Positions 1 through 64,000 of a DNA stretch of 64,000 nucleotides are shown piece by piece (position 1 is the first letter of the stretch; every line of letters begins with the position of its first letter). The stretch lies in contig NZ_FNPT01000025.1 in NCBI RefSeq assembly GCF_900107375.1, positions 1-64,000 on the forward strand. Reading direction: 5' to 3'. Source of the DNA: Lysobacter sp. yr284 (GTDB lineage Bacteria > Pseudomonadota > Gammaproteobacteria > Xanthomonadales > Xanthomonadaceae). The position numbers and the translations under genes are program-made. Under the pieces are notes generated by a model. That model was not told the DNA's origin. It ran no database searches and saw only the letters and a list, made by a program, of their open reading frames with translations.

Positions 1-683
1 GCGCGAGCAAGCTGGTGTACTACACCCGCGCCGGCGCCGAGATCGGCGTGGCCTCGACCAAGGCGTTCACCACCCAGCTGGTGGCGTTGTTCACCCTGAC
101 CGCGACCCTGGCCAAGCTGCGCGGCGCGCTCAGCGACGAACGCGAAGCCGAATACCTGGACGCGCTGCGCCATCTGCCGGGCAGCGTGCAGCACGCGCTG
201 AACCTGGAGCCGCAAGTCGCCGGCTGGGCCGAGCGCTTCGCGCCGAAGCACCACGCGCTGTTCCTGGGCCGCGGCGTGCACTACCCGATCGCGCTGGAAG
301 GCGCGCTCAAGCTCAAGGAAATCTCCTACATCCACGCCGAAGCGTATCCGGCCGGCGAACTCAAGCACGGCCCGCTGGCGCTGGTGGATGCGGCGATGCC
401 GGTGGTGGTGATCGCGCCGAACGACAAGCTGCTGGAGAAGGTGAAGTCGAACATCCAGGAAGTGCGCGCGCGCGGCGGCGAGATGTTCGTGTTCGCCGAC
501 CTGGACAGCCATTTCGGCGAATCCGAGCAGGTGCACGTGATCCGCACGCCGCGCCACGTCGGCGTGCTGTCGCCGGTGGTGCACGCGATCCCGGTGCAGA
601 TGCTGGCGTACCACGCGGCGTTGGCGCGGGGGACGGACGTGGACAAGCCGCGGAATCTGGCGAAGGCGGTTACGGTGGAGTAA
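1..683 (+). CDS. glmS: Glutamine-fructose-6-phosphate aminotransferase, C-terminal part
   Basis: The reading frame is open from the window edge (first full codon at base 3), so the glutaminase half and part of the first SIS domain lie outside. The visible 226 residues are the isomerase part. They include [15 protein letters not shown] of the first sugar-isomerase domain, then the second one with [10 protein letters not shown] and [10 protein letters not shown], which carry the family's catalytic Glu and His. The C-terminus is NLAKAVTVE, the conserved tail holding the active-site Lys. The enzyme makes glucosamine-6-phosphate for peptidoglycan and LPS in the cytoplasm. A GC-rich hairpin (arms 691-698 and 710-717) follows the stop, without a T-run. 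Confidence 0.97.
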
Positions 684-1091
684 GCGGGCGGCGCCGCGGG
701 CCTTGGGCTCGCGGCGCTGGTTGCGGCTGGTGCTGCGACGGTAATAGCGACAGCAAAGGCAAGATCAAAATGGATTCCGGCGTTCGCCGGAATGACGGAG
801 TGAGAGGTGCGCAGCGATCATCCGCCAGCGCCATTCCCGATCCGTCATTCCGGCGAACGCCGGAATCCATTTTGCTTTTCGCTTCGCCCGTGCCCGGCGA
901 GAACCGAAGCGTTCCCGTCGTGCCGGGAGCCGCGGCGGCTGGCGCTGCTCTTGGTGCGGATCGCGCCGATGCCGACGCAGATCGCGCGCCGAGCGCGCCA
1001 GCCGCGCTACGTTCTCTTCACCTCCCCATGTCGCCGGCCTTACCGCCGCGCGCCTAATCTGGCGCGCATCGTTCCCGATGCAGGCATCGAC
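684..1091. other. Intergenic region with hairpin and inverted repeat
   Basis: The 408 bases between glmS and the NmrA-like gene hold no convincing gene. A GC hairpin lies at 691-717, and a long perfect inverted repeat spans 767-873. Open frames run through the stretch in several phases, but they read through the repeat and look like GC-driven noise. Confidence 0.6.
767..873. repeat. Perfect 33-bp inverted repeat (intergenic repeat family 2)
   Basis: Arm 767-799 is the exact reverse complement of arm 841-873, with a 41-base spacer. Each arm is itself internally palindromic around TTCCGGCGTTCGCCGGAA. A related copy lies at 51575-51687 and a diverged one near 15248-15340. This is a dispersed REP-like element, not a gene terminator. 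Confidence 0.85.
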
Positions 1092-1949
1092 ATGCACATC
1101 GTGTTAGGCGGAACCGGACATGTGGGCTCGGCCCTGGCGTGCGAGTTGATCGCCCGCGGCGAGCCGGTGACCGTGGTCACTCACGACCCGCGGCAGCGCG
1201 AGCCCTGGAAGACGCGCGGCGCGCAGGTGGCGCTGGCGGACGTGCACGGCACCGCCGGCCTGCGCCAGTTGTTCCGCCAGGGGCGGCGGCTGTTCCTGCT
1301 CAATCCGCCGGCCGATATCGGCAGCGACACCGACGCGGTGGAGAAGGCCAGTCTGTATTCGATCCTGGCCGCGCTGGAGGATTCGGGCCTGGAAAAGATC
1401 GTCGCCGAATCGACGTACGGCGCTCAGCCGGTGGAGCGCGCGGGCGATCTCGGCGTGCTGTACGCGATGGAACGCGCGCTGGCGGCTCAGCCGATCGCCT
1501 TCAGCACGATCCGCGCCGCGTACTACATGAGCAATTGGGACGCGTCCCTGGCCAGCGCGCGCGAGGACGGCATCGTGCGCAGCTTTCTGCCGGCGGATTT
1601 CCGCCTGCCGATGGTGGCGCCGCGCGATCTCGGCCTGGCTGCGGCCGAGCTGATGACCGCGCCGGCCGACGAGCGCGCGCTGCGCTACGTCGAAGGCCCG
1701 CGGCGTTATTCGCCGCGCGACGTGGCGGCCTGCTTCGCCAGCGCGCTGGGGCGCGAGGTCGCGGTCGAGGAAGTGCCGCGCGATCGCTGGGTCGAGGGGT
1801 TTCGCGAGCAGGGGTTCTCGCAGGCGGCGGCCGAATCGTATGCGGCGATGACCGCGTTGACGGTCGACCGACTGGAACTGGCGGACGATCCGGTGTGCGG
1901 GGCGACCGGCTTGCGCGAGTACATCGACGCGTTGGTCGCAGCGGGGTGA
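1092..1949 (+). CDS. NmrA-like NAD(P)-binding protein (atypical SDR)
   Basis: A 285-residue protein. The first residues, MHIVLGGTGHVGSALA, form a Rossmann strand-turn-helix with the GxxGxxG dinucleotide motif. Residues further on (STIRAAYYMSNW, then PADFRLPMVAPRDLG) match the NmrA / NAD(P)H-azoreductase-like group of atypical short-chain dehydrogenases, which usually lack the YxxxK catalytic pair. The substrate is unknown. The start is set at 1092 because the Rossmann strand begins there; the frame stays open upstream to 807 but crosses the inverted repeat. It stands alone between glmS and the convergent DUF2235 gene. Confidence 0.85.
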   Translation: MHIVLGGTGHVGSALACELIARGEPVTVVTHDPRQREPWKTRGAQVALADVHGTAGLRQLFRQGRRLFLLNPPADIGSDTDAVEKASLYSILAALEDSGLEKIVAESTYGAQPVERAGDLGVLYAMERALAAQPIAFSTIRAAYYMSNWDASLASAREDGIVRSFLPADFRLPMVAPRDLGLAAAELMTAPADERALRYVEGPRRYSPRDVAACFASALGREVAVEEVPRDRWVEGFREQGFSQAAAESYAAMTALTVDRLELADDPVCGATGLREYIDALVAAG

Positions 1950-1959
1950 CGCCGCGGCG

Positions 1960-3402
1960 TCAGGTCTGCGGCGGCGCAGGCGGCGCAGGCGGAGCGTCGG
2001 CCGGGTCGGGGTAATACGCCGCGAATTCGCGATGGCGCCTCAGCGCATCCGGACGATAGGCCGTCCGGCGGTCGCAGATGGTCACGCTGTGGGCCTGCAG
2101 GCGTTGCAGCACCGTGGGGTCCAGGTCGGGCCCGGGTCCGCGCGTCGCGCTCGGCCAGCCGGCGATCCGCGACAGGAACGGATACCGCTGCCGCTGCGCG
2201 AATATTTCGCAGTGCTGCAGGCCGCATGCGTCCGGGTACAGCTGCAGCTTGCTGCGGTCCAGTTGGATCGGCGGCTGCAGTTCCTCGAGTTCGTCCACCA
2301 TCCAGGCCAGCGCGATGTCCGACAGGCGCGATTCGTCTTCCGGGTAGCTGCCGCCGATGTCGGAGTGGTTGCCGGCGAACCAGCGCTGCTTGAAGCGGCA
2401 TTGCTCGACCTGCTGCCGGTTGCTGCCGCCGCCCCAGGTTACCCGGCCGAACTGGCGGCGGTTTTCGTCGATCGCCAGGGCGTGGCGGACCTGCGGGATG
2501 CGCCGATCCAGCAGTCGGTCGTAATGTTCCGAGTTCCACAACGCCAGGTGAAAGCGCGGGCCGTCGCCGCGGACATCGGCCGAGGCGTAGCGCAGCGTCG
2601 CCTTGAGGTAGGCGGCAGCGACGCCCAGGCCCAGCGTCGCCAGCGTGGCGGCGAACGCGATCCATCCGCCGCCGCCGAGCCAGGACTCGCTCGCCGCGCC
2701 GATCGCGATGGCGGCCAGGACCGAAACCAGCAGCCCGGCCAGGATCAGCAGCATGCGCGCCGGCAGCGGCAGGCCCAATGCGGCGACCGCGTCGAACACG
2801 CCGACGAATTCGGGATACACCTCGCCGTGGTCCGGGTGCTCGCCGGCGGCGTACTTGCGGCGGAAGCGGCGGGCGATGGCTTCGCGCTGGAACTCGAAGC
2901 GCTCGCGCGGATGGCCCGCGCCGTGCTCGTACACCCGGGTCACCGCTTCTTCGGCGATCGCCCGCAGCGCGCGGCCCGCCCGCGGCAGCGGGCCGCCGCG
3001 GCCGTCGCCGGTCGGCACGCCGCACAGGTTCAGTACGTTGGCGACGCAGCGCACCGTGTAGCCGCCGCGGCTGAAGCCGAACAGGAAGACCCGGTCGCCC
3101 GGTTCGTAGCGCTTGAGGATCGCTTCGTAGCAATCGACCACGTTGCGGCTGAAGCCCAAACCGAACGCCAGCCCGGCCAGCGACCTGAGCCGCTGCCACA
3201 GATTCAGGCGCACGCCGCCGGCGGCGGTGGCGGTGCCCAGGCCGGGGTCGTAGAACGCCACCTGGCGCTTGGGGTCGATGGCGCTGTCCGGGCCCACGCG
3301 GGTGGCGCGGAACAGCTTGTAGATGTTGCTCAACTGCTGGTCGGGCCGCACGCCGCCGGCCTGGCCGGTGCCGTCGGCGAAGATGAGGATGGTCTTGGGC
3401 AT
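1960..3402 (-). CDS. DUF2235 alpha/beta hydrolase (phospholipase-like)
   Basis: A 480-residue protein of the DUF2235 family, whose catalytic domain includes Tle1-type phospholipases. The N-terminus KTILIFADGTG is the family's first strand. The nucleophile elbow is GFSRGG, with Ser111. GVFDAVAALG near residue 201 and FAGNHSDIGGSYPED further on are the usual acid and His motifs. Two hydrophobic segments at about 217-236 and 247-266 suggest a membrane hairpin inside the fold. It is the last gene of a three-gene minus-strand unit behind a lipoprotein and a small helical protein. The natural lipid or ester substrate cannot be told from sequence, and no VgrG, Hcp or Rhs gene is nearby. Confidence 0.85.
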   Translation of the reverse strand: MPKTILIFADGTGQAGGVRPDQQLSNIYKLFRATRVGPDSAIDPKRQVAFYDPGLGTATAAGGVRLNLWQRLRSLAGLAFGLGFSRNVVDCYEAILKRYEPGDRVFLFGFSRGGYTVRCVANVLNLCGVPTGDGRGGPLPRAGRALRAIAEEAVTRVYEHGAGHPRERFEFQREAIARRFRRKYAAGEHPDHGEVYPEFVGVFDAVAALGLPLPARMLLILAGLLVSVLAAIAIGAASESWLGGGGWIAFAATLATLGLGVAAAYLKATLRYASADVRGDGPRFHLALWNSEHYDRLLDRRIPQVRHALAIDENRRQFGRVTWGGGSNRQQVEQCRFKQRWFAGNHSDIGGSYPEDESRLSDIALAWMVDELEELQPPIQLDRSKLQLYPDACGLQHCEIFAQRQRYPFLSRIAGWPSATRGPGPDLDPTVLQRLQAHSVTICDRRTAYRPDALRRHREFAAYYPDPADAPPAPPAPPQT

Positions 3403-3481
3403 GTCGCGCGGTCGTTGCGGCGGGTCGGGCCGGCTCCGCGCAAGCCGATGCGCGGGCGGGAGGCGTGGGCGCGGACGCGGC

Positions 3482-3883
3482 CTAGACCACGTCGGCGACG
3501 CCCTTGCCGGCCTTGACCACGGCCTTGGCGTCGCCCGACGCGAGCGCGCCGGCGAGGACCACCAGCGCGGCGACGATCTCCAGGCCCTTGCGCACCGTCT
3601 TGACCGTTTCGATGCGGGCCTTGGCGTCGGCGATGGCCTGTTCGATGTTCTGCCCGGCCTGCGCCGAGGCGTCGAGCGCCGCGCCGAGATTGACCGCGGC
3701 CACCACCGAGGCCTCGGCGCGCAGTTCCATTTCCTTGATCCGCGCGTCGGTGTACTCGTCCAGGTCCATCTTGCCGGCGGCGTAGGCTTGCCTGCTGCGG
3801 TCGCGGATGGCGTCGGCGGCGTCGTCGAGTTGGTTGGCGAGGTCGAACGCGGATTTCTTGGCTTGCGCCAGCGGGGTCGGCAT
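3482..3883 (-). CDS. Small alpha-helical hypothetical protein
   Basis: A 133-residue protein not recognised as a known family. It is predicted almost wholly helical: an amphipathic N-terminal two thirds rich in Ala, Asp and Glu, then a hydrophobic stretch GLEIVAALVVLAGALASG near residue 100 that could be a membrane or hairpin segment. It starts 15 bases after the stop of the lipoprotein gene and ends about 80 bases before the DUF2235 start, so the three genes are probably cotranscribed. A role as partner of the hydrolase is inference only. Confidence 0.7.
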   Translation of the reverse strand: MPTPLAQAKKSAFDLANQLDDAADAIRDRSRQAYAAGKMDLDEYTDARIKEMELRAEASVVAAVNLGAALDASAQAGQNIEQAIADAKARIETVKTVRKGLEIVAALVVLAGALASGDAKAVVKAGKGVADVV

Positions 3884-3898
3884 GGGAGCGCTCCGGAA

Positions 3899-4786
3899 TT
3901 AGAGGGTGGCGAAGCTCTGGCGGATCGACTTGAGGTCTGCGGAGGCCTTGCGCAGGGTAGCCTGGAGCTGCTTGTCGCCGAGGCGGTCCACGTTCCGCAG
4001 CAGCGCGCTGTGCGCCGCGCGCACCTGGGCGAGCCCTTCGGCCGCGGCTTTCTGCGCCTTCAGCGCATCGGCCTGCGCGGCCTTGTCGATGCGCGCGGTG
4101 CGCCGCAGCAGCGTCACGACCGCGTCGCGCCGCGCGGGGGTGAGTTCGCTGTCGCCCTTGAGTTCGGCCGTCCACGCGGCTTCGCGCAGTTCCGATTGCG
4201 TGTCGTAGTTTTTGGCTTCGTCGCGCAACACGATGCCGTAGGCCTCGGTAGCCAGCTCCATCGCCTCGAGCAGCTTGTCCATGTCCTGGCCGTTGCGCTC
4301 GACCATGTGCTTGACGTCCTTGGCCTGCTGCGCGGCCAGCGCCCAGTCGGCCACGCGCCGGGCGATGTTGCTGTAGGCCTGCACGTGGCCGGCGTCGATG
4401 TGCAGATCTTCGGAAGCGACGATGGCATCGGAGACCTTGCCCAACTCGGCCGACACCGAATACGCGTCCTCGCCCGCCAGCAGCGCCAGCGCGGCCAGGT
4501 AGCCGGTGGTCGTGGCGTGCAGCTTGAGCAGGGTGTCCTTGTCGCGCGCGCTGACCGTGCGCAGGTTCTGCAGTTTCGTGCGCAGCGGGTCGTAGCGCTT
4601 GTCCGGCGGCAGGTCGGCCAGCTGCCGGTCGGCGCTGGTGACATAGCGTTCGGTCACGCCCTGGTAGCCGGTCATGCGCGCCGAGGTGCCGGCGAACTCG
4701 CGCACCGGGCCGAGGTTGACGCAGCCGCACAACAGCGCGGCCAGGACCAGGCTGCCGGCGCAGCCGATTTGCCTCAAGGCAAGCAT
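3899..4786 (-). CDS. Predicted lipoprotein, helical, function unknown
   Basis: About 295 residues. The N-terminus has a basic start, a hydrophobic core and the sequence AALLCGC, a plausible lipobox with the last Cys as the lipidated residue. The rest is helical and charged (many Lys, Asp, Glu, Ala), without a recognised domain. The start at 4786 is preferred because GGGGA sits about six bases upstream. In-frame ATGs also exist at 4792 and 4825, but the longer versions would put extra residues before the signal peptide. It is the first gene of the minus-strand unit and faces the paralogue array across a shared promoter region. Confidence 0.75.
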   Translation of the reverse strand: MLALRQIGCAGSLVLAALLCGCVNLGPVREFAGTSARMTGYQGVTERYVTSADRQLADLPPDKRYDPLRTKLQNLRTVSARDKDTLLKLHATTTGYLAALALLAGEDAYSVSAELGKVSDAIVASEDLHIDAGHVQAYSNIARRVADWALAAQQAKDVKHMVERNGQDMDKLLEAMELATEAYGIVLRDEAKNYDTQSELREAAWTAELKGDSELTPARRDAVVTLLRRTARIDKAAQADALKAQKAAAEGLAQVRAAHSALLRNVDRLGDKQLQATLRKASADLKSIRQSFATL

Positions 4787-5168
4787 GAGCATTCCCCAGT
4801 GAGATGTCGCGGACGGTCGATCCATTCAACCGCCGGACGGCGTGGCTTGCCTGCCGGCGCGTTTGCGAAGTCGTGGTGCTGCGTAGGGTCATACGGATTG
4901 GCGCGGGCGTACCGGCCGTATCGGGCGCCCGTGGATTGCGGCGGCGCCGTTGGCCGCGCGGGCGGGCCGGGCGGACGCGGCCGCCGGCGCGTCCGCGATG
5001 TTTCATTTCTGAAATGTCCTGCCCGACGCGGCAGCGGCGTTTGTTCGGGGGTGACCGGCGCGTCCGCATACCTGCATCGGGCGGCTCGGTCGAACACCAC
5101 AGGCAATGGAGCGCGGCGCCGCAAGCGCCGCGATGGCGGCGCTTTGCGCCGGGCACAGGGAGAGGTAT
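4787..5168. promoter_or_regulatory. Divergent intergenic region with a 13-bp palindrome
   Basis: The 382 bases between the lipoprotein gene and the first array gene should carry both promoters. A short palindrome, CATTTC-T-GAAATG, lies at 5004-5016 in one of the few AT-richer patches, and could be an operator. I could not identify confident -35/-10 boxes on either strand. Confidence 0.4.
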
Positions 5169-7637
5169 ATGCCGCTGGGACGCTTGCTCAATCTCAATCA
5201 GATCGTCGCCGGCGTGCGTCCGGCGCCCGCGGCCGTGTCGGTCGCCGCGCCGATCCGGATTCCCGGCGTCGTGGTCGCGCCGCCGGTGCATGCCGCCACG
5301 CCGGTGGTGGTGGCGCCGCCCGCGCAAGCTGCGCCGGCCCAGCCCACGCCGGCCCAGCCGGCGCCGACGGTGCGGGTCGCGCCGCCGTTCATGCCCGGCG
5401 CGGCGCTGCGGGTGAACCCGGCGATCGTGCGCGCGCAGCCGGCGATCGTCGCCCAACTGGAAGGCCGCACGCTGCGGCCGCGCCTGGACGTGCTGCGTCC
5501 GGGCCTGCTGCCGAACGCCGGCGGCGGCATCGCCCGCGCCGATTCGGCCTATCCGATCAGCCCGAACGCGACGCCCGACGACCGCTGCGTATTCGAGGAC
5601 GCGAAGAACCCGCAGCAACGCTACTGGCTGCCGCGCTTTCGCCTGCGCAGCGCCGGCGGCCAGTACGAGATCAAGATCGCCCAGGGCCAGGACGGCCTGT
5701 GGGCGGTGAGCCTGGCGCTGGAGGCGTTTCCCGCGCCGGAGATCGCCGAAGCCGCGCGCACGATGGTGATGATGGGGATCAACCGCAGCGCGGTGATCGC
5801 GTACCGCGCGCCGGGCACCTCGATCGAGCAACGCCTGCCGGTGGCCGAGCTGATCGACGATCCGCGCGGCGGTTGCGTGGCGATGCTGCACCTGAGCCTG
5901 GCCGAGCGCGACGGCCTGTTGCGCGCGTTCATGGCCGCCGATGCGCAGTGCCGGCTGATCGTCTCGCGCGGCTACACCGTGGCGGTGCCGCGTCCGGCCG
6001 AGACCGCGCCGGACGCGCCCAAGCGCCAGCTGATGATGGTCAAGGGCCAGATGCAGCTGCTGCGCGCGCCGGCGGCGATGTTGCGCGCGCAGGCCATGGT
6101 CGCGGAGGTGGCGCCGCCGCCTCCGCCGGGCGTGGCCGCAGCCCGGCTCGCGCCGGGCGCGCTGAAGGCCGCGGCGATCCGTCCGATCGGCGGCGAGTCG
6201 ATCATCGCCGGCGACGAGGTGTTCCCGCGCAAGCCGTTCCCGCGGCCGCGGCCGATGCCGTTCCCGCGCCCGCAGCCCGAGCCGCAGCCGCAGCCGCAAC
6301 CCGCGCCGGAACTGCGCTACGACATTTCCAACCAACTGCAGGACTGCGCCATCGCCCTGCTGTTCGAGCCGCAGCTGCATCCCTACCTGTATCCGGCCGG
6401 CAGCAACACCGGCGCGCAGGCGACGCGCTGGGTCGTGCACGCGCTGCGCTATCCGGCCGACAGCGGCCGCGTCCACGCCTATTTCCAGGACATGAACGAT
6501 CCGGCGCGGATCTACTACCTGCCCGATTCGTTCAAGCTCGCCCGCCGCGGCGACGCGCCGCACGCGCCGGCGCTGGTGTTCCAGGTCGACCAGGGCGACA
6601 ACGCCGAGCAGGCGATGGTCGACTTGACCTGCGAAGTGCGCCCGGTCACCGACGGCGAGCGCCTGCTGGCTGCGCGCCGCGCCCTGGCCGACAAGGTGCC
6701 GGCGAGCGCCGACAACCCCAACCGCGAGTTCGAACTGCGCCTGCTGCGCGCCAGCTCGAGCTTGCAGATGTCGCTGCTGCGCAACGGCGCGGTGCGTTCG
6801 CAGGCGGTGCCGGCGACGATCGACTGGGACAACGGCTTCACCCTCAACGAGCGCTTCGAGTTCAAGGACTTCCAGGACGTGTTCGGCGTGCTGATGACCG
6901 CCGGCGGCGCGTCCAACCTGCTGCAGGGCAGCGTGGTGGTGGCCAGCGGCGTCAACGAGAACGTGATGGTGCCGGTCAAGCTCAATTTCGCCGACATGGA
7001 AGGCGAGCTGTTCCGCTCGATCGAGACGCCCGACGCGCAGACCGGCGCGGTCGCGGTCAAGTTGATCAACGTCACCGAGAGCACCCTGCGCATCACCCAG
7101 CTGCCGGTGTGGATCACCCGCGGCGAAGGCCTGGTGGAAGGGCGCATCGAAGGCATGGACCTGAGCCAGCCGGTGGAGATCGCGCCCGAGCAGGGCCGCG
7201 ACTTCGTGGTCCAGCCGGCCTCGCCGCCGGCCGGCCCGCTGCCGGCCGACGCGATCTTCAACACCGCCTCGGTGCGCACGATCCCCGACGGCGAGGCGAT
7301 CCTCAAGTACACCCTGGACGACCGCATCGACCAGGAAACCGTGCGCGCGGTAACGGTGATGACCGCGCCGGAAGTGCTGGCCAACGCCGGCGGCGAAGGC
7401 GGCGAGATCCTCAACATCGTGGTCGAGTTCCGCGGCAACCGCCGGGTGGTGCTCGGCGCGGCCACCACCAGCGCCGACATCGAGGTGCCGGTGCCGCTGA
7501 TGGACATCCTGTTGCGCAAGGACAGCGAGGGCTTCTACGAGTACCGCCAGACCGTGGTGTACAAGTCCGGGCAGAAGGCGCCGGCCACGCCGTGGCGCCG
7601 CGACGACGCCGGCGTGCTGTTCGTGACGGCGCTCTGA
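5169..7637 (+). CDS. Paralogue-array protein A (two modules, Pro-rich linkers)
   Basis: An 822-residue protein of no family I recognise. The ATG at 5169 follows GGGAGAGG. Residues about 15-90 are Pro/Ala/Val-rich. A first module has RYWLP near residue 151 and LHLSLAERDGLLRAF near 239. A Pro/Gln-rich linker (about 351-380) follows, then a second module with RIYYLPDSF near 446 and LQMSLLRNGAV near 531. The C-terminal 80 residues (NIVVEFRGN, EFYEYRQ-like strands near 747-800) resemble the beta repeats of D-F. There is no signal peptide. It is the first gene of the plus-strand unit, and gene B starts one base after its stop. Confidence 0.75.
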   Translation: MPLGRLLNLNQIVAGVRPAPAAVSVAAPIRIPGVVVAPPVHAATPVVVAPPAQAAPAQPTPAQPAPTVRVAPPFMPGAALRVNPAIVRAQPAIVAQLEGRTLRPRLDVLRPGLLPNAGGGIARADSAYPISPNATPDDRCVFEDAKNPQQRYWLPRFRLRSAGGQYEIKIAQGQDGLWAVSLALEAFPAPEIAEAARTMVMMGINRSAVIAYRAPGTSIEQRLPVAELIDDPRGGCVAMLHLSLAERDGLLRAFMAADAQCRLIVSRGYTVAVPRPAETAPDAPKRQLMMVKGQMQLLRAPAAMLRAQAMVAEVAPPPPPGVAAARLAPGALKAAAIRPIGGESIIAGDEVFPRKPFPRPRPMPFPRPQPEPQPQPQPAPELRYDISNQLQDCAIALLFEPQLHPYLYPAGSNTGAQATRWVVHALRYPADSGRVHAYFQDMNDPARIYYLPDSFKLARRGDAPHAPALVFQVDQGDNAEQAMVDLTCEVRPVTDGERLLAARRALADKVPASADNPNREFELRLLRASSSLQMSLLRNGAVRSQAVPATIDWDNGFTLNERFEFKDFQDVFGVLMTAGGASNLLQGSVVVASGVNENVMVPVKLNFADMEGELFRSIETPDAQTGAVAVKLINVTESTLRITQLPVWITRGEGLVEGRIEGMDLSQPVEIAPEQGRDFVVQPASPPAGPLPADAIFNTASVRTIPDGEAILKYTLDDRIDQETVRAVTVMTAPEVLANAGGEGGEILNIVVEFRGNRRVVLGAATTSADIEVPVPLMDILLRKDSEGFYEYRQTVVYKSGQKAPATPWRRDDAGVLFVTAL

Positions 7638-7638
7638 C

Positions 7639-9444
7639 ATGTCCTTCGCCGCCCGCCCCGACTGGCGCTCGCCGTTGCCGATCGCGCAACGCCTGGCCTA
7701 CGCCGCCTACGACCAGCCCGGACGTTTCCTGCTGCCGCCGCAGGCGCTGGTGGCCGGCCGCGTCGAAGGCGGTTCGCCGCTGCGGCTGGACATCGTCCAG
7801 CAGGACCGCGGCAACGCGCTGGCGCGCTATTCGATCCTGTCGCTGGCCTTCGCCGCCGACTTCGGCCTGGACCCCGCGCGCCGGGCCGCGTTCGAGCTCG
7901 GCCAGCGCGTGCAGCTGGCGCCGCTGCCGGTGGAAGGCGGCTGGCTGCGGCTCAACGCGGTGCAGGCGCTGGACCTGCCGCCGGCGCTGGACGAACTGCT
8001 GCCGCTGGACGCGGCCAGCCTGAGCGCGATGAACCTGGCCGTGCGCCTGGATAGCGCCGGCACCGACCTGTTCGTGGCGGCGCTGCAGCGCGGCCTGCTC
8101 GCGGTCGGCGCCAGCGCCTGGCTGCGCGTGCGCGGCGTGGCCGAGCGGGCGCCGCTGAGCCTCGCCTTCGATCCGGCCGCCCTGCTCGCCGCGGTGCGCG
8201 GCCTGAGCGGCGGCGCCGACGAGATCGACGCCGCGCTGCTGCGCCAGCGCCTGATCGACGCGCCGCAACTGCTCGGGCTCGGCTTACCCGAACGCTCTGG
8301 CGAGGTGCCCGCGAGCGTGCTCGCCGACGCGGTACTCGACCGCATCGCCGCGCGCCTGGCCGCGCCGAAACCCTCGCCGGCCGACGCCGCGCCCGGCGTG
8401 CGGCTGGTGTTCGATCCGGCGGCGATGGCCTCCGGCCGGGTGCAGTGGAACCTCGCCGATGCGTTGCTGGCGCCGCGCCTGCTGATCCTGGAGGCCGACC
8501 CGCTCGGCCCGCTGCGCACGCTGCCGGCCGGCGAACTGCACGACGCGGTGGTGCGCCGCTTCGATGCGCGCGCCCTGGCCAGCGGCTGGCGCAGCCTCAG
8601 CGTGCGCGCCAACCTGCCCGAGCGGCGCATCGGCGTGATGACCTCGCAGGTGGACGTGCAGGTGCCGGCGCGGCCGCCGGCGCGCATGACCACGCTCAAG
8701 GCCAGCGCGCCGCTGGCGGCGTCCGACAAGCCGGTCGCGCTGGACCTGCGCCTGTCGCCTAGCGAGCCGCTGGCCTACCAGTGGCAGACCAGCGCGGTGG
8801 TGCTCAGCGACGGCCGCGCGGAAACCCTCAAGGGCCCGCTGCGCAGCGGCGAACGCGAACACCTGCTGGTCGGCCCCGACGACTTCGGCCTGCGCCTGCT
8901 GCCGGTGGAGGCCGAGCCGGCGTTCCTGCAGCAGGCCGACATCGAGGTCGAATGCTTCGGCACCCGCAAGGGCAAGCCGTGGAGCGCGCGCGGGCCGCTC
9001 GACGCGGCGCGGCCCGCGCTGGCCTTCGCCGTGCCGTTCGATGTCGACGACGCGCAGATCCGCGCGCTGGCGCGCGCCCGCGACGGCGGCGCGCAGCGGC
9101 CGATGGCGCCGCAGCCGGCCGACGGCCTGCGCCTGGACGCCTTCAGTTTCGACGGCAGCGGTTCGCGCGAACTGGCGCTGAGCTGCGAGTTCGACGACGA
9201 CGCGCGCCAGTGCGCCATCGAGATCGCGCCGGAGGACGGCATCGACGATCCGTTGCGGCGCAAGCGCCTGAGCTTCACCCGCGCGCGGCCGCAGCAGGAC
9301 TGGGGCTGGCTGGCGCTGTCGCCGTTCCGCAGCGGCTATCGCTGGCGCTGGAACGCGCAGGCGCCGTGGTCGCCGGTGCTGCAGCCCGATGCGCCGCTGC
9401 GCTTGCGCAGCAGCCAGGCCGCGCTGGCGGCGACGGCCGGTTGA
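7639..9444 (+). CDS. Paralogue-array protein B
   Basis: A 601-residue protein, unrecognised by family name. It starts one base after the stop of A, which implies translational coupling. The shared module is visible as RFLLPPQALV near residue 29 and MNLAVRLDSAGTDLFVAAL near residue 131. The remaining 450 residues are beta-rich and Ala/Arg/Leu-heavy, with strands such as ADIEVECFGTRKG that resemble the repeats of D-F but are more diverged. There is no signal peptide or membrane segment. Confidence 0.72.
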   Translation: MSFAARPDWRSPLPIAQRLAYAAYDQPGRFLLPPQALVAGRVEGGSPLRLDIVQQDRGNALARYSILSLAFAADFGLDPARRAAFELGQRVQLAPLPVEGGWLRLNAVQALDLPPALDELLPLDAASLSAMNLAVRLDSAGTDLFVAALQRGLLAVGASAWLRVRGVAERAPLSLAFDPAALLAAVRGLSGGADEIDAALLRQRLIDAPQLLGLGLPERSGEVPASVLADAVLDRIAARLAAPKPSPADAAPGVRLVFDPAAMASGRVQWNLADALLAPRLLILEADPLGPLRTLPAGELHDAVVRRFDARALASGWRSLSVRANLPERRIGVMTSQVDVQVPARPPARMTTLKASAPLAASDKPVALDLRLSPSEPLAYQWQTSAVVLSDGRAETLKGPLRSGEREHLLVGPDDFGLRLLPVEAEPAFLQQADIEVECFGTRKGKPWSARGPLDAARPALAFAVPFDVDDAQIRALARARDGGAQRPMAPQPADGLRLDAFSFDGSGSRELALSCEFDDDARQCAIEIAPEDGIDDPLRRKRLSFTRARPQQDWGWLALSPFRSGYRWRWNAQAPWSPVLQPDAPLRLRSSQAALAATAG

Positions 9445-9474
9445 TTGATCGCACATCATCACAGGAAGGATCGA

Positions 9475-10176
9475 ATGAACGCGGACAAGGACGAAGCGGG
9501 CGCCGGCGACCAGGCCGGCGGATACGAACAAGTGCAGGGCGTGCTGGTCGCGCAGGACGCCGACGGCGGCTGGCGCTACCGCGCGCGCGCGCCGGGCCTG
9601 GCGCGCGGCCCCGACGGCCGCGCCCAGTTCACCCTGGTCGGCGCGGGCGCGATCACGATGCTGGCGTTGACCGCCAGCTGGGGCGTGCCGGCCGCGACCC
9701 TGGATGCGGTGCGCGCCGAACTGGCCGCGCGCGCGCAGGTGCCGGCGGCGCAGCTGGGGCTGGCGCCGGCTGCGGTGGAGGTCGGCACGGTGCGGTTGTT
9801 GCTCGGCGACGGCGCCGGCGGTTTCGAGGAACTGGGCAAGGCCCAGTCCTCGGGCGTGCCGCCATACCACGCGGCGTTCAATGTGATGCTCGACGCGGAG
9901 CGGGCGGCCAAGGTGCGCAAGGCGCTGGGCGGCGAGCGCGGCTGGCTGCAGCTGAGCTACGAGGTGCGCGACGGCGTCGAGCCGCGCCGCAGCAGCCACA
10001 CGCACAGCGAGGAGTCGCTGGCGGTGGACGCGTCCGTGCGCGATGCGCAGGGCGAAGCGGGGTTGAGCGCGCGCATCGACTACAGCGAGCGGATCGAGGC
10101 CGACAGCGGCCGGGCCGAACCGCGCACGCGATCGTATTCGGCCGACGCCGTGGATTGGGGGCTGCCGAAGCAGTGA
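9475..10176 (+). CDS. Paralogue-array protein C (module only)
   Basis: A 233-residue protein that is essentially one copy of the shared N-terminal module. WRYRARAPGLARGPDGR near residue 33 lines up with FWYLPGPVDLAKRQADGR of protein F. AAFNVMLDAERAAKVRKAL near 133 lines up with the second signature of all the others, followed by WLQLSYEVRDG. GGAAGG about six bases upstream supports the ATG at 9475 over the in-frame ATG at 9445. The polar tail (RSSHTHSEES onward) has no repeats. It is the smallest member and helps to define the module's limits. Confidence 0.72.
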   Translation: MNADKDEAGAGDQAGGYEQVQGVLVAQDADGGWRYRARAPGLARGPDGRAQFTLVGAGAITMLALTASWGVPAATLDAVRAELAARAQVPAAQLGLAPAAVEVGTVRLLLGDGAGGFEELGKAQSSGVPPYHAAFNVMLDAERAAKVRKALGGERGWLQLSYEVRDGVEPRRSSHTHSEESLAVDASVRDAQGEAGLSARIDYSERIEADSGRAEPRTRSYSADAVDWGLPKQ

Positions 10177-10669
10177 AACGATCCGCCGCGCGGCGCGGCG
10201 GACGGGGCGATTGGAGCGGGACGCGACTGCGGGTCGGCTGAGCGAGCGCCGACGCAGCCGCAGCCCGGTCTCAACGGCGCGAACGTGCGCCGGCGGCATG
10301 GCCGCGACACAGGCGAACGACATCCGCACGCGGCGCCGGCCTGCTCCGGTCCGCGACGGTAACGCTCGTACCGGACACCGCGTGCGCGCCTGGCTGGCGC
10401 GCGCCGACAGGCGCTTTCGCGCTCGCGAAACCGCGAAAAAATACCTGCAAATCGTGTGTCTTTTTGTGTCCGGAGAGAACTGTGATCGGCGTTGGATGAT
10501 TCGAGCCGGCAGCGAGTCCGGCGGCGGATCGCAGTCGCAGCCCGCCGCGCGGCGGGCGGGCGAAGGAACACGGCGCGCCTGCAACGCGCCAGGCAACGAA
10601 CCGTCGCGGGGACCGCCCGGGACATCTCAGGACAACGCGTTTTTCAGGACACGGATAAGGAGCAAGTCC
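10177..10669. other. Gap inside the array; possible internal promoter
   Basis: The 493 bases between C and D are the longest gap in the plus-strand unit. An AT-richer patch at about 10430-10480 follows a small hairpin, TTTCGC-GCTC-GCGAAA, near 10417-10432. Open frames crossing the stretch have poor composition and no ribosome site, so I see no gene. The patch is a reasonable place for a separate promoter for D-H. Confidence 0.4.
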
Positions 10670-12826
10670 ATGCTTAAGATCGACAAGGTCGACACCCTCT
10701 TCGACCACGTGGTGTACGGCGACGACGCCAACGATTTCACCTACTACATCATGCCCAACGCGCCGACCTTCGCGAAGATGGCCAGCGGCGGCCTGGCCAT
10801 GCGCTTCGTCGAATACGGCCAGATCCGCGAGGACGGCGGCAAGAAGTTCGGCGGCTTCATCGCCTTCGACACCGAGCTGTCGGTGCCGGCCGACGTGCAG
10901 AAGAAGATCGCCGACGACCTGCAGAAGAAGCTGGCCGAGAAGTACAAGGGCAAGACCGTGCCCAAGGTCGCCATCGCTCCGGTGCTGTGGACCGACGGCA
11001 CCGTCGAGCTGCTGCTGACCGAGGGCGGCGCGCTGGTGGAGAAGATCCGCGGCGCCGGCAAGCCCTCGATCTACGGCAAGAACATCGCCTCGTTCATGGT
11101 AGAGCTGTCCGAGCTGGGCACGGCGATCTTCAAGGAGACCCTGAGCACCGGCTCGGCCTCGGCGGTGCAGGTGGTCTACAAGATGAACTGCTACATGCGC
11201 CTGCCGGAGATGAAGGCCTGGGGCACCTGGAACGCCTCGGAGTTCTACAGCTTCTTCCAGGACATCAACACCGAGGACAACTTCTGGAGCGAGGACAGCT
11301 ACACCGAGGTCGTCAACTCCAGCCGCTACAAGAACGACGTCACCAAGACCCACTTCGACTTCGTCCAGGCGCCCAACCTCAGCGCCGAGGACAACGCCAA
11401 GCTCGAGTCCGACATCCGCGCGATCATCAACAAGCAGCTCGAAGCCGCGGTCCAGCGCAACATGCTCAAGGAGATCGCCGAAGTCGATCCCAACACCAAA
11501 GAGCTGCGCGAAGGCTCGGGCATCGAGGACATCCGCCGCACCGTCAACAAGTCGCAGATCGCCAACGTGCGGGTGGAGTGGAGCGAGGCCAAGGCGGTCA
11601 TCGTCAACCGCAACCCGCAGGGCATGCTGCCGACGATCACCTCGCTCAAGGACGACAAGAACAAGGCGCTGAAGTGGGAGGACTACTACTCCAAGATCAA
11701 CCTGGACGAGTTCCTCAAGACGGTGCAGGTGGTGATGCGGGTCAACGCCGACTTCGCCAATCTGCCGATCCACAGCGTCGAGGTCAAGATCCGCTATCCC
11801 TACGGGCCGAACAAGAAGGTCCAGGAGTTCGTGTTCACCAAGCCCGATGACGTGGCCAAGTTCGAGGCCTTCGTCCACGAGGGCAAGCGCGACTTCACCT
11901 ACCAGGTGACGGTGAACTACAAGGGCGCGACGTTCAAGCAGGTGTCGGAGGAGATCAAGACCGACGACACCAACCTGACCATCAACGTCGACGACCTCGG
12001 CGTGCTGGCGCTGGACATCGGCCCGGGCGACCTCGACTTCGCCCAGGTGCCGCGCACCCAGGTGACGGTGCGCTACAAGCACGGCAAGCAGCCGGTCGAA
12101 GCCAAGTTCAACATGACCAAGGACACGCCGACCTTCCAGCTGCGCAAGATCATCGGCAAGCCGCGCACCGAGGACATCGACCTGGAGTTCCTGTACACCC
12201 TCGCCGACGGCCGCCAGATCAAGAAGACCGACAAGCAGCAGGCCAAGGAACTGTTCGTCGACGATCCGTTCTCCTCGACCAAGACCGTGAGCTTCCGCGC
12301 CGCCGGCAACCTCAGCGAGGAGATCGCCTCGATCACGGTCGACGCCAGCTACACCGACTCGGCCAACAAGTACAACCAGAAGACCATCGTCACCCTGTCG
12401 AGCGAGATGACTTCCTTCGACTGGACCTTCCCGGTGGTGGACGAGACCCTGGGCGAGGTCAAGTACTCGGTGACCACGCTGTTCGCCGACGGCACCAGCA
12501 AGGAAGAGGCCGAGAAGGTGGCCGCGCGCTCGACCATCCTGGTCGGCAAGAAGCTCGACCAGCTCGAAGTCTCGGTGGTGCCGGACCTGCTGAACTGGGA
12601 CGAGCTCAAGCTGGTCAGCGTGTCGCTGGCGCACGGCACCAAGCGCATCGACCTGCGCTTCAAGCCCGGCGACGAGGAGAAGAGCTGGAAGCTGCCGCTG
12701 ACCGACGGCGAGGCGCCGGACTACAAGGCCACCGTGACCTACTTCCTGACCGACGGCACCCGCAAGGTGGTCGGCCCGGAAACCAAGGACGACATGACCT
12801 TGTTCCTGGAACTGCCGACCGCCTGA
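10670..12826 (+). CDS. Paralogue-array protein D (module plus four beta repeats)
   Basis: A 718-residue protein. AAGGAG lies about seven bases before the ATG at 10670. The module shows YYIMPNAP near residue 25 and ASFMVELSELGTAIFKETL near 140, followed by a charged helical connector to about 350. Four beta-sandwich-like repeats of about 92 residues follow, near 367 (SVEVKIRYPYG), 461 (QVTVRYKHG), 552 (SITVDASYTDS) and 645 (VSVSLAHG). Repeats two to four each end in a Y-x-x-T-Y/L-x-x-x-DG hairpin. It is richer in Lys and Asp than A-C. There is no signal peptide. A binding or scaffold role is inference. Confidence 0.75.
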   Translation: MLKIDKVDTLFDHVVYGDDANDFTYYIMPNAPTFAKMASGGLAMRFVEYGQIREDGGKKFGGFIAFDTELSVPADVQKKIADDLQKKLAEKYKGKTVPKVAIAPVLWTDGTVELLLTEGGALVEKIRGAGKPSIYGKNIASFMVELSELGTAIFKETLSTGSASAVQVVYKMNCYMRLPEMKAWGTWNASEFYSFFQDINTEDNFWSEDSYTEVVNSSRYKNDVTKTHFDFVQAPNLSAEDNAKLESDIRAIINKQLEAAVQRNMLKEIAEVDPNTKELREGSGIEDIRRTVNKSQIANVRVEWSEAKAVIVNRNPQGMLPTITSLKDDKNKALKWEDYYSKINLDEFLKTVQVVMRVNADFANLPIHSVEVKIRYPYGPNKKVQEFVFTKPDDVAKFEAFVHEGKRDFTYQVTVNYKGATFKQVSEEIKTDDTNLTINVDDLGVLALDIGPGDLDFAQVPRTQVTVRYKHGKQPVEAKFNMTKDTPTFQLRKIIGKPRTEDIDLEFLYTLADGRQIKKTDKQQAKELFVDDPFSSTKTVSFRAAGNLSEEIASITVDASYTDSANKYNQKTIVTLSSEMTSFDWTFPVVDETLGEVKYSVTTLFADGTSKEEAEKVAARSTILVGKKLDQLEVSVVPDLLNWDELKLVSVSLAHGTKRIDLRFKPGDEEKSWKLPLTDGEAPDYKATVTYFLTDGTRKVVGPETKDDMTLFLELPTA

Positions 12827-12912
12827 ATCCGGCGCAGCGCGCGCGCGGCGGCTGGGCCGCCGCGCGCAAGCCCCCTCCATCGCACCACGCCTGATTCGGA
12901 AGGAGTCCGATC

Positions 12913-15192
12913 ATGCTTCTCCTCGACAGCCGCAGCCGCGAGATCAACGGCATTTCGGTCTTCCCCGACCACGCCGATCCCGAGCAGTGGTACTACATGC
13001 CGCTCAACCCGCACCTGACCACCGTGCGCGACAACACGCTCGGCCAGGACGTGCCGCAGTTCCTGCTGATCGGCTTCCGCGGCGACGCGGGCACCGGCGG
13101 CTTCCTCAACTTCGACTGCAACCTCGGCGCCAGCCAGAAGCAGATCGACGACCTCGCGCGCGAGATCGCCAACAGCGAGAACCTGCGCAACAAGCCGCGC
13201 ATCGCGCCGGTGCCGCTGGAAGACGGCGGGGTCAAGCTGATGATGCTCGGCAAGGCCAGCGGCGACACCGCGGCCACGCCCGGCGGCGGCCCGCAGTTCG
13301 TGCTCAAGATCGACCACAACGCCAAGCCGGCGCTGTACGGCGCCAACCAGGCCTCGTTCTCGGTGCGCCTGGACCAAGACGGCTACACCGTCATGGAGCA
13401 GTGCCTGGAAGGCGAGATCCTGCCGGTGGCGGTGATCTACTCGCTGGACTTCCTCGGCCTGCGCCCGGCCTACAACATCCGCCTGTCGATCGACTGGGAC
13501 CGGGTGCAGAAGCACATGGACGAGAGCTTCTCCGGCGGCAACATCTTCTTCAGCACCGAGATCGGCAAGGCCGTGGACGAACTGGTCGAGAGCCGCGCGA
13601 TCGTGCTGGAGTCGGACACCTTCGTCGCCGAGGGCGAGGACACCAAGGGCATCATCGACCGCCGCGACGCCGCCCTGGCGCAGGTGCGCAACATGGTCAC
13701 CGACGCGTTCTTCCAGCCCAGCCTGCCGCCGTGGTCGCCGGAGAAGAAGAACGACTTCGAGCGCGGCCTGGACGCGATCGGCAAGTTCGCCTCCGAATCC
13801 TCCGCGCGCGCCGCCGGCGGGCCGATCGGCGCGCTGCTGCCGAGCTTCAGCTACAAGCGCATGGACTACAAGCGCATCGACAAGAAGAAGCTCAACGTCA
13901 ATTTCTCCGAGCGCGTCGCGATCAAGCGCTCGATCTATCCGCAGGGGCACCTGGCGGCGCTGTTCAAGACCATCCGCGAAGGCAACGTGCCGCGCGACCG
14001 GCTGGTCAAGCAGATCAGCCTGGACAACGATTTCTTCAAGAAGCGCCGGGTCAAGGTGATCTCGCGCGCGGACCTGGCCGCCGACGACATCGGCAGCGTC
14101 AACGTGCGGGTGCGCTACGGCGACAAGGCGCAGAACGCGCTGCTCGGCGCGAACCAGGGCGAGGCCAGCTTCGAGTGGCTGAGCCAGCTCGACAAGGGCC
14201 AGATGAAGCGCGAGGTCCAGGTCGAGTACGAGGTCAGCTTCAAGGGCGTGGACGCGGCCGAGCGGCCGACCAAGCTCAAGTCCAAGCCGCAGACCTTCGA
14301 CGTGGAGAACGTCGAGATCATCCCGCGCGACCTGTACGCGATCAACACCGTGCCGGTGCTGGCCGAGAACTTCCCGTGGGACCGCTACAGCTCGGTCGAC
14401 GTGTTCCTGCGCTACCGCGACCCGGCCAACAAGATCAACCAGAACGACCTGGTGCGGCTGACCAAGGACGCGCCCTCGGGCAGCTGGAAGATGTTCATGC
14501 TCGACCCGGCCAAGACCGCCTACGAGGTGCGTATCGTCCACCACGGCCTCAGCGGCGGCGACACCGTGCGCGACTGGGCGCCGCTGGACGAGCCGCAGGT
14601 GATGGTGCGCAACCCGTTCCCGACCCGGCGCGTCGTGCAGGTGGTGCCGAACTTCAACTGGAACGAGGTGCAGGAGGTGTTCGTCGACCTGCGTTACGCC
14701 GACAAGGCCAACAACGTCCAGGAAGACATGCAGATGTCGTTCCAGGAAGGCTCGGCCTCGCAGGTGTTCGCCGTGGACCTGCGCAATCCAGAGGTCAAGG
14801 GCGTGTTCTACAGCGTCAGCATCCTCTACAAGGACGGCCGCGACATCGAGGAGATTCCGGAGTCGGTGACCAACAGCAATCGAATAATGCTCAAGGCCGG
14901 CATGAAAGGAAGACGCATCGTCACCGTAAAGCCGCCCTTGGACTTCGCCAAGCGCAAGATGCGCAAGGTCAAGGTGTCGCTGCGCTTCGAGGACTTCACC
15001 GGCGGGCTGTCGTTCGCCGAGGACTTCGAGTTCGCCGACGCCCAGGCCAGCGGCGAGTTCGAGTACGACTACCTCGACGCGGCGCGCATGCGCTACGAGT
15101 ACAAGGCCAGCTACCTGCTCGAGAACGGCACCAACAAGAACGTCAACTGGGCGGCGGCGGAGACCACCGACCTGGTGTTGAAGATGCCCTGA
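12913..15192 (+). CDS. Paralogue-array protein E (module plus four beta repeats)
   Basis: A 759-residue protein with a strong GGAAGGAG before the ATG. The module carries WYYMPLNP near residue 27 and ASFSVRLDQDGYTVMEQCL near 147, then RPAYNIRLSIDWDRVQKHM, shared in pattern with protein F. Four C-terminal repeats begin near 392 (SVNVRVRYGDK), 492 (SVDVFLRYRDP), 585 (EVFVDLRYADK) and 682 (KVKVSLRFEDF), so the period is about 95-100 residues. This is the clearest repeat set in the array. There is no signal peptide or membrane segment, and I do not recognise a family name. Confidence 0.77.
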   Translation: MLLLDSRSREINGISVFPDHADPEQWYYMPLNPHLTTVRDNTLGQDVPQFLLIGFRGDAGTGGFLNFDCNLGASQKQIDDLAREIANSENLRNKPRIAPVPLEDGGVKLMMLGKASGDTAATPGGGPQFVLKIDHNAKPALYGANQASFSVRLDQDGYTVMEQCLEGEILPVAVIYSLDFLGLRPAYNIRLSIDWDRVQKHMDESFSGGNIFFSTEIGKAVDELVESRAIVLESDTFVAEGEDTKGIIDRRDAALAQVRNMVTDAFFQPSLPPWSPEKKNDFERGLDAIGKFASESSARAAGGPIGALLPSFSYKRMDYKRIDKKKLNVNFSERVAIKRSIYPQGHLAALFKTIREGNVPRDRLVKQISLDNDFFKKRRVKVISRADLAADDIGSVNVRVRYGDKAQNALLGANQGEASFEWLSQLDKGQMKREVQVEYEVSFKGVDAAERPTKLKSKPQTFDVENVEIIPRDLYAINTVPVLAENFPWDRYSSVDVFLRYRDPANKINQNDLVRLTKDAPSGSWKMFMLDPAKTAYEVRIVHHGLSGGDTVRDWAPLDEPQVMVRNPFPTRRVVQVVPNFNWNEVQEVFVDLRYADKANNVQEDMQMSFQEGSASQVFAVDLRNPEVKGVFYSVSILYKDGRDIEEIPESVTNSNRIMLKAGMKGRRIVTVKPPLDFAKRKMRKVKVSLRFEDFTGGLSFAEDFEFADAQASGEFEYDYLDAARMRYEYKASYLLENGTNKNVNWAAAETTDLVLKMP

Positions 15193-15247
15193 CCGGGGCG
15201 CGCATCGAGCAAGGCAACGCTCGGTCGCCGTTTTCTCGCAAGTGCGT

Positions 15248-15340
15248 CATCCCCGCGCAGGCGGGGATCCAGAGACTTCGGCGCCATGCTCCGGCGAAGC
15301 CCTGGGTTCCCGCGTTCGCGCGAACGACGCAGCCAGAAGG
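15248..15340. repeat. Diverged inverted repeat between E and F
   Basis: GTCATCCCCGCGCAGGCGGG (15248 on) faces a degenerate inverted half ending in CGCGTTCGCGCGAACGAC (to about 15330). It is of the same general type as the 767-873 element but with a different core. It lies in the 227-base gap between E and F. Confidence 0.55.
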
Positions 15341-15419
15341 GCGCCGCCGCCTGCCGCGATAACCCAGAACAAGGAACGGCCGCGCCCCGCGCGCCACCGC
15401 AGAGCCCACGGAGTTCGTC

Positions 15420-18400
15420 ATGCTCAGCCTGGAAAAACCCATCACCATCGACGGCATCACCGTCTTCCGCGACCACGCCGACAAGAGCCAGTTCTGGTAC
15501 CTGCCCGGTCCGGTCGACCTGGCCAAGCGCCAGGCCGACGGGCGCAAGGAATTCAACTTCCTCAAGTACCGCGTCGCCGACGCCTCGGCCGCGGACAAGG
15601 GCGGCGGCTTCGTCACCTTCGTCACCACCTTGCAGCTGCCCTCGTCGATGGAATCGAAGATCGTCGGCCGGCTCAACGCCGAACCCGGCGCGGTGCCGCC
15701 GGTGCGGCTGACCTGTGCGACGTTCGAAGAGGGCACGGTGCAGTGCATCGCCCTCAACGTGCAGGGCGGCGGCGGCACCTCGGCGCAGCCGGCGGCGCCG
15801 GGTACGTTCAACGCGGTCGAGCACATCCTCGGCGCGACTGTGCCGTCGATGGACGCGGCCAACCGCGCCGCTTTCAGCCTGAGCCTGTCGGCCGAGGGCG
15901 CGACCATCCTGGAGCAGGCGCTCAGCGACGGCATGACCCCGATCGGGGTGGTCTACGACTTCAAGTACCTGGCCATGCGCCCGGCGCTGCGGGTCACCAT
16001 CACCGCCGACTTCGAGCGCATCTACAACCACTTCAGCGCCAGCCTGGAAGGGCAGTACGCCTGGTTCAAGGCCGGCATCGACGCGGCGTTCGAATCGCTG
16101 GTGCAGAACGGCGTGATCGACATCCAGGTCGAGGCCTTCACCGACGCCGAAGACAAGCGCGACCAGGAGAAGTGGGCGCTGGATTTCTTCAAGAACGACC
16201 TGCTGAGCAAGTGGTTCGAACCGACCCTGGTGCCGGGCAAGCTGGCGACCGAGGCGGCCAACGCAGGCGGCGGCCAGAGCGGAGGCTCGGGTAGCGGGCA
16301 GGGCGGCGGCACCGGCGGCAGCGGCGGATCCAGCGGCGGCAGTTCGGGCGGCAGCAGCGGCGGATCGAGCGGCGGCAGTTCGGGCGGCAGCAGCGGCGGA
16401 TCGAGCGGCGGCAGTTCCGGCGGCAGCAGCGGCGGATCGAGCGGCGGCAGTTCGGGCGGCAGCAGCGGCGGGTCGAGCGGCGGCAGTTCGAGCGGTAGCA
16501 GCGGCGGATCGAGCGGTGGCAGTTCGGGCGGCAGCAGTGGCGGATCGAGCGGCGGCAGTTCGGGCGGCAGCAGCGGCGGGTCGAGCGGTGGTAGTTCGGG
16601 CGGCAGCGGCAGCGGATCGAGCGGCGGCAGTTCCGGCAGCAGCGGCGGCGGTTTCGCCGGCGGCACGTCGGGCGCGAGCGGCGGCGCCGGCAGCAGCGGC
16701 GGCACCGGCGCGGGCGGTGCGACCGGCGGTACTGGCGGCAGCACCGGCGGAACCGGCGGAACCACTGGCGGCACCACGCCGCCGGCGCCGCAGATCCAGC
16801 CGGCCGCGCTCAGCGTCGATTCGACCGAGCCTTCGCCGTTGCCGGCGGGCCTGGGCGTTACCCACACGCCGGCCGCCAGCGGCCTGGCCGAGACGATCAC
16901 CGTGACCGGCGCCGGCGCCGTGGTGAAGGTCGACGACCAGGTCGTCGCCGCCGACGCGCAGGGCCGCGTCAGCGTCACCGTCAACCCGGACTCGGCCAAG
17001 CGCATCGACGTCGAGTGGCCGGCGAGCGCGCGCGACCAGACCTTCGGCCTGTTCTTCGATTTCGACAAGCCCGCCGAATCGGGCTGGAAGACCAACCCGC
17101 CGTCGCCGCAGTTCCGCGCCTACGTGGACAACACCACCACCGACCCGCGTTATCGCGACGCCTCCGGCACGCTGCGCATCGAAGGCGACGGCGACTGGAG
17201 CGGCAGCGAACGCGGCGCCGATCGATTGATGGCGTGGATCCGCAGCCTGCCGACGCCGCGCAACCTCAATTTCCAGGCCTACGCCAGCCACGAGCACGTC
17301 AGCGGCGCCAGCGAGAGCCAGCGCGAGCAGTACAACCGGCGGCTGTCGCAGCGCCGGCTCGACGTCGCCCTGGCGGTGGCCAAGCGCGCCGGCGTGCCGA
17401 TCACGGTGACCACGCAGGCTGCCAACGGCGACGTCGTGCCCGCGGCGCGGCCGGGTTCGCACACGCCGATGGGCGGCGACCCGGACAACCGCGTGGTCCA
17501 CGTCAGCGGCCGCGCCGCCGGCACCACGCCGAACCGCTGGCACGGGCGCCTGCGCCGGCCCGCGTCGGTGACGCCGCCGAATCCCAATCCGAATCCGAAC
17601 CCCAATCCGAATCCGAATCCGAATCCCAACCCGAATCCGAATCCGAATCCAAACCCCAATCCGCACCCCAATCCCAATCCCAATCCGACGCCGACCGTGC
17701 CGACGCCGCCCACCGCGGTCAGCCTCTCGCTCAAGCTCAAGTTCGTGCACCAGGAAGAGCGCAAGAAGCTGACCCTGCGCTACAACCGCGCCGAGGCGGT
17801 GCGCCGCACCTACGCGCCGCAGGGCTTCTTCGGGCTGATGCTCGGCGACCTCAGCGACAAGTCCAAGTACTTCAAGGAAATCGATCTCGACGACCCGTTC
17901 TTCCGTCAGTTCGCGGTCGAGGCCAGCCTGCCGATCGCGTTCGAGCCGATCGACCTCAAGTCGGTGCAGCTGGCGCTGGACTACGGCGACAAGAGCAAGC
18001 CGCGCGACCACAAGCACGCCGACTTCGTGTTCGGCCCCGGCGACACCGCGGCCAAGCGCTTCGAAGTGTTCATGAACCAGACCCGCGACATCGGCTACGA
18101 AGCCTCGTACCAGTACCACTTCGATCCGCAGTCCGACTGGGCCGCCGACCGCACCTCCTACACCGTGCCGGCCGAGCGCACCGAGGACCGCACGCTGTTC
18201 GTCAATCCCTACGAGCACGTCGAGTTCCGCCAGATCACCGCGACTGCCGGCGATGTCGACTGGGACGTGGTCGAGGCCATCGACGTCAAGCTGCAGGCGC
18301 GCGGCTACGCCTCGCCCGAGCCGAAGACGACGCTGACCCTGACCGCCAGCTCCGGGCCCAAGACCTGGCGCCTGCGCGGCGCCAGGCCGGCGCCGGCCAA

Positions 18401-18785
18401 CCGCGGCGTGACCTACCAGGTCGTGCAGCGGCGCAAGGGCGTCTCGCAGCCCGATCCGGCCACCCCGGCGGTCGAGGTCGACGTGCCCGAGCTGCTGGTC
18501 CACGACAGTTTCGAGGACGCGCTGCAGCTGGAATTCATTCCGGTGTTCGACCCGGCCGCGGTCAAGCGCGTCTACATCGACGTGAAGTACGAGGACGGCG
18601 CCTACAAGCGCAACGAGCGCATCGAAATGGCCGGCTCGCAGGCCGACCCGATCAAGCTGCGCATTGCGTTGAACAACAAGGACAAGCGCAAGTACCGCCG
18701 GCGCTTCACCTTCGTCGGCATGCAGGGCCAGTTCGACCAGCGCGCCTGGGTCGAGGACAGCGAAGAACTGGTCGCGGTGCAATAA
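15420..18785 (+). CDS. Paralogue-array protein F (module, Gly/Ser linker, OmpA-like domain, Asn-Pro tract, repeats)
   Basis: A 1121-residue mosaic protein. The module has FWYLPGPVDLA near residue 26 and AAFSLSLSAEGATILEQAL near 151, then a helical connector to about 280. A Gly/Ser-only linker spans about 283-400 and continues as Gly/Thr/Ala to about 455. An OmpA/MotB-like domain spans about 539-697 (FGLFFDFDKP, then NRRLSQRRLDVAL near 638 and DNRVVHVSG near 689). An Asn-Pro dipeptide tract runs from about 719 to 758. Three beta repeats follow near 844 (SVQLALDYGDK), 950 and 1046 (RVYIDVKYEDG). There is no signal peptide, which is odd for an OmpA-like domain. Extended linkers suggest a flexible, multi-part structural protein. 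Confidence 0.77.
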   Translation: MLSLEKPITIDGITVFRDHADKSQFWYLPGPVDLAKRQADGRKEFNFLKYRVADASAADKGGGFVTFVTTLQLPSSMESKIVGRLNAEPGAVPPVRLTCATFEEGTVQCIALNVQGGGGTSAQPAAPGTFNAVEHILGATVPSMDAANRAAFSLSLSAEGATILEQALSDGMTPIGVVYDFKYLAMRPALRVTITADFERIYNHFSASLEGQYAWFKAGIDAAFESLVQNGVIDIQVEAFTDAEDKRDQEKWALDFFKNDLLSKWFEPTLVPGKLATEAANAGGGQSGGSGSGQGGGTGGSGGSSGGSSGGSSGGSSGGSSGGSSGGSSGGSSGGSSGGSSGGSSGGSSGGSSGGSSSGSSGGSSGGSSGGSSGGSSGGSSGGSSGGSSGGSSGGSGSGSSGGSSGSSGGGFAGGTSGASGGAGSSGGTGAGGATGGTGGSTGGTGGTTGGTTPPAPQIQPAALSVDSTEPSPLPAGLGVTHTPAASGLAETITVTGAGAVVKVDDQVVAADAQGRVSVTVNPDSAKRIDVEWPASARDQTFGLFFDFDKPAESGWKTNPPSPQFRAYVDNTTTDPRYRDASGTLRIEGDGDWSGSERGADRLMAWIRSLPTPRNLNFQAYASHEHVSGASESQREQYNRRLSQRRLDVALAVAKRAGVPITVTTQAANGDVVPAARPGSHTPMGGDPDNRVVHVSGRAAGTTPNRWHGRLRRPASVTPPNPNPNPNPNPNPNPNPNPNPNPNPNPNPHPNPNPNPTPTVPTPPTAVSLSLKLKFVHQEERKKLTLRYNRAEAVRRTYAPQGFFGLMLGDLSDKSKYFKEIDLDDPFFRQFAVEASLPIAFEPIDLKSVQLALDYGDKSKPRDHKHADFVFGPGDTAAKRFEVFMNQTRDIGYEASYQYHFDPQSDWAADRTSYTVPAERTEDRTLFVNPYEHVEFRQITATAGDVDWDVVEAIDVKLQARGYASPEPKTTLTLTASSGPKTWRLRGARPAPANRGVTYQVVQRRKGVSQPDPATPAVEVDVPELLVHDSFEDALQLEFIPVFDPAAVKRVYIDVKYEDGAYKRNERIEMAGSQADPIKLRIALNNKDKRKYRRRFTFVGMQGQFDQRAWVEDSEELVAVQ
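16290..16660 (+). repeat. In-frame tandem 36-bp repeats coding Gly-Gly-Ser-Ser
   Basis: About ten near-identical 36-base units, each read as three GGSS tetrapeptides, lie inside gene F. Single-base variants (gga/ggg, ttc/tcg) are scattered between units, and all differences keep the frame. This is a coding minisatellite, likely to vary in copy number between strains. Confidence 0.9.
17577..17695 (+). repeat. In-frame tandem repeats coding Asn-Pro
   Basis: A run of AATCCG/AACCCC/AATCCC hexamers inside gene F codes for about 18 consecutive Asn-Pro dipeptides, with one His and two Thr replacing Asn near the end. It forms an extended rigid linker between the OmpA-like domain and the C-terminal repeats. 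Confidence 0.9.
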
Positions 18786-18798
18786 GGGGAGGAACGGC

Positions 18799-19767
18799 AT
18801 GGACGCAGGCAACGCCAGGGACGGCTTCGACACAGGGAGAGCGAGCGTGAGCGACGCGATGCCGCGGTGCGCCGGCGGCGACGGATTGGCCGCGCCGGTC
18901 GCGGCGACGCTGCAGCGGCTGCGCGCGGTGCTGCCGCAGCAGGCCGACGCGGCGCAGGCGCGGCTGGCGCGCGCGCTGGCGCCGCTGGCGGCCTCGCGCT
19001 GGCCGGAAGTGGCGTGGAGCTTCAGTTCGCTGACCAACACCGGCCTGCCGGTGGAGTTCGCCTGGACTTCGCGCGAAGCGGCGGTGCGCTGGACCGCCGA
19101 GGTCGCCGAGCCCGAAGCCGACGACGCGACCCGGCTGCAACGCGCCGCGCAGGCGCTGGACTGGAGCGGCGACCTGCGGCCGTGGCTCGATCACCAGCGC
19201 GGCGCGCGGCTGAAGTTCGGCGCCTGGGCCTCGGCCCGGCACGGCGAGGATTTCGCCGCCAAGCTCTACGCCGACCTGCCCGAAGGCCGGCTGCCGCCGC
19301 AGTGGCGCGGCCGCCATCGCCTGTTCGATTCGGCCTTGCTGTTCTGGCGCATGTGCGGGATCAACCCCGACGGCAGCGTCGAATGCTACGCGCGCGCCGA
19401 CGAACTCGACCTGGCCGCGCTGCGCGCGCTCGCCCGCGTCGCGCTCGGCGACGAGGCTGCGTTGCTGCAGCGCCTGCAGCGGGTGCTGCCGGCCGACGAT
19501 CTGCCGCGGCCGTCGGGGATCAGCCTGGCGCTGTCGGCGCAGGGCGAGGTGCGCGCGCTGACCTGGTTCACCTTCGCCAAGGCGCTCTTCCGCGACGACG
19601 CCCAGGTCGAAGCCTGCCTGCGCGCGCAGGGCGAGGGCGCGTCGGCGCAGGTCTACGCCGCGCTCGCCGCCGGCCCGGCCGACGGCCGCTGGCGCCACGG
19701 CATGATCGGCGTCGGCGCCGACATCGCCGGCAACGCCTGGGTGCAATGCGGCGTGCGGCCGACATGA
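18799..19767 (+). CDS. Array-associated protein G, unknown (possibly ABBA-prenyltransferase-like)
   Basis: A 322-residue protein with GGGGAGGA before the ATG at 18799. I do not recognise it with certainty. Alternating strand/helix segments such as LTNTGLPVEFAWTS near residue 75, AAKLYADLP near 154, GISLALSAQGEVRALTW near 240 and a final GADIAGNAWVQCGV recall the alpha-beta-beta-alpha layout of aromatic prenyltransferases. This is a weak resemblance only. It overlaps gene H by ATGA at 19764-19767, so G and H are translationally coupled. It shares no visible module with A-F. Confidence 0.65.
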   Translation: MDAGNARDGFDTGRASVSDAMPRCAGGDGLAAPVAATLQRLRAVLPQQADAAQARLARALAPLAASRWPEVAWSFSSLTNTGLPVEFAWTSREAAVRWTAEVAEPEADDATRLQRAAQALDWSGDLRPWLDHQRGARLKFGAWASARHGEDFAAKLYADLPEGRLPPQWRGRHRLFDSALLFWRMCGINPDGSVECYARADELDLAALRALARVALGDEAALLQRLQRVLPADDLPRPSGISLALSAQGEVRALTWFTFAKALFRDDAQVEACLRAQGEGASAQVYAALAAGPADGRWRHGMIGVGADIAGNAWVQCGVRPT

Positions 19768-20678
19768 TCGACGCGACCCGCGCCGCGTGGCCCGGCCCGA
19801 CGCGCAGCGCGCCCGCGCGCGTCGCCGCGCCGGCTTACTTCATCGCCAGCGACGTCGTCCTCGACGGCCAGCGCCTGCGCGACCGCAACGGCTTCGTCAC
19901 TGCGCTGGGCGTGCGCGCGCTGCGCCGCGCCGGCTTGCCGGTGCCGGCGGCGATGCTCGACGCGCTGGCGCAATGCCGCTCGGCGCGCGGCGGTTTCCGC
20001 TTCTGGCCCGAACGCGCGCATCCCGATTGGGCGCCGCGCCTGCCCGACGACGCCGACGACACCGCGATCATGCTGCTGGAACTGCTGCACGCCGGCCGGA
20101 TCGAACGTAGCGACGCCCACCGCACCGCCTGCCTGGCCATCGCCCGCCGCCGCATCGCCCACCTGCCGCTGCTGCGCCCGCCGTGGCTGCGCACCGGCGT
20201 GTTCGCCACCTGGGCCCGCGACGGCATCCGCCGCGACCTCGTCGACTGCACCGCGACCGCCAACGTGCTGGCCGTGTTCGCGCACTTGCGGCTCGCCCAT
20301 CTGCCCGGCGTGCGCGAGGCCGCCGACATGCTCGCCGCGGCGCTGCGCTGGGCCGGCGACGACGCCTTGCGCGCGGCCAGCCTGTCGCCGTTCTATCCCG
20401 ACCCGGTCGAATTCGTCCTCGCCCTGGAACATGCCGCCGAATGCGGCGCGCCTGCGGCGGGCGAGCTGCATCGTCTCGCCGCGGCGACCGCGTGGGGCAG
20501 CGACGCGCCGGCGCGCAGCGAGCGGCCCGATCATGCGGTCTGCGGCAGCCCCTACGGCATGGCGGCCTGGCGCTCGCCCGAGCTGGCGCGCCTGCGCGCG
20601 TGGGCGCGGCGCAGCGGCGCCCTGCGCCACCGCGACCTGCAGGCCGAGTTCGACGAGCAGATCACCGCGATGGCGTGA
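19764..20678 (+). CDS. Array-associated protein H, terpene-cyclase-like alpha/alpha barrel with DxDD motif
   Basis: A 304-residue, wholly helical protein. Residues 95-101 read DDADDTA, which contains the DxDD(T)A motif that acts as general acid in class II terpene cyclases and squalene-hopene cyclases. A GGFRFWP segment about 20 residues upstream is typical of the prenyltransferase/squalene-oxidase repeat fold. Squalene-hopene cyclases have over 600 residues, so this would be a single half-barrel and may not be a classical cyclase. It is coupled to G by ATGA. The substrate is unknown. Confidence 0.65.
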   Translation: MIDATRAAWPGPTRSAPARVAAPAYFIASDVVLDGQRLRDRNGFVTALGVRALRRAGLPVPAAMLDALAQCRSARGGFRFWPERAHPDWAPRLPDDADDTAIMLLELLHAGRIERSDAHRTACLAIARRRIAHLPLLRPPWLRTGVFATWARDGIRRDLVDCTATANVLAVFAHLRLAHLPGVREAADMLAAALRWAGDDALRAASLSPFYPDPVEFVLALEHAAECGAPAAGELHRLAAATAWGSDAPARSERPDHAVCGSPYGMAAWRSPELARLRAWARRSGALRHRDLQAEFDEQITAMA

Positions 20679-20728
20679 GCGGCGGCGATCTTCTCGCCAT
20701 GGCGACCGTGCGCAGCGACCGGCCACAC

Positions 20729-20814
20729 CGCGGTCGCGGCTCGCGCCGCTCCTACAGCCAGCCTTCGAAGCCGCGACGTGCCCCTTGTAGGAGCGGCGCA
20801 AGCCGCGATCGCGA
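20729..20814. repeat. REP-like inverted doublet 1
   Basis: CGCGGTCGCGGCTCGCGCCG...CTACAG (20729-20757) faces TGTAGGAGCGGCGCAAGCCG...GCGA (20786-20814). This is the first of five such doublets of repeat family 1 in the window. Confidence 0.85.
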
Positions 20815-20910
20815 CACCTCGACCACGACGAACCTCCCACCGCCGCCGCGCCCGCTCCGACCTCGCCGCGCACCTTCCCCCCGACAGGCCGCCGCGCCGC
20901 GCGACACCGC

Positions 20911-20944
20911 AAAAAACGAAGCCCGGCCTGAGCCGGGCTTCGTT
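20911..20944 (-). terminator. Rho-independent terminator of btuB
   Basis: Perfect 13-bp arms (20915-20927 and 20932-20944) enclose a four-base loop. On the minus strand the stem is followed by a run of Ts (the A-run at 20911-20916). It may also act weakly on plus-strand transcripts from gene H. Confidence 0.85.
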
Positions 20945-20984
20945 CTCATCGATCAGGACCGCACCGGCCCCGCGACGCCCTCGA

Positions 20985-22835
20985 TCAGGGCTTGGGCGCG
21001 TAGCGCAGGGTCACGAACCACTCGCGGCCCGGCTGGTTGTAGTACGACACGGTCTCGTACTCGCGGTCGAACACATTGGCCACGCGCGCCTGCAGGCTCA
21101 GCGCATCGTTGAACGCGTACTCCGCGCGCAGGTCGAAGGTGCCGTAGCCGCCCAGGCGGCCGCTGTTGGCGACGTCGTCGTAGCGCGAGCCGTAGCCGAC
21201 CGCGGTGGCGCCGACGCGGAACTTGCCGAAGGCGCGGTCCAGGTCGATGCGCGCGCTGTGCTTGGCGCGGCGCGGCAGGTCGTTGCCGCGGTAGAAGCCG
21301 ACCCGGTTCTCGGTGTCCAGCCAGCTCGCGCTCGCCGCCAGGGTCCACTCGGCGAAGGTGGTGTCGACGCCGATCTCGGCGCCGCGCATGCGCGCGCGTT
21401 CGATGTTGTTGGGCAGGTTGATCGCCGAGTCGAAGGTGATCAGCTCGTCCACGCGGGTGTCGAAGCCGTCGATGCGGGCGTTGAAGTTCTCGCCGCGGTA
21501 GGCCAGGCCCAGTTCCCAGGTCTTGGATTCTTCCGGCTTGAGGTTGTGGTTGCCGAAGAACGGGTAGTACAGCTCGTTGAAGGTCGGCGCCTTGAACGCG
21601 GTGCCGTAGCCGACGGTGACGCGCCAGTTGTCGGCGAAGTTCAGGCCCCACGCGGCGCCGCCGGTGGTGTGGCCGCCGAACTGCTCGTTGTCGTCGCGGC
21701 GCACGCTGGCTTCGAACGACTGGTTGCCGAACCGGCCCTGGTACTGGACGAAACCGGCCTTGTTGTCGCGCGAACGCTCGTCGTAGGTGGTGTCACTGCG
21801 CACTTCGTCGCGCAGCCAATCGAAGCCGGCGCTCAGCAGGTGGCCTTCGGCCAGGGTGAAGTCGGCCTGCAGGGTGGCGCTGTCGCGGTTGGTGCTGAAG
21901 TACCCCATCGGCACCGCGCCGAGGAAGTTGTCGGAGCTGTCGACGTTGCGCCCGCCGGTCAGCTGCACGTGCACGCGCTCGCTCGGACGCCAGTCGAGCT
22001 TGCCGCCGATCACCTGCTGCACGGTCTGGGAGTAATTGACGAAGCTGCCGTCGTAATCGTTGCGGCCTTCGGCGCGCAGCGCCTGGCCTTCGACGCTCCA
22101 CTGGTCGTTGATCTCGACGCCGCCGCGCAGCGACAGCGCGTGGCTCTCGTAACCGTCGCGGTCGGGCTCGTCGGTGAAGCAGCCGGCGAACACCGGGAAG
22201 CCGGCGCCGCGGCAGGCGTTGATGCCCTGGGTTTTGCGGAAGCTGTAGTCGGCGCCGAACCAGCCGCGGCCGCTGCGGCCGCCGAAGCCGGTGCCGAACT
22301 CGACCGTGCCGTTGCTGCCGCCGCCGGCGTGCACGCGCGGGGCGAAGCCCTGGCGCTCGCGGCGGGTGAACACCTGGATCACGCCGCCGATGGCGTCGGC
22401 GCCGTACAGGCTCGAACGCGGTCCGCGCACGATCTCGACGCGGTCGATCAGTTCCAGCGGCAGGTCCTGCAGCGAGGCCAGGCCCGAGGTCGGCGAGCCG
22501 ATGCGGATGCCGTCGACCAGCACCAGCACGTGGTCGGATTCGCTGCCGCGCAGGAACAGCGTGGTCAGCTTGCCGGCGCCGCCCTGGTTGGAAATGGTGA
22601 TGCCGGCGCGGCCGCGCAGCAGGTCGTTGAGGTCGCGCGCCTGGCTGCGTTCGATGTCGGCGCGGTCGAGCACCTCGACCGGGGTCAGCAGGTCGTTGAC
22701 GCTGACCGCGGTGCGGTTGGCGGTGACCACGACCTGGTCGAGATCGGTGGCCTCGCCGGCGGGCGCGGCGACGGCGGCGGCCGGCAGCGCGAGCGCTCCG
22801 GCGATGGCGAGGGACAGCAGCTTGAAACGACGCAT
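20985..22835 (-). CDS. btuB: TonB-dependent vitamin B12 receptor
   Basis: A 616-residue outer-membrane receptor. A signal peptide (MRRFKLLSLAIAGALALPAAA) is followed by the TonB box region DLDQVVVTANRT. The plug domain has GITISNQGGAGKLTTLFLRG and RVEIVRGPRSSLYGADAIGG. The barrel ends in ANVFDREYETVSYY and a C-terminal strand WFVTLRYAPKP. Length and motifs fit BtuB, and a cobalamin riboswitch lies directly upstream, which makes cobalamin the likely ligand. It is a single gene with its own terminator, and no other cobalamin gene is in the window. Confidence 0.92.
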   Translation of the reverse strand: MRRFKLLSLAIAGALALPAAAVAAPAGEATDLDQVVVTANRTAVSVNDLLTPVEVLDRADIERSQARDLNDLLRGRAGITISNQGGAGKLTTLFLRGSESDHVLVLVDGIRIGSPTSGLASLQDLPLELIDRVEIVRGPRSSLYGADAIGGVIQVFTRRERQGFAPRVHAGGGSNGTVEFGTGFGGRSGRGWFGADYSFRKTQGINACRGAGFPVFAGCFTDEPDRDGYESHALSLRGGVEINDQWSVEGQALRAEGRNDYDGSFVNYSQTVQQVIGGKLDWRPSERVHVQLTGGRNVDSSDNFLGAVPMGYFSTNRDSATLQADFTLAEGHLLSAGFDWLRDEVRSDTTYDERSRDNKAGFVQYQGRFGNQSFEASVRRDDNEQFGGHTTGGAAWGLNFADNWRVTVGYGTAFKAPTFNELYYPFFGNHNLKPEESKTWELGLAYRGENFNARIDGFDTRVDELITFDSAINLPNNIERARMRGAEIGVDTTFAEWTLAASASWLDTENRVGFYRGNDLPRRAKHSARIDLDRAFGKFRVGATAVGYGSRYDDVANSGRLGGYGTFDLRAEYAFNDALSLQARVANVFDREYETVSYYNQPGREWFVTLRYAPKP

Positions 22836-23411
22836 GGGGCACTCCTGCGCGCGCGATCCTGCGCGCGCCACGTACGGCGAAGGGCGGCAGCGGGGGAGGG
22901 CGAACGCAGGCGAGCCGGCGCGAAGGCGCGGCGACCGCCGCGATGCCCTCCGCATCGCAACCTGTGGGGGCTTCGGGGCCGGTCTCCGGACTTGCGGGCC
23001 GAACCGGCGGACCGGTCCTGGCGCGGCGCCTTCCCATGCCGGTGGCGCGAGGCCGGTGGCACAGTGGCGTTTGCCGCGCTGTGGCGCGCTTACCGTTGCG
23101 GGGGCAGTGCCGGACTGGCCGCGGCGGGATCCTCGATCCGCGCCTTCAGGCGTCACCGGCTTCCCGTTTCAACCCGGCGGCCTGGCCGCGGGGTCACCTC
23201 GAAGCGGGGCGCAGTGTACGCGAAGTGGGCAGCGGCTGCCTGAGGGCGCGGCGGCGCGCGCCCGGCGGGCGCAAGCCCCGACTGGCGGCGCGGTCAGCCA
23301 ACGTGTTTCGAAGCGACGAACCCAACGCTCTCGATCCCGCCCGGCGCCCTCCCTGCTCCCGCTGGCGGGAGAAGGGAGCCCGAAGGGCCGGATGAGGCCC
23401 GACGCGGCCGC
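22836..23411. other. btuB leader and upstream gap
   Basis: The 576 bases between btuB and the TfoX-type gene are mostly the btuB 5' leader with its riboswitch (22975-23185). The part from 23186 to 23411 holds no recognised element, and the btuB promoter should lie there. Confidence 0.6.
22975..23185 (-). promoter_or_regulatory. Cobalamin riboswitch upstream of btuB
   Basis: Read on the minus strand, the conserved blocks appear in order: CGGGAAGCCGGTG (23166-23154), CCCCCGCAAC (23104-23095), GCCACTG (23068-23062), GGGAAGG (23035-23029) and AGTCCGGAGACC (22992-22981). These are the signature segments of the AdoCbl/B12-box riboswitch. It would repress btuB when cobalamin is plentiful. Its end lies about 140 bases before the btuB start, leaving room for an expression platform. 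Confidence 0.93.
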
Positions 23412-23882
23412 TCAATCCCGCCCGTCGTTGCCTTCGTTGCCGTCGCGATCCTCGTGGCGATCCTCATCGACCCCACCCTCGCGGCCGTCGTCGTCGCGGT
23501 TGAAGTCTTCGCCGTGCGGCTCCTCGTGCACCCCGCCGAAGCCGCCGCCGCTGTCGTCGCGGCGCTCCTCGTTATGCACCGTAGTCCGCACCGGCCCAGC
23601 CGCCGGCTTGTTGCGCGGCGCCGGCAACAGCGCGGTCGCGGCCTCGGCGGCCAGGATCAGCTCCTGCCGGCGCTCGTCGGGAATCTCCTGCCAATGGCAG
23701 TCCAGCAGCGCGCCCTCGATCGCGTAGAGCAGGTTCAAGGTCGGCTTGAAGCCGGCGCGCTTGACCCGCATGAACGCCTCGACCGTGCCGATCGCGGCGA
23801 CGTCCTCGTGCGTGCGCAGCCCCACCTGGCGCAGCCACGCCGCGCTCTTGGGGCCGATGTTGCGCATCTTGGTTCCGCTCAT
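23412..23882 (-). CDS. TfoX C-terminal-domain protein with acidic tail
   Basis: A 156-residue protein. MRNIGPKSAAWLRQVGLRT and the following helices to about residue 80 form the TfoX C-terminal (helix-hairpin-helix-like) domain, whose exact role is unclear. After RNKPAAGPVRTTVHNEE comes an unusual tail of about 50 residues rich in Asp, Glu, Gly, Arg and His. The ATG overlaps the stop of the upstream fRMsr gene (TCAT at 23879-23882 is ATGA on the minus strand), so translation is coupled. The frame is open far upstream, but only this start matches the family. Confidence 0.85.
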   Translation of the reverse strand: MSGTKMRNIGPKSAAWLRQVGLRTHEDVAAIGTVEAFMRVKRAGFKPTLNLLYAIEGALLDCHWQEIPDERRQELILAAEAATALLPAPRNKPAAGPVRTTVHNEERRDDSGGGFGGVHEEPHGEDFNRDDDGREGGVDEDRHEDRDGNEGNDGRD

Positions 23883-24361
23883 GCCAATGACTCCACATAC
23901 ACCTGGGCCAAGGCTTCCAGGCCGGCTTGGTCGTCGGCGTCGAAACGGTCCGGGACCGGGCTGTCGATGTCGAACACGCCGATCAGTTCCGCGCCGCGGG
24001 TCAGCGGCACCACCACTTCCGAACGCGAGGCCGCGTCGCAGGCGATGTGGCCGGGGAACGCGTGCACGTCGGCCACGCGCTGGGTGAGGCGGCTGGACGC
24101 GGCCGCGCCGCACACGCCCTTGTCGAGCGGAATGCGCACGCAGGCCGGCAGCCCCTGGAACGGGCCGACCACCAGTTCGGTGCCGTCGAAGAAATAGAAT
24201 CCGACCCAATTGAGCTGCGGCAGGGCCTGGTTGACCAGCGCCGACAGGTTGGCGGCGTTGGCGATGCGATCGCGCTCGCCGTCGAGCAGCGCGCGCGCCT
24301 GCTCGACCAATTGGGCGTATTGCTCGGACTTTTGGCCCGAAAGTGTGGAGGCGGTAAACAT
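23879..24361 (-). CDS. msrC: Free methionine-(R)-sulfoxide reductase, GAF domain
   Basis: A 160-residue single-GAF-domain enzyme that reduces free L-methionine-(R)-sulfoxide in the cytoplasm. NWVGFYFFDG, ACVRIPLDKGVCG, DVHAFPGHIACDAAS and IGVFDIDSP are the family motifs. All three expected cysteines (ACVRIP, GVCG, IACDA) are present, so the enzyme should be active. It is the first gene of a two-gene unit with the TfoX-type protein and is divergent from bioD. Confidence 0.93.
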   Translation of the reverse strand: MFTASTLSGQKSEQYAQLVEQARALLDGERDRIANAANLSALVNQALPQLNWVGFYFFDGTELVVGPFQGLPACVRIPLDKGVCGAAASSRLTQRVADVHAFPGHIACDAASRSEVVVPLTRGAELIGVFDIDSPVPDRFDADDQAGLEALAQVYVESLA

Positions 24362-24525
24362 CTTCGGAGTGTAACAGCGGCGTCCGCTGCGACTACCATG
24401 GCCGCCGGGCGGCGCCGGGAAAGCGCGAGATCAGTCACAGGCGCCGCCGATCCTTCCGACAAGCGCGCCGCCGGCCGTGCGGGCCCGTCCGCGCGCCGCG
24501 GCGGCCCCAGCCGCGAGACTCCCGC

Positions 24526-25212
24526 ATGATTCCTGCCCACCGGCTTGCCGGCCTGTTCGTCACCGGCACCGACACCGGCATCGGCAAGTCGGTCGCCAGC
24601 GCCGCCCTGCTGCATGCCCTGCGCGCCGGCGGCGCCCGCGCGGTCGGCATGAAGCCGGTCGCCAGCGGCTGCGAGCCCGGCCCGGACGGCTGGCGCAACG
24701 AGGACGCATTGCTGCTGCAGGCGGCCAGCGATCCGCGGCCGCGCTACGGAGACGTCAACCCGTACGCCCTGCCGCAGCCGCTGGCGCCGGAGATCGCCGC
24801 CGCCGAAGCCGGGGTCGAGATCGCGCTGGAGCCGATCCTGGCCGCGCACGCGCGCCTGGCCGCCCAGGCCGACACCGTGGTGGTCGAAGGCGTCGGCGGC
24901 TGGGCCGCGCCGGTCAGCGACCGTCTCGACCAGATCGACCTGGTGCGCGCGCTGAAGCTGCCGGTGGTGCTGGTGGTCGGCCTGCGTCTGGGCGCGATCA
25001 ACCACGCCCGCCTGAGCGCGCGCGCGATCCAGGCCGACGGCGCCGAGCTGATCGGCTGGATCGCCAACTGCATCGACCCGCACATGGCGCGCGCCGACGA
25101 GAACTTCGAGATCCTGCGCCAGCGCCTGCCGGTGCCGTGCTGGGGCCGGCTGCCGCATGCGGCGGATCCCGATCCTGCCGTGCTGGCCGCCGTTTTGCAG
25201 CCGATCTACTGA
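24526..25212 (+). CDS. bioD: Dethiobiotin synthetase
   Basis: A 228-residue ATP-dependent carboxylase that forms the ureido ring of dethiobiotin in biotin synthesis. The P-loop GTDTGIGKS is near residue 14, MKPVASGC follows near residue 42, and the switch segment VVEGVGGWAAPVSD is near 118. IGWIANCIDP near 178 is also typical. It stands alone here, away from the other bio genes, and is divergent from msrC with about 160 bases between. A REP doublet follows. Confidence 0.96.
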   Translation: MIPAHRLAGLFVTGTDTGIGKSVASAALLHALRAGGARAVGMKPVASGCEPGPDGWRNEDALLLQAASDPRPRYGDVNPYALPQPLAPEIAAAEAGVEIALEPILAAHARLAAQADTVVVEGVGGWAAPVSDRLDQIDLVRALKLPVVLVVGLRLGAINHARLSARAIQADGAELIGWIANCIDPHMARADENFEILRQRLPVPCWGRLPHAADPDPAVLAAVLQPIY

Positions 25213-25242
25213 AGCCGCGCGATCTCCCTGCGCGCGATTTCC

Positions 25243-25341
25243 CTGTAGGAGCGGCGCGAGCCGCGACCGCGGGGGTTCCGCTCGCGCCGCTACGGTCGTC
25301 GTAGTTGCGTCGCCGCGGTCGCGACTCGCGTCGCTCCTACG
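25243..25341. repeat. REP-like inverted doublet 2
   Basis: TGTAGGAGCGGCGCGAGCCG from 25243 faces CGCGGTCGCGACTCGCGTCG ending at 25341, with a partial third half near 25278-25292. It lies between the convergent bioD and phasin genes. Confidence 0.85.
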
Positions 25342-25386
25342 GCAGTGCTGCGCAACTCCCATCGCGACTTGCGGCCCGCACAAACG

Positions 25387-25416
25387 AAAAAACCCGACAG
25401 CTTGCGCTGCCGGGTT
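25387..25416 (-). terminator. Terminator of the phasin gene
   Basis: The arms AAACCCGACAG (25390-25400) and CTGCCGGGTTT (pairing region 25406-25416) form a stem with one mismatch. A run of As at 25387-25392 gives a T-run for minus-strand transcripts. It probably works for both convergent genes. Confidence 0.75.
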
Positions 25417-25462
25417 TCTTCACCGCATCGGGCCGCCGGGAGAGAGGCGGCGGCCGCGAGGC

Positions 25463-25873
25463 TTACTTGGCGGCCGGAGCGGCGGCCTTGGCCGCGGCCT
25501 TGGTGGCCTTCTCGACGTTGGCCTGGGTGGCCTTGGCGGCGGTCTCGACCTGCGACTTGGCCAGCTCGGCGATGGCTTCGTTGGTCTTCACGGTGCGGCC
25601 GAAGGCTTCCTGGCCGGTGCTGACGGCGCGCTCGACGTTCTCGCGGGCGATCTGCACGCCCTTCGGGAACAGGGTCTTGAGGGCGTCGAAGTCGCGGGCC
25701 TCGGCGGCTTCGCCGAAGAAGGCGAAGGTGGCGTTGACGCGGTCTTCGATCGCGGCGATCTGCAGGCCGAACACGGCCTCGGCGTTGTCGAGGGCCAGGC
25801 GGTTGACCTGAGCGGCCGTGTCCGCGAACTGGCGCGTGGCGGCGGCGAACTGTTCGTTGAACTGCTGGTACAT
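25463..25873 (-). CDS. Phasin family protein
   Basis: A 136-residue helical protein of the phasin family (polyhydroxyalkanoate granule coat or related). MYQQFNEQFAAATRQFADTA and LFPKGVQIARENVERAV match the family pattern. The tail is Ala/Lys-rich (KAAAKAAAPAAK). No PHA synthase or depolymerase lies in the window, so a direct role on granules is inferred from the family only. It has its own terminator. Confidence 0.9.
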   Translation of the reverse strand: MYQQFNEQFAAATRQFADTAAQVNRLALDNAEAVFGLQIAAIEDRVNATFAFFGEAAEARDFDALKTLFPKGVQIARENVERAVSTGQEAFGRTVKTNEAIAELAKSQVETAAKATQANVEKATKAAAKAAAPAAK

Positions 25874-26186
25874 GGCTTAGCTCCTGAAAAGGTGGCCCAG
25901 ACGGTGGGCGACTGGATTGTGCGATGCAGCATAGGCCGGTCTTTGTTGCGGCGCAACATGACGCCGACGAGCGGTCCTGAATCGTTCAGAAAACCAGCCT
26001 GTTCAGTCAGTTACGGGGTTGCTACCTGAATAGGCAAAGCGGCTTCGCTGCGCGGGCGTGCGCCGATCCACCCGGCGAGGCTGGCGGCAGCGGAGGTCGA
26101 TGCGATGGCGCGCGCATGACCCCGCCCGGAACCGGGCGCGGCATCGGATCGCATCGCAGGTGCCGGCGCGAGGCGCCGGCGCCGGG
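25874..26186. other. Gap between phasin and queD
   Basis: These 313 bases hold the phasin promoter region, with an AT-richer patch at about 25910-26000. A GC-rich hairpin GCCGGCGC-GAG-GCGCCGGC near 26162-26180 lies just after queD and may end its transcript, though it has no T-run. No gene was seen. Confidence 0.5.
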
Positions 26187-26552
26187 TCACTCGCCGCGGT
26201 AGCGGCTGCCGGCGGTGCAGGTCTCGTGGACCACGATCTCGCTCAGCAGCGGCAGCGCCGGCTTGAGCTGTTCCCAGATCCACACCGCCAGCCGCTCGCT
26301 GGTCGGGTTGTCCAGGCCGTCGATGTCGTTGAGGTAATGGTGGTCGAGCCGGTCGTGGATCGGCTGGAACGCCTTCTTGACGTCGGCGTAGTCCATCAGC
26401 CAGCCGCTGTGCTCGCCGATCGCGCCGCTCAGGTGCACTTCGACGCGGAACGAGTGCCCGTGCAGGCGCGCGCACTTGTGGCCTTCCGGCACGTTCGGCA
26501 GCCGGTGCGCGGCTTCCAGGGTGAAGACCTTGAAGATGTCGATGGCGGGCAT
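26187..26552 (-). CDS. queD: 6-carboxy-5,6,7,8-tetrahydropterin synthase
   Basis: A 121-residue enzyme of queuosine/preQ0 synthesis that converts 7,8-dihydroneopterin triphosphate to 6-carboxytetrahydropterin. AAHRLP and CARLHGHSF give the zinc His residues and the catalytic Cys in the CxxxHGH motif that separates QueD from eukaryotic [24 protein letters not shown] and VHETCTAG complete the active site. The length is normal. It lies between the phasin and the tRNA-Met terminator. Confidence 0.95.
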
Positions 26553-26661
26553 GGCGACGGAGCGGGTGCGGAGCCGGCGGCGCCGGCGCGTGGAAGGCCA
26601 ATGATCGCGCAGCGCCGGGACCGGCGCGAACGCGACGGCGGGATGCAGCGGTGCGGATACG

Positions 26662-26685
26662 AAAAAGCCCGCTGCGCTGGCGGGC
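26662..26685 (-). terminator. Terminator downstream of tRNA-Met
   Basis: On the minus strand, GCCCGC (26685-26680), a seven-base loop and GCGGGC (26672-26667) are followed by TTTTT (26666-26662). It lies about 30 bases after the tRNA 3' end. Confidence 0.85.
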
Positions 26686-26713
26686 CGGACGGGTGTTGCG
26701 GCGCGTTATTTTA

Positions 26714-26790
26714 TGGTGGCTATGGGTGGACTCGAACCACCGACCCCAGCATTATGAGTGCTGTGCTCTAACCGGCTGAGCTACATAGCC
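26714..26790 (-). tRNA. tRNA-Met (elongator, anticodon CAT)
   Basis: A complete 77-base cloverleaf read on the minus strand, from GGCTATG to an encoded CCA end. The acceptor stem is GGCTATG/CATAGCC. The anticodon loop is CTCATAA with CAT, the D-arm GCTCAGCCGGTTAGAGC, and the T-arm GGTGGTTCGAATCCACC. The sequence closely follows elongator tRNA-Met of other gammaproteobacteria, and it lacks the initiator's unpaired first base. Confidence 0.96.
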
Positions 26791-26915
26791 ACGGTGAGCC
26801 GCGCATTCTTCATGTCGCGAGCGGGCTTGTCAATCCTTTCGCTGCGTTTTGCCCGGCTTGTCCTCTGGCCGACCCCGTGGCAGAGTCGGAGACAGTGAAA
26901 TTAGGAGTCCGCATC

Positions 26916-27542
26916 GTGATCGATCCGGACGGCTACAGACCCAATGTAGGCATCGTCTTGATGCATCCCGATGGGCGCCTGTTCTGGGCGCGCAGGGTGC
27001 ATCGCGACGGATGGCAGTTCCCGCAGGGCGGGATGAACAGCGACGAGACGCCGCTGGAGGCCATGTATCGCGAGTTGCGCGAGGAAACCGGCCTGCAACC
27101 CCATCATGTCGAAGTGCTCGGCGCCACCCCGGGCTGGCTGCGCTATCGCCTGCCGCGCCGGGCGGTGCGGCGCAACGACCGGCTGGTCTGCATCGGCCAG
27201 AAACAAGTGTGGTTCCTGCTGCGGCTGACCGGGCAGGAGTCGGACCTGTGCCTGGACGGGACCGAAAAGCCCGAGTTCGACCACTGGCGCTGGGTCGATT
27301 TCTGGTACCCGATCGAGCACGTGGTGATGTTCAAGCGCGGCGTCTACACCAGCGCCCTGCGTCACCTGGCGCCGTTCGCCCGGCACGTCGCCGGCGACCA
27401 GGCGGTGCCGATGCCGTGCCCGGTCGCCGATTCGCGGCCCGACCCGCGCCGCGACGCCGGCCTCGGCGGCCGCCAGCACCAGCGGCCGCGCGCGCGGTCC
27501 GGCGGGCAGTCGGCCTGCGGCGGCTCCGAACCCGGCGCCTGA
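26916..27542 (+). CDS. rppH: RNA pyrophosphohydrolase, GTG start
   Basis: A 208-residue Nudix enzyme that removes pyrophosphate from the 5' end of mRNAs and triggers decay. [14 protein letters not shown] is the conserved N-terminus. The Nudix box [20 protein letters not shown] begins near residue 40. The GTG at 26916 is chosen because AGGAG sits eight bases upstream and homologues begin here; the frame extends to an ATG at 26877. About 35-40 residues beyond the usual end are Arg/Gly/Gln-rich and disordered. Confidence 0.94.
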
Positions 27543-27602
27543 ACCGGCTCCCGGCCGGTCCCGGGGCGGCCCTGCCGGCGTCTTTGCCGAATTGGGCTTC
27601 CA

Positions 27603-27624
27603 TTAATTGACAATCATTCTCATC
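27603..27624 (+). promoter_or_regulatory. Fur-box-like site before bfd
   Basis: TTGACAATCATTCTCAT (from 27607) matches much of the Fur consensus GATAATGATAATCATTATC and overlaps a TTGACA that could be a -35 box. Iron repression of bfd is known in other bacteria, so the fit is good. The spacing to a -10 is unclear. Confidence 0.6.
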
Positions 27625-27675
27625 CGTGGCGGAATGGCTCCGCAGCCAGCCGGCTGCCAACCGAAGACCAGCGCC

Positions 27676-27879
27676 GTGTACGTCTGCATCTGCAACGGAG
27701 TCACCGACCGCGATATCCGCCAGGCCGCCGAAGCCGGTTGCCGCAGCGTGTCCGAGCTGACCATGCGCACCGGCGCCGGCGCCAATTGCGGCAGCTGCCT
27801 GGACCTGGCCGGCTCGCTGCTGGAGCAGGCGCGCAACGTGCGCGAACTGCCGCTGTCGGTCCTGCAACAAGCCGCCTGA
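27676..27879 (+). CDS. bfd: Bacterioferritin-associated ferredoxin
   Basis: A small [2Fe-2S] protein of about 67 residues that binds bacterioferritin and passes electrons for iron release. The BFD motif is complete: [12 protein letters not shown] at the start and NCGSC near residue 37, giving Cys-x-Cys and Cys-x2-Cys. The GTG at 27676 is chosen because homologues begin MYVCICNGV; in-frame TTG (27607) and ATG (27634) lie upstream, but the first overlaps the Fur-like box. bfr is the next gene. Confidence 0.92.
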
Positions 27880-27981
27880 CCCGGCCGCGCGCCGCGCCCG
27901 CGCCGCCGTAGCGGCCGCAGGCGTTCCCGCTCCGGAAACCGGGTTTCGCCAAGCGCAATCCGGTGACATAAGAGTTTCCGC

Positions 27982-28006
27982 AACGGCCGCCTCGCGCGGC
28001 CGTTTT
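27982..28006 (+). terminator. Terminator between bfd and bfr
   Basis: Perfect 9-bp arms, AACGGCCGC (27982-27990) and GCGGCCGTT (27996-28004), are followed by a short T-run. It would end bfd transcription and give bfr its own promoter. Confidence 0.7.
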
Positions 28007-28135
28007 CGTGTCCGCCGCCGCAGTTCGCGCGGCCGCGTGCGAGCGATTCGCGATTACCGTTGCGCACGATTCGCGTTTCGTCATGGCCTGCGCGAAAGGG
28101 CTACAGTGCCGCCCATCGCAACGCAGGAGCCGGCC

Positions 28136-28612
28136 ATGAAGGGCGACGCCAAAGTCATCGAATACCTCAACAAAGCGCTCTACAACGAGCTGACCGCGAT
28201 CAACCAGTACTTCCTGCACGCCAAGATGCTGAAGAACTGGGGCCTCAAGGAACTGGCCGAGCACGAGTACCACGAGTCCATCGACGAGATGAAGCATGCC
28301 GACAAGCTGTCGGACCGCATCTTGTTCCTCGACGGCCTGCCGAACTTCCAGGCGCTGGGCAAGCTGCGCATCGGCGAGAACCCGCGCGAACTGCTCGAGT
28401 GCGACCTCGCCCTCGAACTGGAAGCGATCCCGCTGCTGCGCGAGGCGATCAAGTACTGCGAGACCGTCAGCGACTACGTCAGCCGCAAGCTGTTCGCCGA
28501 CATCCTGGATTCGGAAGAAGAGCACGTCGACTGGATCGAGACGCAGCTGGCGCTGATCGAGCGCATCGGCGAGCAGAACTACCTGCTGACCAAGATCGAA
28601 GACGCGTCGTAA
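28136..28612 (+). CDS. bfr: Bacterioferritin
   Basis: A 158-residue iron-storage protein that forms a 24-subunit shell. The ferroxidase ligands are in place: [15 protein letters not shown] (Glu18), [13 protein letters not shown] (Glu51, His54), LALELEAI (Glu94) and SEEEHVDW (Glu127, His130). Met52 in DEMKHAD is the axial haem ligand. AGGAG lies about eight bases before the ATG at 28136. It is paired with bfd but has its own promoter region and a strong terminator. Confidence 0.97.
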
Positions 28613-28771
28613 GCGCAAGCGCAATCGCGCAGGAGCCTCGCGCTCCTGCCGCGGTGCGATCCACCCGCCAGCGCACGCCAGCCAGACGGATCGACCGCAG
28701 CCGCGCAAGCGGCGACCTTTCTCCAGCCAGCCGCGGCGACACGCGTCGCCGAGCCAGCCAGACGAAACCCA

Positions 28772-28801
28772 AGCCGCCGGCCCCGTGCCGGCGGCTTTTT
28801 T
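28772..28801 (+). terminator. Rho-independent terminator of bfr
   Basis: Arms of 10 bp, AGCCGCCGGC (28772-28781) and GCCGGCGGCT (28787-28796), enclose a five-base loop and are followed by TTTTT. It is the strongest terminator in the window. Confidence 0.92.
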
Positions 28802-28831
28802 ATTGTCCTTTCAGCGAATCCGGTCGCTCCC

Positions 28832-28930
28832 TGCAGGAGCGGCGCAAGCTGCGACCGCGACAGCGCAGCTGCGGCGAAAGCAACGGCCCGAGCGGTTGTC
28901 CCGCGGTCGCGGCTTGCGCCGCTCCTGCAG
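28832..28930. repeat. REP-like inverted doublet 3
   Basis: TGCAGGAGCGGCGCAAGCTG from 28832 faces CGCGGTCGCGGCTTGCGCCG ending in CTCCTGCAG at 28930. It differs from the other doublets by TGCAGG in place of TGTAGG at both outer ends. Confidence 0.85.
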
Positions 28931-28960
28931 GGGCTTCGGCCATTTCCCGCGTACATGCAG

Positions 28961-28986
28961 AAACCGCCGGCTCGGGCCGGCGGTTT
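28961..28986 (-). terminator. Hairpin ending the DUF4126 gene
   Basis: Perfect 10-bp arms (28961-28970 and 28977-28986) enclose a six-base loop, just after the DUF4126 stop. T-runs are short on both strands, so it may act in both directions. Confidence 0.6.
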
Positions 28987-29011
28987 TCGGGAGCAGGGAG
29001 CGATCGCGGCC

Positions 29012-29605
29012 TCAGCCGGCTTCCAGCGCCTTGGGCTCGCGCTTGCGCCGCCGGAACAGCAGCCGCCACAGCCACCACAGCATCAGCGCCAGCACCACGG
29101 TGATCGTCGCCACGATGCCCAGGCTCAGCCAGGGGTGGGCGAAGGCCAGCGCCAGCACGCCGATCACGGCGGCGTCCTCGGTGATCGAGGCGGTCCAGTT
29201 GCTGATCGGTTCGGGCGAGGTGTTGAGCAGGGCGCGCGAGCTGGACTTGAGCAGGTGGCTGGTCAGCGCGACGCCGGCGCCGGCGGCGAGGGCGCCGGCG
29301 CCGAGCTGGCCGTCCGGCGAGATCGTCGCGGCGGCCAGGAACGCGCCCACCGGCACCCGCAGCAGGGTGTGCAGCAGATCCCAGCCCGAGTCCACGCCGG
29401 GGATCTTGTCGGCGAAGAACTCGCCGACCGTCAGCAGGCCGCACACGCCCAGCACCCACGGCGACTCGGTCGCCTGCAGCGCCGGCGGCAGGTCCAGCCA
29501 GCCGAGCATGCCGGCCAGGCCGACCCCGAACACGGTCAGGTAGACCCGGACGCCCGACAGCCAGGCCAGAACTACGCCAACTGCGAACAGGTGCGCATCG
29601 GACAT
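29012..29605 (-). CDS. DUF4126 family membrane protein
   Basis: A 197-residue protein with four to five hydrophobic segments. SGVRVYLTVFGVGLAGMLGWL, EFFADKIPGVDSGWD, and ALTSHLLKSSSRALLNTSPEP are DUF4126 signatures. The C-terminus is a hydrophobic helix ending in a basic RRKREPK tail. The function is unknown. It is divergent from the first DUF6776-like gene, about 70 bases away. Confidence 0.87.
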   Translation of the reverse strand: MSDAHLFAVGVVLAWLSGVRVYLTVFGVGLAGMLGWLDLPPALQATESPWVLGVCGLLTVGEFFADKIPGVDSGWDLLHTLLRVPVGAFLAAATISPDGQLGAGALAAGAGVALTSHLLKSSSRALLNTSPEPISNWTASITEDAAVIGVLALAFAHPWLSLGIVATITVVLALMLWWLWRLLFRRRKREPKALEAG

Positions 29606-29676
29606 CGCGGCATTCCCGTTAAGATTGAAGGTTGAGTATAGGTAAACCGGCGGCTGCGGGCCGTCGACGTCTCCGT

Positions 29677-30414
29677 ATGAGCAAAACGCCGCCGCCCCGC
29701 TTCGTCATCGTCCAGCAGCAGCCGGACAAGCGACCTTATATCTGGTCGGCAGTGGGCGTGGCGTGGGCGGTATCGCTGGCGCTGGCCTGGTGGTGGTCGC
29801 AGTCGCTGGCCGCGCCGCAGCTGCCCAAGCTCAAGGTCGAGCTCGACCAGACCCGGCGCGAGCTGCGCCAGCGCCAGTCCGAGCTGGACAAGCTGGCCCA
29901 GCGCGAGGCCAACCTGCAGCGCTCCGACCAGGTCAGCCGGGCCGCCAACAAGCAGGTCCAGAGCTCGCTGGCCCAGCGCGAGGAGGAAATCTCCGACCTG
30001 CGCGCGGATGTCGCCTTCTACGAACGCCTGGTCGGCGCGACCGCGCCGGCCAAGGGGCTGAACGTGCACTCGGTGGAGTTCCACGCCGAGGCCGGCGGCA
30101 CCTGGCGGTACCAGATCGTCCTGACCCAGAACCTGAACCGCGGTGCGGTGAGCAGCGGGGGGCTGCAATTCCAGGTCGAAGGGGTGCGTGGCGGCAAGCT
30201 CGCCACCGTGGGTTGGGACGAGTTGCACCAGAAGTCCAAGGCGCCCGCCCAGGACTACTCCTTCCGCTACTTCCAGACCCTCGACGGCAGCGTGATGCTG
30301 CCGGCCGGCTTCACTGCGCAACGCATACGCGTTTCGTTGCGCGGAGAGAACGCCTCGATCGAGCAGCGCTTCGCCTGGAAGAGCGGCGTCACCGTAACGA
30401 CTGGGGAAACCTGA
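29677..30414 (+). CDS. DUF6776-like membrane-anchored coiled-coil protein 1
   Basis: A 245-residue protein. One transmembrane helix near residues 22-42 is followed by a coiled coil (ELDQTRRELRQRQSELDKLA onward) to about 105. A beta-rich periplasmic domain with ADVAFYERLVGA, IVLTQNLNRGAVSSGGL and FRYFQTLDGSVMLPAGF follows. It is a paralogue of the gene at 30879, with the bactofilin gene in between. The arrangement suggests that both proteins link the envelope to the bactofilin scaffold, which is inference. Confidence 0.82.
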   Translation: MSKTPPPRFVIVQQQPDKRPYIWSAVGVAWAVSLALAWWWSQSLAAPQLPKLKVELDQTRRELRQRQSELDKLAQREANLQRSDQVSRAANKQVQSSLAQREEEISDLRADVAFYERLVGATAPAKGLNVHSVEFHAEAGGTWRYQIVLTQNLNRGAVSSGGLQFQVEGVRGGKLATVGWDELHQKSKAPAQDYSFRYFQTLDGSVMLPAGFTAQRIRVSLRGENASIEQRFAWKSGVTVTTGET

Positions 30415-30417
30415 CAG

Positions 30418-30846
30418 ATGTTCAAGACCAACAGCAGCAAACCGGCTCCCCTGCGCGAAGGCCAGGTCGACACCATGATCGGCTCGCAGGTGGTGATCCG
30501 CGGCGACCTGCAATTCAGCGGCGGCCTGTACATCGAGGGCCGCATCATCGGCAAGCTGATCGCCGCCGACGGCCAGCCGGCCAGCCTGACCCTGGCCGAG
30601 AACGGCAGCATCGAGGGCGAGGTGCGCGCGCCGGTGGTGATCATCAACGGCACCCTGCACGGCGATGTCTACGCCAGCGAGCGGGTCGAGCTGGCGGCCA
30701 AGGCCCGGGTCGAGGGCAACGTGCATTACAAGGTGGTCGAGATGACCGCCGGCTCGCAGCTGACCGGCCGCCTGATCCACGCCGACGCCGCGGCTGCGCT
30801 GCCGCCGCCTGAAGCCGCGATTACCGCCGGCGCCCTGGTGGATTGA
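30418..30846 (+). CDS. Bactofilin (polymer-forming cytoskeletal protein)
   Basis: A 142-residue protein with the bactofilin right-handed beta-helix core: DTMIGSQVVIRGDLQFSGGL, YIEGRIIGKL, NGSIEGEVRAP, NGTLHGDVYASERVEL and ARVEGNVHYKVVEM. Flexible ends flank the core. It starts three bases after the stop of the upstream DUF6776-like gene. Bactofilins polymerise without nucleotide at the inner membrane and help to position envelope enzymes. Confidence 0.94.
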   Translation: MFKTNSSKPAPLREGQVDTMIGSQVVIRGDLQFSGGLYIEGRIIGKLIAADGQPASLTLAENGSIEGEVRAPVVIINGTLHGDVYASERVELAAKARVEGNVHYKVVEMTAGSQLTGRLIHADAAAALPPPEAAITAGALVD

Positions 30847-30878
30847 GCCGGCCCGCCGCCGCCCTCACGCTGGGGCGG

Positions 30879-31664
30879 ATGAGCGAGGACACCAGCCCAC
30901 CCCGACCTGCGCCCGCCGCCCCGGCGGCCGGCGCCGCCGCTTCGTCCCATCGCTGGCGCCTGCCGGCGATGGCGCTGTTGGCCGCGGCCCTGGCGTTCGG
31001 CGCCTGGGGCCTGTGGCGTTCGTTCAGCGGCGAGGACGCCCCCGCCCCGGCACCCGTCGGCGCCGGCGCGGCGACCCCGCGCCAGATGCAGGCCGAACTG
31101 GAGCAGCTGCGCCAGCGCGTGGCCACCCTGGGCCGCTCCGACGCGATCAGCCGCCAGGCCAACCGCGACCTGCAGAGCGCCCTGGCCGAGCGCGACGAAG
31201 AGATTTCCGGCCTGCGCGCCGACGTGGCCTTCTACGAACGCCTGGTCGGCGCCACCGGCCAGCGCCGCGGCCTCACCGTGCACGCGCTGAAGATGCAGGC
31301 GCAGGACGGCGCGCCGTCGGCCTGGCACTTCACCACCACCCTGACCCAGAACCTCAACCGCGGCGCGGTCAGCGCCGGCCGGCTGACCCTGGCCCTGGAA
31401 GGCACCCGCAACGGCAAGCTGGAGAAGCTGGCCTGGACCGACCTGCGCCAGCAGGCCGATGCGCCGGGCGTGGGCTACTCGTTCAAATACTTCGAGCAGG
31501 TCGAGGGCGACGTGTTCGTCCCCGCCGGCCTGACCCCGGTGCGGGTGACGGTGCGCCTGGTCCCGCAATCCGGGGCCGCGGTCGAGCAGTCCTTCACCTG
31601 GGCCGACGCCACCCGCGACGCGGCCGCGGCGAGCGCCGAAGCGGTGCGTCCCGCCGGGCCTTGA
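30879..31664 (+). CDS. DUF6776-like membrane-anchored coiled-coil protein 2
   Basis: A 261-residue paralogue of the gene at 29677. It has a Pro/Ala-rich cytoplasmic start, a membrane helix near residues 30-48, a coiled coil (MQAELEQLRQRVATLGRSD), then ADVAFYERLVGA and TTLTQNLNRGAVSAGRL, which are nearly identical to the first copy. The ATG at 30879 follows GGGGCGG; an in-frame TTG at 30843 overlaps the bactofilin stop and would add twelve residues. The duplication around a bactofilin is unusual. Confidence 0.82.
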   Translation: MSEDTSPPRPAPAAPAAGAAASSHRWRLPAMALLAAALAFGAWGLWRSFSGEDAPAPAPVGAGAATPRQMQAELEQLRQRVATLGRSDAISRQANRDLQSALAERDEEISGLRADVAFYERLVGATGQRRGLTVHALKMQAQDGAPSAWHFTTTLTQNLNRGAVSAGRLTLALEGTRNGKLEKLAWTDLRQQADAPGVGYSFKYFEQVEGDVFVPAGLTPVRVTVRLVPQSGAAVEQSFTWADATRDAAAASAEAVRPAGP

Positions 31665-31878
31665 CCGCACGGTCGCGGCCTGGCTCGCGGCCGGCTGCGA
31701 CGAAGGCCGATGCGCCCCACGCCCGCGCCAGGCGCCTGGGCAGCGGCGGCCGCCAGGCCGCACGCCGGGCCTCCAGGTCCGCTTCCACCGGTGCGAAGCC
31801 CCGATTCCCGCCAATACGCGACTGGCTGTGTTCGCCTGGCGCGCTTGAATGCGCGGCGTGCGGCCTTATCCTTTGTGC

Positions 31879-32253
31879 ATGGAAATCGCCACCCTCAACT
31901 CCGCGCCGGGCTACCAGTCGCTGGAGCGCCCGCTGCAGTTCACCTCCTCGGCCGCGCACAAGGTGCGCGAGCTGATCGCCGAGGAAGGCAACGACGCGCT
32001 CAAGCTGCGCGTCTACATCCAGGGCGGCGGCTGCTCGGGCTTCCAGTACGGCTTCGAGTTCGACGAACAGCAGGGCGAGGACGACCTGGCGGTGCAGACC
32101 GACGGCGTGACCCTGCTGGTCGACCCGCTGAGCCTGCAATACCTGATGGGCGCGGAAGTCGACTACACCGAGAGCCTGCACGGTTCGCAGTTCGTGATCC
32201 GCAATCCGAACGCGAAGACCACCTGCGGCTGCGGTTCCTCGTTCGGCGTTTGA
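31879..32253 (+). CDS. erpA: Iron-sulfur cluster insertion protein ErpA
   Basis: A 124-residue A-type carrier that delivers Fe-S clusters to target proteins. [19 protein letters not shown] opens the fold, and the three cluster Cys are in [11 protein letters not shown] and TCGCGSSF near the C-terminus. The ATG at 31879 matches family starts. It lies between the DUF6776/bactofilin group and nudC, about 10 bases before the latter. Confidence 0.95.
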
Positions 32254-32263
32254 CCGCGCGCGA

Positions 32264-33229
32264 GTGAACACCGCCGAGGCCGCCCTCAGCCACGCCGCGC
32301 GTGCGTTCGCCTTCGTCGAGGCCGACGCGGCCTGGCGCGCCGCGCTGGACCGCGCCGACCACCTGCGCACCCAGCCCGAGGCCTTGTCCGAATTGTGGCC
32401 GCAGGCGCGGATCGTCGTGCTCGACGCGTCCGGCAACGCCCTGGCCGACGACGACGACGCCCTGCGCGCGCCGCTCGGCCGCGAGCTCAGCGACGGCCCC
32501 GGCGGCCCCGGCGCGGCGATCTTCCTCGGCCTGGACGACGCCGGCGGCGCCTGGTTCGCCATCGATGCGGAACTGGTCGCCTTCGACGCGCCGCGCCGGG
32601 TCGACCTGCGCGCCGCGGCCGCGCACTGGCCGCTGCTGCACGCCAGCGTGTTCGCCCAGGCCCGCGCGCTGCAGTTCTGGCGCAACCGCAACCGTTTTTG
32701 CGGCGTGTGCGGCGGCGCGGTCGCGTTCGAGCGCGCCGGCTGGCTGGGCCGCTGCGGCCAGTGCGGCAGCGAACATTACCCGCGTACCGACCCGGCGGTG
32801 ATCGTCGCGGTCAGCGACGGCGAGCGTTTGTTGCTCGGCCGTCAGGCGGCGTGGCCGCCGCGGCGGTTTTCGGTGATCGCCGGCTTCGTCGAGCCGGGCG
32901 AATCGCTGGAGCAGACCGTGGCGCGCGAAGTGCTGGAGGAAACCGGCGTGCGCGTGCGCGACTGCCGTTACCTGGGCTCGCAGCCGTGGCCGTTCCCGGG
33001 CGCGCTGATGCTCGGTTTCGAAGCGCGCGCCGAGGCCGGCGAACCGCACAGCAGCGAGGAACTGGAGGAAGTGCGCTGGTTCACGCTGGAGGAGATCCGT
33101 GCGGCGATCGCGCGCGGCGAACGCGGCGCGGACGATGGCGAGGGCTATCTGCTGTCGCCGAGCATTTCGATTTCGCGCTGGCTGATCGAGCACTGGCGGC
33201 TGGCCGCCGAGGAACGCTTGCGGCGTTGA
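32264..33229 (+). CDS. nudC: NADH pyrophosphatase / RNA decapping hydrolase, GTG start
   Basis: A 321-residue Nudix enzyme that hydrolyses NAD(H) and removes NAD caps from RNA. A zinc ribbon, CGVC and CGQC about 17 residues apart, is near residues 146-166. The Nudix box GFVEPGESLEQTVAREVLEE is near 207, followed by SQPWPFPGALMLGF, which matches the QPWPFPxS motif that marks NudC. Its GTG start is ten bases after the erpA stop. Confidence 0.95.
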   Translation: MNTAEAALSHAARAFAFVEADAAWRAALDRADHLRTQPEALSELWPQARIVVLDASGNALADDDDALRAPLGRELSDGPGGPGAAIFLGLDDAGGAWFAIDAELVAFDAPRRVDLRAAAAHWPLLHASVFAQARALQFWRNRNRFCGVCGGAVAFERAGWLGRCGQCGSEHYPRTDPAVIVAVSDGERLLLGRQAAWPPRRFSVIAGFVEPGESLEQTVAREVLEETGVRVRDCRYLGSQPWPFPGALMLGFEARAEAGEPHSSEELEEVRWFTLEEIRAAIARGERGADDGEGYLLSPSISISRWLIEHWRLAAEERLRR

Positions 33230-33267
33230 GCGGGATGATGGGTGCGCGGCTGCGCAGCGAAAGGCGT

Positions 33268-33335
33268 CGGGCCTGAAGGGCCCTCCCACAGAGCCATCGG
33301 CCGCAACCTGCTCTTGTGAGAGGGCCTGCAGGTCC
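33268..33335. repeat. Inverted repeat of a third family
   Basis: GGGCCTGAAGGGCCCTCCCA (from 33271) faces TGTGAGAGGGCCTGCAGGTCC (33315-33335). It is a REP-like pair with a different core from the other repeats, in the gap between nudC and the AmpE-like gene. Confidence 0.6.
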
Positions 33336-33440
33336 GCTGCTTTTGTGCCCGCCGCAGCGCTGCATGCCGACGCGACCGCGCCTGCACGCGGCCGCGCTAG
33401 AATCCGGGGGCCAGATTCGCCACGCCAGGAGCGTCGCCCG

Positions 33441-34355
33441 ATGTCCGTCACGCTGATCGCCGCCGTCGTCGCTCTGGTGCTCGGCCATCTCGCCCAATCG
33501 CTGGCCGCCTCCTTGCGTCACTTCGGCTGGTACGACGACTGGCTGCGCTGGATCGATAGCCGCTTTCCCGAGGGCAGCTTCTGGCGCGGACGCTGGGGCA
33601 TCGTCATCGCATTGCTGCCGCCGCTGCTGGCGGTGGGCCTGTTCCAGCTGGCGCTGGTCGAGCCGCTGATCGGCCTGGGCGGGCTGGTGTTCGCGATCTT
33701 CATCCTGTTCTACGCCTGGGGCCCGCGCGATCTCGACCTGGACGTGGAGGCGCTGGCCGGCGCGCGCGACGGCGCCGCCCGGCGCGAGGCCGCCGCGCGG
33801 CTGTGGCCGGACGGCGCGACGCCGGCGCTCGACGGCGGCTCGCTGGTCGAGGCGGTGTTCCGCAGCGCGTTGCGGCGTTGGTTCGGGGTGTTGTTCTGGT
33901 TCCTGGTGCTCGGCCCGATCGGCGCGCTGGGCTACCGGCTGACGGCGCTCGCGGCCGAAGGCGAGGCCTCGCGCCGGCTGCCCGGCGAAACCCTGGCCGG
34001 CGCGCGCACCCTGCTGGCGCTGCTGGATTGGCCGGTCGCGCAGCTGTTGACCCTGGCCCTGGCTCTGGTCGGCAACTTCGACACCGTGCTCGGCGCCTGG
34101 CGCGAAGCCGGCGGCGCGAGCTTCAGCCTGGACAACCGCTTCCTCGGCGCGGTCGCGCGCGCCAGCGTCAAGTGCGAGCTGGCCGAGGAGGCCGCCGACT
34201 ACGTCAACGAATCCGGCGTGCCGGGCCAGGCCGTGGCGCTCGCCGCCGGCGGCGAGGTGCCCGAGCTGCGCGACGCGATGAGCCTGGTCTGGCGCAGCCT
34301 GTTGGTGTGGCTGGCGGTGCTGGCGCTGTTCGTGATCGCCGGCTTCGTCGCCTGA
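33441..34355 (+). CDS. ampE: AmpE-like regulatory signalling membrane protein
   Basis: A 304-residue polytopic membrane protein. LIAAVVALVLGHLAQSLAA, PLIGLGGLVFAIFILFYAWGPRDLD and WFGVLFWFLVLGPIGALGYRL fit AmpE, and a hydrophobic C-terminal helix LLVWLAVLALFVIAGFVA closes it. AmpE belongs to a superfamily with CobD/CbiB, but the length and motifs favour AmpE. In enterics ampE is paired with ampD; no ampD lies beside it here. The role of AmpE is unclear in general. Confidence 0.85.
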   Translation: MSVTLIAAVVALVLGHLAQSLAASLRHFGWYDDWLRWIDSRFPEGSFWRGRWGIVIALLPPLLAVGLFQLALVEPLIGLGGLVFAIFILFYAWGPRDLDLDVEALAGARDGAARREAAARLWPDGATPALDGGSLVEAVFRSALRRWFGVLFWFLVLGPIGALGYRLTALAAEGEASRRLPGETLAGARTLLALLDWPVAQLLTLALALVGNFDTVLGAWREAGGASFSLDNRFLGAVARASVKCELAEEAADYVNESGVPGQAVALAAGGEVPELRDAMSLVWRSLLVWLAVLALFVIAGFVA

Positions 34356-34818
34356 TCCACCGAATCGCGCGGCCGTCGCCGCCGGCCGCGCCGCGGCCCC
34401 ACCCGCACCGGGCGGGCCGTCCGCCAGCTGGCGGTCGCCGGTTACGCACGATTTCGCGGAGCTTCGCGCAATTTCCGCACGCCGCCGCACGGCCAGGGTA
34501 GGGGGGCGTCCGTCGCCCTGCGTTTGACAGTTCAGGTTGCGCAGAAATCGCCAGCCGCGCGAGCCTTCCGCCGTCGGCCACCCCTGACGTCGGAACGCGG
34601 TCCTGCCGAGGGGGCGGGGCCATTCGCGCGCAGCGACGGTCGCAACCGGGCCGGCGCCTTCGGGCGCGCGGCCGCGGCAGCAGCCAGACAGCGGCGACAG
34701 CGACGAAGCAACGCGCTTTACGCGTACACGGGAGCCCGGCGCGAAGACCGGGCCCCGTGGCCGCCTGGCACGCGCTCCGCATCCTGCGCCGGTCATCACG
34801 CTTGCGGAGGAGTCGGAT
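34356..34818. other. Upstream region of the sigma-factor cassette
   Basis: The 463 bases between the AmpE-like gene and the sigma gene hold no convincing gene. A TTGACA at 34524-34529 could be a -35 box, but no good -10 follows. A GGAGGAG lies at 34806-34812. Confidence 0.45.
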
Positions 34819-35574
34819 TTGGCGAATCGCTACACCTCGGTGTTCCAGTTCGGCTTGAACGAAGCCGGCATGGGCCAGATCGCAATGGCGCCGGTCAACG
34901 GCGCGCAGGATCGGTCGGGCTTGGAGAGGGGCTTCGTTCGCCCGGCCACGGAGGCTGGGCTAGTATCGAAGCAGATAACCGGGGCGTGGGCGAAGGTGGA
35001 CGTGGGCGAGGAGTCATCGGCAGCGAACCAACCCGCGACGGCGCAGCAGGACGGCGATCATTTCGTCGGATTCCTGCGCGACAACCGCGAGGCCTTGATC
35101 GCCTTCCTGCGCAAGTCGGCGGCGTCGCACGAGGACGCGCAGGACATCGCCCAGGAAACGATGATGCGCATGCTGCGTTATCGCGACCAGCCCGCCGACG
35201 CGTTGAAGATCCTGATGTACCGCATCGCGATCAATGCGCTGAACGATCGCGGACGCCGGCAGAAGACCCGGCACGCGCCGGAGCACGTGAGCCTGGACGA
35301 GGACTATCACGCGCTGCCGTCGCCCGAACCCAGCCACGACCAGCGCGTGGCGACCGAGCAGGAACTGGCGCTGGTGCGCACGGCGATCATGCAATTGCCG
35401 GTGCGCAGCCGCCAGATCTACCTGCTCAACCGCATCAACGGAATGAGTTACACGCAGATCGCAAAACACTGCGGCATTTCTGTAAAGGCGGTGGAGAAGA
35501 ATATCGGCCGGGCGCTCGCGCTGTTGCGCGCGCGCATGAAGGAAAGCGGCTACGAGACCTTGCACGAGCCATGA
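34819..35574 (+). CDS. ECF sigma factor, FecI-like
   Basis: A 251-residue frame with a TTG at 34819 behind GGAGGAG. The sigma domains occupy the last 180 residues: region 2 (FLRDNREALIAFLRKSAASHEDAQDIAQET, in parts) and region 4 (LPVRSRQIYLLNRINGMSYT, then AKHCGISVKAVEKNIGRAL). Homologues usually start a few residues before region 2, so GTG at 34996 or 35002 is a real alternative; TAGTAT at 34961 could then be a -10 box. The anti-sigma gene overlaps its stop by ATGA. It likely controls the TonB receptor downstream. Confidence 0.88.
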   Translation: MANRYTSVFQFGLNEAGMGQIAMAPVNGAQDRSGLERGFVRPATEAGLVSKQITGAWAKVDVGEESSAANQPATAQQDGDHFVGFLRDNREALIAFLRKSAASHEDAQDIAQETMMRMLRYRDQPADALKILMYRIAINALNDRGRRQKTRHAPEHVSLDEDYHALPSPEPSHDQRVATEQELALVRTAIMQLPVRSRQIYLLNRINGMSYTQIAKHCGISVKAVEKNIGRALALLRARMKESGYETLHEP

Positions 35575-36587
35575 ATACGACACAGCCCACATCGACGAAC
35601 GCTACCGCCCCTGCCGTCGCCGACGCGGACGAAGGCAGCGCGGAAGCCTGGGTGGCGCGGCTGGATTCGCCCGAATGCACGGCGCGCGAACGCGCCGAAT
35701 TCGAGCGCTGGCTCGACGCGTCCGCGGACAACGTGACCGCATACGTCGAGGCCGAACGCGTGCACCAAGCCGCCGCGCAGCTGGCCGGCGACGAGATGCT
35801 GCAGGCCGCCGCGCGCATCGCCTGGCGCCAGAGCGGACGCGAAAGCGCGCGCTCGCGCTGGTGGGTGCCGACGACGATGGTCGCGTCCTTGCTGGTCGCC
35901 ACCGTGGTCGGCGTGGGCTGGCTGCGTTCGCCGGCGCCGGCCGACACCGTTCGCTACGTCACCCAGGTCGGCGAGCAGCGCTCGCTGCGGCTGGCCGACG
36001 GCACCCAGGTCATGCTCGATACCGACTCGATGATCCTCGCGCGCTTCGACGGCGAGCGCCGCGAGGTCGAGGTCGACCGCGGCCGGGTCCAGTTCCAGGT
36101 CGCCGCCGATCCGGCGCGGCCGTTCTCGGTCAAGGCCGGCACCGGCACCATCCGCGACATCGGCACCACCTTCCAGGTCAGCAAGAACGGCAGCGAGGTC
36201 AACGTCGGCCTGATCGAGGGCGCGGTGATGATCTCCAACGGCCTGGCCCAGGCCGGCAGCGCGCTGCGTCCGGGCCAGCAGCTCAGCTACGACCACAGCG
36301 GCCGGATGACCCCGCCCGAGCCGCTCGACCTCAGCGTCGCCCAGTCCTGGCCGGGCGGCGACCTGGTGTTCAAGAACCGGCGCCTGGACGCGTTGCTCAC
36401 CGAGATGAACCGCTACTCGGCGACCAAGCTGCGGCTGGCCGACCCGAACCTGGGCAAGATCACGGTCAGCGGCGTGTTCCACATCGGCGACCAGGCTGCG
36501 CTGCTGGAAGCGCTGGAGCAGGGCTGGTCGCTGAAGGCCGAACGCGCGACGGACGACGAAATCGTCCTGCATCGCAATCCGGGTTGA
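35571..36587 (+). CDS. FecR-like anti-sigma regulator
   Basis: A 338-residue inner-membrane protein. The cytoplasmic anti-sigma part has AEAWVARLDSPECTARERAE and RWLDASADNVTAYVEAE near residues 25-65. One membrane helix (TTMVASLLVATVVGVGWL) lies near 101-118. The periplasmic FecR domain has QRSLRLADGTQVMLDTDS and ARPFSVKAGTGTIRDIGTTF, and the end (LDALLTEMNRYS, KITVSGVFHIGD) is STN-like. It is coupled to the sigma gene by ATGA and followed by a TonB receptor with an STN domain. Confidence 0.92.
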   Translation: MNTTQPTSTNATAPAVADADEGSAEAWVARLDSPECTARERAEFERWLDASADNVTAYVEAERVHQAAAQLAGDEMLQAAARIAWRQSGRESARSRWWVPTTMVASLLVATVVGVGWLRSPAPADTVRYVTQVGEQRSLRLADGTQVMLDTDSMILARFDGERREVEVDRGRVQFQVAADPARPFSVKAGTGTIRDIGTTFQVSKNGSEVNVGLIEGAVMISNGLAQAGSALRPGQQLSYDHSGRMTPPEPLDLSVAQSWPGGDLVFKNRRLDALLTEMNRYSATKLRLADPNLGKITVSGVFHIGDQAALLEALEQGWSLKAERATDDEIVLHRNPG

Positions 36588-36679
36588 GCCCCCTGGCCGC
36601 TGCGGCGGTGATATGGTTGGACAGCGCCAACAACAGGGGGCGCACGGTTCAGCTGTAGCCCGATCGATGCGGTTGGTGG

Positions 36680-39556
36680 ATGGCCAAGATTTCCCATGCG
36701 TTCATCGTTTCCGTCGCGCTGACGTTTTCGCCCGTTGCCGGGGCTTTGCCGGCCGCCCAGGGCGATATTCCAGCCGATGGCTACACCATTTCCCCCGGCG
36801 CGTTGGACGACGCGCTGAACGCGTTCGCCACCCGTAATCGTTTGCAGCTGATCTATTCGCCGGCCCTGGTGGCGCGGCGGCGCACCGCCGGCCTGCGCGG
36901 CCGGCCGCCGATGCGCGAGGGATTGGCCCAGTTGCTGGAGGGAACCGGCCTCACCGCGGTGGCCGTAAAAGCCAATGTCTACTTGCTGCAGCCGGCGCCG
37001 CGTCCGCGCCCGCGGCCGCAGCCGGCGATACAGACCGGGACCCCGCCGGCGCCGGCCCCGCGCGGGCCGACCACGACCGAACTCGACACCGTCCACGTCA
37101 CCGGCTCGCGCATCGGCCGGGCCGCGTTCGAAAGCTCGCTGCCGCTGACCCTGATCACCAACGAACAGATCCGCTCCAGCGGCCACCAGACCCTGTTCGA
37201 CGTGCTGCGGCTGCTGCCGGGCATGAGCGGCCACCACCCGCGCAACGTCGCCACCGAGAACGGCGCCAGCCAGGTGCCGTCGGCGGCCGCCGCCTCGGCC
37301 AGCCTGTATTCGCTGGGGCCGCGCGCGACCTTGTTCCTGGTCGACGGCCGGCGCATGGCCAACTACGGCCTGGTCTCGACCGACTACGGCGCGCTGACCG
37401 ACCTCAACGGCATTCCGCTGAGCATGGTCGACCACATCGAGATCGCCCACGGCGGCGCCTCGGCGATCTACGGCGCCGACGCCATGGCCGGGGTGGTCAA
37501 CATCATCCTCAAGAAGGACTACCGCGGCGCCGAGGTCGGCACCAGCTACGGCGTGTCCGAGCGCGGCGACGCCGAGCAGCAGCGCCAGTACGCCAGCTTC
37601 GGCGAGCAGACGCCCGGCGGCGGCAGCGTGTTCGTCAGCGTCGATCATTTCACCCGCAATCCGCTGATCGGCAGCCAGCGCAAGTGGGCGACGATGGACC
37701 AGCGCTTGAGCGGGCAGGCCGATAGGCGCTATCGCGCCGGGTACTTCGACGAGTACTACCGGTTCACGCCGATCGAAGGTTGCGAGAAACCGACCGAGCC
37801 GGGCGTGGTGGACGTGCAGGCGCGTTGTTCGCTGGACTTGGCCCGCTACGTCAGCCTGCAGCCGGGCATCACCAGCAATGCGCTGTACACCTATTTCCGC
37901 CAGCCCTTCGGCACGGACAAGGAGTTCTACGCCGACCTGCGCGCGACCCGGGTCGGCCTGGAGGTGCAGAACCCGCCGTTCAATGCGGCCCTGGGGCTGC
38001 CGACCGCGCATCCAGACTCGGCGGGCGACCAGTATCTGAATTACTGGTTCTCCGACGTCGGCCCGATCCGCAGCCGCAGCGTCACCACGACCCGCGACTT
38101 CACCGTCGGCGTGAAAGGCCTGCGCGACAAGTGGGAATGGGACGTCAGCCTCGCCCAGCGCCGCAACAAGGTGGCCAACCGCATCACCGGCCTGATCAAC
38201 ATGCCGGCGGTGACGCAGGAAGTCCAAACCATGTCCCTGCGCTTCGACAAGGCCGCGACCAACGAGCCCAAGGTGCTGGCCGAAATCGCGCCGCAGACCA
38301 CCATGGGCGGCGAGATCGTGCTCGACATGTTCTCCGCCAGCGTCGAGGGCCCGTTGTTCGAACTGCCGGCCGGCGAGGCCCGGCTGGCCGGCGGCGTCGA
38401 GGCGCGGCGCGAAGTGCTGCGCGCGCGGCCCGACGACGACTTCGTCCAGGGTCATGTGGCGTTGGCCCAGGAGTTCGACGCGCGCCGCGCCAGCCGCAAC
38501 ACCTCGGCGCTGTACGGCGAGGTCGACGTGCCGCTGCTGCAGAAGCTGTGGTTGAACGCGGCCTGGCGCCTGGACCGCAGTTCGGGCTACGGCAGCCAGA
38601 TCTCGCCCATGTACGGCCTGCGCTGGCAGCCGCTGCAATCGCTGGTGCTGCGCGCGTCGATGGGCGAGGGCTATCGCGCGCCGACCCTGGCCGAGTTGCG
38701 GCGGCCGCTGACGATCGGCAACAAGCAGGCGCTGATCGAAGCCGCCGACAGCCCGGCGCCGTGCGCGGTGCCGCTGTTCGACGAGGACGGCAACGAGATC
38801 GGGCTGTGCCAGGTCGAGGTCTTCGGCGGGATCAACGCCAAGCTGCGTCCGGAAACCTCCACCAGCCGCAACTTCGGCGTGGTCTGGACGCCGAGCGAAG
38901 AACTGGCGATCAGCCTGGACCGCTACCGCATCCATCGCCGCAACGAGATCGTCGCCACCGCTTCGGTCGAGTACCCGAACCTGTTCCCGCAGCAGGGCGT
39001 GCTCGACGGGTTCGGCCAGCTCAGCGGCATCACCCGGCAACTCGACAACTACGGCAGCACCGACGTGCGCGGCTGGGAGCTGAGCGTCGAGTACCGCGTG
39101 CCGACGCAGCGTTGGGGCAATCTTGCCTTCCGCCTCAACGGCCATTATCTCGACACCTTGCGGCGCGGCGTGCATCCGCAGGTGGCGGAGCTGGATTACT
39201 CCGGTTTCGGCACGCCCAACCGCACCGTGCTCGGCAGCGTGCGCTGGGCCTACCGCGACTGGAACGCCACGCTCAATCTTCGCTACATGGGGCCGGCGAC
39301 GGTGTACAAGAGCGCGCCGGACGTCGCCTGTCCGCGATCGACCCGCTACCGCACGATCTGCAGCACCCCCAGCGCGACCCTGCTCGGCCTGGACCTGACC
39401 TACGGCGGCTTCGACAAGTGGCTGCTCGGCGTGAACATCAGCAACCTCAACGACCGCCGGCCGGTCAACTACGACTACAACGCCGGCGGCTACAGCCTGG
39501 TCGACGACGATCCGGTCGGGCGCTATTACCTGGTCAGCGCGATGTATCGGTTCTGA
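36680..39556 (+). CDS. TonB-dependent receptor with STN signalling domain
   Basis: A 958-residue outer-membrane protein. A signal peptide ends near GALPAAQ. An STN domain follows (YTISPGALDDALNAFATRN, LEGTGLTAVAVKANVYLL) at about 35-105, then a Pro-rich spacer. The plug has VHVTGSRIGRAAFESSLPLT and HIEIAHGGASAIYGADAMAG. The beta barrel ends in RYYLVSAMYRF. The STN domain and upstream sigma/FecR genes make it a transducer that can signal substrate arrival. The substrate is unknown, and the plug and barrel resemble the large Xanthomonadaceae carbohydrate/peptide receptors as well as siderophore types. Confidence 0.92.
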   Translation: MAKISHAFIVSVALTFSPVAGALPAAQGDIPADGYTISPGALDDALNAFATRNRLQLIYSPALVARRRTAGLRGRPPMREGLAQLLEGTGLTAVAVKANVYLLQPAPRPRPRPQPAIQTGTPPAPAPRGPTTTELDTVHVTGSRIGRAAFESSLPLTLITNEQIRSSGHQTLFDVLRLLPGMSGHHPRNVATENGASQVPSAAAASASLYSLGPRATLFLVDGRRMANYGLVSTDYGALTDLNGIPLSMVDHIEIAHGGASAIYGADAMAGVVNIILKKDYRGAEVGTSYGVSERGDAEQQRQYASFGEQTPGGGSVFVSVDHFTRNPLIGSQRKWATMDQRLSGQADRRYRAGYFDEYYRFTPIEGCEKPTEPGVVDVQARCSLDLARYVSLQPGITSNALYTYFRQPFGTDKEFYADLRATRVGLEVQNPPFNAALGLPTAHPDSAGDQYLNYWFSDVGPIRSRSVTTTRDFTVGVKGLRDKWEWDVSLAQRRNKVANRITGLINMPAVTQEVQTMSLRFDKAATNEPKVLAEIAPQTTMGGEIVLDMFSASVEGPLFELPAGEARLAGGVEARREVLRARPDDDFVQGHVALAQEFDARRASRNTSALYGEVDVPLLQKLWLNAAWRLDRSSGYGSQISPMYGLRWQPLQSLVLRASMGEGYRAPTLAELRRPLTIGNKQALIEAADSPAPCAVPLFDEDGNEIGLCQVEVFGGINAKLRPETSTSRNFGVVWTPSEELAISLDRYRIHRRNEIVATASVEYPNLFPQQGVLDGFGQLSGITRQLDNYGSTDVRGWELSVEYRVPTQRWGNLAFRLNGHYLDTLRRGVHPQVAELDYSGFGTPNRTVLGSVRWAYRDWNATLNLRYMGPATVYKSAPDVACPRSTRYRTICSTPSATLLGLDLTYGGFDKWLLGVNISNLNDRRPVNYDYNAGGYSLVDDDPVGRYYLVSAMYRF

Positions 39557-39679
39557 GCCGCAGGCGTCGCCGGCGCGGCGGCGCGAGCGTGGCGCGGCAG
39601 AACGGCGTGGCGGCGATGGCGATTGCGGCGATGACGGCGGCCGCGATCGCGCGGCGGCCGCGGACGAAGCCGGTGCGGC

Positions 39680-40099
39680 TCAGCCCGGCGCGAGCCAGGA
39701 GAACGGCGGCCACGGCAGGTTGCGCAGCACCCAGAAGCCGCCGAGCAGCGGCAGCCAGAACTTCGCGCTGGTCAGCGCGGCGATCGCCCGCTGCGGTACC
39801 GGCAGGCGATAGCCCAGGCTGTGCAGCACCAGCAGCGGCAGGATCAGCAGCAGCACCGGCAGCAACGGGTTCATCGCCACCGCCTGGGCGAGGTCGCCGT
39901 GGACCAGCGCGTGCGCGGCGCGGGTCATGCCGCAGCCCGGGCAGTACAGCCCGGTGAAGTGATAGAACATGCAGCCCGGCAGCGGGCTGCCGGTGGCATT
40001 GGGATCGACCCGCTGCAGCACCCACGCGCCGGCCGCGGCGACCGCGCCGCCGGCGGCGACGGTCGCGGCGAGCGCGTAATGGCGGGCGGGCGCTTGCAT
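39680..40099 (-). CDS. DUF2752 family membrane protein
   Basis: A 139-residue protein with three hydrophobic segments. The signature GCMFYHFTGLYCPGCGMTRA near residue 42 (CPGCGxTR) defines the DUF2752 family, and MNPLLPVLLLILPLLVLHSL follows. The function is unknown. It lies 30 bases downstream of the CD225-type gene, so the two are probably cotranscribed. Confidence 0.9.
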   Translation of the reverse strand: MQAPARHYALAATVAAGGAVAAAGAWVLQRVDPNATGSPLPGCMFYHFTGLYCPGCGMTRAAHALVHGDLAQAVAMNPLLPVLLLILPLLVLHSLGYRLPVPQRAIAALTSAKFWLPLLGGFWVLRNLPWPPFSWLAPG

Positions 40100-40129
40100 G
40101 GCGGCGGTGCGGACGCGGGCGGCGCGGGC

Positions 40130-40462
40130 TCAGCGGCCCTGCGCGCGCTGCACCTGCTCCAGGAACTCCTGCGACATGAACGATGCGCCGTTGATGAAGA
40201 ACGACACGGCCGTCCACAGCACGCCGATGGCGACCAGCGCGGTGCCGATCCAGCACCACAGCTTGGCCTGCTCGGACGCGCGGCGCGCGCCGGCCTCGTC
40301 GCCGGCGGCGAACTTGCTGCCCACCTGGCTGCCGAACACGATCGCCACCACGCCCGGCGCGGCGCCGATCAGGCAGCAGAAACAGGCGCCCAGGACGGTG
40401 ACGATGATCGACCAGACCAGGTAATTCGGATACGGCGACCCGGCGACGACGGGCTGATTCAT
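40130..40462 (-). CDS. CD225/dispanin family membrane protein
   Basis: A 110-residue protein. YLVWSIIVTVLGACFCCLIG is the family's first membrane segment with its Cys cluster, followed by GVVAIVFGSQVGSKFAAGD and a second helix WCWIGTALVAIGVLWTAVSF. It is the bacterial relative of interferon-induced membrane proteins. The function in bacteria is unknown. It is cotranscribed with DUF2752 downstream. Confidence 0.9.
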   Translation of the reverse strand: MNQPVVAGSPYPNYLVWSIIVTVLGACFCCLIGAAPGVVAIVFGSQVGSKFAAGDEAGARRASEQAKLWCWIGTALVAIGVLWTAVSFFINGASFMSQEFLEQVQRAQGR

Positions 40463-40562
40463 GGCGGACTCTCCCCTGAGCCTTCGATCCGCGCCGGAAC
40501 GGCGGCGGCTGCGGGCATCCTAGCAGCGCCGGCGCCGCAGCGGCATCACCGCGGCGGCCGGC

Positions 40563-42446
40563 TCAGGCCAGATCCCCGCGCAGCGCCCGCACCTGCGCTT
40601 CCAGCGCTTGCGCGGTCAAGCCCTGCGGATCGCGCGGCGGATCGGCCACCACCTCGACCTGCGCGCGGAACCGGCGCGGCACCCGCATCCGGCGCAGGCG
40701 CGAATCGCGCTTGCTCCACATGCTGCTCCACATGCCGCGCAGCGCCATCGGCACCACCGGGACCGGGTTCTTCTCCAGAATCCGTTCCACGCCCGACTTG
40801 AACGCCGCGATCTCGCCGTCCTTGGTCAGCGCGCCCTCGGGGAAGATGCCGACCAGCTGGCCGTCGGCCAGCGCCGCCTCGATTTCCTCCATCGCCTTGC
40901 GCAGCACCTCCGGGTCTTCCTTGGCGCCGGCGATCGGAATGGTCTTGGCGGTGCGGAAGATCCAGTTCATCACCGGGATGTTGAAGATCTTGTAGTACAT
41001 GACGAAGCGCATCGGCCGCGACACGCTGGCGCTGAGGATCAGCGGATCCATGTAGCTGACGTGGTTGCACACCACCAGCGCGGCGCCTTCGTCGGGAATG
41101 CGCTCGGTGCCGGACACGCGCAGCCGGTACAGGCCGCGCACCAGCACCCAGCTGAGGAAGCGCATCAGGAACTCGGGCACGATGGTGAAGATGTAGATCG
41201 CCACCAGCGCGTTGAGGATGCCCAGCGCCAGGAACACCTGCGGGATGGTCCAGTGCAGGAAGCGCTGCACGATCACGCCCAGCGCCGCGGCCAGCACGAT
41301 GAAGGCCGCGTTCTGGATGTTCATGCCGGCGATCACGCGCGACAGCTCGTTCTTCGGCGAACGGTTCTGGATCAGCGCGAACAGCGGCACCACGAAGAAA
41401 CCGGCGAACACGCCGATGCCGACCAGGTCCATCATGATCCGCCACGCGCCCGCGCTGTGGACGAAGCCGCTCACGTCCAGGTCTTTGGCCGTGGCCATGC
41501 CGGGATGGGCGAAATACAGGTCGACCATGAAGGCGGTCATGCCGAACGCGCCCAAAGGGACCAGACCGATTTCGACCGTGCGCGCCGACAGCTTCTCGCA
41601 CAGCATCGAACCCACGCCGGTGCCGATCGAGAACAGCGCCAGCGCGAAGATGTACAGGGTCGGCCCGCCGCCGAGGTTGTCCTCGGCGTAGCCCGGCAGC
41701 TGCGAGGTCAGCACCGTGCCGACGAACCAGAACCACGACACGCCGAGGATCGAGTTGCGCACCGCCGGCTGGCGCCGGGTCATGCGCATGATCTTCACCG
41801 ACTCGGGAATCGGGTTCCAGTTGATCTTGAGGTCCGGCTCGCCGGCGTCGGCGCGCGGGATCAGGCGGCTGACGATGTTGCCGGTGACCGCCAGCGCGAT
41901 GATCGCCACCGCCGCGACGATCGGGCCGTGCGCGCCGGCCAGGGTGAAGATCAGGCCGCCGAAGATCATGCCGGCGAGGATCGAGATCGAGGTGCCCATC
42001 TCGACCAGGCCGTTGCCGCCGGTGAGTTCCTCGGGCTTGAGCACCGACGGCAGGATCGAATACTTGACCGGCCCGAACAGCGTCGACTGCAGGCCGGTGC
42101 AGAACAGCGCGACCAGCAGGATCGACATGTTCTGGGTCAGGAAGCCGACCGCGGCCAACGACATGATGACGATTTCCATCGTCGTGGTGATGCGGATGAG
42201 CTTGTGTTTCTCCAGCTTCTCGGCGATCTGCCCGGCGGTGGCCGAGAACAGGAAGTACGGCAGGATGAACAAGGCCGGCGCGAGGTTGGTATAGAGGGTG
42301 CGCTGCTCGTCGCTGACGCCCAGGTAGAACAGCAGGCCGATGATCGCCTGCCGGTACACGTTGTCGTTGAAGGCGCCGAACGCCTGGGTGAGGAAGAACG
42401 GCAGGAAGCGCCGTTGGGTGAGCAACGCGAACTGGTTGTGCGCCAT
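40563..42446 (-). CDS. MFS transporter-acyltransferase (PlsC) fusion
   Basis: A 627-residue two-part protein. Residues 1 to about 405 are an LplT-like major facilitator (FLPFFLTQAFGAFNDNVYRQ at the start, 12 predicted helices). Residues about 430-620 are a PlsC acyltransferase with CNHVSYMDPLIL (HxxxxD) and GIFPEGALTKDG (FPEG motif). Together they would flip lysophospholipid and re-acylate it. In LplT-Aas-type proteins an acyl-ACP synthetase domain usually follows; it is absent here, so the acyl donor must come from elsewhere. It is a monocistronic gene. Confidence 0.93.
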   Translation of the reverse strand: MAHNQFALLTQRRFLPFFLTQAFGAFNDNVYRQAIIGLLFYLGVSDEQRTLYTNLAPALFILPYFLFSATAGQIAEKLEKHKLIRITTTMEIVIMSLAAVGFLTQNMSILLVALFCTGLQSTLFGPVKYSILPSVLKPEELTGGNGLVEMGTSISILAGMIFGGLIFTLAGAHGPIVAAVAIIALAVTGNIVSRLIPRADAGEPDLKINWNPIPESVKIMRMTRRQPAVRNSILGVSWFWFVGTVLTSQLPGYAEDNLGGGPTLYIFALALFSIGTGVGSMLCEKLSARTVEIGLVPLGAFGMTAFMVDLYFAHPGMATAKDLDVSGFVHSAGAWRIMMDLVGIGVFAGFFVVPLFALIQNRSPKNELSRVIAGMNIQNAAFIVLAAALGVIVQRFLHWTIPQVFLALGILNALVAIYIFTIVPEFLMRFLSWVLVRGLYRLRVSGTERIPDEGAALVVCNHVSYMDPLILSASVSRPMRFVMYYKIFNIPVMNWIFRTAKTIPIAGAKEDPEVLRKAMEEIEAALADGQLVGIFPEGALTKDGEIAAFKSGVERILEKNPVPVVPMALRGMWSSMWSKRDSRLRRMRVPRRFRAQVEVVADPPRDPQGLTAQALEAQVRALRGDLA

Positions 42447-42937
42447 GCCGTCCTGCTGTCCGGTCGGGTCCGCACCCGGATGTGCGGCTCATGCGAAGGA
42501 TTCGCGCTGGGAGCCTAACAAAAGGGGCTTGCGGGCGTGTAGCCGAACGCGGCGGGACCGGGCGGGTAGCGGAAAAGTAGCCCGGGTGGGCCGTCGGCCT
42601 AGACCGTTGCCGGTTGGGCGGCCGGCATCTGCCTGCGCCTGTGGTTCGCAGGCTCGGTGGGGCTGCGAGAGGCGATGCGGCCTCGCGACAGGGCTGCGCA
42701 GTTGGCGTCCTGGGGCCGGCGTTCGCGCAAGCGATACGGGAACTTGGCCGCGGGCGACTGCGGCGGATGGCGCGGTCGCCGCGCGTGCGGCCGGCCCCGC
42801 GACTGTCCATGTGTATCCCAGTGTATCCAGGCGCCCGCTGCGCGGCGCTCGCATACAAATCCCCGCCTGGCCGGACACGCCGCCGATACCCGGCTCCGGC
42901 CCAATGCCCTGGCCCGTCCACTGCCCAGGAGCCCGTC
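42447..42937. other. Divergent gap before the Tat hydrolase gene
   Basis: The 491 bases between two divergent genes hold no convincing gene; open frames there have poor composition and no ribosome site. A short direct repeat GTGTATCC occurs twice near 42810-42825, in a lower-GC patch that could be part of the hydrolase promoter. Confidence 0.45.
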
Positions 42938-43993
42938 ATGACCGCCACCCCGACCGACCGCCCTCTCGATGCCCAGCGCCGCAGCCTGCTCGGTGGCGCC
43001 GCCCTGGCTCTGCTCGCCGGGCCGCTCGGCGCGGTCGGCGGCATCGCCCCGGCCTTCGCCGCCGCGCCGCGCGCGCAGGCGACTATCGGCCCGGTGGCCT
43101 GGGGCGCGCTCAAGCAGGTCGACGCCGGGGCGCTGCGGGTGAGCTACGCCGAACTCGGCCCGCGCGACGGCACCCCGGTGCTGCTGCTGCACGGCTGGCC
43201 CTACGACATCCACACCTACGCCGAGGTCGCGCCGATCCTGGCAGCGCGGGGCTACCGCGTGATCGTCCCCTACCTGCGCGGCTACGGCGCGACCGCGTTC
43301 CTGTCCGCCGACACGCCGCGCAACGGCCAGCAAGCCGCGCTCGCCGTCGACGCCATCGCCCTGCTCGATGCGCTCGGCATCGAATCGGCGATCTTCGGCG
43401 GCTGCGACTGGGGCGCGCGCACCGTCGGCATCCTGGCCGCGCTGTGGCCGCAGCGTTGCAAAGGCCTGGTGTCGGTCAGCGGCTACCTGATCGGCAACCA
43501 GCAGGCCGGCCAGGCGCCGCTGCCGCCGAAGGCCGAGCTGCAATGGTGGTACCAGTTCTACTTCGCCACCGACCGCGGCGAACGCGGCTATGCCCAGAAC
43601 CGCGGGGAATTCGTCCGATTGATCTGGGAACTGGCCTCGCCGCAATGGCGATTCGACGACGCGACGTTCGCCCGCAGCGCGGCGGCGTTCGACAATCCCG
43701 ATCACGTCGCCATCGTCATCCACAATTATCGTTGGCGGCTAGGGTTGGCGCAGGGCGAAGCGCGGTTCGATGAGTTGGAAGCGCGGCTGGCGAAGGCGCC
43801 GAGCATTGTCGTCCCGACGATCACATTGGAAGGCGATGCCAACGGCGCGCCGCACCCGCCGGCCGAGGCGTATGCGCGCAAGTTCACCGGCAAGTATCAG
43901 CATCGCGAGATCAAGGGCGGAATCGGCCACAACCTGCCGCAGGAAGCGCCGCAGGCGTTCGCGCAAGCGATCCTCGATGTCGCCAAGCTCTGA
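42938..43993 (+). CDS. Exported alpha/beta hydrolase, epoxide-hydrolase-like
   Basis: A 351-residue protein with a twin-arginine signal (QRRSLLGGAALALLAGPLG, then AFAAAPRAQ), so it is probably exported folded. HGWPYD is the oxyanion-hole motif. The nucleophile elbow GGCDWGART has Asp where lipases have Ser, as in epoxide hydrolases and haloalkane dehalogenases. GIGHNLPQEAP near the end gives the His. CGDWG-type variation (Cys in place of the usual His before Asp) is slightly unusual. AGGAG lies eight bases before the ATG at 42938. Confidence 0.88.
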   Translation: MTATPTDRPLDAQRRSLLGGAALALLAGPLGAVGGIAPAFAAAPRAQATIGPVAWGALKQVDAGALRVSYAELGPRDGTPVLLLHGWPYDIHTYAEVAPILAARGYRVIVPYLRGYGATAFLSADTPRNGQQAALAVDAIALLDALGIESAIFGGCDWGARTVGILAALWPQRCKGLVSVSGYLIGNQQAGQAPLPPKAELQWWYQFYFATDRGERGYAQNRGEFVRLIWELASPQWRFDDATFARSAAAFDNPDHVAIVIHNYRWRLGLAQGEARFDELEARLAKAPSIVVPTITLEGDANGAPHPPAEAYARKFTGKYQHREIKGGIGHNLPQEAPQAFAQAILDVAKL

Positions 43994-44012
43994 GGGAAAG
44001 CCTGGTAGCCCC

Positions 44013-44111
44013 TGTAGGAGCGGCGCGAGCCACGACCGCGAACCTTCACGCTCGCGGCGAAACTTTCGTCGTAGCTGCGGATTCGCGGTCGCGACTCGCG
44101 TCGCTCCTACA
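44013..44111. repeat. REP-like inverted doublet 4
   Basis: TGTAGGAGCGGCGCGAGCCA from 44013 faces CGCGGTCGCGACTCGCGTCG ending at 44111, between the convergent hydrolase and MscS genes. Confidence 0.85.
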
Positions 44112-44135
44112 GGTGGATCACGCGGCTTCCGACGC

Positions 44136-44744
44136 TTAGCGCCCGCCCGCGTCCTGCCACTCCGCCCCTTCGGCGGTCCTCTGCTCGCGCACGACCCGGC
44201 TCCACTCCGGCTCATGCCGCCAGCGCCGCGTCGTGCGCTGGAAGAACTGGCTGTTGGGCACCTGCAGCACCGTGTCGTCGCCGTTGGCGTGGGTTTCCTG
44301 CAGCGTCGTATAGACGAAATTGATGTCCACCACGCGTCCCTTCAGCCCCGGCTTGTCGCCGTTCTCCAGCACCTCGATGTAGTCGTACAGGCGGAACGGC
44401 CGGGTGGCGAGGATCAAGAACGCGCAGAAGATGTTCGACAGCACGCTCCAGGCGGCGAAGAACGCCACCGCGCCCACCGCGACGAACCCGGTCAGCGTGG
44501 TCCACACCACCGACCCGGAAATCCCGACCCGGTTGAGGAACATCAGCAGCGCGGTGATGTAGATCACCGTGCTGAGCCCGCGCCGCAGCCCCAGCGCGAA
44601 CGCCGGCGCGATGTCGTAGCGGGTGGACATGCGCTTCACCAACTGCCGCAGCAGCGTGGTCAGCAGCCAGGCGATGGCCAGGATCGCGAAGGCCTCGCCG
44701 ATTTTCGTGGCGATGTAGGTGGCCTGGGCGAGCATGGGGGACAT
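44136..44744 (-). CDS. MscS family mechanosensitive channel
   Basis: A 202-residue small MscS-type protein. Three membrane helices come first; the third (VAVGAVAFFAAWSVLSNIFCAFLIL, in part) is the pore-lining one. A short beta domain with ILATRPFRLYDYIEV, VVDINFVYTTLQ and VLQVPNSQFFQ follows. It is shorter than E. coli MscS (286) and lacks most of the C-terminal alpha/beta vestibule. It is a single gene. Confidence 0.92.
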   Translation of the reverse strand: MSPMLAQATYIATKIGEAFAILAIAWLLTTLLRQLVKRMSTRYDIAPAFALGLRRGLSTVIYITALLMFLNRVGISGSVVWTTLTGFVAVGAVAFFAAWSVLSNIFCAFLILATRPFRLYDYIEVLENGDKPGLKGRVVDINFVYTTLQETHANGDDTVLQVPNSQFFQRTTRRWRHEPEWSRVVREQRTAEGAEWQDAGGR

Positions 44745-44831
44745 TGCGGGCGGTCTCGGGTAGCAGGCCCGCCAGTGTAAAGGGTGGGAGGTTAGCGCGC
44801 GGTGCTCGACGAGTCCGGACGGGCCGGCCGG

Positions 44832-45458
44832 TCAATTCGCCGCCACCGCCACATTCACCGCCGCCGCCACCAGCACCGCGTTGAAGAAGTACGCCACGAT
44901 CGAGTGCATCAGCGCGAAGCGGCGCAGGGCGCGGCCGCTGATCGCCACGTCCGAGGTCTGCGCGGCCATGCCGATCACGAACGAGAAGTAGACGAAGTCG
45001 ATCGCGGCGGGTTCGTCGTCGCCGGGGAACTGGAGGCCGCGGCGCGGTTGCTTGTCGGCGCCGGGCCGCCAGTAGAGGTGGGTGTAGTGCGAGGCGGCGA
45101 GCATGTGGATGGTCGCCCAGCCCAGCGGGATCGAGAGCAGGGCGACGATCAGCCAGGCCAGGCTGGGGCGGTGGTCGGCGTTGATGGTCATGAACAACGC
45201 CGCCAGGGCGGTGGTCACGGTGGACACGACGATCAGGAACAGGACGTAGACCGGGACGTCGCTGCGCACCGCGGCCTGGCGCAGGCGTTGGCCGCTCAGC
45301 CGGCGCAGGCTGGGCACGGCCAGCGCGAGGTAGCTCAGGAAGAAACCGTTGGCGGCGAGGATGATCGCGCGTTGCCAACCCAGCCAGCCGGCCAGGACGA
45401 AGCCCAGAGCGTAGGCGGCGGCGATCAGCGCGAACAGGAACCGGCGGGAATCGAGCAT
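44832..45458 (-). CDS. DUF1345 family membrane protein
   Basis: A 208-residue protein with five to six membrane helices. FVYFSFVIGMAAQTSDVAIS and RRFALMHSIVAYFFNAVLVA are the DUF1345 signature. It may be related to small channels or transporters, but the function is unknown. It is divergent from the cardiolipin synthase gene. Confidence 0.92.
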   Translation of the reverse strand: MLDSRRFLFALIAAAYALGFVLAGWLGWQRAIILAANGFFLSYLALAVPSLRRLSGQRLRQAAVRSDVPVYVLFLIVVSTVTTALAALFMTINADHRPSLAWLIVALLSIPLGWATIHMLAASHYTHLYWRPGADKQPRRGLQFPGDDEPAAIDFVYFSFVIGMAAQTSDVAISGRALRRFALMHSIVAYFFNAVLVAAAVNVAVAAN

Positions 45459-45742
45459 GGGCAGCCCTCGCTAGGCGCGCCGGTCGGTGGCGACGGCGGG
45501 GTCAGGATAGCGCCGCAAACGCGGGCCTTGCCAGCATGGGCCGAGCGGCGTGCGGTGGTTCCGGTGCGGCGGGGACGGCGGCGCCGTCGGCAGCGTGCGG
45601 CGTACCCGGCAAGGACTCGCATCGCGCGCGGTCCGCGTTGCCCCGAACGCGATTTGGCGGCGCCGTGACGCGCGGCCGGGCAAGCTCGGCGATCGGCGCG
45701 GCGGTATCCCGCGCCGACATCCTGCGCCACCGTGGAGATCGC

Positions 45743-47236
45743 ATGTCGTTCGAACTGAGCTGGCTGCCCGCATCGCTGAACGTCGGCCTGACCGTGATCG
45801 TGTTCGTGGCCCACCTGCTGGTGGCCGCGCGCGCGCTGACCCGCCCCAACCGCACGCCGGCCTCGCGCGCGGCCTGGGTCGCGGTGATCATGCTGGCGCC
45901 GGTGGTGGGCATGGTCGCTTACCTGCTGCTGGGCGAGACCAACATCGGCCGTGCGCGGGTCGGCCGGATCGAGCACGCGGGCAAGCGCATGCCGTCGCCG
46001 GACGATGCCGCCAACGCGCCGCGCGCGGTCGCCGACCACGCGGCGCCGTTGTTCGAGCTGGCGCGCTCGATCAACGGCTTCCACGCCGTCGGCGGCAACC
46101 GCATCGCCCTGCTCGGCGACGAGGACAGCGCGGCGGACGATCCCAAGCGCGATTGCCGGCTGGCGATCGACGCGTTGGTCGCCGACATCGAGCAGGCGCG
46201 CGAGTCGGTGCACATCGCGTTCTACATCTGGCTCGACGACGGCGCCGGCGGCCGCGTCGCCGACGCGGTCGCCGCTGCGGCGCGGCGCGGGGTGGCCTGC
46301 CGGGTGATGGTCGATGCCTTCGGCTCGCGCGCCTTCATCGCTGGCGAGCGCTGGAAACAGCTCGGCGCGGCGGGGGTGAAGCTGCTGCGCACGCTCGACG
46401 ATCTGAACCGGCTACAGCACATCGCGTTCAGCCGCATGGACCTGCGCGATCACCGCAAGATCGTGGTGATCGACAACGCCATCGCCTATTGCGGCAGCCA
46501 GAACTGCGCCGACCCGGAGTTCCGGGTCAAGGCCGCGTATGCGCCGTGGATCGACCTGCTGCTGCGTTGCGAAGGGCCGGTGGTGCGGCAGGCGCAGTTC
46601 CTGTTCCTCAGCGGATGGATTCCGGAGACCGGCGAAACCGGGCTGGACGATTATCCCGACGCCGCCGCGCCGCAGCGGTTCGACGAGGATTGCATCGCCC
46701 AGGCGTTCGAGACCGGCCCGGTCGTCCGCCACAACGCGATGAGCGACATGTTCGCCGCCTGCATCTACGCCGCGCGGCGCGAGCTGACGATCGTCACTCC
46801 GTATTTCGTGCCCGACGAATCGATCCTGCGCGCGATCTGCGCCGCGCCGCGCCGCGGAGCGGCGACCCGGGTGGTGTTCCCGCAGCGCAACGATTCGTGG
46901 TTCGTCGGCCAGACCTGCCGCAGCACCTACGCCGACCTGCTGCGCGCGGGCGTGGAGGTGTACGAGTATCCGCTCGGCATCCTGCACGCCAAGGCGATGT
47001 GCATCGATGGCGAGATCGCGCTGATCGGCTCGGCCAACATGGACCGGCGCAGCCTGGATCTGAACTTCGAGAACAACCTGATGATCGCGGACCGCAAGGT
47101 CGTCGCGGCGATCCGGCGGCGGCAGGGCAAGTACCTGTCGGTGTCGCGCCGGATCGCGCTGGAGGAGGTCGAGGCGTGGCCGTTGCAGGTGCGGCTGGTG
47201 CAGAACGCGGTGGCGATGATGTCGCCGGTGCTCTAG
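45743..47236 (+). CDS. cls: Cardiolipin synthase
   Basis: A 497-residue phospholipase D-superfamily enzyme that forms cardiolipin from two phosphatidylglycerols. Two N-terminal membrane helices (about 10-30 and 40-62) precede two HKD motifs: RDHRKIVVIDNAIAYCGSQN near residue 234 and LHAKAMCIDGEIALIGSANM near 413. Both carry HxKxxxxD. The ATG at 45743 follows GTGGAG. The stop overlaps the convergent gene at 47233 by four bases. Which cls paralogue it corresponds to is not clear. Confidence 0.94.
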   Translation: MSFELSWLPASLNVGLTVIVFVAHLLVAARALTRPNRTPASRAAWVAVIMLAPVVGMVAYLLLGETNIGRARVGRIEHAGKRMPSPDDAANAPRAVADHAAPLFELARSINGFHAVGGNRIALLGDEDSAADDPKRDCRLAIDALVADIEQARESVHIAFYIWLDDGAGGRVADAVAAAARRGVACRVMVDAFGSRAFIAGERWKQLGAAGVKLLRTLDDLNRLQHIAFSRMDLRDHRKIVVIDNAIAYCGSQNCADPEFRVKAAYAPWIDLLLRCEGPVVRQAQFLFLSGWIPETGETGLDDYPDAAAPQRFDEDCIAQAFETGPVVRHNAMSDMFAACIYAARRELTIVTPYFVPDESILRAICAAPRRGAATRVVFPQRNDSWFVGQTCRSTYADLLRAGVEVYEYPLGILHAKAMCIDGEIALIGSANMDRRSLDLNFENNLMIADRKVVAAIRRRQGKYLSVSRRIALEEVEAWPLQVRLVQNAVAMMSPVL

Positions 47237-47673
47237 CGCCAGAACGCCCACCACGGCTTGGCTTGCTGCGGGGGCTCGTAGGCCGGCACCGGGCACAGCA
47301 CCGCCCAGCCGTCTTCGGCGTGCGACATGAAGATGCGCTGGGCGAAGTTGCGGCCGTCGGCGTTGCGGATGTTCTGGGTCACGGTGAAGAACCGGCTGGC
47401 GAAGTGTTCGACCGCGACGACCTGGGTGACGACGCCGAGGAAGTCGGGCGGTTGCGCCTGCCGCCACTGCCGTTGCAGCGCTTCGGCGAGTTCTCCGCGT
47501 GGGCCCGCGGGCGGCGCGGCGCCGGCCGGGCGCAGATGTTGCTGGATGAGTTCGGCCTCGTGCTGGAAATTGCGGCAGCGCAGCGCGAGGTCAAAGTCGC
47601 CGTTGCGATAGGCCTCTTCGAGGACGTGGAGGGTTTTCTCGGGCGTGGACAGATCGAGTTCCGGGTTGCTCAA
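47233..47673 (-). CDS. Hypothetical protein, perhaps NTF2-like
   Basis: A 146-residue soluble protein with no confident family match. The N-terminus LSTPEKTLHVLEEAYRNGDF and a following RFFTVTQNIRNADGRNF strand resemble NTF2/SnoaL-like folds. The last residues QQAKPWWAFWR end in an aromatic-basic tail. Its stop overlaps that of cls on the other strand. Confidence 0.7.
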   Translation of the reverse strand: MSNPELDLSTPEKTLHVLEEAYRNGDFDLALRCRNFQHEAELIQQHLRPAGAAPPAGPRGELAEALQRQWRQAQPPDFLGVVTQVVAVEHFASRFFTVTQNIRNADGRNFAQRIFMSHAEDGWAVLCPVPAYEPPQQAKPWWAFWR

Positions 47674-47920
47674 CGCGATGCCCCTGTGGAGTGGACGGTC
47701 GTGCGGAACCTGTGCGCATCGGCGATTAGGCGATGGCGCCGGGGTGCGTGCTTGCCGATCCTAGCCGATCGCGGCGCGAGGGATACGACCTGGGTCGCAT
47801 ATGACAATGTCGTTGCGAAGTGAAGATGCGATGTCAGCGTAGCGGCGGGCGCCGGTGTTTCGCGGGCAGCCAGCTTGCGGCGGTTAGGCTCGGTGCGTTC
47901 CCCCGCACGAGGAGGCCGGT

Positions 47921-48196
47921 ATGTCCGCCGACACCAAGACGCCGCTGGATCATGTCAACACGACGCTGAACCAGCTCAAGGAAATGCGCCACTACGCCAA
48001 GAACTACGTCGAGCAGCTGACCGGGCAGTGGCTGCTGTTCGATGGCGAGTTGAAGAAGCTCAAGCAGGCGCAGCGCATCGAGGAACTGATGGTGCGGCAG
48101 GGCGAATTGTACGAGGCCCTGGACAAGGAGATCGCGGAGTTGGAGGAGCTCGCCACGACGCTGCAGCCGGCGCCGGAGGAAGCGGCGGCGCAATGA
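47921..48196 (+). CDS. Small coiled-coil hypothetical protein
   Basis: A 91-residue protein, mostly one or two long amphipathic helices (EMRHYAKNYVEQLTG, then KQAQRIEELMVRQGELYEAL and DKEIAELEELATTL). There is no signal peptide and no recognised family. GAGGAGG lies shortly before the ATG at 47921. It is convergent with purD, with a shared hairpin terminator between them. Confidence 0.75.
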   Translation: MSADTKTPLDHVNTTLNQLKEMRHYAKNYVEQLTGQWLLFDGELKKLKQAQRIEELMVRQGELYEALDKEIAELEELATTLQPAPEEAAAQ

Positions 48197-48314
48197 TGCG
48201 CATCGGCTGCGCAGGCAGCCACTGCGCGGCTCGCGCCTACGGCGTCGTGCTTTCGATGCAGGTGTGTGGCCGCGGCGCGCGCCGCCGCTCGCGGACGCGA
48301 GCCGGAAACGAAGC

Positions 48315-48342
48315 ACGGCCGGGAGCGGGCGCTCCCGGCCGT
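48315..48342. terminator. Bidirectional terminator-like hairpin
   Basis: Perfect 11-12 bp arms (48315-48326 and 48331-48342) enclose a four-base loop between the convergent small coiled-coil gene and purD. A TTTT lies four bases on for plus-strand transcripts; the minus side is only weakly T-rich. Confidence 0.7.
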
Positions 48343-48365
48343 TGCGTTTTCGCGATGCCGCGGCG

Positions 48366-49661
48366 TCAGGCCTGGCCGGCGCGTTCGCGCTCGATCGCCC
48401 GCCAGCCGATGTCGTGGCGGTGGAATTCGCCCTGCCAGGAAATCCCTGCGACGACTTCGTAGGCGCGGCGTTGCGCGTCGGCCACGCTGTCGCCGAGCGC
48501 GCAGGCGCACAGCACGCGGCCGCCGGCGGTCACGGCCTGGCCGTCGGCGAGTTTGGTGCCGGCGTGGAAGACGTGGCTGTCGGCCGGCAGCGGCACGTCC
48601 CATTCGCTGATCGGATCGCCGGTGCGCGGCGTCTCGGGGTAGTGCTGCGCGGCCATCACCACGCCCAGCGAGGGACGCGGGTCCCACTCGGCGACGGTGG
48701 CGTCGAGGCGTTGGTCGAGCGCGGCTTCGACCAGGTCGAGCAGATCCGAGCGCAAGCGCAGCATCACCGGCTGGGTTTCCGGGTCGCCGAAGCGGACGTT
48801 GAATTCGATGACCTTGGGCGCGCCGTCGCGGTCGATCATCAGGCCGGCGTAGAGGAAGCCGGTGAAGGGCACGCCGTCGGCGATCATGCCGCGCACGGTC
48901 GGCATCACCACCTCGCGCATGACCCGGTCGTGGACGTCTTGAGTGACCACCGGCGCCGGCGAGTAGGCGCCCATGCCGCCGGTATTGGGGCCGGTATCGC
49001 CGTCGCCGACACGCTTGTGGTCCTGCGAGGTCGCCATCGGCAGCGCGTGCTCGCCGTCGACCATAGAGATGAAGCTGGCTTCCTCGCCGTCGAGGAATTC
49101 CTCGATCACCACGCGCGCGCCGGCGGCGCCGAAGGCGTTGCCGGAGAGCATGTCGCGCACCGCGTCTTCGGCCTCAAGCAGCGTCATCGCTACGATCACG
49201 CCCTTGCCGGCGGCCAGGCCGTCGGCCTTGACCACGATCGGCGCGCCCTTCTCGCGGACGTAGGCCAGTGCCGCTTCGACCTGCGTATGCACCGCGTAGT
49301 AGGCGGTGGGAATGCCGTGGCGGGCAAGGAAGTCCTTGGCGAAGGCCTTGCTGCCTTCGAGCTGCGCGGCGGCGGCGGTGGGGCCGAAGATGCGGCGGCC
49401 GGCGGCGCGGAAGCGGTCGACCACGCCGGCCACCAGCGGCGCCTCGGGGCCGACCACGGTCACCGCGACGCCTTCGTCGGCGGCCAGCTTCAGCAGGCCG
49501 TCGAGATCGGTGGCGGCGACCGCGACGTTGCGGCATTTGCCTTCGCGCGCGGTGCCGGCGTTGCCGGGGGCGACCAGGACCTCGTCGACGCGCGGGGATT
49601 GGGCGAGCTTCCAGGCCAGCGCGTGTTCGCGCCCGCCGGACCCGATGACGAGGACCTTCAT
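48366..49661 (-). CDS. purD: Phosphoribosylamine-glycine ligase
   Basis: A 431-residue ATP-grasp enzyme of purine synthesis (GAR synthetase). MKVLVIGSGGREHALAWKL starts the protein. FAKDFLARHGIPT, PIVVKADGLAAGKGV, VIEEFLDGEEAS, SQDHKRVGDGDTGPNTGGMG and IEFNVRFGDPETQ are the ATP and metal site motifs. The start at 49661 matches homologues; the frame extends upstream to 49715. It is on the same strand as purH but separated from it by two other genes. Confidence 0.97.
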   Translation of the reverse strand: MKVLVIGSGGREHALAWKLAQSPRVDEVLVAPGNAGTAREGKCRNVAVAATDLDGLLKLAADEGVAVTVVGPEAPLVAGVVDRFRAAGRRIFGPTAAAAQLEGSKAFAKDFLARHGIPTAYYAVHTQVEAALAYVREKGAPIVVKADGLAAGKGVIVAMTLLEAEDAVRDMLSGNAFGAAGARVVIEEFLDGEEASFISMVDGEHALPMATSQDHKRVGDGDTGPNTGGMGAYSPAPVVTQDVHDRVMREVVMPTVRGMIADGVPFTGFLYAGLMIDRDGAPKVIEFNVRFGDPETQPVMLRLRSDLLDLVEAALDQRLDATVAEWDPRPSLGVVMAAQHYPETPRTGDPISEWDVPLPADSHVFHAGTKLADGQAVTAGGRVLCACALGDSVADAQRRAYEVVAGISWQGEFHRHDIGWRAIERERAGQA

Positions 49662-49987
49662 GCGTACTCCAGGGAAAAGGGGGAAATGACGGATGGGCAG
49701 CGGCTCATGCCGCATGGGATTTTACGGCAGGGGGCGGGGCGGGGCGACCGGGCTGCTACCATCGCCCGGTTCCGGCCCACGGAGGGGGCCGCGCGCGCGC
49801 CTGGCGGCCGCCGCGGGTCCGGGGCGGCGGCCGGTTCGGCCGGGCGGGGTGCGGTTTCGCGCGGTGGCGCCCGGTCCGGGCGGCGTGCGCGGCGCGCGCC
49901 GGCCCGCTCGCGAACCGCGGCGCCGCGGCGGCCCGGACGCGGCCGCAGCGACCGACCTCCCTCTCGCCCCAACCCGGAACCCACCGC
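49662..49987. other. Divergent gap between purD and agcS
   Basis: These 326 very GC-rich bases should hold both promoters. I see no clear box, riboswitch or gene. Confidence 0.45.
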
Positions 49988-51445
49988 ATGGACTGGCTGC
50001 TGCACCTGATCGAACGCGCCATCTCCCCGAGCATCGGCGCGATCAACAACGTGCTGTGGAACTACGTGCTGATCTACGGCCTGCTGGTGGTCGGCGTCTT
50101 CTTCACCGTGCGCCTGGGCTTCGTCCAGGTGCGCCGCTTCCCGCACATGCTCAAGGTGATCGGCCGCGGCACCGACGGCGACGACGCCGGCATCTCGCCG
50201 TTCCAGGCGCTGTGCACCTCGCTGGCCGCGCGCGTGGGCACCGGCAACCTTGCCGGCGTCGCCATCGCGATGAGCCTCGGCGGCCCGGGCGCGCTGTTCT
50301 GGATGTGGTGCACGGCCGCGGTCGGCATGGCCACGGCCTATGCGGAAAGCTCGCTGGCGCAGCTGTACAAGGTGCGCGACGAGAACGGCCAGTACCGCGG
50401 CGGCCCGGCGTACTACATCGCCCGCGGCCTGCGCGCGCCGAAGATGGGCTGGGCGTTCGCGGCGTGTTTGCTGTTCTCGTACGGCGTGGTGTTCAACGGC
50501 GTGCACGCCAACGCCATCGCCCAGTCGGTCGGCGAGACCTTCAAGTTCTCGCAGACCACCGTGGCGGTGGTGCTGGTGGTGCTGACCGGTGCGATCATCT
50601 TCGGCGGGCTGCGTTCCATCGCCAAGGTCGCCGAGTGGGTGGTGCCGTTCATGTCGATCGGCTACATCGGCCTGGCGCTGTGGGCGCTGGTCGCGCATTA
50701 CGACCAGGTGCCGGCGGCGATCATGATGATCCTGCGCGGCGCGTTCGGCCTGGACCAGGCCGCGGGCGGCATCGCCGGCGGCATGGCCGCGGCGATGCTC
50801 AACGGAGTCAAGCGCGGCCTGTACGCCAACGAGGCCGGCATGGGCAGCGCGCCCAACATCGCCGCGGCGGCGACGCCGGTGCCGCACCATCCGTCCAGCC
50901 AGGGTTTCGTGCAGTCGCTCGGCGTGTTCTTCGACACCATGTTCATCTGCACCGCGACCGGCCTGATCGTGCTGCTGTCGGGCGTGCTCGGGCAGGGCGG
51001 CGACGGCGTGGTCATCACCCAGCGCGCGATGACGGTGTTCTTCGGCGAGTGGGGCGCGTGGTTCGCGTCGATCGCGTTGTTCTTCTTCGCCTTCACCACG
51101 ATCCTGGGCAATTACTCCTATGCCGAGAGCGGGCTGCTGTACATCGGCGGTGGGCGCAAGTCGCTGTTCGTGCTGCGCATCGTCGCGCTGTGCGTGATCG
51201 TGTGGGGCGTGTTCTCGAAAGTGCAGCTGGTGTGGGACGCGGCCGACGCGGCGATGGCGGTGATGGCGACGCTGAACCTGATCGCGGTGGTGCTGCTGTG
51301 GAAGGTCGTGGTGAAGCTGACCCGCGACTACGACCGCCAGCTCGACGAGGGCAAGTCGCCGGAGTTCCACATTTCCCAGTATCCCGAGCTGGGGTACGGG
51401 GTGGATCACGAGATCTGGCGCGAGCGCCACAAGCCCGGCGCGTAA
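49988..51445 (+). CDS. Sodium/alanine symporter (AgcS family)
   Basis: A 485-residue inner-membrane transporter with about ten helices. ISPFQALCTSLAARVGTGNL, GPGALFWMWCTAAVGMATAY, and NEAGMGSAPNIAAAATPVPH are the AgcS signatures around the sodium and substrate sites. The usual substrates are alanine or glycine, sometimes glutamine. It is a single gene followed by a REP doublet. Confidence 0.95.
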   Translation: MDWLLHLIERAISPSIGAINNVLWNYVLIYGLLVVGVFFTVRLGFVQVRRFPHMLKVIGRGTDGDDAGISPFQALCTSLAARVGTGNLAGVAIAMSLGGPGALFWMWCTAAVGMATAYAESSLAQLYKVRDENGQYRGGPAYYIARGLRAPKMGWAFAACLLFSYGVVFNGVHANAIAQSVGETFKFSQTTVAVVLVVLTGAIIFGGLRSIAKVAEWVVPFMSIGYIGLALWALVAHYDQVPAAIMMILRGAFGLDQAAGGIAGGMAAAMLNGVKRGLYANEAGMGSAPNIAAAATPVPHHPSSQGFVQSLGVFFDTMFICTATGLIVLLSGVLGQGGDGVVITQRAMTVFFGEWGAWFASIALFFFAFTTILGNYSYAESGLLYIGGGRKSLFVLRIVALCVIVWGVFSKVQLVWDAADAAMAVMATLNLIAVVLLWKVVVKLTRDYDRQLDEGKSPEFHISQYPELGYGVDHEIWRERHKPGA

Positions 51446-51457
51446 GCCGGGGCTTTA

Positions 51458-51550
51458 TGTAGACGCGGCGCGAGCCGCGACCGCGCAGCCATGATGTAAG
51501 CCGCGCCGCAACCGCGTTGTCGCGGTCGCGGCTTGCGCCGCTCCTACAGG
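51458..51550. repeat. REP-like inverted doublet 5
   Basis: ATGTAGACGCGGCGCGAGCC from 51457-51458 faces CGCGGTCGCGGCTTGCGCCG ending in CTACAGG at 51550. The left half is diverged. It lies between the convergent agcS and the following minus-strand gene. Confidence 0.8.
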
Positions 51551-51574
51551 GGCTGTTCCGGCATTCGCCCGAAT

Positions 51575-51687
51575 CCGTCATTCCGGCGAAAGCCGGAATC
51601 CATTTTTGACTTTGCATTCGCTTGTCGCGCCGGACACAGGCGGAAGCAAAAAATCGAAATGGATTCCTGCTTTCGCAGCAATGGCTA
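51575..51687. repeat. Second copy of the family 2 inverted repeat
   Basis: CCGTCATTCCGGCGAAAGCC (from 51575) faces AAATGGATTCCTGCTTTCGC (about 51655-51680). It is related to the perfect copy at 767-873 but diverged, and directly adjoins REP doublet 5. Confidence 0.75.
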
Positions 51688-51723
51688 TGGGTGAGATGGG
51701 ATGGGGCGGCGGCAGGCGCGCGA

Positions 51724-52434
51724 TCAGTGGATCGCATTCGCCGGCAGCTTCCCGTCCTCGCGCAGCCGCGCCAGCGCCAGTTCCGCCAGGCTGTCCCACA
51801 GCGGCGGCGGCAGCCGGTTCTGGCGCAGGTGCCAGAGCAGGGCGATGGATTGCGAGCGGCCTTCGCGCCAGCTCAGCACGGCCTGCCACGACGGCTCCAG
51901 GCTGCGCGGGTCGAGCAGTTCGACCTTGTAGCGGTGCTGGCTGACGCTGCGCCCGTCGTAGTCCAGGCCGTCCAGCGAGACCCGCAGCACCGGCGCGGCG
52001 GTTTCGCGCAAAGACTGCAGGGTCTGCGACTGGTGCTCGATGGCGGCGCGCTGGTCGCGCATCCGCGAGGTCTCGCCGAAGCGTTCCTGCTCGCTGCGCG
52101 CCGACAGCGGCCGCACCCGGTAGCCCAGTTGTTCCAGCCGCTGCGCCAGCGCGCGCGCCAGCTGCGCGGTGTAGTCGCGGCGCAGGCCGGCTTCGATGTC
52201 GAGCGAGACGTCGGGCTCGACCAGCAGCACGGTGATCGCGTCGCCGCCGATGCGGTAGTCGCCCAGCGTCGTGGCGTCGGCCGACTGGCGCTGCGAATAC
52301 TGCCAGCCCGCCCACAGCACCAACGCCGCGGCCAGCACCGCCAGGATCATCAGCTTGCGCGCCAGCGAGCGCAGCAGGCCGCGGCCGGAAGGCGGCGGGC
52401 CCGGCGGCGGGTGCGGTTTGAATTCGAGCGGCAT
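51724..52434 (-). CDS. Membrane-anchored hypothetical protein
   Basis: A 236-residue protein. A Pro-rich N-terminus ([11 protein letters not shown]) is followed by one membrane helix ([20 protein letters not shown]) near residues 27-46 and a periplasmic alpha/beta domain ([35 protein letters not shown]). Pattern and length recall small envelope proteins, but I cannot name a family. It starts about 40 bases after purH and is probably cotranscribed with it. Confidence 0.75.
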
Positions 52435-52477
52435 GGCTTAGGCAGGCGCGGGCGCCGGAGCGCCCGCGCATCGCGGC

Positions 52478-54064
52478 TCAGTGGCGGAAGTGGCGCACGC
52501 CGGTGAACACCATCGCCAGGCCGTGTTCGTCGGCCGCGGCGATCACTTCGCTGTCGCGCATCGAACCGCCCGGCTGGATCACCGCCTTGATGCCGGCGGC
52601 CGCGGCGGCGTCGATGCCGTCGCGGAACGGGAAGAACGCGTCGGAGGCCATGACCGAGCCCGGCACCGCCAGCCCGGCCTCTTCGGCCTTGAGCGCGGCG
52701 ATCTTGGCGCTGACCACGCGGCTCATCTGGCCGGCGCCGATGCCGATGCTGCGATGGTCGCGGGCATAGACGATGGCATTGGACTTGACGAACTTGGCGA
52801 TGCGCCAGGCGAACAGCAGGTCGGCCAGCTGCGCGTCGGTCGGCGCCAGCTTGCTGACGACCTTGAGTTCGGCGCGGCCGACTTCGCGCAGGTCCGCGCT
52901 CTGCACCAGCAGGCCCGAGCCGATGCGCTTGAAGTCCAGCGCATTGCGGCCGTCGCCGCCGGGAATGCGCAGCACCCGCACGTTGGCCTTCTTCTTGGCG
53001 TATTCGATCGCGCCGTCTTCGTAGTCGGGCGCGATCAGCACCTCGACGAACTGGCGGTCGAGGATGACCTTGGCGGTGGCCGCGTCGAGCTTGCCGTTGA
53101 AGGCGATGATGCCGCCGAAGGCCGAGGTCGGGTCGGTGGCGTAGGCCAGTTCGTAGGCGTCGCCGCAGGCCACGCCCTCGGCCACGCCGCAGGGATTGGC
53201 GTGCTTGACGATCACGCAGGCCGGACGCTCGAACTGGCGCACGCATTCCCAGGCCGCGTCGGCGTCGGCGAGGTTGTTGTAGCTCAGCTCCTTGCCCTGC
53301 AGCTGCACGAAGCTGGCCAGGGTGCCCGGCAGCGGCTGCGCTTCGCGGTAGAACGCGCCGCTCTGGTGCGGGTTCTCGCCGTAGCGCAGGTCCATGACCT
53401 TGACGAAGCTGGCGTTGTGCTGGGCCGGGAATTCGAGCTTGGCGCCGTCTTCGCCGATCGCCGAGAGGTGGTTGCTGATCGCCGCGTCGTACTGGGCGAC
53501 GCGGTTGAACGCGGCCACCGACAGGGCGAAGCGGGTCTTGGCCGAGAGCGCGCCGGCGTTGCCGTCGAGTTCGGCCAGCAGGGACGGGTACTGGGCCGGG
53601 TCGGTGGCCACCGCGACGCGGGCGAAATTCTTCGCCGCCGAGCGCAGCATCGCCGGGCCGCCGATGTCGATGTTCTCGATCACGTCCTCGAACGAACTGT
53701 CCGGATCGGCCGAGACCTTCTCGAACGGATACAGGTTCAGCACCAGCAGGTCGATCGCGCCGATGCCGTGCTGCGCCATCACCGCGTCGTCGACGCCGGC
53801 GCGGCCGAGCAGGCCGCCGTGCACCAGCGGATGCAGGGTCTTGACCCGGCCGTCCATCATTTCCGGGAAACCGGTGACCTCGGCCACGTCGCGCACCGGC
53901 AAGCCGGCGTCGCGGATCGCCTTGGCGGTGCCGCCGGTGGACAGCAGTTCGACGCCGTGCGCGGCCAGGGCGCGGGCGAGTTCGATCAGGCCGGTCTTGT
54001 CGGACACGGACAGCAGGGCGCGACGGATACGTACCGGTTGGCCGGTCGGAAGTTCGGAGGTCAT
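52478..54064 (-). CDS. purH: Bifunctional AICAR transformylase/IMP cyclohydrolase
   Basis: A 528-residue enzyme for the last two steps of IMP synthesis. The N-terminal cyclohydrolase part has [46 protein letters not shown] and [11 protein letters not shown]-like [16 protein letters not shown]. The transformylase part has [22 protein letters not shown] (catalytic KHxNPCG) and [10 protein letters not shown]. The start at 54064 is supported by [20 protein letters not shown], typical for relatives. It normally sits close to fis and purD. Confidence 0.97.
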
Positions 54065-54340
54065 GCGGGGGGCAGGGCAGCGGAAGGGCGCGGGAATTAT
54101 AGCCGCGCGGGCCCGCCGGGCCGCCCGTTCAGGGCGGTACGGGGCGGCCGGCGCCGGGTTTTGCGGCCGGCCTGGGCAAAGTCGCGCCGTCGGGGTGCCG
54201 CCGCGCGCGCCGCCGGGGCCACTGTGGCGATACTTGCGCGCCGGCGGCGCGGCCGGGGCGGCGGCGGCTCGCATCCGCGCGCGCAGCCGCTAAGCTGTGG
54301 CGGCGCCCGGTCGCGGGCGCGCGGCGGACGCAAGGAACCG

Positions 54341-54988
54341 ATGGCTTCGATCTACGCTTTGAAAGGACGCTTCCAGGACCTGCTGCGCCCGCTGGTGCGG
54401 CGGCTGCATGCCGGTGGCGTCACCGCCAACCAGGTCACCGTGGCGGCCGCATTGGTGTCGCTGGCGGTCGCCGCGCTGGTGTACTGGGGCGCGCCCGCGC
54501 GGCCGTGGCTGTTCGCGCTGCTGCCGCTGTGGATGTTCGCGCGCATGGCGATGAACGCCATCGACGGCATGCTGGCGCGCGAGTTCGGCCAGCAATCGCG
54601 GCTGGGCGCCTACCTCAACGAATTGTGCGATGTGGTCTCCGACAGCGCGCTGTACCTGTCGCTGCTGGCGCTGGCCGGGCTGCACGCGGCGCCGTTGCTG
54701 GCGTTCGCGCTGCTGGCGGCGCTGACCGAATACGCCGGCGTGCTCGGCCTGATGGTCGGCGCGCCGCGGCGCTACGACGGGCCGATGGGCAAGAGCGACC
54801 GCGCTTTCGTGATCGGCGCGCTGGGGCTGTTGCTGGCCCTGGGCTGGATCTCGGCGTGGCCGGTCGAGATCGTGTTGGTGCTGGCTTCGATGCTGTGCGC
54901 GTGGACCGTGGTTCGCCGCGTGCGCGCCGGTTTGCGGCATGATGCCGCGCCGGGAGTGGTGGACGTTCGACAAGGAGAGCGGGAATGA
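54341..54988 (+). CDS. ynbA: CDP-alcohol phosphatidyltransferase, YnbA-like
   Basis: A 215-residue membrane enzyme and the first gene of the lipid operon. The CDP-alcohol phosphotransferase motif is NAIDGMLAREFGQQSRLGAY followed by LNELCDVVSD. It has Asn at the first and third of the four canonical Asp positions (D1 and D3), with the second Asp, the AR and the last Asp kept. As I recall, E. coli YnbA shows the same pattern. AAGGA lies six to ten bases before the ATG. The alcohol acceptor is unknown. Confidence 0.9.
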   Translation: MASIYALKGRFQDLLRPLVRRLHAGGVTANQVTVAAALVSLAVAALVYWGAPARPWLFALLPLWMFARMAMNAIDGMLAREFGQQSRLGAYLNELCDVVSDSALYLSLLALAGLHAAPLLAFALLAALTEYAGVLGLMVGAPRRYDGPMGKSDRAFVIGALGLLLALGWISAWPVEIVLVLASMLCAWTVVRRVRAGLRHDAAPGVVDVRQGERE

Positions 54989-56772
54989 ACGAAGTCGTGG
55001 TCAAGTCAGGCGGCGCGCGCGCGGCCGAGGAACGCTGGTTCGCCAGTTTCGACGGCGCCGAGCTGTTCTACCGGCACTGGCCGGCGAGCCAGCCCGGCGA
55101 CGGGCCGCGCAAAGCGGTGGTGCTGCTGCACCGCGGCCACGAGCATTCGGGCCGGGTCGAGCACCTGGTGCCCGAGCTGGGCCTGGAGGACTGCGATTTC
55201 TTCGCCTGGGACGCGCGCGGCAACGGCCGCTCGCCCGGCGAGCGCGGCGACGCGCCCGGGTTCGAGGCGCTGGTGCGCGACCTCGACCGCTTCGTCGCCC
55301 ACATCCGCGACAAGCACGGCATCGAGGTCGAGAACCTCGCCCTGATCGCGCAGAGCGTCGGCGCCGTGGTCGCCTCGACCTGGGTCCACGACTACGCGCC
55401 GCGCCTGCGCGCGCTGGTGCTGGCCTCGCCGGCGTTCAAGGTCAAGCTGTACGTGCCGCTGGCGCGGCCGGGCCTGGCGCTGATGCAGAAGCTGCGCGGC
55501 AACTTCTTCGTCAACAGCTACGTCAAGCCGCAGTGGCTGACCCACGACCCCGAGCGCGTCGAGAGCTACCGCACCGACAAGCTGATCGCGCGGCCGATCT
55601 CGGTGCGGGTGCTGTTGGGGTTGTACGAGGCGGCCGACCGCATCGTGGCGGATGCTCAAGCGATTACGGTTCCGACGCAACTCTTGGTCTCCGGCGCCGA
55701 CTTCGTCGTCCACCGCGGCCCGCAGGACCGCTTCTACGAACGCCTGGGCAGCGCGGTCAAGGAACGCCACCTGCTGCCGGACTTCTTCCACGACACCCTC
55801 GGCGAGAAGGGCCGCGCCGCGGCGATCAACCGCATCCGCGCATTCGTGCAGGCGCGCTTCGCCCAGCCGCTGAGCCGCGCCGACCTCAGCGAGGCGCACC
55901 GGCGCGGGCCGAGCTTCGAGGAATCGGAAAAACTGTCGTGGCCGCCCGAGCGCTGGTCGCTGGCGGACCTGCGCTGGCGCTTCGTGCGCGCCGGGCTGCG
56001 CTTCGGCGGCAAGCTGTCGCAGGGCATCCGCCTGGGGTTGGACACCGGCTTCGACTCGGGCAGCAGCCTGGACTACGTGTACCGCAACGAGGCCCGCGGC
56101 GGCGGGCCGCTCGGGCGCATGGTCGACCGCAATTACCTGGAAGCCATCGGCTGGCGCGGCATCCGCGTGCGCCGCACCCACTTGCACGAGCTGCTGCGCG
56201 AGGCGGTGCGGCGGCTGCGCGAGGCCGGGCAGCCGGTGCACGCGGTCGACATCGCCGCCGGCCACGGCCGCTACGCGCTGGAAGCGCTGGCGGGCGAGGG
56301 CGCGCACGCCGACAGCGTGCGCCTGCGCGACTACAGCACGCTCAACGTCGACAAGGGCCGCGCGCTGATCGAGGAACTCGGCGCCGGCGCGATCGCCCGT
56401 TTCGACCAGGGCGACGCGTTCGACCGCAACGCCCTGGCGGCGCTGGACCCGAAGCCGACCCTGGCGGTGGTCTCGGGCCTGTACGAACTATTCCCCGACA
56501 ACGACCAGGTGCGGCGCTCGCTCGAAGGCCTGGCCGCGGCGGTGCCGCCGGGCGGGTTCCTGGTCTACACCGGCCAGCCCTGGCACCCGCAGCTGGAGTT
56601 CATCGCCCGCGCGCTGACCAGCCACCGCGGCGGTGCGGCCTGGGTGATGCGTCGGCGCAGCCAGCAGGAGATGGACGACCTCGTGCGCGCGGCCGGTTTC
56701 GTCAAGATCGACCAGCGCATCGACCGCTGGGGCATCTTCACCGTGTCGATGGCGCAGCGGGTCGGGCAATGA
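54985..56772 (+). CDS. ynbC: Alpha/beta hydrolase-methyltransferase fusion, YnbC-like
   Basis: A 595-residue fusion. Residues about 15-290 are a serine hydrolase: VVLLHRGHEHSGRV (oxyanion), ALIAQSVGAVVAS (nucleophile Ser in AQSVGA), VSGADFVVHR (acid) and DFFHDTLGE (His). Residues about 340-595 are a class I methyltransferase with motif VDIAAGHGRYALEAL near residue 416. The same two-domain order is found in E. coli YnbC. It overlaps ynbA and ynbD by ATGA at both ends, so the three are coupled. Confidence 0.9.
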   Translation: MNEVVVKSGGARAAEERWFASFDGAELFYRHWPASQPGDGPRKAVVLLHRGHEHSGRVEHLVPELGLEDCDFFAWDARGNGRSPGERGDAPGFEALVRDLDRFVAHIRDKHGIEVENLALIAQSVGAVVASTWVHDYAPRLRALVLASPAFKVKLYVPLARPGLALMQKLRGNFFVNSYVKPQWLTHDPERVESYRTDKLIARPISVRVLLGLYEAADRIVADAQAITVPTQLLVSGADFVVHRGPQDRFYERLGSAVKERHLLPDFFHDTLGEKGRAAAINRIRAFVQARFAQPLSRADLSEAHRRGPSFEESEKLSWPPERWSLADLRWRFVRAGLRFGGKLSQGIRLGLDTGFDSGSSLDYVYRNEARGGGPLGRMVDRNYLEAIGWRGIRVRRTHLHELLREAVRRLREAGQPVHAVDIAAGHGRYALEALAGEGAHADSVRLRDYSTLNVDKGRALIEELGAGAIARFDQGDAFDRNALAALDPKPTLAVVSGLYELFPDNDQVRRSLEGLAAAVPPGGFLVYTGQPWHPQLEFIARALTSHRGGAAWVMRRRSQQEMDDLVRAAGFVKIDQRIDRWGIFTVSMAQRVGQ

Positions 56773-58127
56773 CCGACGCCGTCGCCGCGACCCGGCGCCC
56801 GTGGGGGCGCGCGGCGCTGTGGCTGTTGGTGCTGGGGCCGCTGTTCTTCGCCAGCTACGGCTACGCCAATTCGCTCGCGGCCGCGCGCGCCGGCGTGCCG
56901 AGCCTGGCGTTCGGCTGGGAAAGCGCGATTCCGTTCTGGGCCTGGACCATCGTGCCGTACTGGTCGATCGACCTGTTCTACGGCATCTCGCTGTTCGTCT
57001 GCCGCGACCGCCGCGAGCTGGACACGCAAGCGCTGCGGCTGCTGAGCGCGCAGGCCGTCGCGGTGACGTGCTTCCTGCTGTGGCCGCTGCGCTACAGCTT
57101 CGTGCGGCCGCACACCGACGGTGTGTTCGGCTGGCTGTTCGACGTGCTGCTGGGCTTCGACAAGCCGTACAACCAGGCGCCGTCGCTGCACATCGTGCTG
57201 CTGATCGTGCTGTGGGTGCGCTTCGCCCACCACCTGCGCGGCGGCTGGCGCTGGCTGCTGCACGGCTGGTTCGCGCTGATCGGCGTGTCGGTGCTGACCA
57301 CATTCCAGCACCACTTCATCGATATACCCACCGGCCTGCTCGCCGGTTGGCTATGCGTGTGGCTGTGGCCCGAGCGCATCCGCGCGCCGTGGCGCGACGC
57401 CGCGCCGGCGCGCGAGTTCAAGCGCTGGACGCTGGCGGCGCTGTACGCGGGCGGCGCGGTCCTGTGCGCGTGGGCGGCGGGCCGCTTGAGCGCGGGCGCG
57501 CTCGGCGGCTGGGCGCTGTGGCTGTGGTGGCCGGCGGCGTCGCTGGCGCTGGTGGCGCTGAACTACGCGCTGCTGGGCCCGCTGGGCTTCCAGAAGCGCG
57601 ACGACGGCCGCCTGAGCGTGGCGGCGCGCTGGCTGTTCGCGCCGTACCTGCTCGGCGCCTGGATCAACTCGCGGCTGTGGACGCGGCGCGCGCCGCAGCC
57701 GGCGGCGGTGACCGACGGCGTCTGGCTCGGCCGCATTCCCGGACGCGGCGAGCGCGCGCGGTTCGCCGCGGTGGTGGATGTCTGCGCCGAACTGTCGTTG
57801 GCCGACGCGCGCGGGGGCGATGCGATCGTGCCGATGCTCGATCTGGTCGCGCCGACGCCGGCGCAGCTCAGCGCCGCGGCCGCGGCCATCGCGGCGCGGC
57901 AGGAGCGCGGCGAGGTGCTGGTCTGCTGCGCGCTCGGCTATTCGCGCAGCGCCGCGGCGGTGGCGGCGTGGCTGCTGCACAGCGGCCGCGCCGCGAGCGT
58001 GGACGAGGCGGTGGCGATCGTGCGCCGCGCGCGTCCGGCGGTGGTGTTGCGTGCGCCGCACCTGCGCGCGCTGCAGGCGCTGGCCGCGGCGCCGGCGGCG
58101 GCCGGGCTGGGGACGCAGAACGCATGA
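56769..58127 (+). CDS. ynbD: PAP2-dual-specificity phosphatase fusion, YnbD-like
   Basis: A 452-residue fusion. The N-terminal 220 residues are a membrane PAP2 / inositolphosphotransferase-like domain with YNQAPSLHIVL (PSLH) and FQHHFIDIPTG (HxxxD). Further helices follow. The C-terminal 130 residues are a dual-specificity phosphatase with VLVCCALGYSRSAAAVAAWL, a CX5R loop where the usual His before Cys is Cys. E. coli YnbD has the same domain order. It starts at ATG 56769, overlapping ynbC. Confidence 0.9.
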   Translation: MTDAVAATRRPWGRAALWLLVLGPLFFASYGYANSLAAARAGVPSLAFGWESAIPFWAWTIVPYWSIDLFYGISLFVCRDRRELDTQALRLLSAQAVAVTCFLLWPLRYSFVRPHTDGVFGWLFDVLLGFDKPYNQAPSLHIVLLIVLWVRFAHHLRGGWRWLLHGWFALIGVSVLTTFQHHFIDIPTGLLAGWLCVWLWPERIRAPWRDAAPAREFKRWTLAALYAGGAVLCAWAAGRLSAGALGGWALWLWWPAASLALVALNYALLGPLGFQKRDDGRLSVAARWLFAPYLLGAWINSRLWTRRAPQPAAVTDGVWLGRIPGRGERARFAAVVDVCAELSLADARGGDAIVPMLDLVAPTPAQLSAAAAAIAARQERGEVLVCCALGYSRSAAAVAAWLLHSGRAASVDEAVAIVRRARPAVVLRAPHLRALQALAAAPAAAGLGTQNA

Positions 58128-58591
58128 GCGGGCCGGCCCCGACCCCGGTTGCGTTCGGCGCGTTCGAACTGCGCGCCATGGCGGCGTTGCTGACGCAGGG
58201 CCGCAGCGTGTGCGCGGCCTCGCTGCTGCTGACGGCGCTGGCGCTGCTGGGCCTGTTCGAAGCCGCCGGCATCAGCGGCTGGCGCCCGGCGTTGTGGCTC
58301 ACGGCCGCGGCCGGCCTGGTGCAGCTTTACTGCGCCGTGCGCGTGGACTTCGACGCACGCCTGCTGCAGGCGCTGGCCGCGCACATCGAGGCCGACGCCC
58401 AGGCCGGCGCCGACGGCGGCGCGGCCCGGCTGGATGCGGCGCTGGCCGCGCTGGGCCTGCGCAAGCCCGCCGCCGGACCCGCCCGCAGCTGGCCCTCGCG
58501 CTGGCGCGGCGCGCGCGGCCTGTTGCTCAAACAGGCCGGTTTGGTGATCCTGCAAAGCGCGGCGATCCTGGCCGCCCTGGGGAGCGCGTAG
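58124..58591 (+). CDS. Small membrane protein of the lipid operon
   Basis: A 155-residue protein with two N-terminal membrane helices (about 28-46 and 52-66), a soluble acidic middle and a hydrophobic C-terminus (LLLKQAGLVILQSAAILAAL). There is no recognised family. The ATG at 58124 overlaps the ynbD stop by ATGA, so it belongs to the operon. As I recall, E. coli ynbABCD lacks such a gene. Confidence 0.75.
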   Translation: MSGPAPTPVAFGAFELRAMAALLTQGRSVCAASLLLTALALLGLFEAAGISGWRPALWLTAAAGLVQLYCAVRVDFDARLLQALAAHIEADAQAGADGGAARLDAALAALGLRKPAAGPARSWPSRWRGARGLLLKQAGLVILQSAAILAALGSA

Positions 58592-58632
58592 TTGCCGCGC
58601 GTGTTTTCGCCTGACGCCCGACGGACCTGGCC

Positions 58633-60129
58633 ATGAACGAGAAGGAACACACCCGGCACGACGCCGACTGGACCGCGGAACGGCGCGAGCTGTGGCAGCG
58701 CCTGCGCGACTACCGGTTCGGCGGCGAGCAGGCCGAGGCCTTCCTCGACCGGGTCGGCCACGCGCTGGGCTGCGACCGCGCCGGCGCCGAGGCGGCGCTG
58801 GAGGAATACCGGCGGTTCTGCTTCCTGGCGGTGGCCGCGGGCCATGCGGTCACCCCGAGCGTGCGCATCGACAAGGTCTGGCACGCCCACCTCACCGACA
58901 CCCGCGATTACTGGGGCCGCTTCTGCCCGCAGGTGCTGCGCCGCGAACTGCACCACACCCCGTCGCTGGGCGGGCAGGCCGAAGACGCGCGCCACCAGGC
59001 GCAGTACCGGCAGACCCTGGCCAGCTACGCGGAGTTCTTCGACGAACCGCCGCCGCAGCTGTGGCCGCCGCCGCCTTCGCCCTCGCCGCCGCCGGCGCCG
59101 CCGCGCGCGGAGCCGGCCGGCGCGCGCCAGCGCCTGCTGTCGCCGTGGCAATCGCCGCCGCGCGGCGGTTACCTGGCGCTGGCGCTGGCCAGCGGCGCGC
59201 TGGGCTTGATCTACCTGTCCTGCGTGCGCGAGCAGCAGACGTTCAATCCGCTGGACTTCGGCGGCGGCGGTTTCCTGGTGCTGTACCTGGCCGCGCTGCC
59301 GTGGGCCTACCTGGCCGGCACCGCGATCAAGCGCGCGCTGCGCGGGGCGAACCGGCGCAACTCGGCCCAGGTCGAGGACGCGGTCGAACTGGCCTACCTG
59401 GCCGGCGGCCCCGAGCGCGCCGCCGACGCGGCGCTGGTCGAACTGATGCGCCGCGACGTGCTCGCGCTGGACTACAACGGCGCGCCGCTGCGCGCGGCCG
59501 AGCGTCTGGACCGGGTCTGGTTGCGCATCGACGCGGCGCGCCTGCGCGCGCAGGCGACGCAGTTGCCGGCGCCGGTGCTCGCCGCCGCCGAGACCGCCCA
59601 GCGCGAGCAGAGCCTGTCGTTGACCGTCGCCGCGCTGGCGCGCGAGTACGCGCCGATCGCCGAACGACTGCGGCGCAAGGGTTGGTGGCTCAGCGAGTCG
59701 GCCGACCTGCGCCTGCGCCAGTTGGGCAGCGCGCCGTTGCTGGCGCTGGCGGCGCTCGGCGGGCTGAAGATATCGGTCGGACTGGATCGGGACCGGCCGG
59801 TCGGCTTCCTGGTGGTGCTGGTGGGGTTGACCTTGATCGTCGCGATGGCGCGCTTTCTGCGCCAACAGCGGCGCACCCGCGCCGGCGAGTGGGCGCTGCA
59901 CGACGCCAGCGGGCGGACGGCGCCCGGCGACCTCGCCGCGCAGGTCGCGCTGTCGGGCACGGTCGGCCTGTACGGCAGCGGTTTCGCCGACTATCACATC
60001 CTGCGCACGCCGCCGTCGGGTTCCGGCGGCAGCGACAGCGGTTCCAGCAGCGGCAGTTGCAGCGGCGGCGGTGACGGCGGCGGCGGCGGTTGCGGAGGCG
60101 GCGGCTGCGGCGGCTGCGGCGGCGGTTGA
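58633..60129 (+). CDS. TIGR04222-type membrane protein with Gly/Cys tail
   Basis: A 498-residue protein. Residues about 20-120 have SVRIDKVWHAHLTDTRDYWG, a pattern seen in glycine-rich-domain proteins (DUF1399-like). A Pro-rich linker, then membrane helices near 175-235 and 385-420, enclose a cytoplasmic helical domain. The C-terminus is a Gly/Ser stretch that ends in repeated GGGGCGG, as in TIGR04222 proteins. The tail's Cys residues could bind metal. It starts 41 bases after the previous gene. The function is unknown. Confidence 0.82.
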   Translation: MNEKEHTRHDADWTAERRELWQRLRDYRFGGEQAEAFLDRVGHALGCDRAGAEAALEEYRRFCFLAVAAGHAVTPSVRIDKVWHAHLTDTRDYWGRFCPQVLRRELHHTPSLGGQAEDARHQAQYRQTLASYAEFFDEPPPQLWPPPPSPSPPPAPPRAEPAGARQRLLSPWQSPPRGGYLALALASGALGLIYLSCVREQQTFNPLDFGGGGFLVLYLAALPWAYLAGTAIKRALRGANRRNSAQVEDAVELAYLAGGPERAADAALVELMRRDVLALDYNGAPLRAAERLDRVWLRIDAARLRAQATQLPAPVLAAAETAQREQSLSLTVAALAREYAPIAERLRRKGWWLSESADLRLRQLGSAPLLALAALGGLKISVGLDRDRPVGFLVVLVGLTLIVAMARFLRQQRRTRAGEWALHDASGRTAPGDLAAQVALSGTVGLYGSGFADYHILRTPPSGSGGSDSGSSSGSCSGGGDGGGGGCGGGGCGGCGGG

Positions 60130-60142
60130 ACGGAGTGCCACG

Positions 60143-60805
60143 ATGAGCGATCCCCAAGCTTCCTCCCGCCGCGCCGCGCGCTACGAGCGACGGCTCGCGC
60201 TGGCGGCGTGGCTGCGCGCGCGCGGCGCCACGCCCAACGGCCTGTCGCTGTTCGCGGTCGGCCTGTCGGCGTTGGCCGGCACGGCGTTCTTCTTCGCCCT
60301 GCGCGATCCGCCGCACTACGGCGCGGCGCTGCTGCTGTTCGCGGCCCTGTGCCTGGGCGGACGCATCGCCTGCAACCGCCTGGACGGCGTGCTGGCGCGC
60401 CGCGGCGGCATGGTCGGCAAGGCCGGCGAGGTCTACAGCGACGCGCCCGACCGGCTCGCCGATGCGCTGGTGTTCCTCGGCGCCGGCTACGGCCTGACGC
60501 CGTGGCTGCCGTGGGCCAGCGACCTGGGCTGGGCGGTGTCGCTGCTGGCGGTGGGCACGGCCTATGTGCGCGTGCTCGGCCTGGCCTGCGGCCTGCGCGA
60601 ACACGGCGAAGGGCCGATGCCGCGGCGCACGCGCATGATCGCGATGGCCGTGGCCGCGCTGCTGGCGGCGGCGGGGCTGGCGCTGGACCAGACCGCCGCG
60701 GTGGCCTGGCTGATGCTGGCGGCGCTGGCCGTGGTCGCGCTCGGCGCGGCGCTGACCATCGCCCTGCGCCTGCGCGCGATCGTGCGCGAACTGGAGTCCC
60801 GATGA
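60143..60805 (+). CDS. Second CDP-alcohol phosphatidyltransferase
   Basis: A 220-residue membrane enzyme distinct in sequence from the one at 54341. The motif is NRLDGVLARRGGMVGKAGEV followed by YSDAPDRLAD. The D1 position is again Asn and the D3 position is Ser, with D2, AR and D4 kept. About six membrane helices follow the family's pattern. It starts 13 bases after the TIGR04222 gene and overlaps the acyltransferase gene by ATGA. Confidence 0.87.
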   Translation: MSDPQASSRRAARYERRLALAAWLRARGATPNGLSLFAVGLSALAGTAFFFALRDPPHYGAALLLFAALCLGGRIACNRLDGVLARRGGMVGKAGEVYSDAPDRLADALVFLGAGYGLTPWLPWASDLGWAVSLLAVGTAYVRVLGLACGLREHGEGPMPRRTRMIAMAVAALLAAAGLALDQTAAVAWLMLAALAVVALGAALTIALRLRAIVRELESR

Positions 60806-61434
60806 TTTCCCACCTGCTCGCGGCCGGCTTCAGCTCGGCGATCCGCCTGCTGACCGGCGCGCGCGCGTTGTGGCGCTGCTCGCCTTCGTCCGACCACCGG
60901 GTCTACTACGGCAACCACGTCAGCCACGGCGACTTCGTCATGATCTGGTCGGCGCTGCCGCCGGCGCTGCGGCGCGAGGTGCGGCCGGTGGCCGGCGCCG
61001 ACTACTGGCAGCGCGACGCGCTGCGCCGCTACCTGATCCGCGAGGTCTTCAACGGCGTGCTGATCGAGCGCGACGCGGCCGCGCGCAAGTACGATCCGAT
61101 CGAAGTGCTGTGCGAGGCGGTGGACGGCGGCCAGTCGCTGATCCTGTTCCCGGAAGGCACCCGCAACCAGAGCGACGAGCCGCTGCTGCCGTTCAAGAGC
61201 GGCCTGTACCACCTGGCGCGGCGGCGGCCGGAGCTGGAGTTCGTGCCGGTGTGGATCGACAACCTCGCCCGGGTCATGCCCAAGGGCAAGATCCTGCCGC
61301 TGCCGCTGCTGTGCACGGCGACCTTCGGCGACACCCTGCGCCTGGGCGCGGACGAGGACAAGGACGCGTTCCTGCAACGCGCGCGCGATGCGCTGCTGGC
61401 GCTGTCGGAACAAGGCAACGGAGGCCGGGAGTGA
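60802..61434 (+). CDS. 1-acylglycerol-phosphate acyltransferase-like (PlsC)
   Basis: A 210-residue acyltransferase. YYGNHVSHGDFVMIW has the HxxxxD catalytic motif (HVSHGD), and ILFPEGTRNQSDEPLLPFKS has the FPEGTR motif. The N-terminus has one short hydrophobic segment. The ATG overlaps the previous stop, and its own stop overlaps the GTG start of the CdsA-like gene, so all three are coupled. It could acylate the lipid product of the operon. Confidence 0.9.
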   Translation: MISHLLAAGFSSAIRLLTGARALWRCSPSSDHRVYYGNHVSHGDFVMIWSALPPALRREVRPVAGADYWQRDALRRYLIREVFNGVLIERDAAARKYDPIEVLCEAVDGGQSLILFPEGTRNQSDEPLLPFKSGLYHLARRRPELEFVPVWIDNLARVMPKGKILPLPLLCTATFGDTLRLGADEDKDAFLQRARDALLALSEQGNGGRE

Positions 61435-62408
61435 TCGAGCGGGCAGGGTTGGACCAGGTCGTGGAGTTCGTGCGCGCGCAGTCGCATCCGGTGCTGCTGT
61501 TCAGCGGCGTCGCCGCGGTGCTGCTGCTGGCGACGTTGATTTCCGAATGGCTGCGCTGGAAGACCCGCGGCCGGCCGAGCGCGGTGATCGCCAACCTGGT
61601 CGCGCGCATCCGCGCCTGGTGGGTGATGGCGCTGGTGGTCGGCGCCGCGTTCGCGATCGGCCGGGTCGGCATGATCGTGCTGTTCGCGCTGGTCTCGCTG
61701 TTCGCGCTGCGCGAGTTCATCACCCTCACCCCGACCCGGCGCAGCGACTACTACGCGCTGCTGGCCGCGTTCTATCTCGCGCTGCCGCTGCAGTACTGGC
61801 TGGTCTATACCGACTGGTACGGGCTCTACACCCTGCTGATCCCGGTCTACGCCTTCTTGCTGCTGCCGATCCTGTCGACCGTGGGCGAGGACACCACGCG
61901 CTACCTGGAGCGTACGGCCAAGGTGCAGTGGGGCTTGATGATCTGCGTGTTCTGCATCTCGCACGTGCCGGCGCTGATCAACCTCAACATCCCCGGCTAC
62001 GAGGGCCGCAACCTGCTGCTGGTGGCGTTCCTGGTGATCGTGGTGCAGTCCTCCGACGTGCTGCAGTACATCTGGGGCAAGCTGTGCGGCAAGCGCCTGA
62101 TCGCGCCGCGGCTGTCGCCGTCGAAGACGGTCGAGGGCTTCGTCGGCGGCGTGGCCTCGGCCACCGCGCTGGGCGCGGCGCTGTGGTGGATCACCCCGTT
62201 CACGCCGTGGCAGGCCGCGGCGCTGGCGCTGGTGATCAACCTGATGGGGTTCTACGGCGGGCTGGTGATGTCGGCGATCAAGCGCGACCGCGGGATCAAG
62301 GACTGGGGACACATGATCGAAGGCCACGGCGGCGTGCTCGACCGGCTGGATTCGGTGTGTTTCGCCGCGCCGGTGTTTTTCCACCTGATCCGGTATTGGT
62401 GGGTGTGA
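61431..62408 (+). CDS. ynbB: Phosphatidate cytidylyltransferase-like, YnbB-like
   Basis: A 325-residue membrane protein with about eight helices. The CdsA signature is complete: SAIKRDRGIKDWGHMIEGHG followed by GVLDRLDS. A second conserved part, LSPSKTVEGFVGG, lies before it. The GTG at 61431 overlaps the acyltransferase stop by four bases. It would supply a CDP-lipid for the two phosphatidyltransferases of the operon. It is the last gene. In E. coli the relative is YnbB. Confidence 0.93.
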   Translation: MIERAGLDQVVEFVRAQSHPVLLFSGVAAVLLLATLISEWLRWKTRGRPSAVIANLVARIRAWWVMALVVGAAFAIGRVGMIVLFALVSLFALREFITLTPTRRSDYYALLAAFYLALPLQYWLVYTDWYGLYTLLIPVYAFLLLPILSTVGEDTTRYLERTAKVQWGLMICVFCISHVPALINLNIPGYEGRNLLLVAFLVIVVQSSDVLQYIWGKLCGKRLIAPRLSPSKTVEGFVGGVASATALGAALWWITPFTPWQAAALALVINLMGFYGGLVMSAIKRDRGIKDWGHMIEGHGGVLDRLDSVCFAAPVFFHLIRYWWV

Positions 62409-62520
62409 GCGCCCGCGGACTCGGCGGCGCGGAAAAATCCACAGAACCGCTGCGGCGCGGGCGCGGCGTGCGCCGCTCGCGCCGAGGGATCATGGGATTA
62501 CGCCGCCGCTGCCGGCCGGA

Positions 62521-63279
62521 TCAGGTCCAGTCGAAGCTCAGCAGCGCCAGCCGTTCGACCGGTTCGTAGAACAGCAAGATGGTATCGGCGCCGCTGGTGC
62601 GGTAGTTCCAGCCCGGCACCGAGGCGACGTGGCGGAAGCGCCGGCCGGCGGGGCTCAGCGGCCACACCACGTCGTCCGCGTCGCCTGCGTCCGCGCCGCC
62701 GGGGCGGCCGTACTCCAGCGGGAACTCGACCGTCTCTTCCCAGTTGCCGCCGGCGTCGACTTCGCCGCCGACCGATTCGACGAGCTCGACCGCGTCCTCG
62801 TCGCCGTAGCTGGGCCGGCCCTTGCGGTCCAGGCGCACCAGCTTGCCGTTGCGCCGGTAGTACTCGCGCGAGGCGGCGTAGGCGGCCTCTTGTTCGGCGT
62901 AGTGCTTTTCCAGGTCGCGGCGCGACAGCGCCAGCGCCGCCGGGGTCTGTTCCGCGCTGGATTCGAGCAGGAAATAGCGTGCGTCGCCGAGCAGCCGGTA
63001 ACGGCCGTCGGCCTCGACCTGGAAGCCGATCCAGTTCGGTTTGAGCAGTTCGCCGTCTTCGACCTGGCTGTACTGGCCGACCAGGCCGTCGCACGGTTCC
63101 AGCGGGCTCAGCAGGTGCAGCCAGCCGGACCAATGCGGGTCGACGGCGGCCAGGTCGATCGAGACCAGCGGGTGCAGGTGCCGGGCCAGGTGTTGCTGGT
63201 CGGCGGCGAAGACCTCGGCGGCGTCGGGGAACGGGCGCAGCCAGTCGCCGGCCTGGGTGAGGTCGCGTTCGGCGTCCAT
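62521..63279 (-). CDS. Hypothetical soluble protein
   Basis: A 252-residue acidic soluble protein with no recognised family. Visible features are HPLVSIDLAAVDPHWSGWLH near residue 36, a strand-rich part (NWIGFQVEADGRYRLLGDAR), a helix (DLEKHYAEQEAAYAASREYY) and a C-terminal FYEPVERLALLSFDWT. There is no signal peptide. It lies just downstream of fis on the same strand, with about 45 bases between. Confidence 0.75.
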   Translation of the reverse strand: MDAERDLTQAGDWLRPFPDAAEVFAADQQHLARHLHPLVSIDLAAVDPHWSGWLHLLSPLEPCDGLVGQYSQVEDGELLKPNWIGFQVEADGRYRLLGDARYFLLESSAEQTPAALALSRRDLEKHYAEQEAAYAASREYYRRNGKLVRLDRKGRPSYGDEDAVELVESVGGEVDAGGNWEETVEFPLEYGRPGGADAGDADDVVWPLSPAGRRFRHVASVPGWNYRTSGADTILLFYEPVERLALLSFDWT

Positions 63280-63325
63280 GTCGGGGGATTCCAGGTAAGG
63301 GCGCGGGCCGCGCGCAGACGCGGGC

Positions 63326-63598
63326 TTACTCGAGCCCGTACTCGCGCAGCTTCTTGCGCAGGGTGGCGCGATGGATGCCCAGCATCGCCGCGGCGCGGCT
63401 CTGGTTGCCGTCGCAGTGCTGCAGCACTTCGGCGAACAGCGGGATTTCGAGTTCGCGCAGGGCGATCTCGTAGAGGTTTTCGGTGCCGCTGCCGTTCAGG
63501 TCGCCGAGGTAACGACGGATCGAAGTCGCGACGTGGTCGCGCAGCGGGACGCGGGGTCCGGAGCGTGCGCCATCGTTGCGGTCGTTGAGTGCGTTCAA
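63326..63598 (-). CDS. fis: DNA-binding protein Fis
   Basis: A 90-residue nucleoid-associated regulator. The C-terminal helix-turn-helix [20 protein letters not shown] and the preceding [20 protein letters not shown] are characteristic. The N-terminal 20 residues are variable. Fis bends DNA and regulates rRNA genes and recombination. In relatives it is commonly near purH; here the lipid operon and an unknown gene intervene. Confidence 0.96.
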
Positions 63599-63719
63599 GT
63601 GCTTCCCCGTAGCAGTCGTTCGTCCGTCGGAACGTGCAGGGACGCACAGGGCGTGGCACCGACGGGACGGCGAGTCTAGCGCGCCTGAGTCGCTAGAGAC
63701 AACGCGACGAGGCCGGACT

Positions 63720-64000
63720 TCAACGGAAGTCGAAGGTGAACGCGACCACGCGCGGGGCCGGTTCGATCACCTCGAACTGGACCGCCGCGCTCTGGCCCGG
63801 GGCGATCAGCTCGCCCGGACGGTGTTCGCGGCGGTACTCCCCGGGAGCGAACGCGCGCTGGCCGACCCGGCGGCCATCGACGTCTTCCAGGCTCAGCACC
63901 AAAGTCGGCCACGGTTGCGGCCAGCGCGCGTCGTTGCGGAAGCCGGCCGACACGCGCAGCGCGCCGGCGCGCTCGGGCACCGGCAGCACGTTGCGGTTGA
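63720..64000 (-). CDS. DUF3426 protein, C-terminal part
   Basis: The frame stays open to the window's end; only the last 93 or so residues are visible. [52 protein letters not shown] and a C-terminal VVAFTFDFR are the DUF3426 beta domain. The full protein in Xanthomonadaceae usually starts with a zinc ribbon and a membrane helix. It lies upstream of fis on the same strand. Confidence 0.87.

Follow-up and report, generated by a model that had tools for sequence, protein, structure and literature searches.

DMATS aromatic prenyltransferases (PT barrel) have a catalytic Glu together with diphosphate-binding Lys/Tyr residues, and a DxDDTA motif within a toroid is the mark of class II terpene cyclases. 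Proteins of the alpha-2-macroglobulin/complement group contain a string of Ig-like sandwiches, and Tle1-like lipases are known from type VI secretion. Moreover, Kaur et al. (2020; PMC7159879) described NTP-dependent conflict systems in which EAD1, trypsin, caspase and STAND parts occur; the main text of that paper mentions neither Lysobacter nor Hydrogenophaga.

Here, a cassette of adjacent genes (A–H) in a 64,000-nucleotide stretch of DNA (the window) from the soil bacterium Lysobacter sp. yr284 is compared with these systems. The likeness to DMATS enzymes concerns G only. Some clusters resemble the NTP-dependent conflict systems (PMC7159879) in that they contain, or lie next to, genes of the caspase, trypsin, EAD1 and ATP-binding kinds. 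Among A–H themselves, none of these domains and no MoxR, vWA, VMAP or EAD domain was recognised, and an annotated EAD1 gene stands beside the Paracoccus cluster. Tube, sheath, baseplate and ATPase genes of contractile injection or type VI secretion systems were likewise not recognised among A–H. The sequence-only reading of this DNA had placed A–F outside the described families, and indeed they matched no accepted family of Pfam, NCBIfam, PHROGs or PADLOC. The cassette is without a name in the libraries searched, and no description of it was found in the titles or abstract openings among the matches listed, most subscription papers lying outside that search.

Organisation of the locus

On the forward strand, the genes make up an operon-like array that spans about 14 kb, in an order that is largely fixed. 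A (5169..7637; 822 aa) contains only the first half of a shared module, at an internal position (residues ~430–547, about 6456–6809), whereas in B (7639..9444; 601 aa) the module spans residues ~20–200 and the protein can be aligned collinearly to the D/E/F profile across 553 columns. C (9475..10176; 233 aa), rightly described before as almost the module alone, consists of the module at residues 16–166 and little else. After a gap of 493 bases, D (10670..12826; 718 aa) begins with the module (residues ~1–270), followed by a homologue of the Ig-like part of E. In E (12913..15192; 759 aa), the module (12913–13722) precedes a predicted string of Ig-like beta-sandwiches. F (15420..18785; 1121 aa) is composed of the module, a low-complexity Gly/Ser linker (16313..16686; encoded by a 36-base tandem repeat in 10.4 copies), an insert that looks OmpA-like by eye with no significant similarity (17040..17516), a second, Asn-Pro linker (17577..17688; encoded by a 6/24-base repeat), and a tail homologous to residues 312–613 of E. 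The six-gene array reported earlier is too short: it continues into G (18799..19767; 322 aa if it starts at ATG 18799, 306 aa if at GTG 18847), which is distantly DMATS-like, and into H (19764..20678; 304 aa), an optional member that carries a conserved DxDDTA-type motif and is weakly squalene-hopene-cyclase-like.

Matches of A–F with E ≤ 1 all lay under the curated cut-offs where the library sets them, and the stronger of these sub-threshold matches involved the low-complexity linkers of F or their immediate surroundings. The sole PADLOC match (0.028) was on an F linker, and when F was compared with the Protein Data Bank (PDB), the strongest matches lay on its Gly/Ser and Asn-Pro linkers. In a scan confined to F, all 10 proteins examined had a 60-residue segment between residues 231 and 500 composed of 75–100% G/S/P/T/A/N. 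The F insert is common to the second F of Hydrogenophaga and the F proteins of five other Lysobacter; an OmpA domain in it is suggestive only, seven members having given no Pfam OmpA match and the best PDB relatives (YfiB) reaching no better than E 0.24. A phage origin found no match in phage records or viral contigs, for which a few short patterns were searched.

Shared N-terminal module

B, C, D, E and F have one N-terminal module in common, of about 270 residues and shorter in C. The module profile (A11) comprised 30 rows from E, F and D, and each profile–profile test against it was accompanied by 60 column-shuffled controls. C scored 107.3 against A11 over 148 columns (best shuffle, 22.7), residues 1–200 of B scored 56.5 (21.8), and residues 390–620 of A scored 46.2 (22.2). 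D matched a profile made from E and F only with a probability of 99.9 (E 3e-36). Direct comparisons of C with B, and of either with each part of A, gave no match (probability 0.1–0.7), and the two parts of A, compared with each other, gave 15% over 37 columns; the relationship among A, B and C runs via the D/E/F profile. When type II relatives (see below) were included, with 40 shuffles each, B matched the module profile at 97.8% over 206 columns from residue 1, and A of types I and II together at 90.4% at residues 435–547. Type II sequences alone gave 8.3% for A (score 31.5; best shuffle, 22.0) and 7.8% for C (26.8; 19.1).

The sequence-only reading had placed one module, with two signatures at the same relative places, in all six N-termini. 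All the motifs that it quoted are present, in B (29/131), C (33/133), D (25/140), E (26/147), F (25/150) and A (RYWLP at 151, RIYYLP at 447 and LHLSL at 240), and for B–F both statements are right. In A the signatures do not stand at those places; a module at its N-terminus is unsupported, its half-module being internal, and the proposed second copy in A, with RYWLP and the LHLSL 'helix', is unsupported because residues 120–300 scored 20.2 against A11, below the best shuffle (20.8). For the 'helix near residue 131–151', the model of E has a strand at 146–154 followed by a helix at 155–165.

The predicted module model (pLDDT 71) had no confident fold match in the PDB or among viral folds. The C-terminal part of E is predicted as Ig-like beta-sandwiches, and E has generic Foldseek similarity to alpha-2-macroglobulin and complement, which made up 36 of the 50 rows listed for E, a highly redundant set with TM-scores of 0.04–0.13. 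The cassette might be a split relative of these proteins, in which Ig-like arrays and a separate TED-like alpha/alpha toroid (H) act with proteases. One of five H relatives has a match to TED_complement, at a sub-threshold E of 0.042; the thioester CGEQ motif is absent from A–H, H is optional, and the cassette differs from that group in being divided among several separate genes and in having an extra N-terminal module without a counterpart there. Such a kinship appears very improbable.

Distribution and cassette types

A search for the array in other genomes, which the sequence-only reading had proposed, revealed conserved synteny in unrelated bacteria. Genes outside the window were called with a simple codon-usage caller, or taken from the annotation where a plasmid record carried one. 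The order A–F is kept in Hydrogenophaga, in Streptomyces (C fused to B), in a Mariprofundaceae MAG (C weak) and in an Acidobacteria MAG whose contig breaks off within F, and in part in rhizobia, Anaerolineae and one cyanobacterium; in Phormidesmis, A and D are fragmentary, their pieces having been read separately, and B was not found. The cassette is distributed patchily across five phyla (Pseudomonadota, Actinomycetota, Chloroflexota, Cyanobacteriota and Acidobacteria).

In a tree of 39 module sequences, a starred branch (99/95) parts D-type from E/F-type modules, while E (52/0) and F (79/84) each form one group weakly. These type identities and the D-E-F order recur over five phyla, and the split between D-type and E/F-type is supported as older than the spread. 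The tree also contains two types of cassette that do not follow phylum boundaries, and these lineages, missed earlier, differ in the enzymes among the module genes.

The multi-subunit assembly proposed before remains the best inference from sequence, and A–F may reasonably be regarded as parts of one assembly. They could instead be an old array of paralogues acting separately, their synteny reflecting joint transfer rather than one complex. In favour of this, copy numbers vary, with F doubled in Hydrogenophaga, D doubled in rhizobia and Anaerolineae, an extra F-like fragment on another contig in Streptomyces canus, and a single module protein in locus L079, where G and H lie alongside. We nevertheless regard separate action as quite improbable, given the recurrence of gene order and type identities over five phyla and the search of the Lysobacter genome with its own E, which matched the A–F locus only. 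Counted against one assembly are L079, which implies that the full set is not always required, and the rhizobial loci L033 and L076, where C is absent between B and D.

G and H

Among 60 related genomes searched, exactly those 15 that carry E also carry G. A profile built from two actinobacterial DMATS proteins aligned with an eight-row G set over its whole length (291 columns), with a probability of 81.5% and a score of 47.0 (best of 40 shuffles, 21.5), and one of those two proteins matches solved DMATS enzymes at 1e-137. Comparable results were obtained with the A12 G set, which scored 41.4 (best shuffle, 19.6) against 13.4–14.5 for four control profiles. P68, E70 and K139-x-Y141, possible further points of likeness to DMATS, are invariant in all nine A12 rows. 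G differs from DMATS enzymes in lying under every curated cut-off (TIGR03429 was hit by 5 of 13 members, at E 0.014 or worse, and PF11991 by 2 of 13, at 0.058 or worse), in having, in the window, ECY at the place of a second KxY, a later Lys being replaced, and in giving no match as a profile to solved chains of the PDB. G is probably a distant relative of DMATS prenyltransferases. A gene of about 300 aa in rhizobia, Anaerolineae and Phormidesmis was rejected as G; against the DMATS profile, the type II ~300-aa set scored 18.1, not above its shuffles.

H is absent from 8 of the 15 E-bearing genomes. Its motif reads DADDTA in four of five rows and DVDDTA in the fifth, and it falls on DIDDTA of squalene-hopene cyclase with a probability of 13% (score 32.5; best shuffle, 23.3).

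The main rival explanation is that A–F are a scaffold for isoprenoid chemistry, holding G, H and lineage-specific oxidases so that a prenylated product is made or attached. It would account for the end-to-end alignment of G, for the lone module protein of L079 adjoining G and H, and for the nearby oxidase genes. Upstream of the cluster, these are a P450/DyP fusion in Mesorhizobium L076 and an annotated P450 in Pararhizobium L033; the Paracoccus cluster is followed downstream by a gene annotated as tyrosinase-family. We consider it unlikely, however, in view of the cut-off and solved-chain results for G, the ~300-aa gene that is not detectably G or DMATS, the frequent absence of H, and the lack of any recognised family typical of biosynthesis among A–H.

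Enzymes among and beside the module genes

In all seven type II loci with the interval fully in view (L033, L036–L039, L041 and L042; L040 begins inside the gene), a gene designated X sits between E and F. Its Q292, C298, H469 and N485 are invariant in all seven, giving Gln, Cys, His and Asn/Asp in order, from which motif X is read as papain-like; two X proteins gave nothing significant in Pfam, with two matches to other families at E above 0.1. Hydrogenophaga has a caspase C14 gene (1.9e-23) between its two F genes, and the divergent Paracoccus cluster contains a PLD-like gene (6.5e-9); immediately upstream are genes annotated as trypsin-like, EAD1 and ATP-binding. Downstream of the Mariprofundaceae cluster lie genes for a Nal1-type trypsin (2e-57) and an amidase (7.2e-12), and an M15 peptidase gene lies near another cluster, divergent from A. 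No hydrolase was recognised within the window cluster.

In the window, a gene of the Tle1-like phospholipase type (2.2e-61), also divergent, is situated upstream of A at a distance of 1.8 kb and resembles the lipases of type VI secretion. Together with the amidase and M15 genes and with the F insert, whose likeness to OmpA is no more than suggestive, it could indicate an antibacterial device, released or delivered by contact, for example in Lysobacter predation, with lipase or wall-degrading partners. Such a device is less likely still than the scaffold: no secretion or contractile family was recognised among A–H, the M15 gene is divergent, and the hydropathy of the first 45 residues (≤1.07 in B–H, borderline at 1.59 in A) indicates, as a crude measure, no clear signal peptide. 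The Tle1-like gene and a lipoprotein, tried as cassette parts, were found at only one of four other Lysobacter loci checked.

A candidate heteromeric assembly

The reading we prefer, tentatively and at less than even confidence, is that of one heteromeric cytoplasmic assembly of the conflict type with an exchangeable effector. A–F would be its structural subunits, the module serving as a docking joint between them and the Ig-like arms building the body, while F, through its long flexible linker, might be a moving or tethering subunit. More speculatively, an exchangeable hydrolase (papain-like X, caspase or PLD) may be carried or controlled in biological conflict, and G may prenylate a subunit or ligand, leading to membrane anchoring. 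A bolder formulation, which we hold to be doubtful, is a protein machine of a new kind: a heteromer in which an alpha/beta module not seen before joins four to six paralogous subunits. A protein resembling prenyltransferases would be its partner, and a protease or lipase its interchangeable payload; the cassette would have been passed between five or more phyla and would act in conflicts, whether among cells or with invaders. If A–F do form one complex, it would be a bacterial assembly of a new class, its module fold apparently new as well, and isoprenoid-type proteins would be tied to proteases or lipases.

Counted against a conflict assembly are the lack of a recognised hydrolase in the window cluster and a PADLOC result blank but for the linker match; G, H, the P450/DyP fusion and the tyrosinase gene suit metabolism at least equally. 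A scan for sigma-70-type promoters, of limited value at the local G+C, found none. Comparison with L. enzymogenes gave dN/dS values of 0.10–0.46 for A–H, indicating purifying selection.

Organization of the gene array

The six unnamed proteins A–F are encoded consecutively on the forward strand (A, 5169–7637; B, 7639–9444; C, 9475–10176; D, 10670–12826; E, 12913–15192; F, 15420–18785), followed on the same strand by G, which is distantly DMATS-like (18799–19767), and the optional, weakly cyclase-like H (19764–20678), with intergenic gaps of 1, 30, 493, 86, 227, 13, and −4 bases in order from A to H. Compared with its counterpart in L. enzymogenes ATCC 29487, E shows 92.6% identity, and the dN/dS values of A–H against L. 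enzymogenes were 0.41, 0.35, 0.46, 0.10, 0.23, 0.31, 0.28, and 0.46, in this order. Tandem DNA repeats code for the Gly/Ser linker (16313–16686) and the Asn-Pro linker (17577–17688) of F, which ranges from 1007 to 1121 residues at the Lysobacter loci listed. Divergent from A, a Tle1-like gene (PF09994, 2.2e-61), a 133-residue gene, and a lipoprotein-like gene lie on the reverse strand at 1960–4792; the Tle1-like and lipoprotein-like genes were found at one of four other Lysobacter loci checked.

A module shared in whole or in part by the six proteins

The motifs noticed in the sequence-only reading, aromatic-x-P turns and putative helices, were all present in A–F where it placed them. Its proposal that all six carry one N-terminal module was upheld for B–F but not for A, which has half of the module, internally. 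In hhalign tests against the profile of the E/F/D module (about 270 residues), each with 60 column shuffles, C scored 107.3 (best shuffle, 22.7), B residues 1–200 scored 56.5 (21.8), and A residues 390–620 scored 46.2 (22.2), while A residues 120–300 remained, at 20.2, below the best shuffle of 20.8. D matched a profile made of E and F only (E-value, 3e-36), and a plain search with E retrieved F and D. Compared directly in pairs, A, B, and C gave no match (probability, 0.1–0.7), so that their link runs through D/E/F. Whole-genome searches with the D/E/F profile found C of Hydrogenophaga (2.7e-6) and B of two genomes with the type II cassette, one of two cassette lineages (3.5e-7 and 1.6e-4), and B is collinear with this profile across 553 columns. 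B reached 97.8% when its type II relatives were added, and A of both types pooled reached 90.4% at residues 435–547; type II A by itself gave only 8.3%, and type II C 7.8%.

Family assignment and predicted fold

No acceptable family was found for A–H in Pfam, NCBIfam, PADLOC, or PHROGs, in line with the sequence-only reading of A–F. The stronger of the weak family matches of F fall on its linkers or adjoin them, and an IglE_N match (1.9e-4 on a fragment) was under the cut-off. Against solved chains, the module profile matched none and the D/E/F profile nothing related (one row, E-value 0.6), the matches of F alone sitting on its linkers. The AlphaFold2 model of E (pLDDT 80, pTM 0.42) consists of a mixed alpha/beta N-terminal part followed by a string of beta-sandwiches; Foldseek related it to 112 PDB chains at E ≤ 0.001, the best 50 of which were mostly Ig-like arrays with TM-scores of at most 0.21. 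The isolated module (pLDDT 71, pTM 0.53) had no PDB match at E ≤ 0.001 (best, 0.074; probability, 0.10) and none among viral models (best, 0.015). The predicted fold of the module is thus possibly, and perhaps likely, new, short of proof because of the pLDDT of 71.

Recurrence of the cassette

Conserved synteny, named in the sequence-only reading as a sign of support, was found, the cassette order recurring in Hydrogenophaga, Streptomyces, Acidobacteria, and Mariprofundaceae. By identity of the best local match, Hydrogenophaga carries A (45%), B (49%), C (35%), D (66%), E (66%), F (53%), a caspase, a second F (62%), G (49%), and H (54%), and Streptomyces carries A (26%), B (28%, matching C too), D (33%), E (40%), F (52%), and G (37%). 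An Acidobacteria contig holds A (as two ORFs), B, C, D, E, and F truncated at the contig end. The Mariprofundaceae locus comprises A (connected via Pararhizobium A), B, C (weak), D, E, the putatively papain-like X, F, G (weak, 8e-4), a Nal1-type trypsin, an amidase, and a lipoprotein-like gene. Rhizobia and Anaerolineae have two D, E, a gene of about 300 residues, X, and F; A and B were observed in Pararhizobium, Mesorhizobium, and the Anaerolineae MAG. No C gene lies between B and D in the two rhizobia, and a 270-residue gene without a BLAST match occupies this interval in Anaerolineae. Paracoccus has five diverged module proteins with PLD-like and tyrosinase-family genes, and locus L079 has one module protein, G, H, and a 1194-residue protein adjoining the latter two (4147–7731) with no significant Pfam family. 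Since A and D of Phormidesmis are fragmentary (L042, 1580–4717), this copy may be decaying. In Streptomyces canus, ORFs resembling transposases by eye flank the cluster (L047, 6–1148; L082, 135–4025), and an additional F-like fragment lies at L081, 3128–4141.

Of 60 relatives searched, own genome counted, 15 carried E, all of them within the genus, where 5 of 20 genomes lack it. A draw of 398 genomes from the phylum, own genome counted, gave two carriers by protein search and three by profile search; draws from the phyla to which the Streptomyces, Phormidesmis, and Anaerolineae genomes belong gave 2/346, 1/244, and 1/201, each including the centre genome. A scan of the genome collection, limited to patterns, yielded 15 loci, at least six of them on contigs equal in length to those of loci from other searches; carriers there were Hydrogenophaga, Streptomyces canus, Lysobacter, rhizobia, Phormidesmis, and Mariprofundaceae, Anaerolineae, and Acidobacteria MAGs, three carrier lineages being represented by MAGs only in the data analysed. 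Cassette-type genes were carried by three plasmid records (Pararhizobium and Paracoccus), and neither phage records nor viral contigs, the latter scanned by a small number of short patterns, gave a cassette match. A description of the cassette was not found in family libraries or in the literature compared, partly represented by titles and abstract openings and including Kaur et al. 2020 (PMC7159879) and Kaur et al. 2021 (PMC8195603).

In a tree built from 39 module sequences, D-type and E/F-type lay on either side of a starred branch (99/95), and E (52/0) and F (79/84) each formed one weakly supported group. Paracoccus and L079 rows were scattered among both sides; long branches make the placement of L079 and of four out of five Paracoccus rows unsure. 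One cassette type joins Lysobacter, Hydrogenophaga, Acidobacteria, and Actinomycetota, and the other Mariprofundaceae, Chloroflexota, Cyanobacteriota, and rhizobia; this crossing of phyla suggests spread by transfer.

Partner genes and possible role

Conserved distinct paralogues in a largely fixed order suggest that A–F form a heteromer, in which the module would be the joint and the Ig-like arms the body. The hydrolases among the module genes may be a payload, as suggested by X between E and F, the caspase between two F genes, and the PLD in Paracoccus; all seven X proteins compared have an invariant Q-C-H-N set. The neighbouring trypsin, EAD1, and TIR-WD40 proteins suggest a role in conflict. 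We regard this whole, a heteromeric assembly with a hydrolase payload acting in conflict, as a tentative reading, somewhat short of even odds. Isoprenoid or redox chemistry instead, to which G, H, P450/DyP, and tyrosinase point, appears rather unlikely.

G was found in exactly the 15 E-bearing genomes of the 60, with one match each. H accompanied it in seven of them, once with a stop inside the matching region, and gave no match in the remaining 45 genomes. DMATS was the sole NCBIfam family matched by G (5 of 13 members; best, 0.014); in Pfam, two of the 13 members hit Trp_DMAT (best, 0.058), and five further families were each hit by a single member. Against a two-sequence DMATS profile, G aligned over 291 columns with a score of 47.0, compared with at most 21.5 in 40 shuffles. 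The five type II proteins of about 300 residues, considered as candidates for G, neither matched it nor gave an alignment like that of G with the DMATS profile. H showed a weak likeness to the squalene-hopene cyclase toroid.

A P450 gene precedes the rhizobial clusters (L033, 1–4023; L076, 2985–8087), that of Mesorhizobium (L076) being a P450/DyP-peroxidase-like fusion. A divergent gene adjoins A in these clusters, annotated as a Crp/Fnr regulator in Pararhizobium (L033), and a TIR-WD40 protein is encoded divergently from A in the Anaerolineae MAG (L075, 9520–12366).
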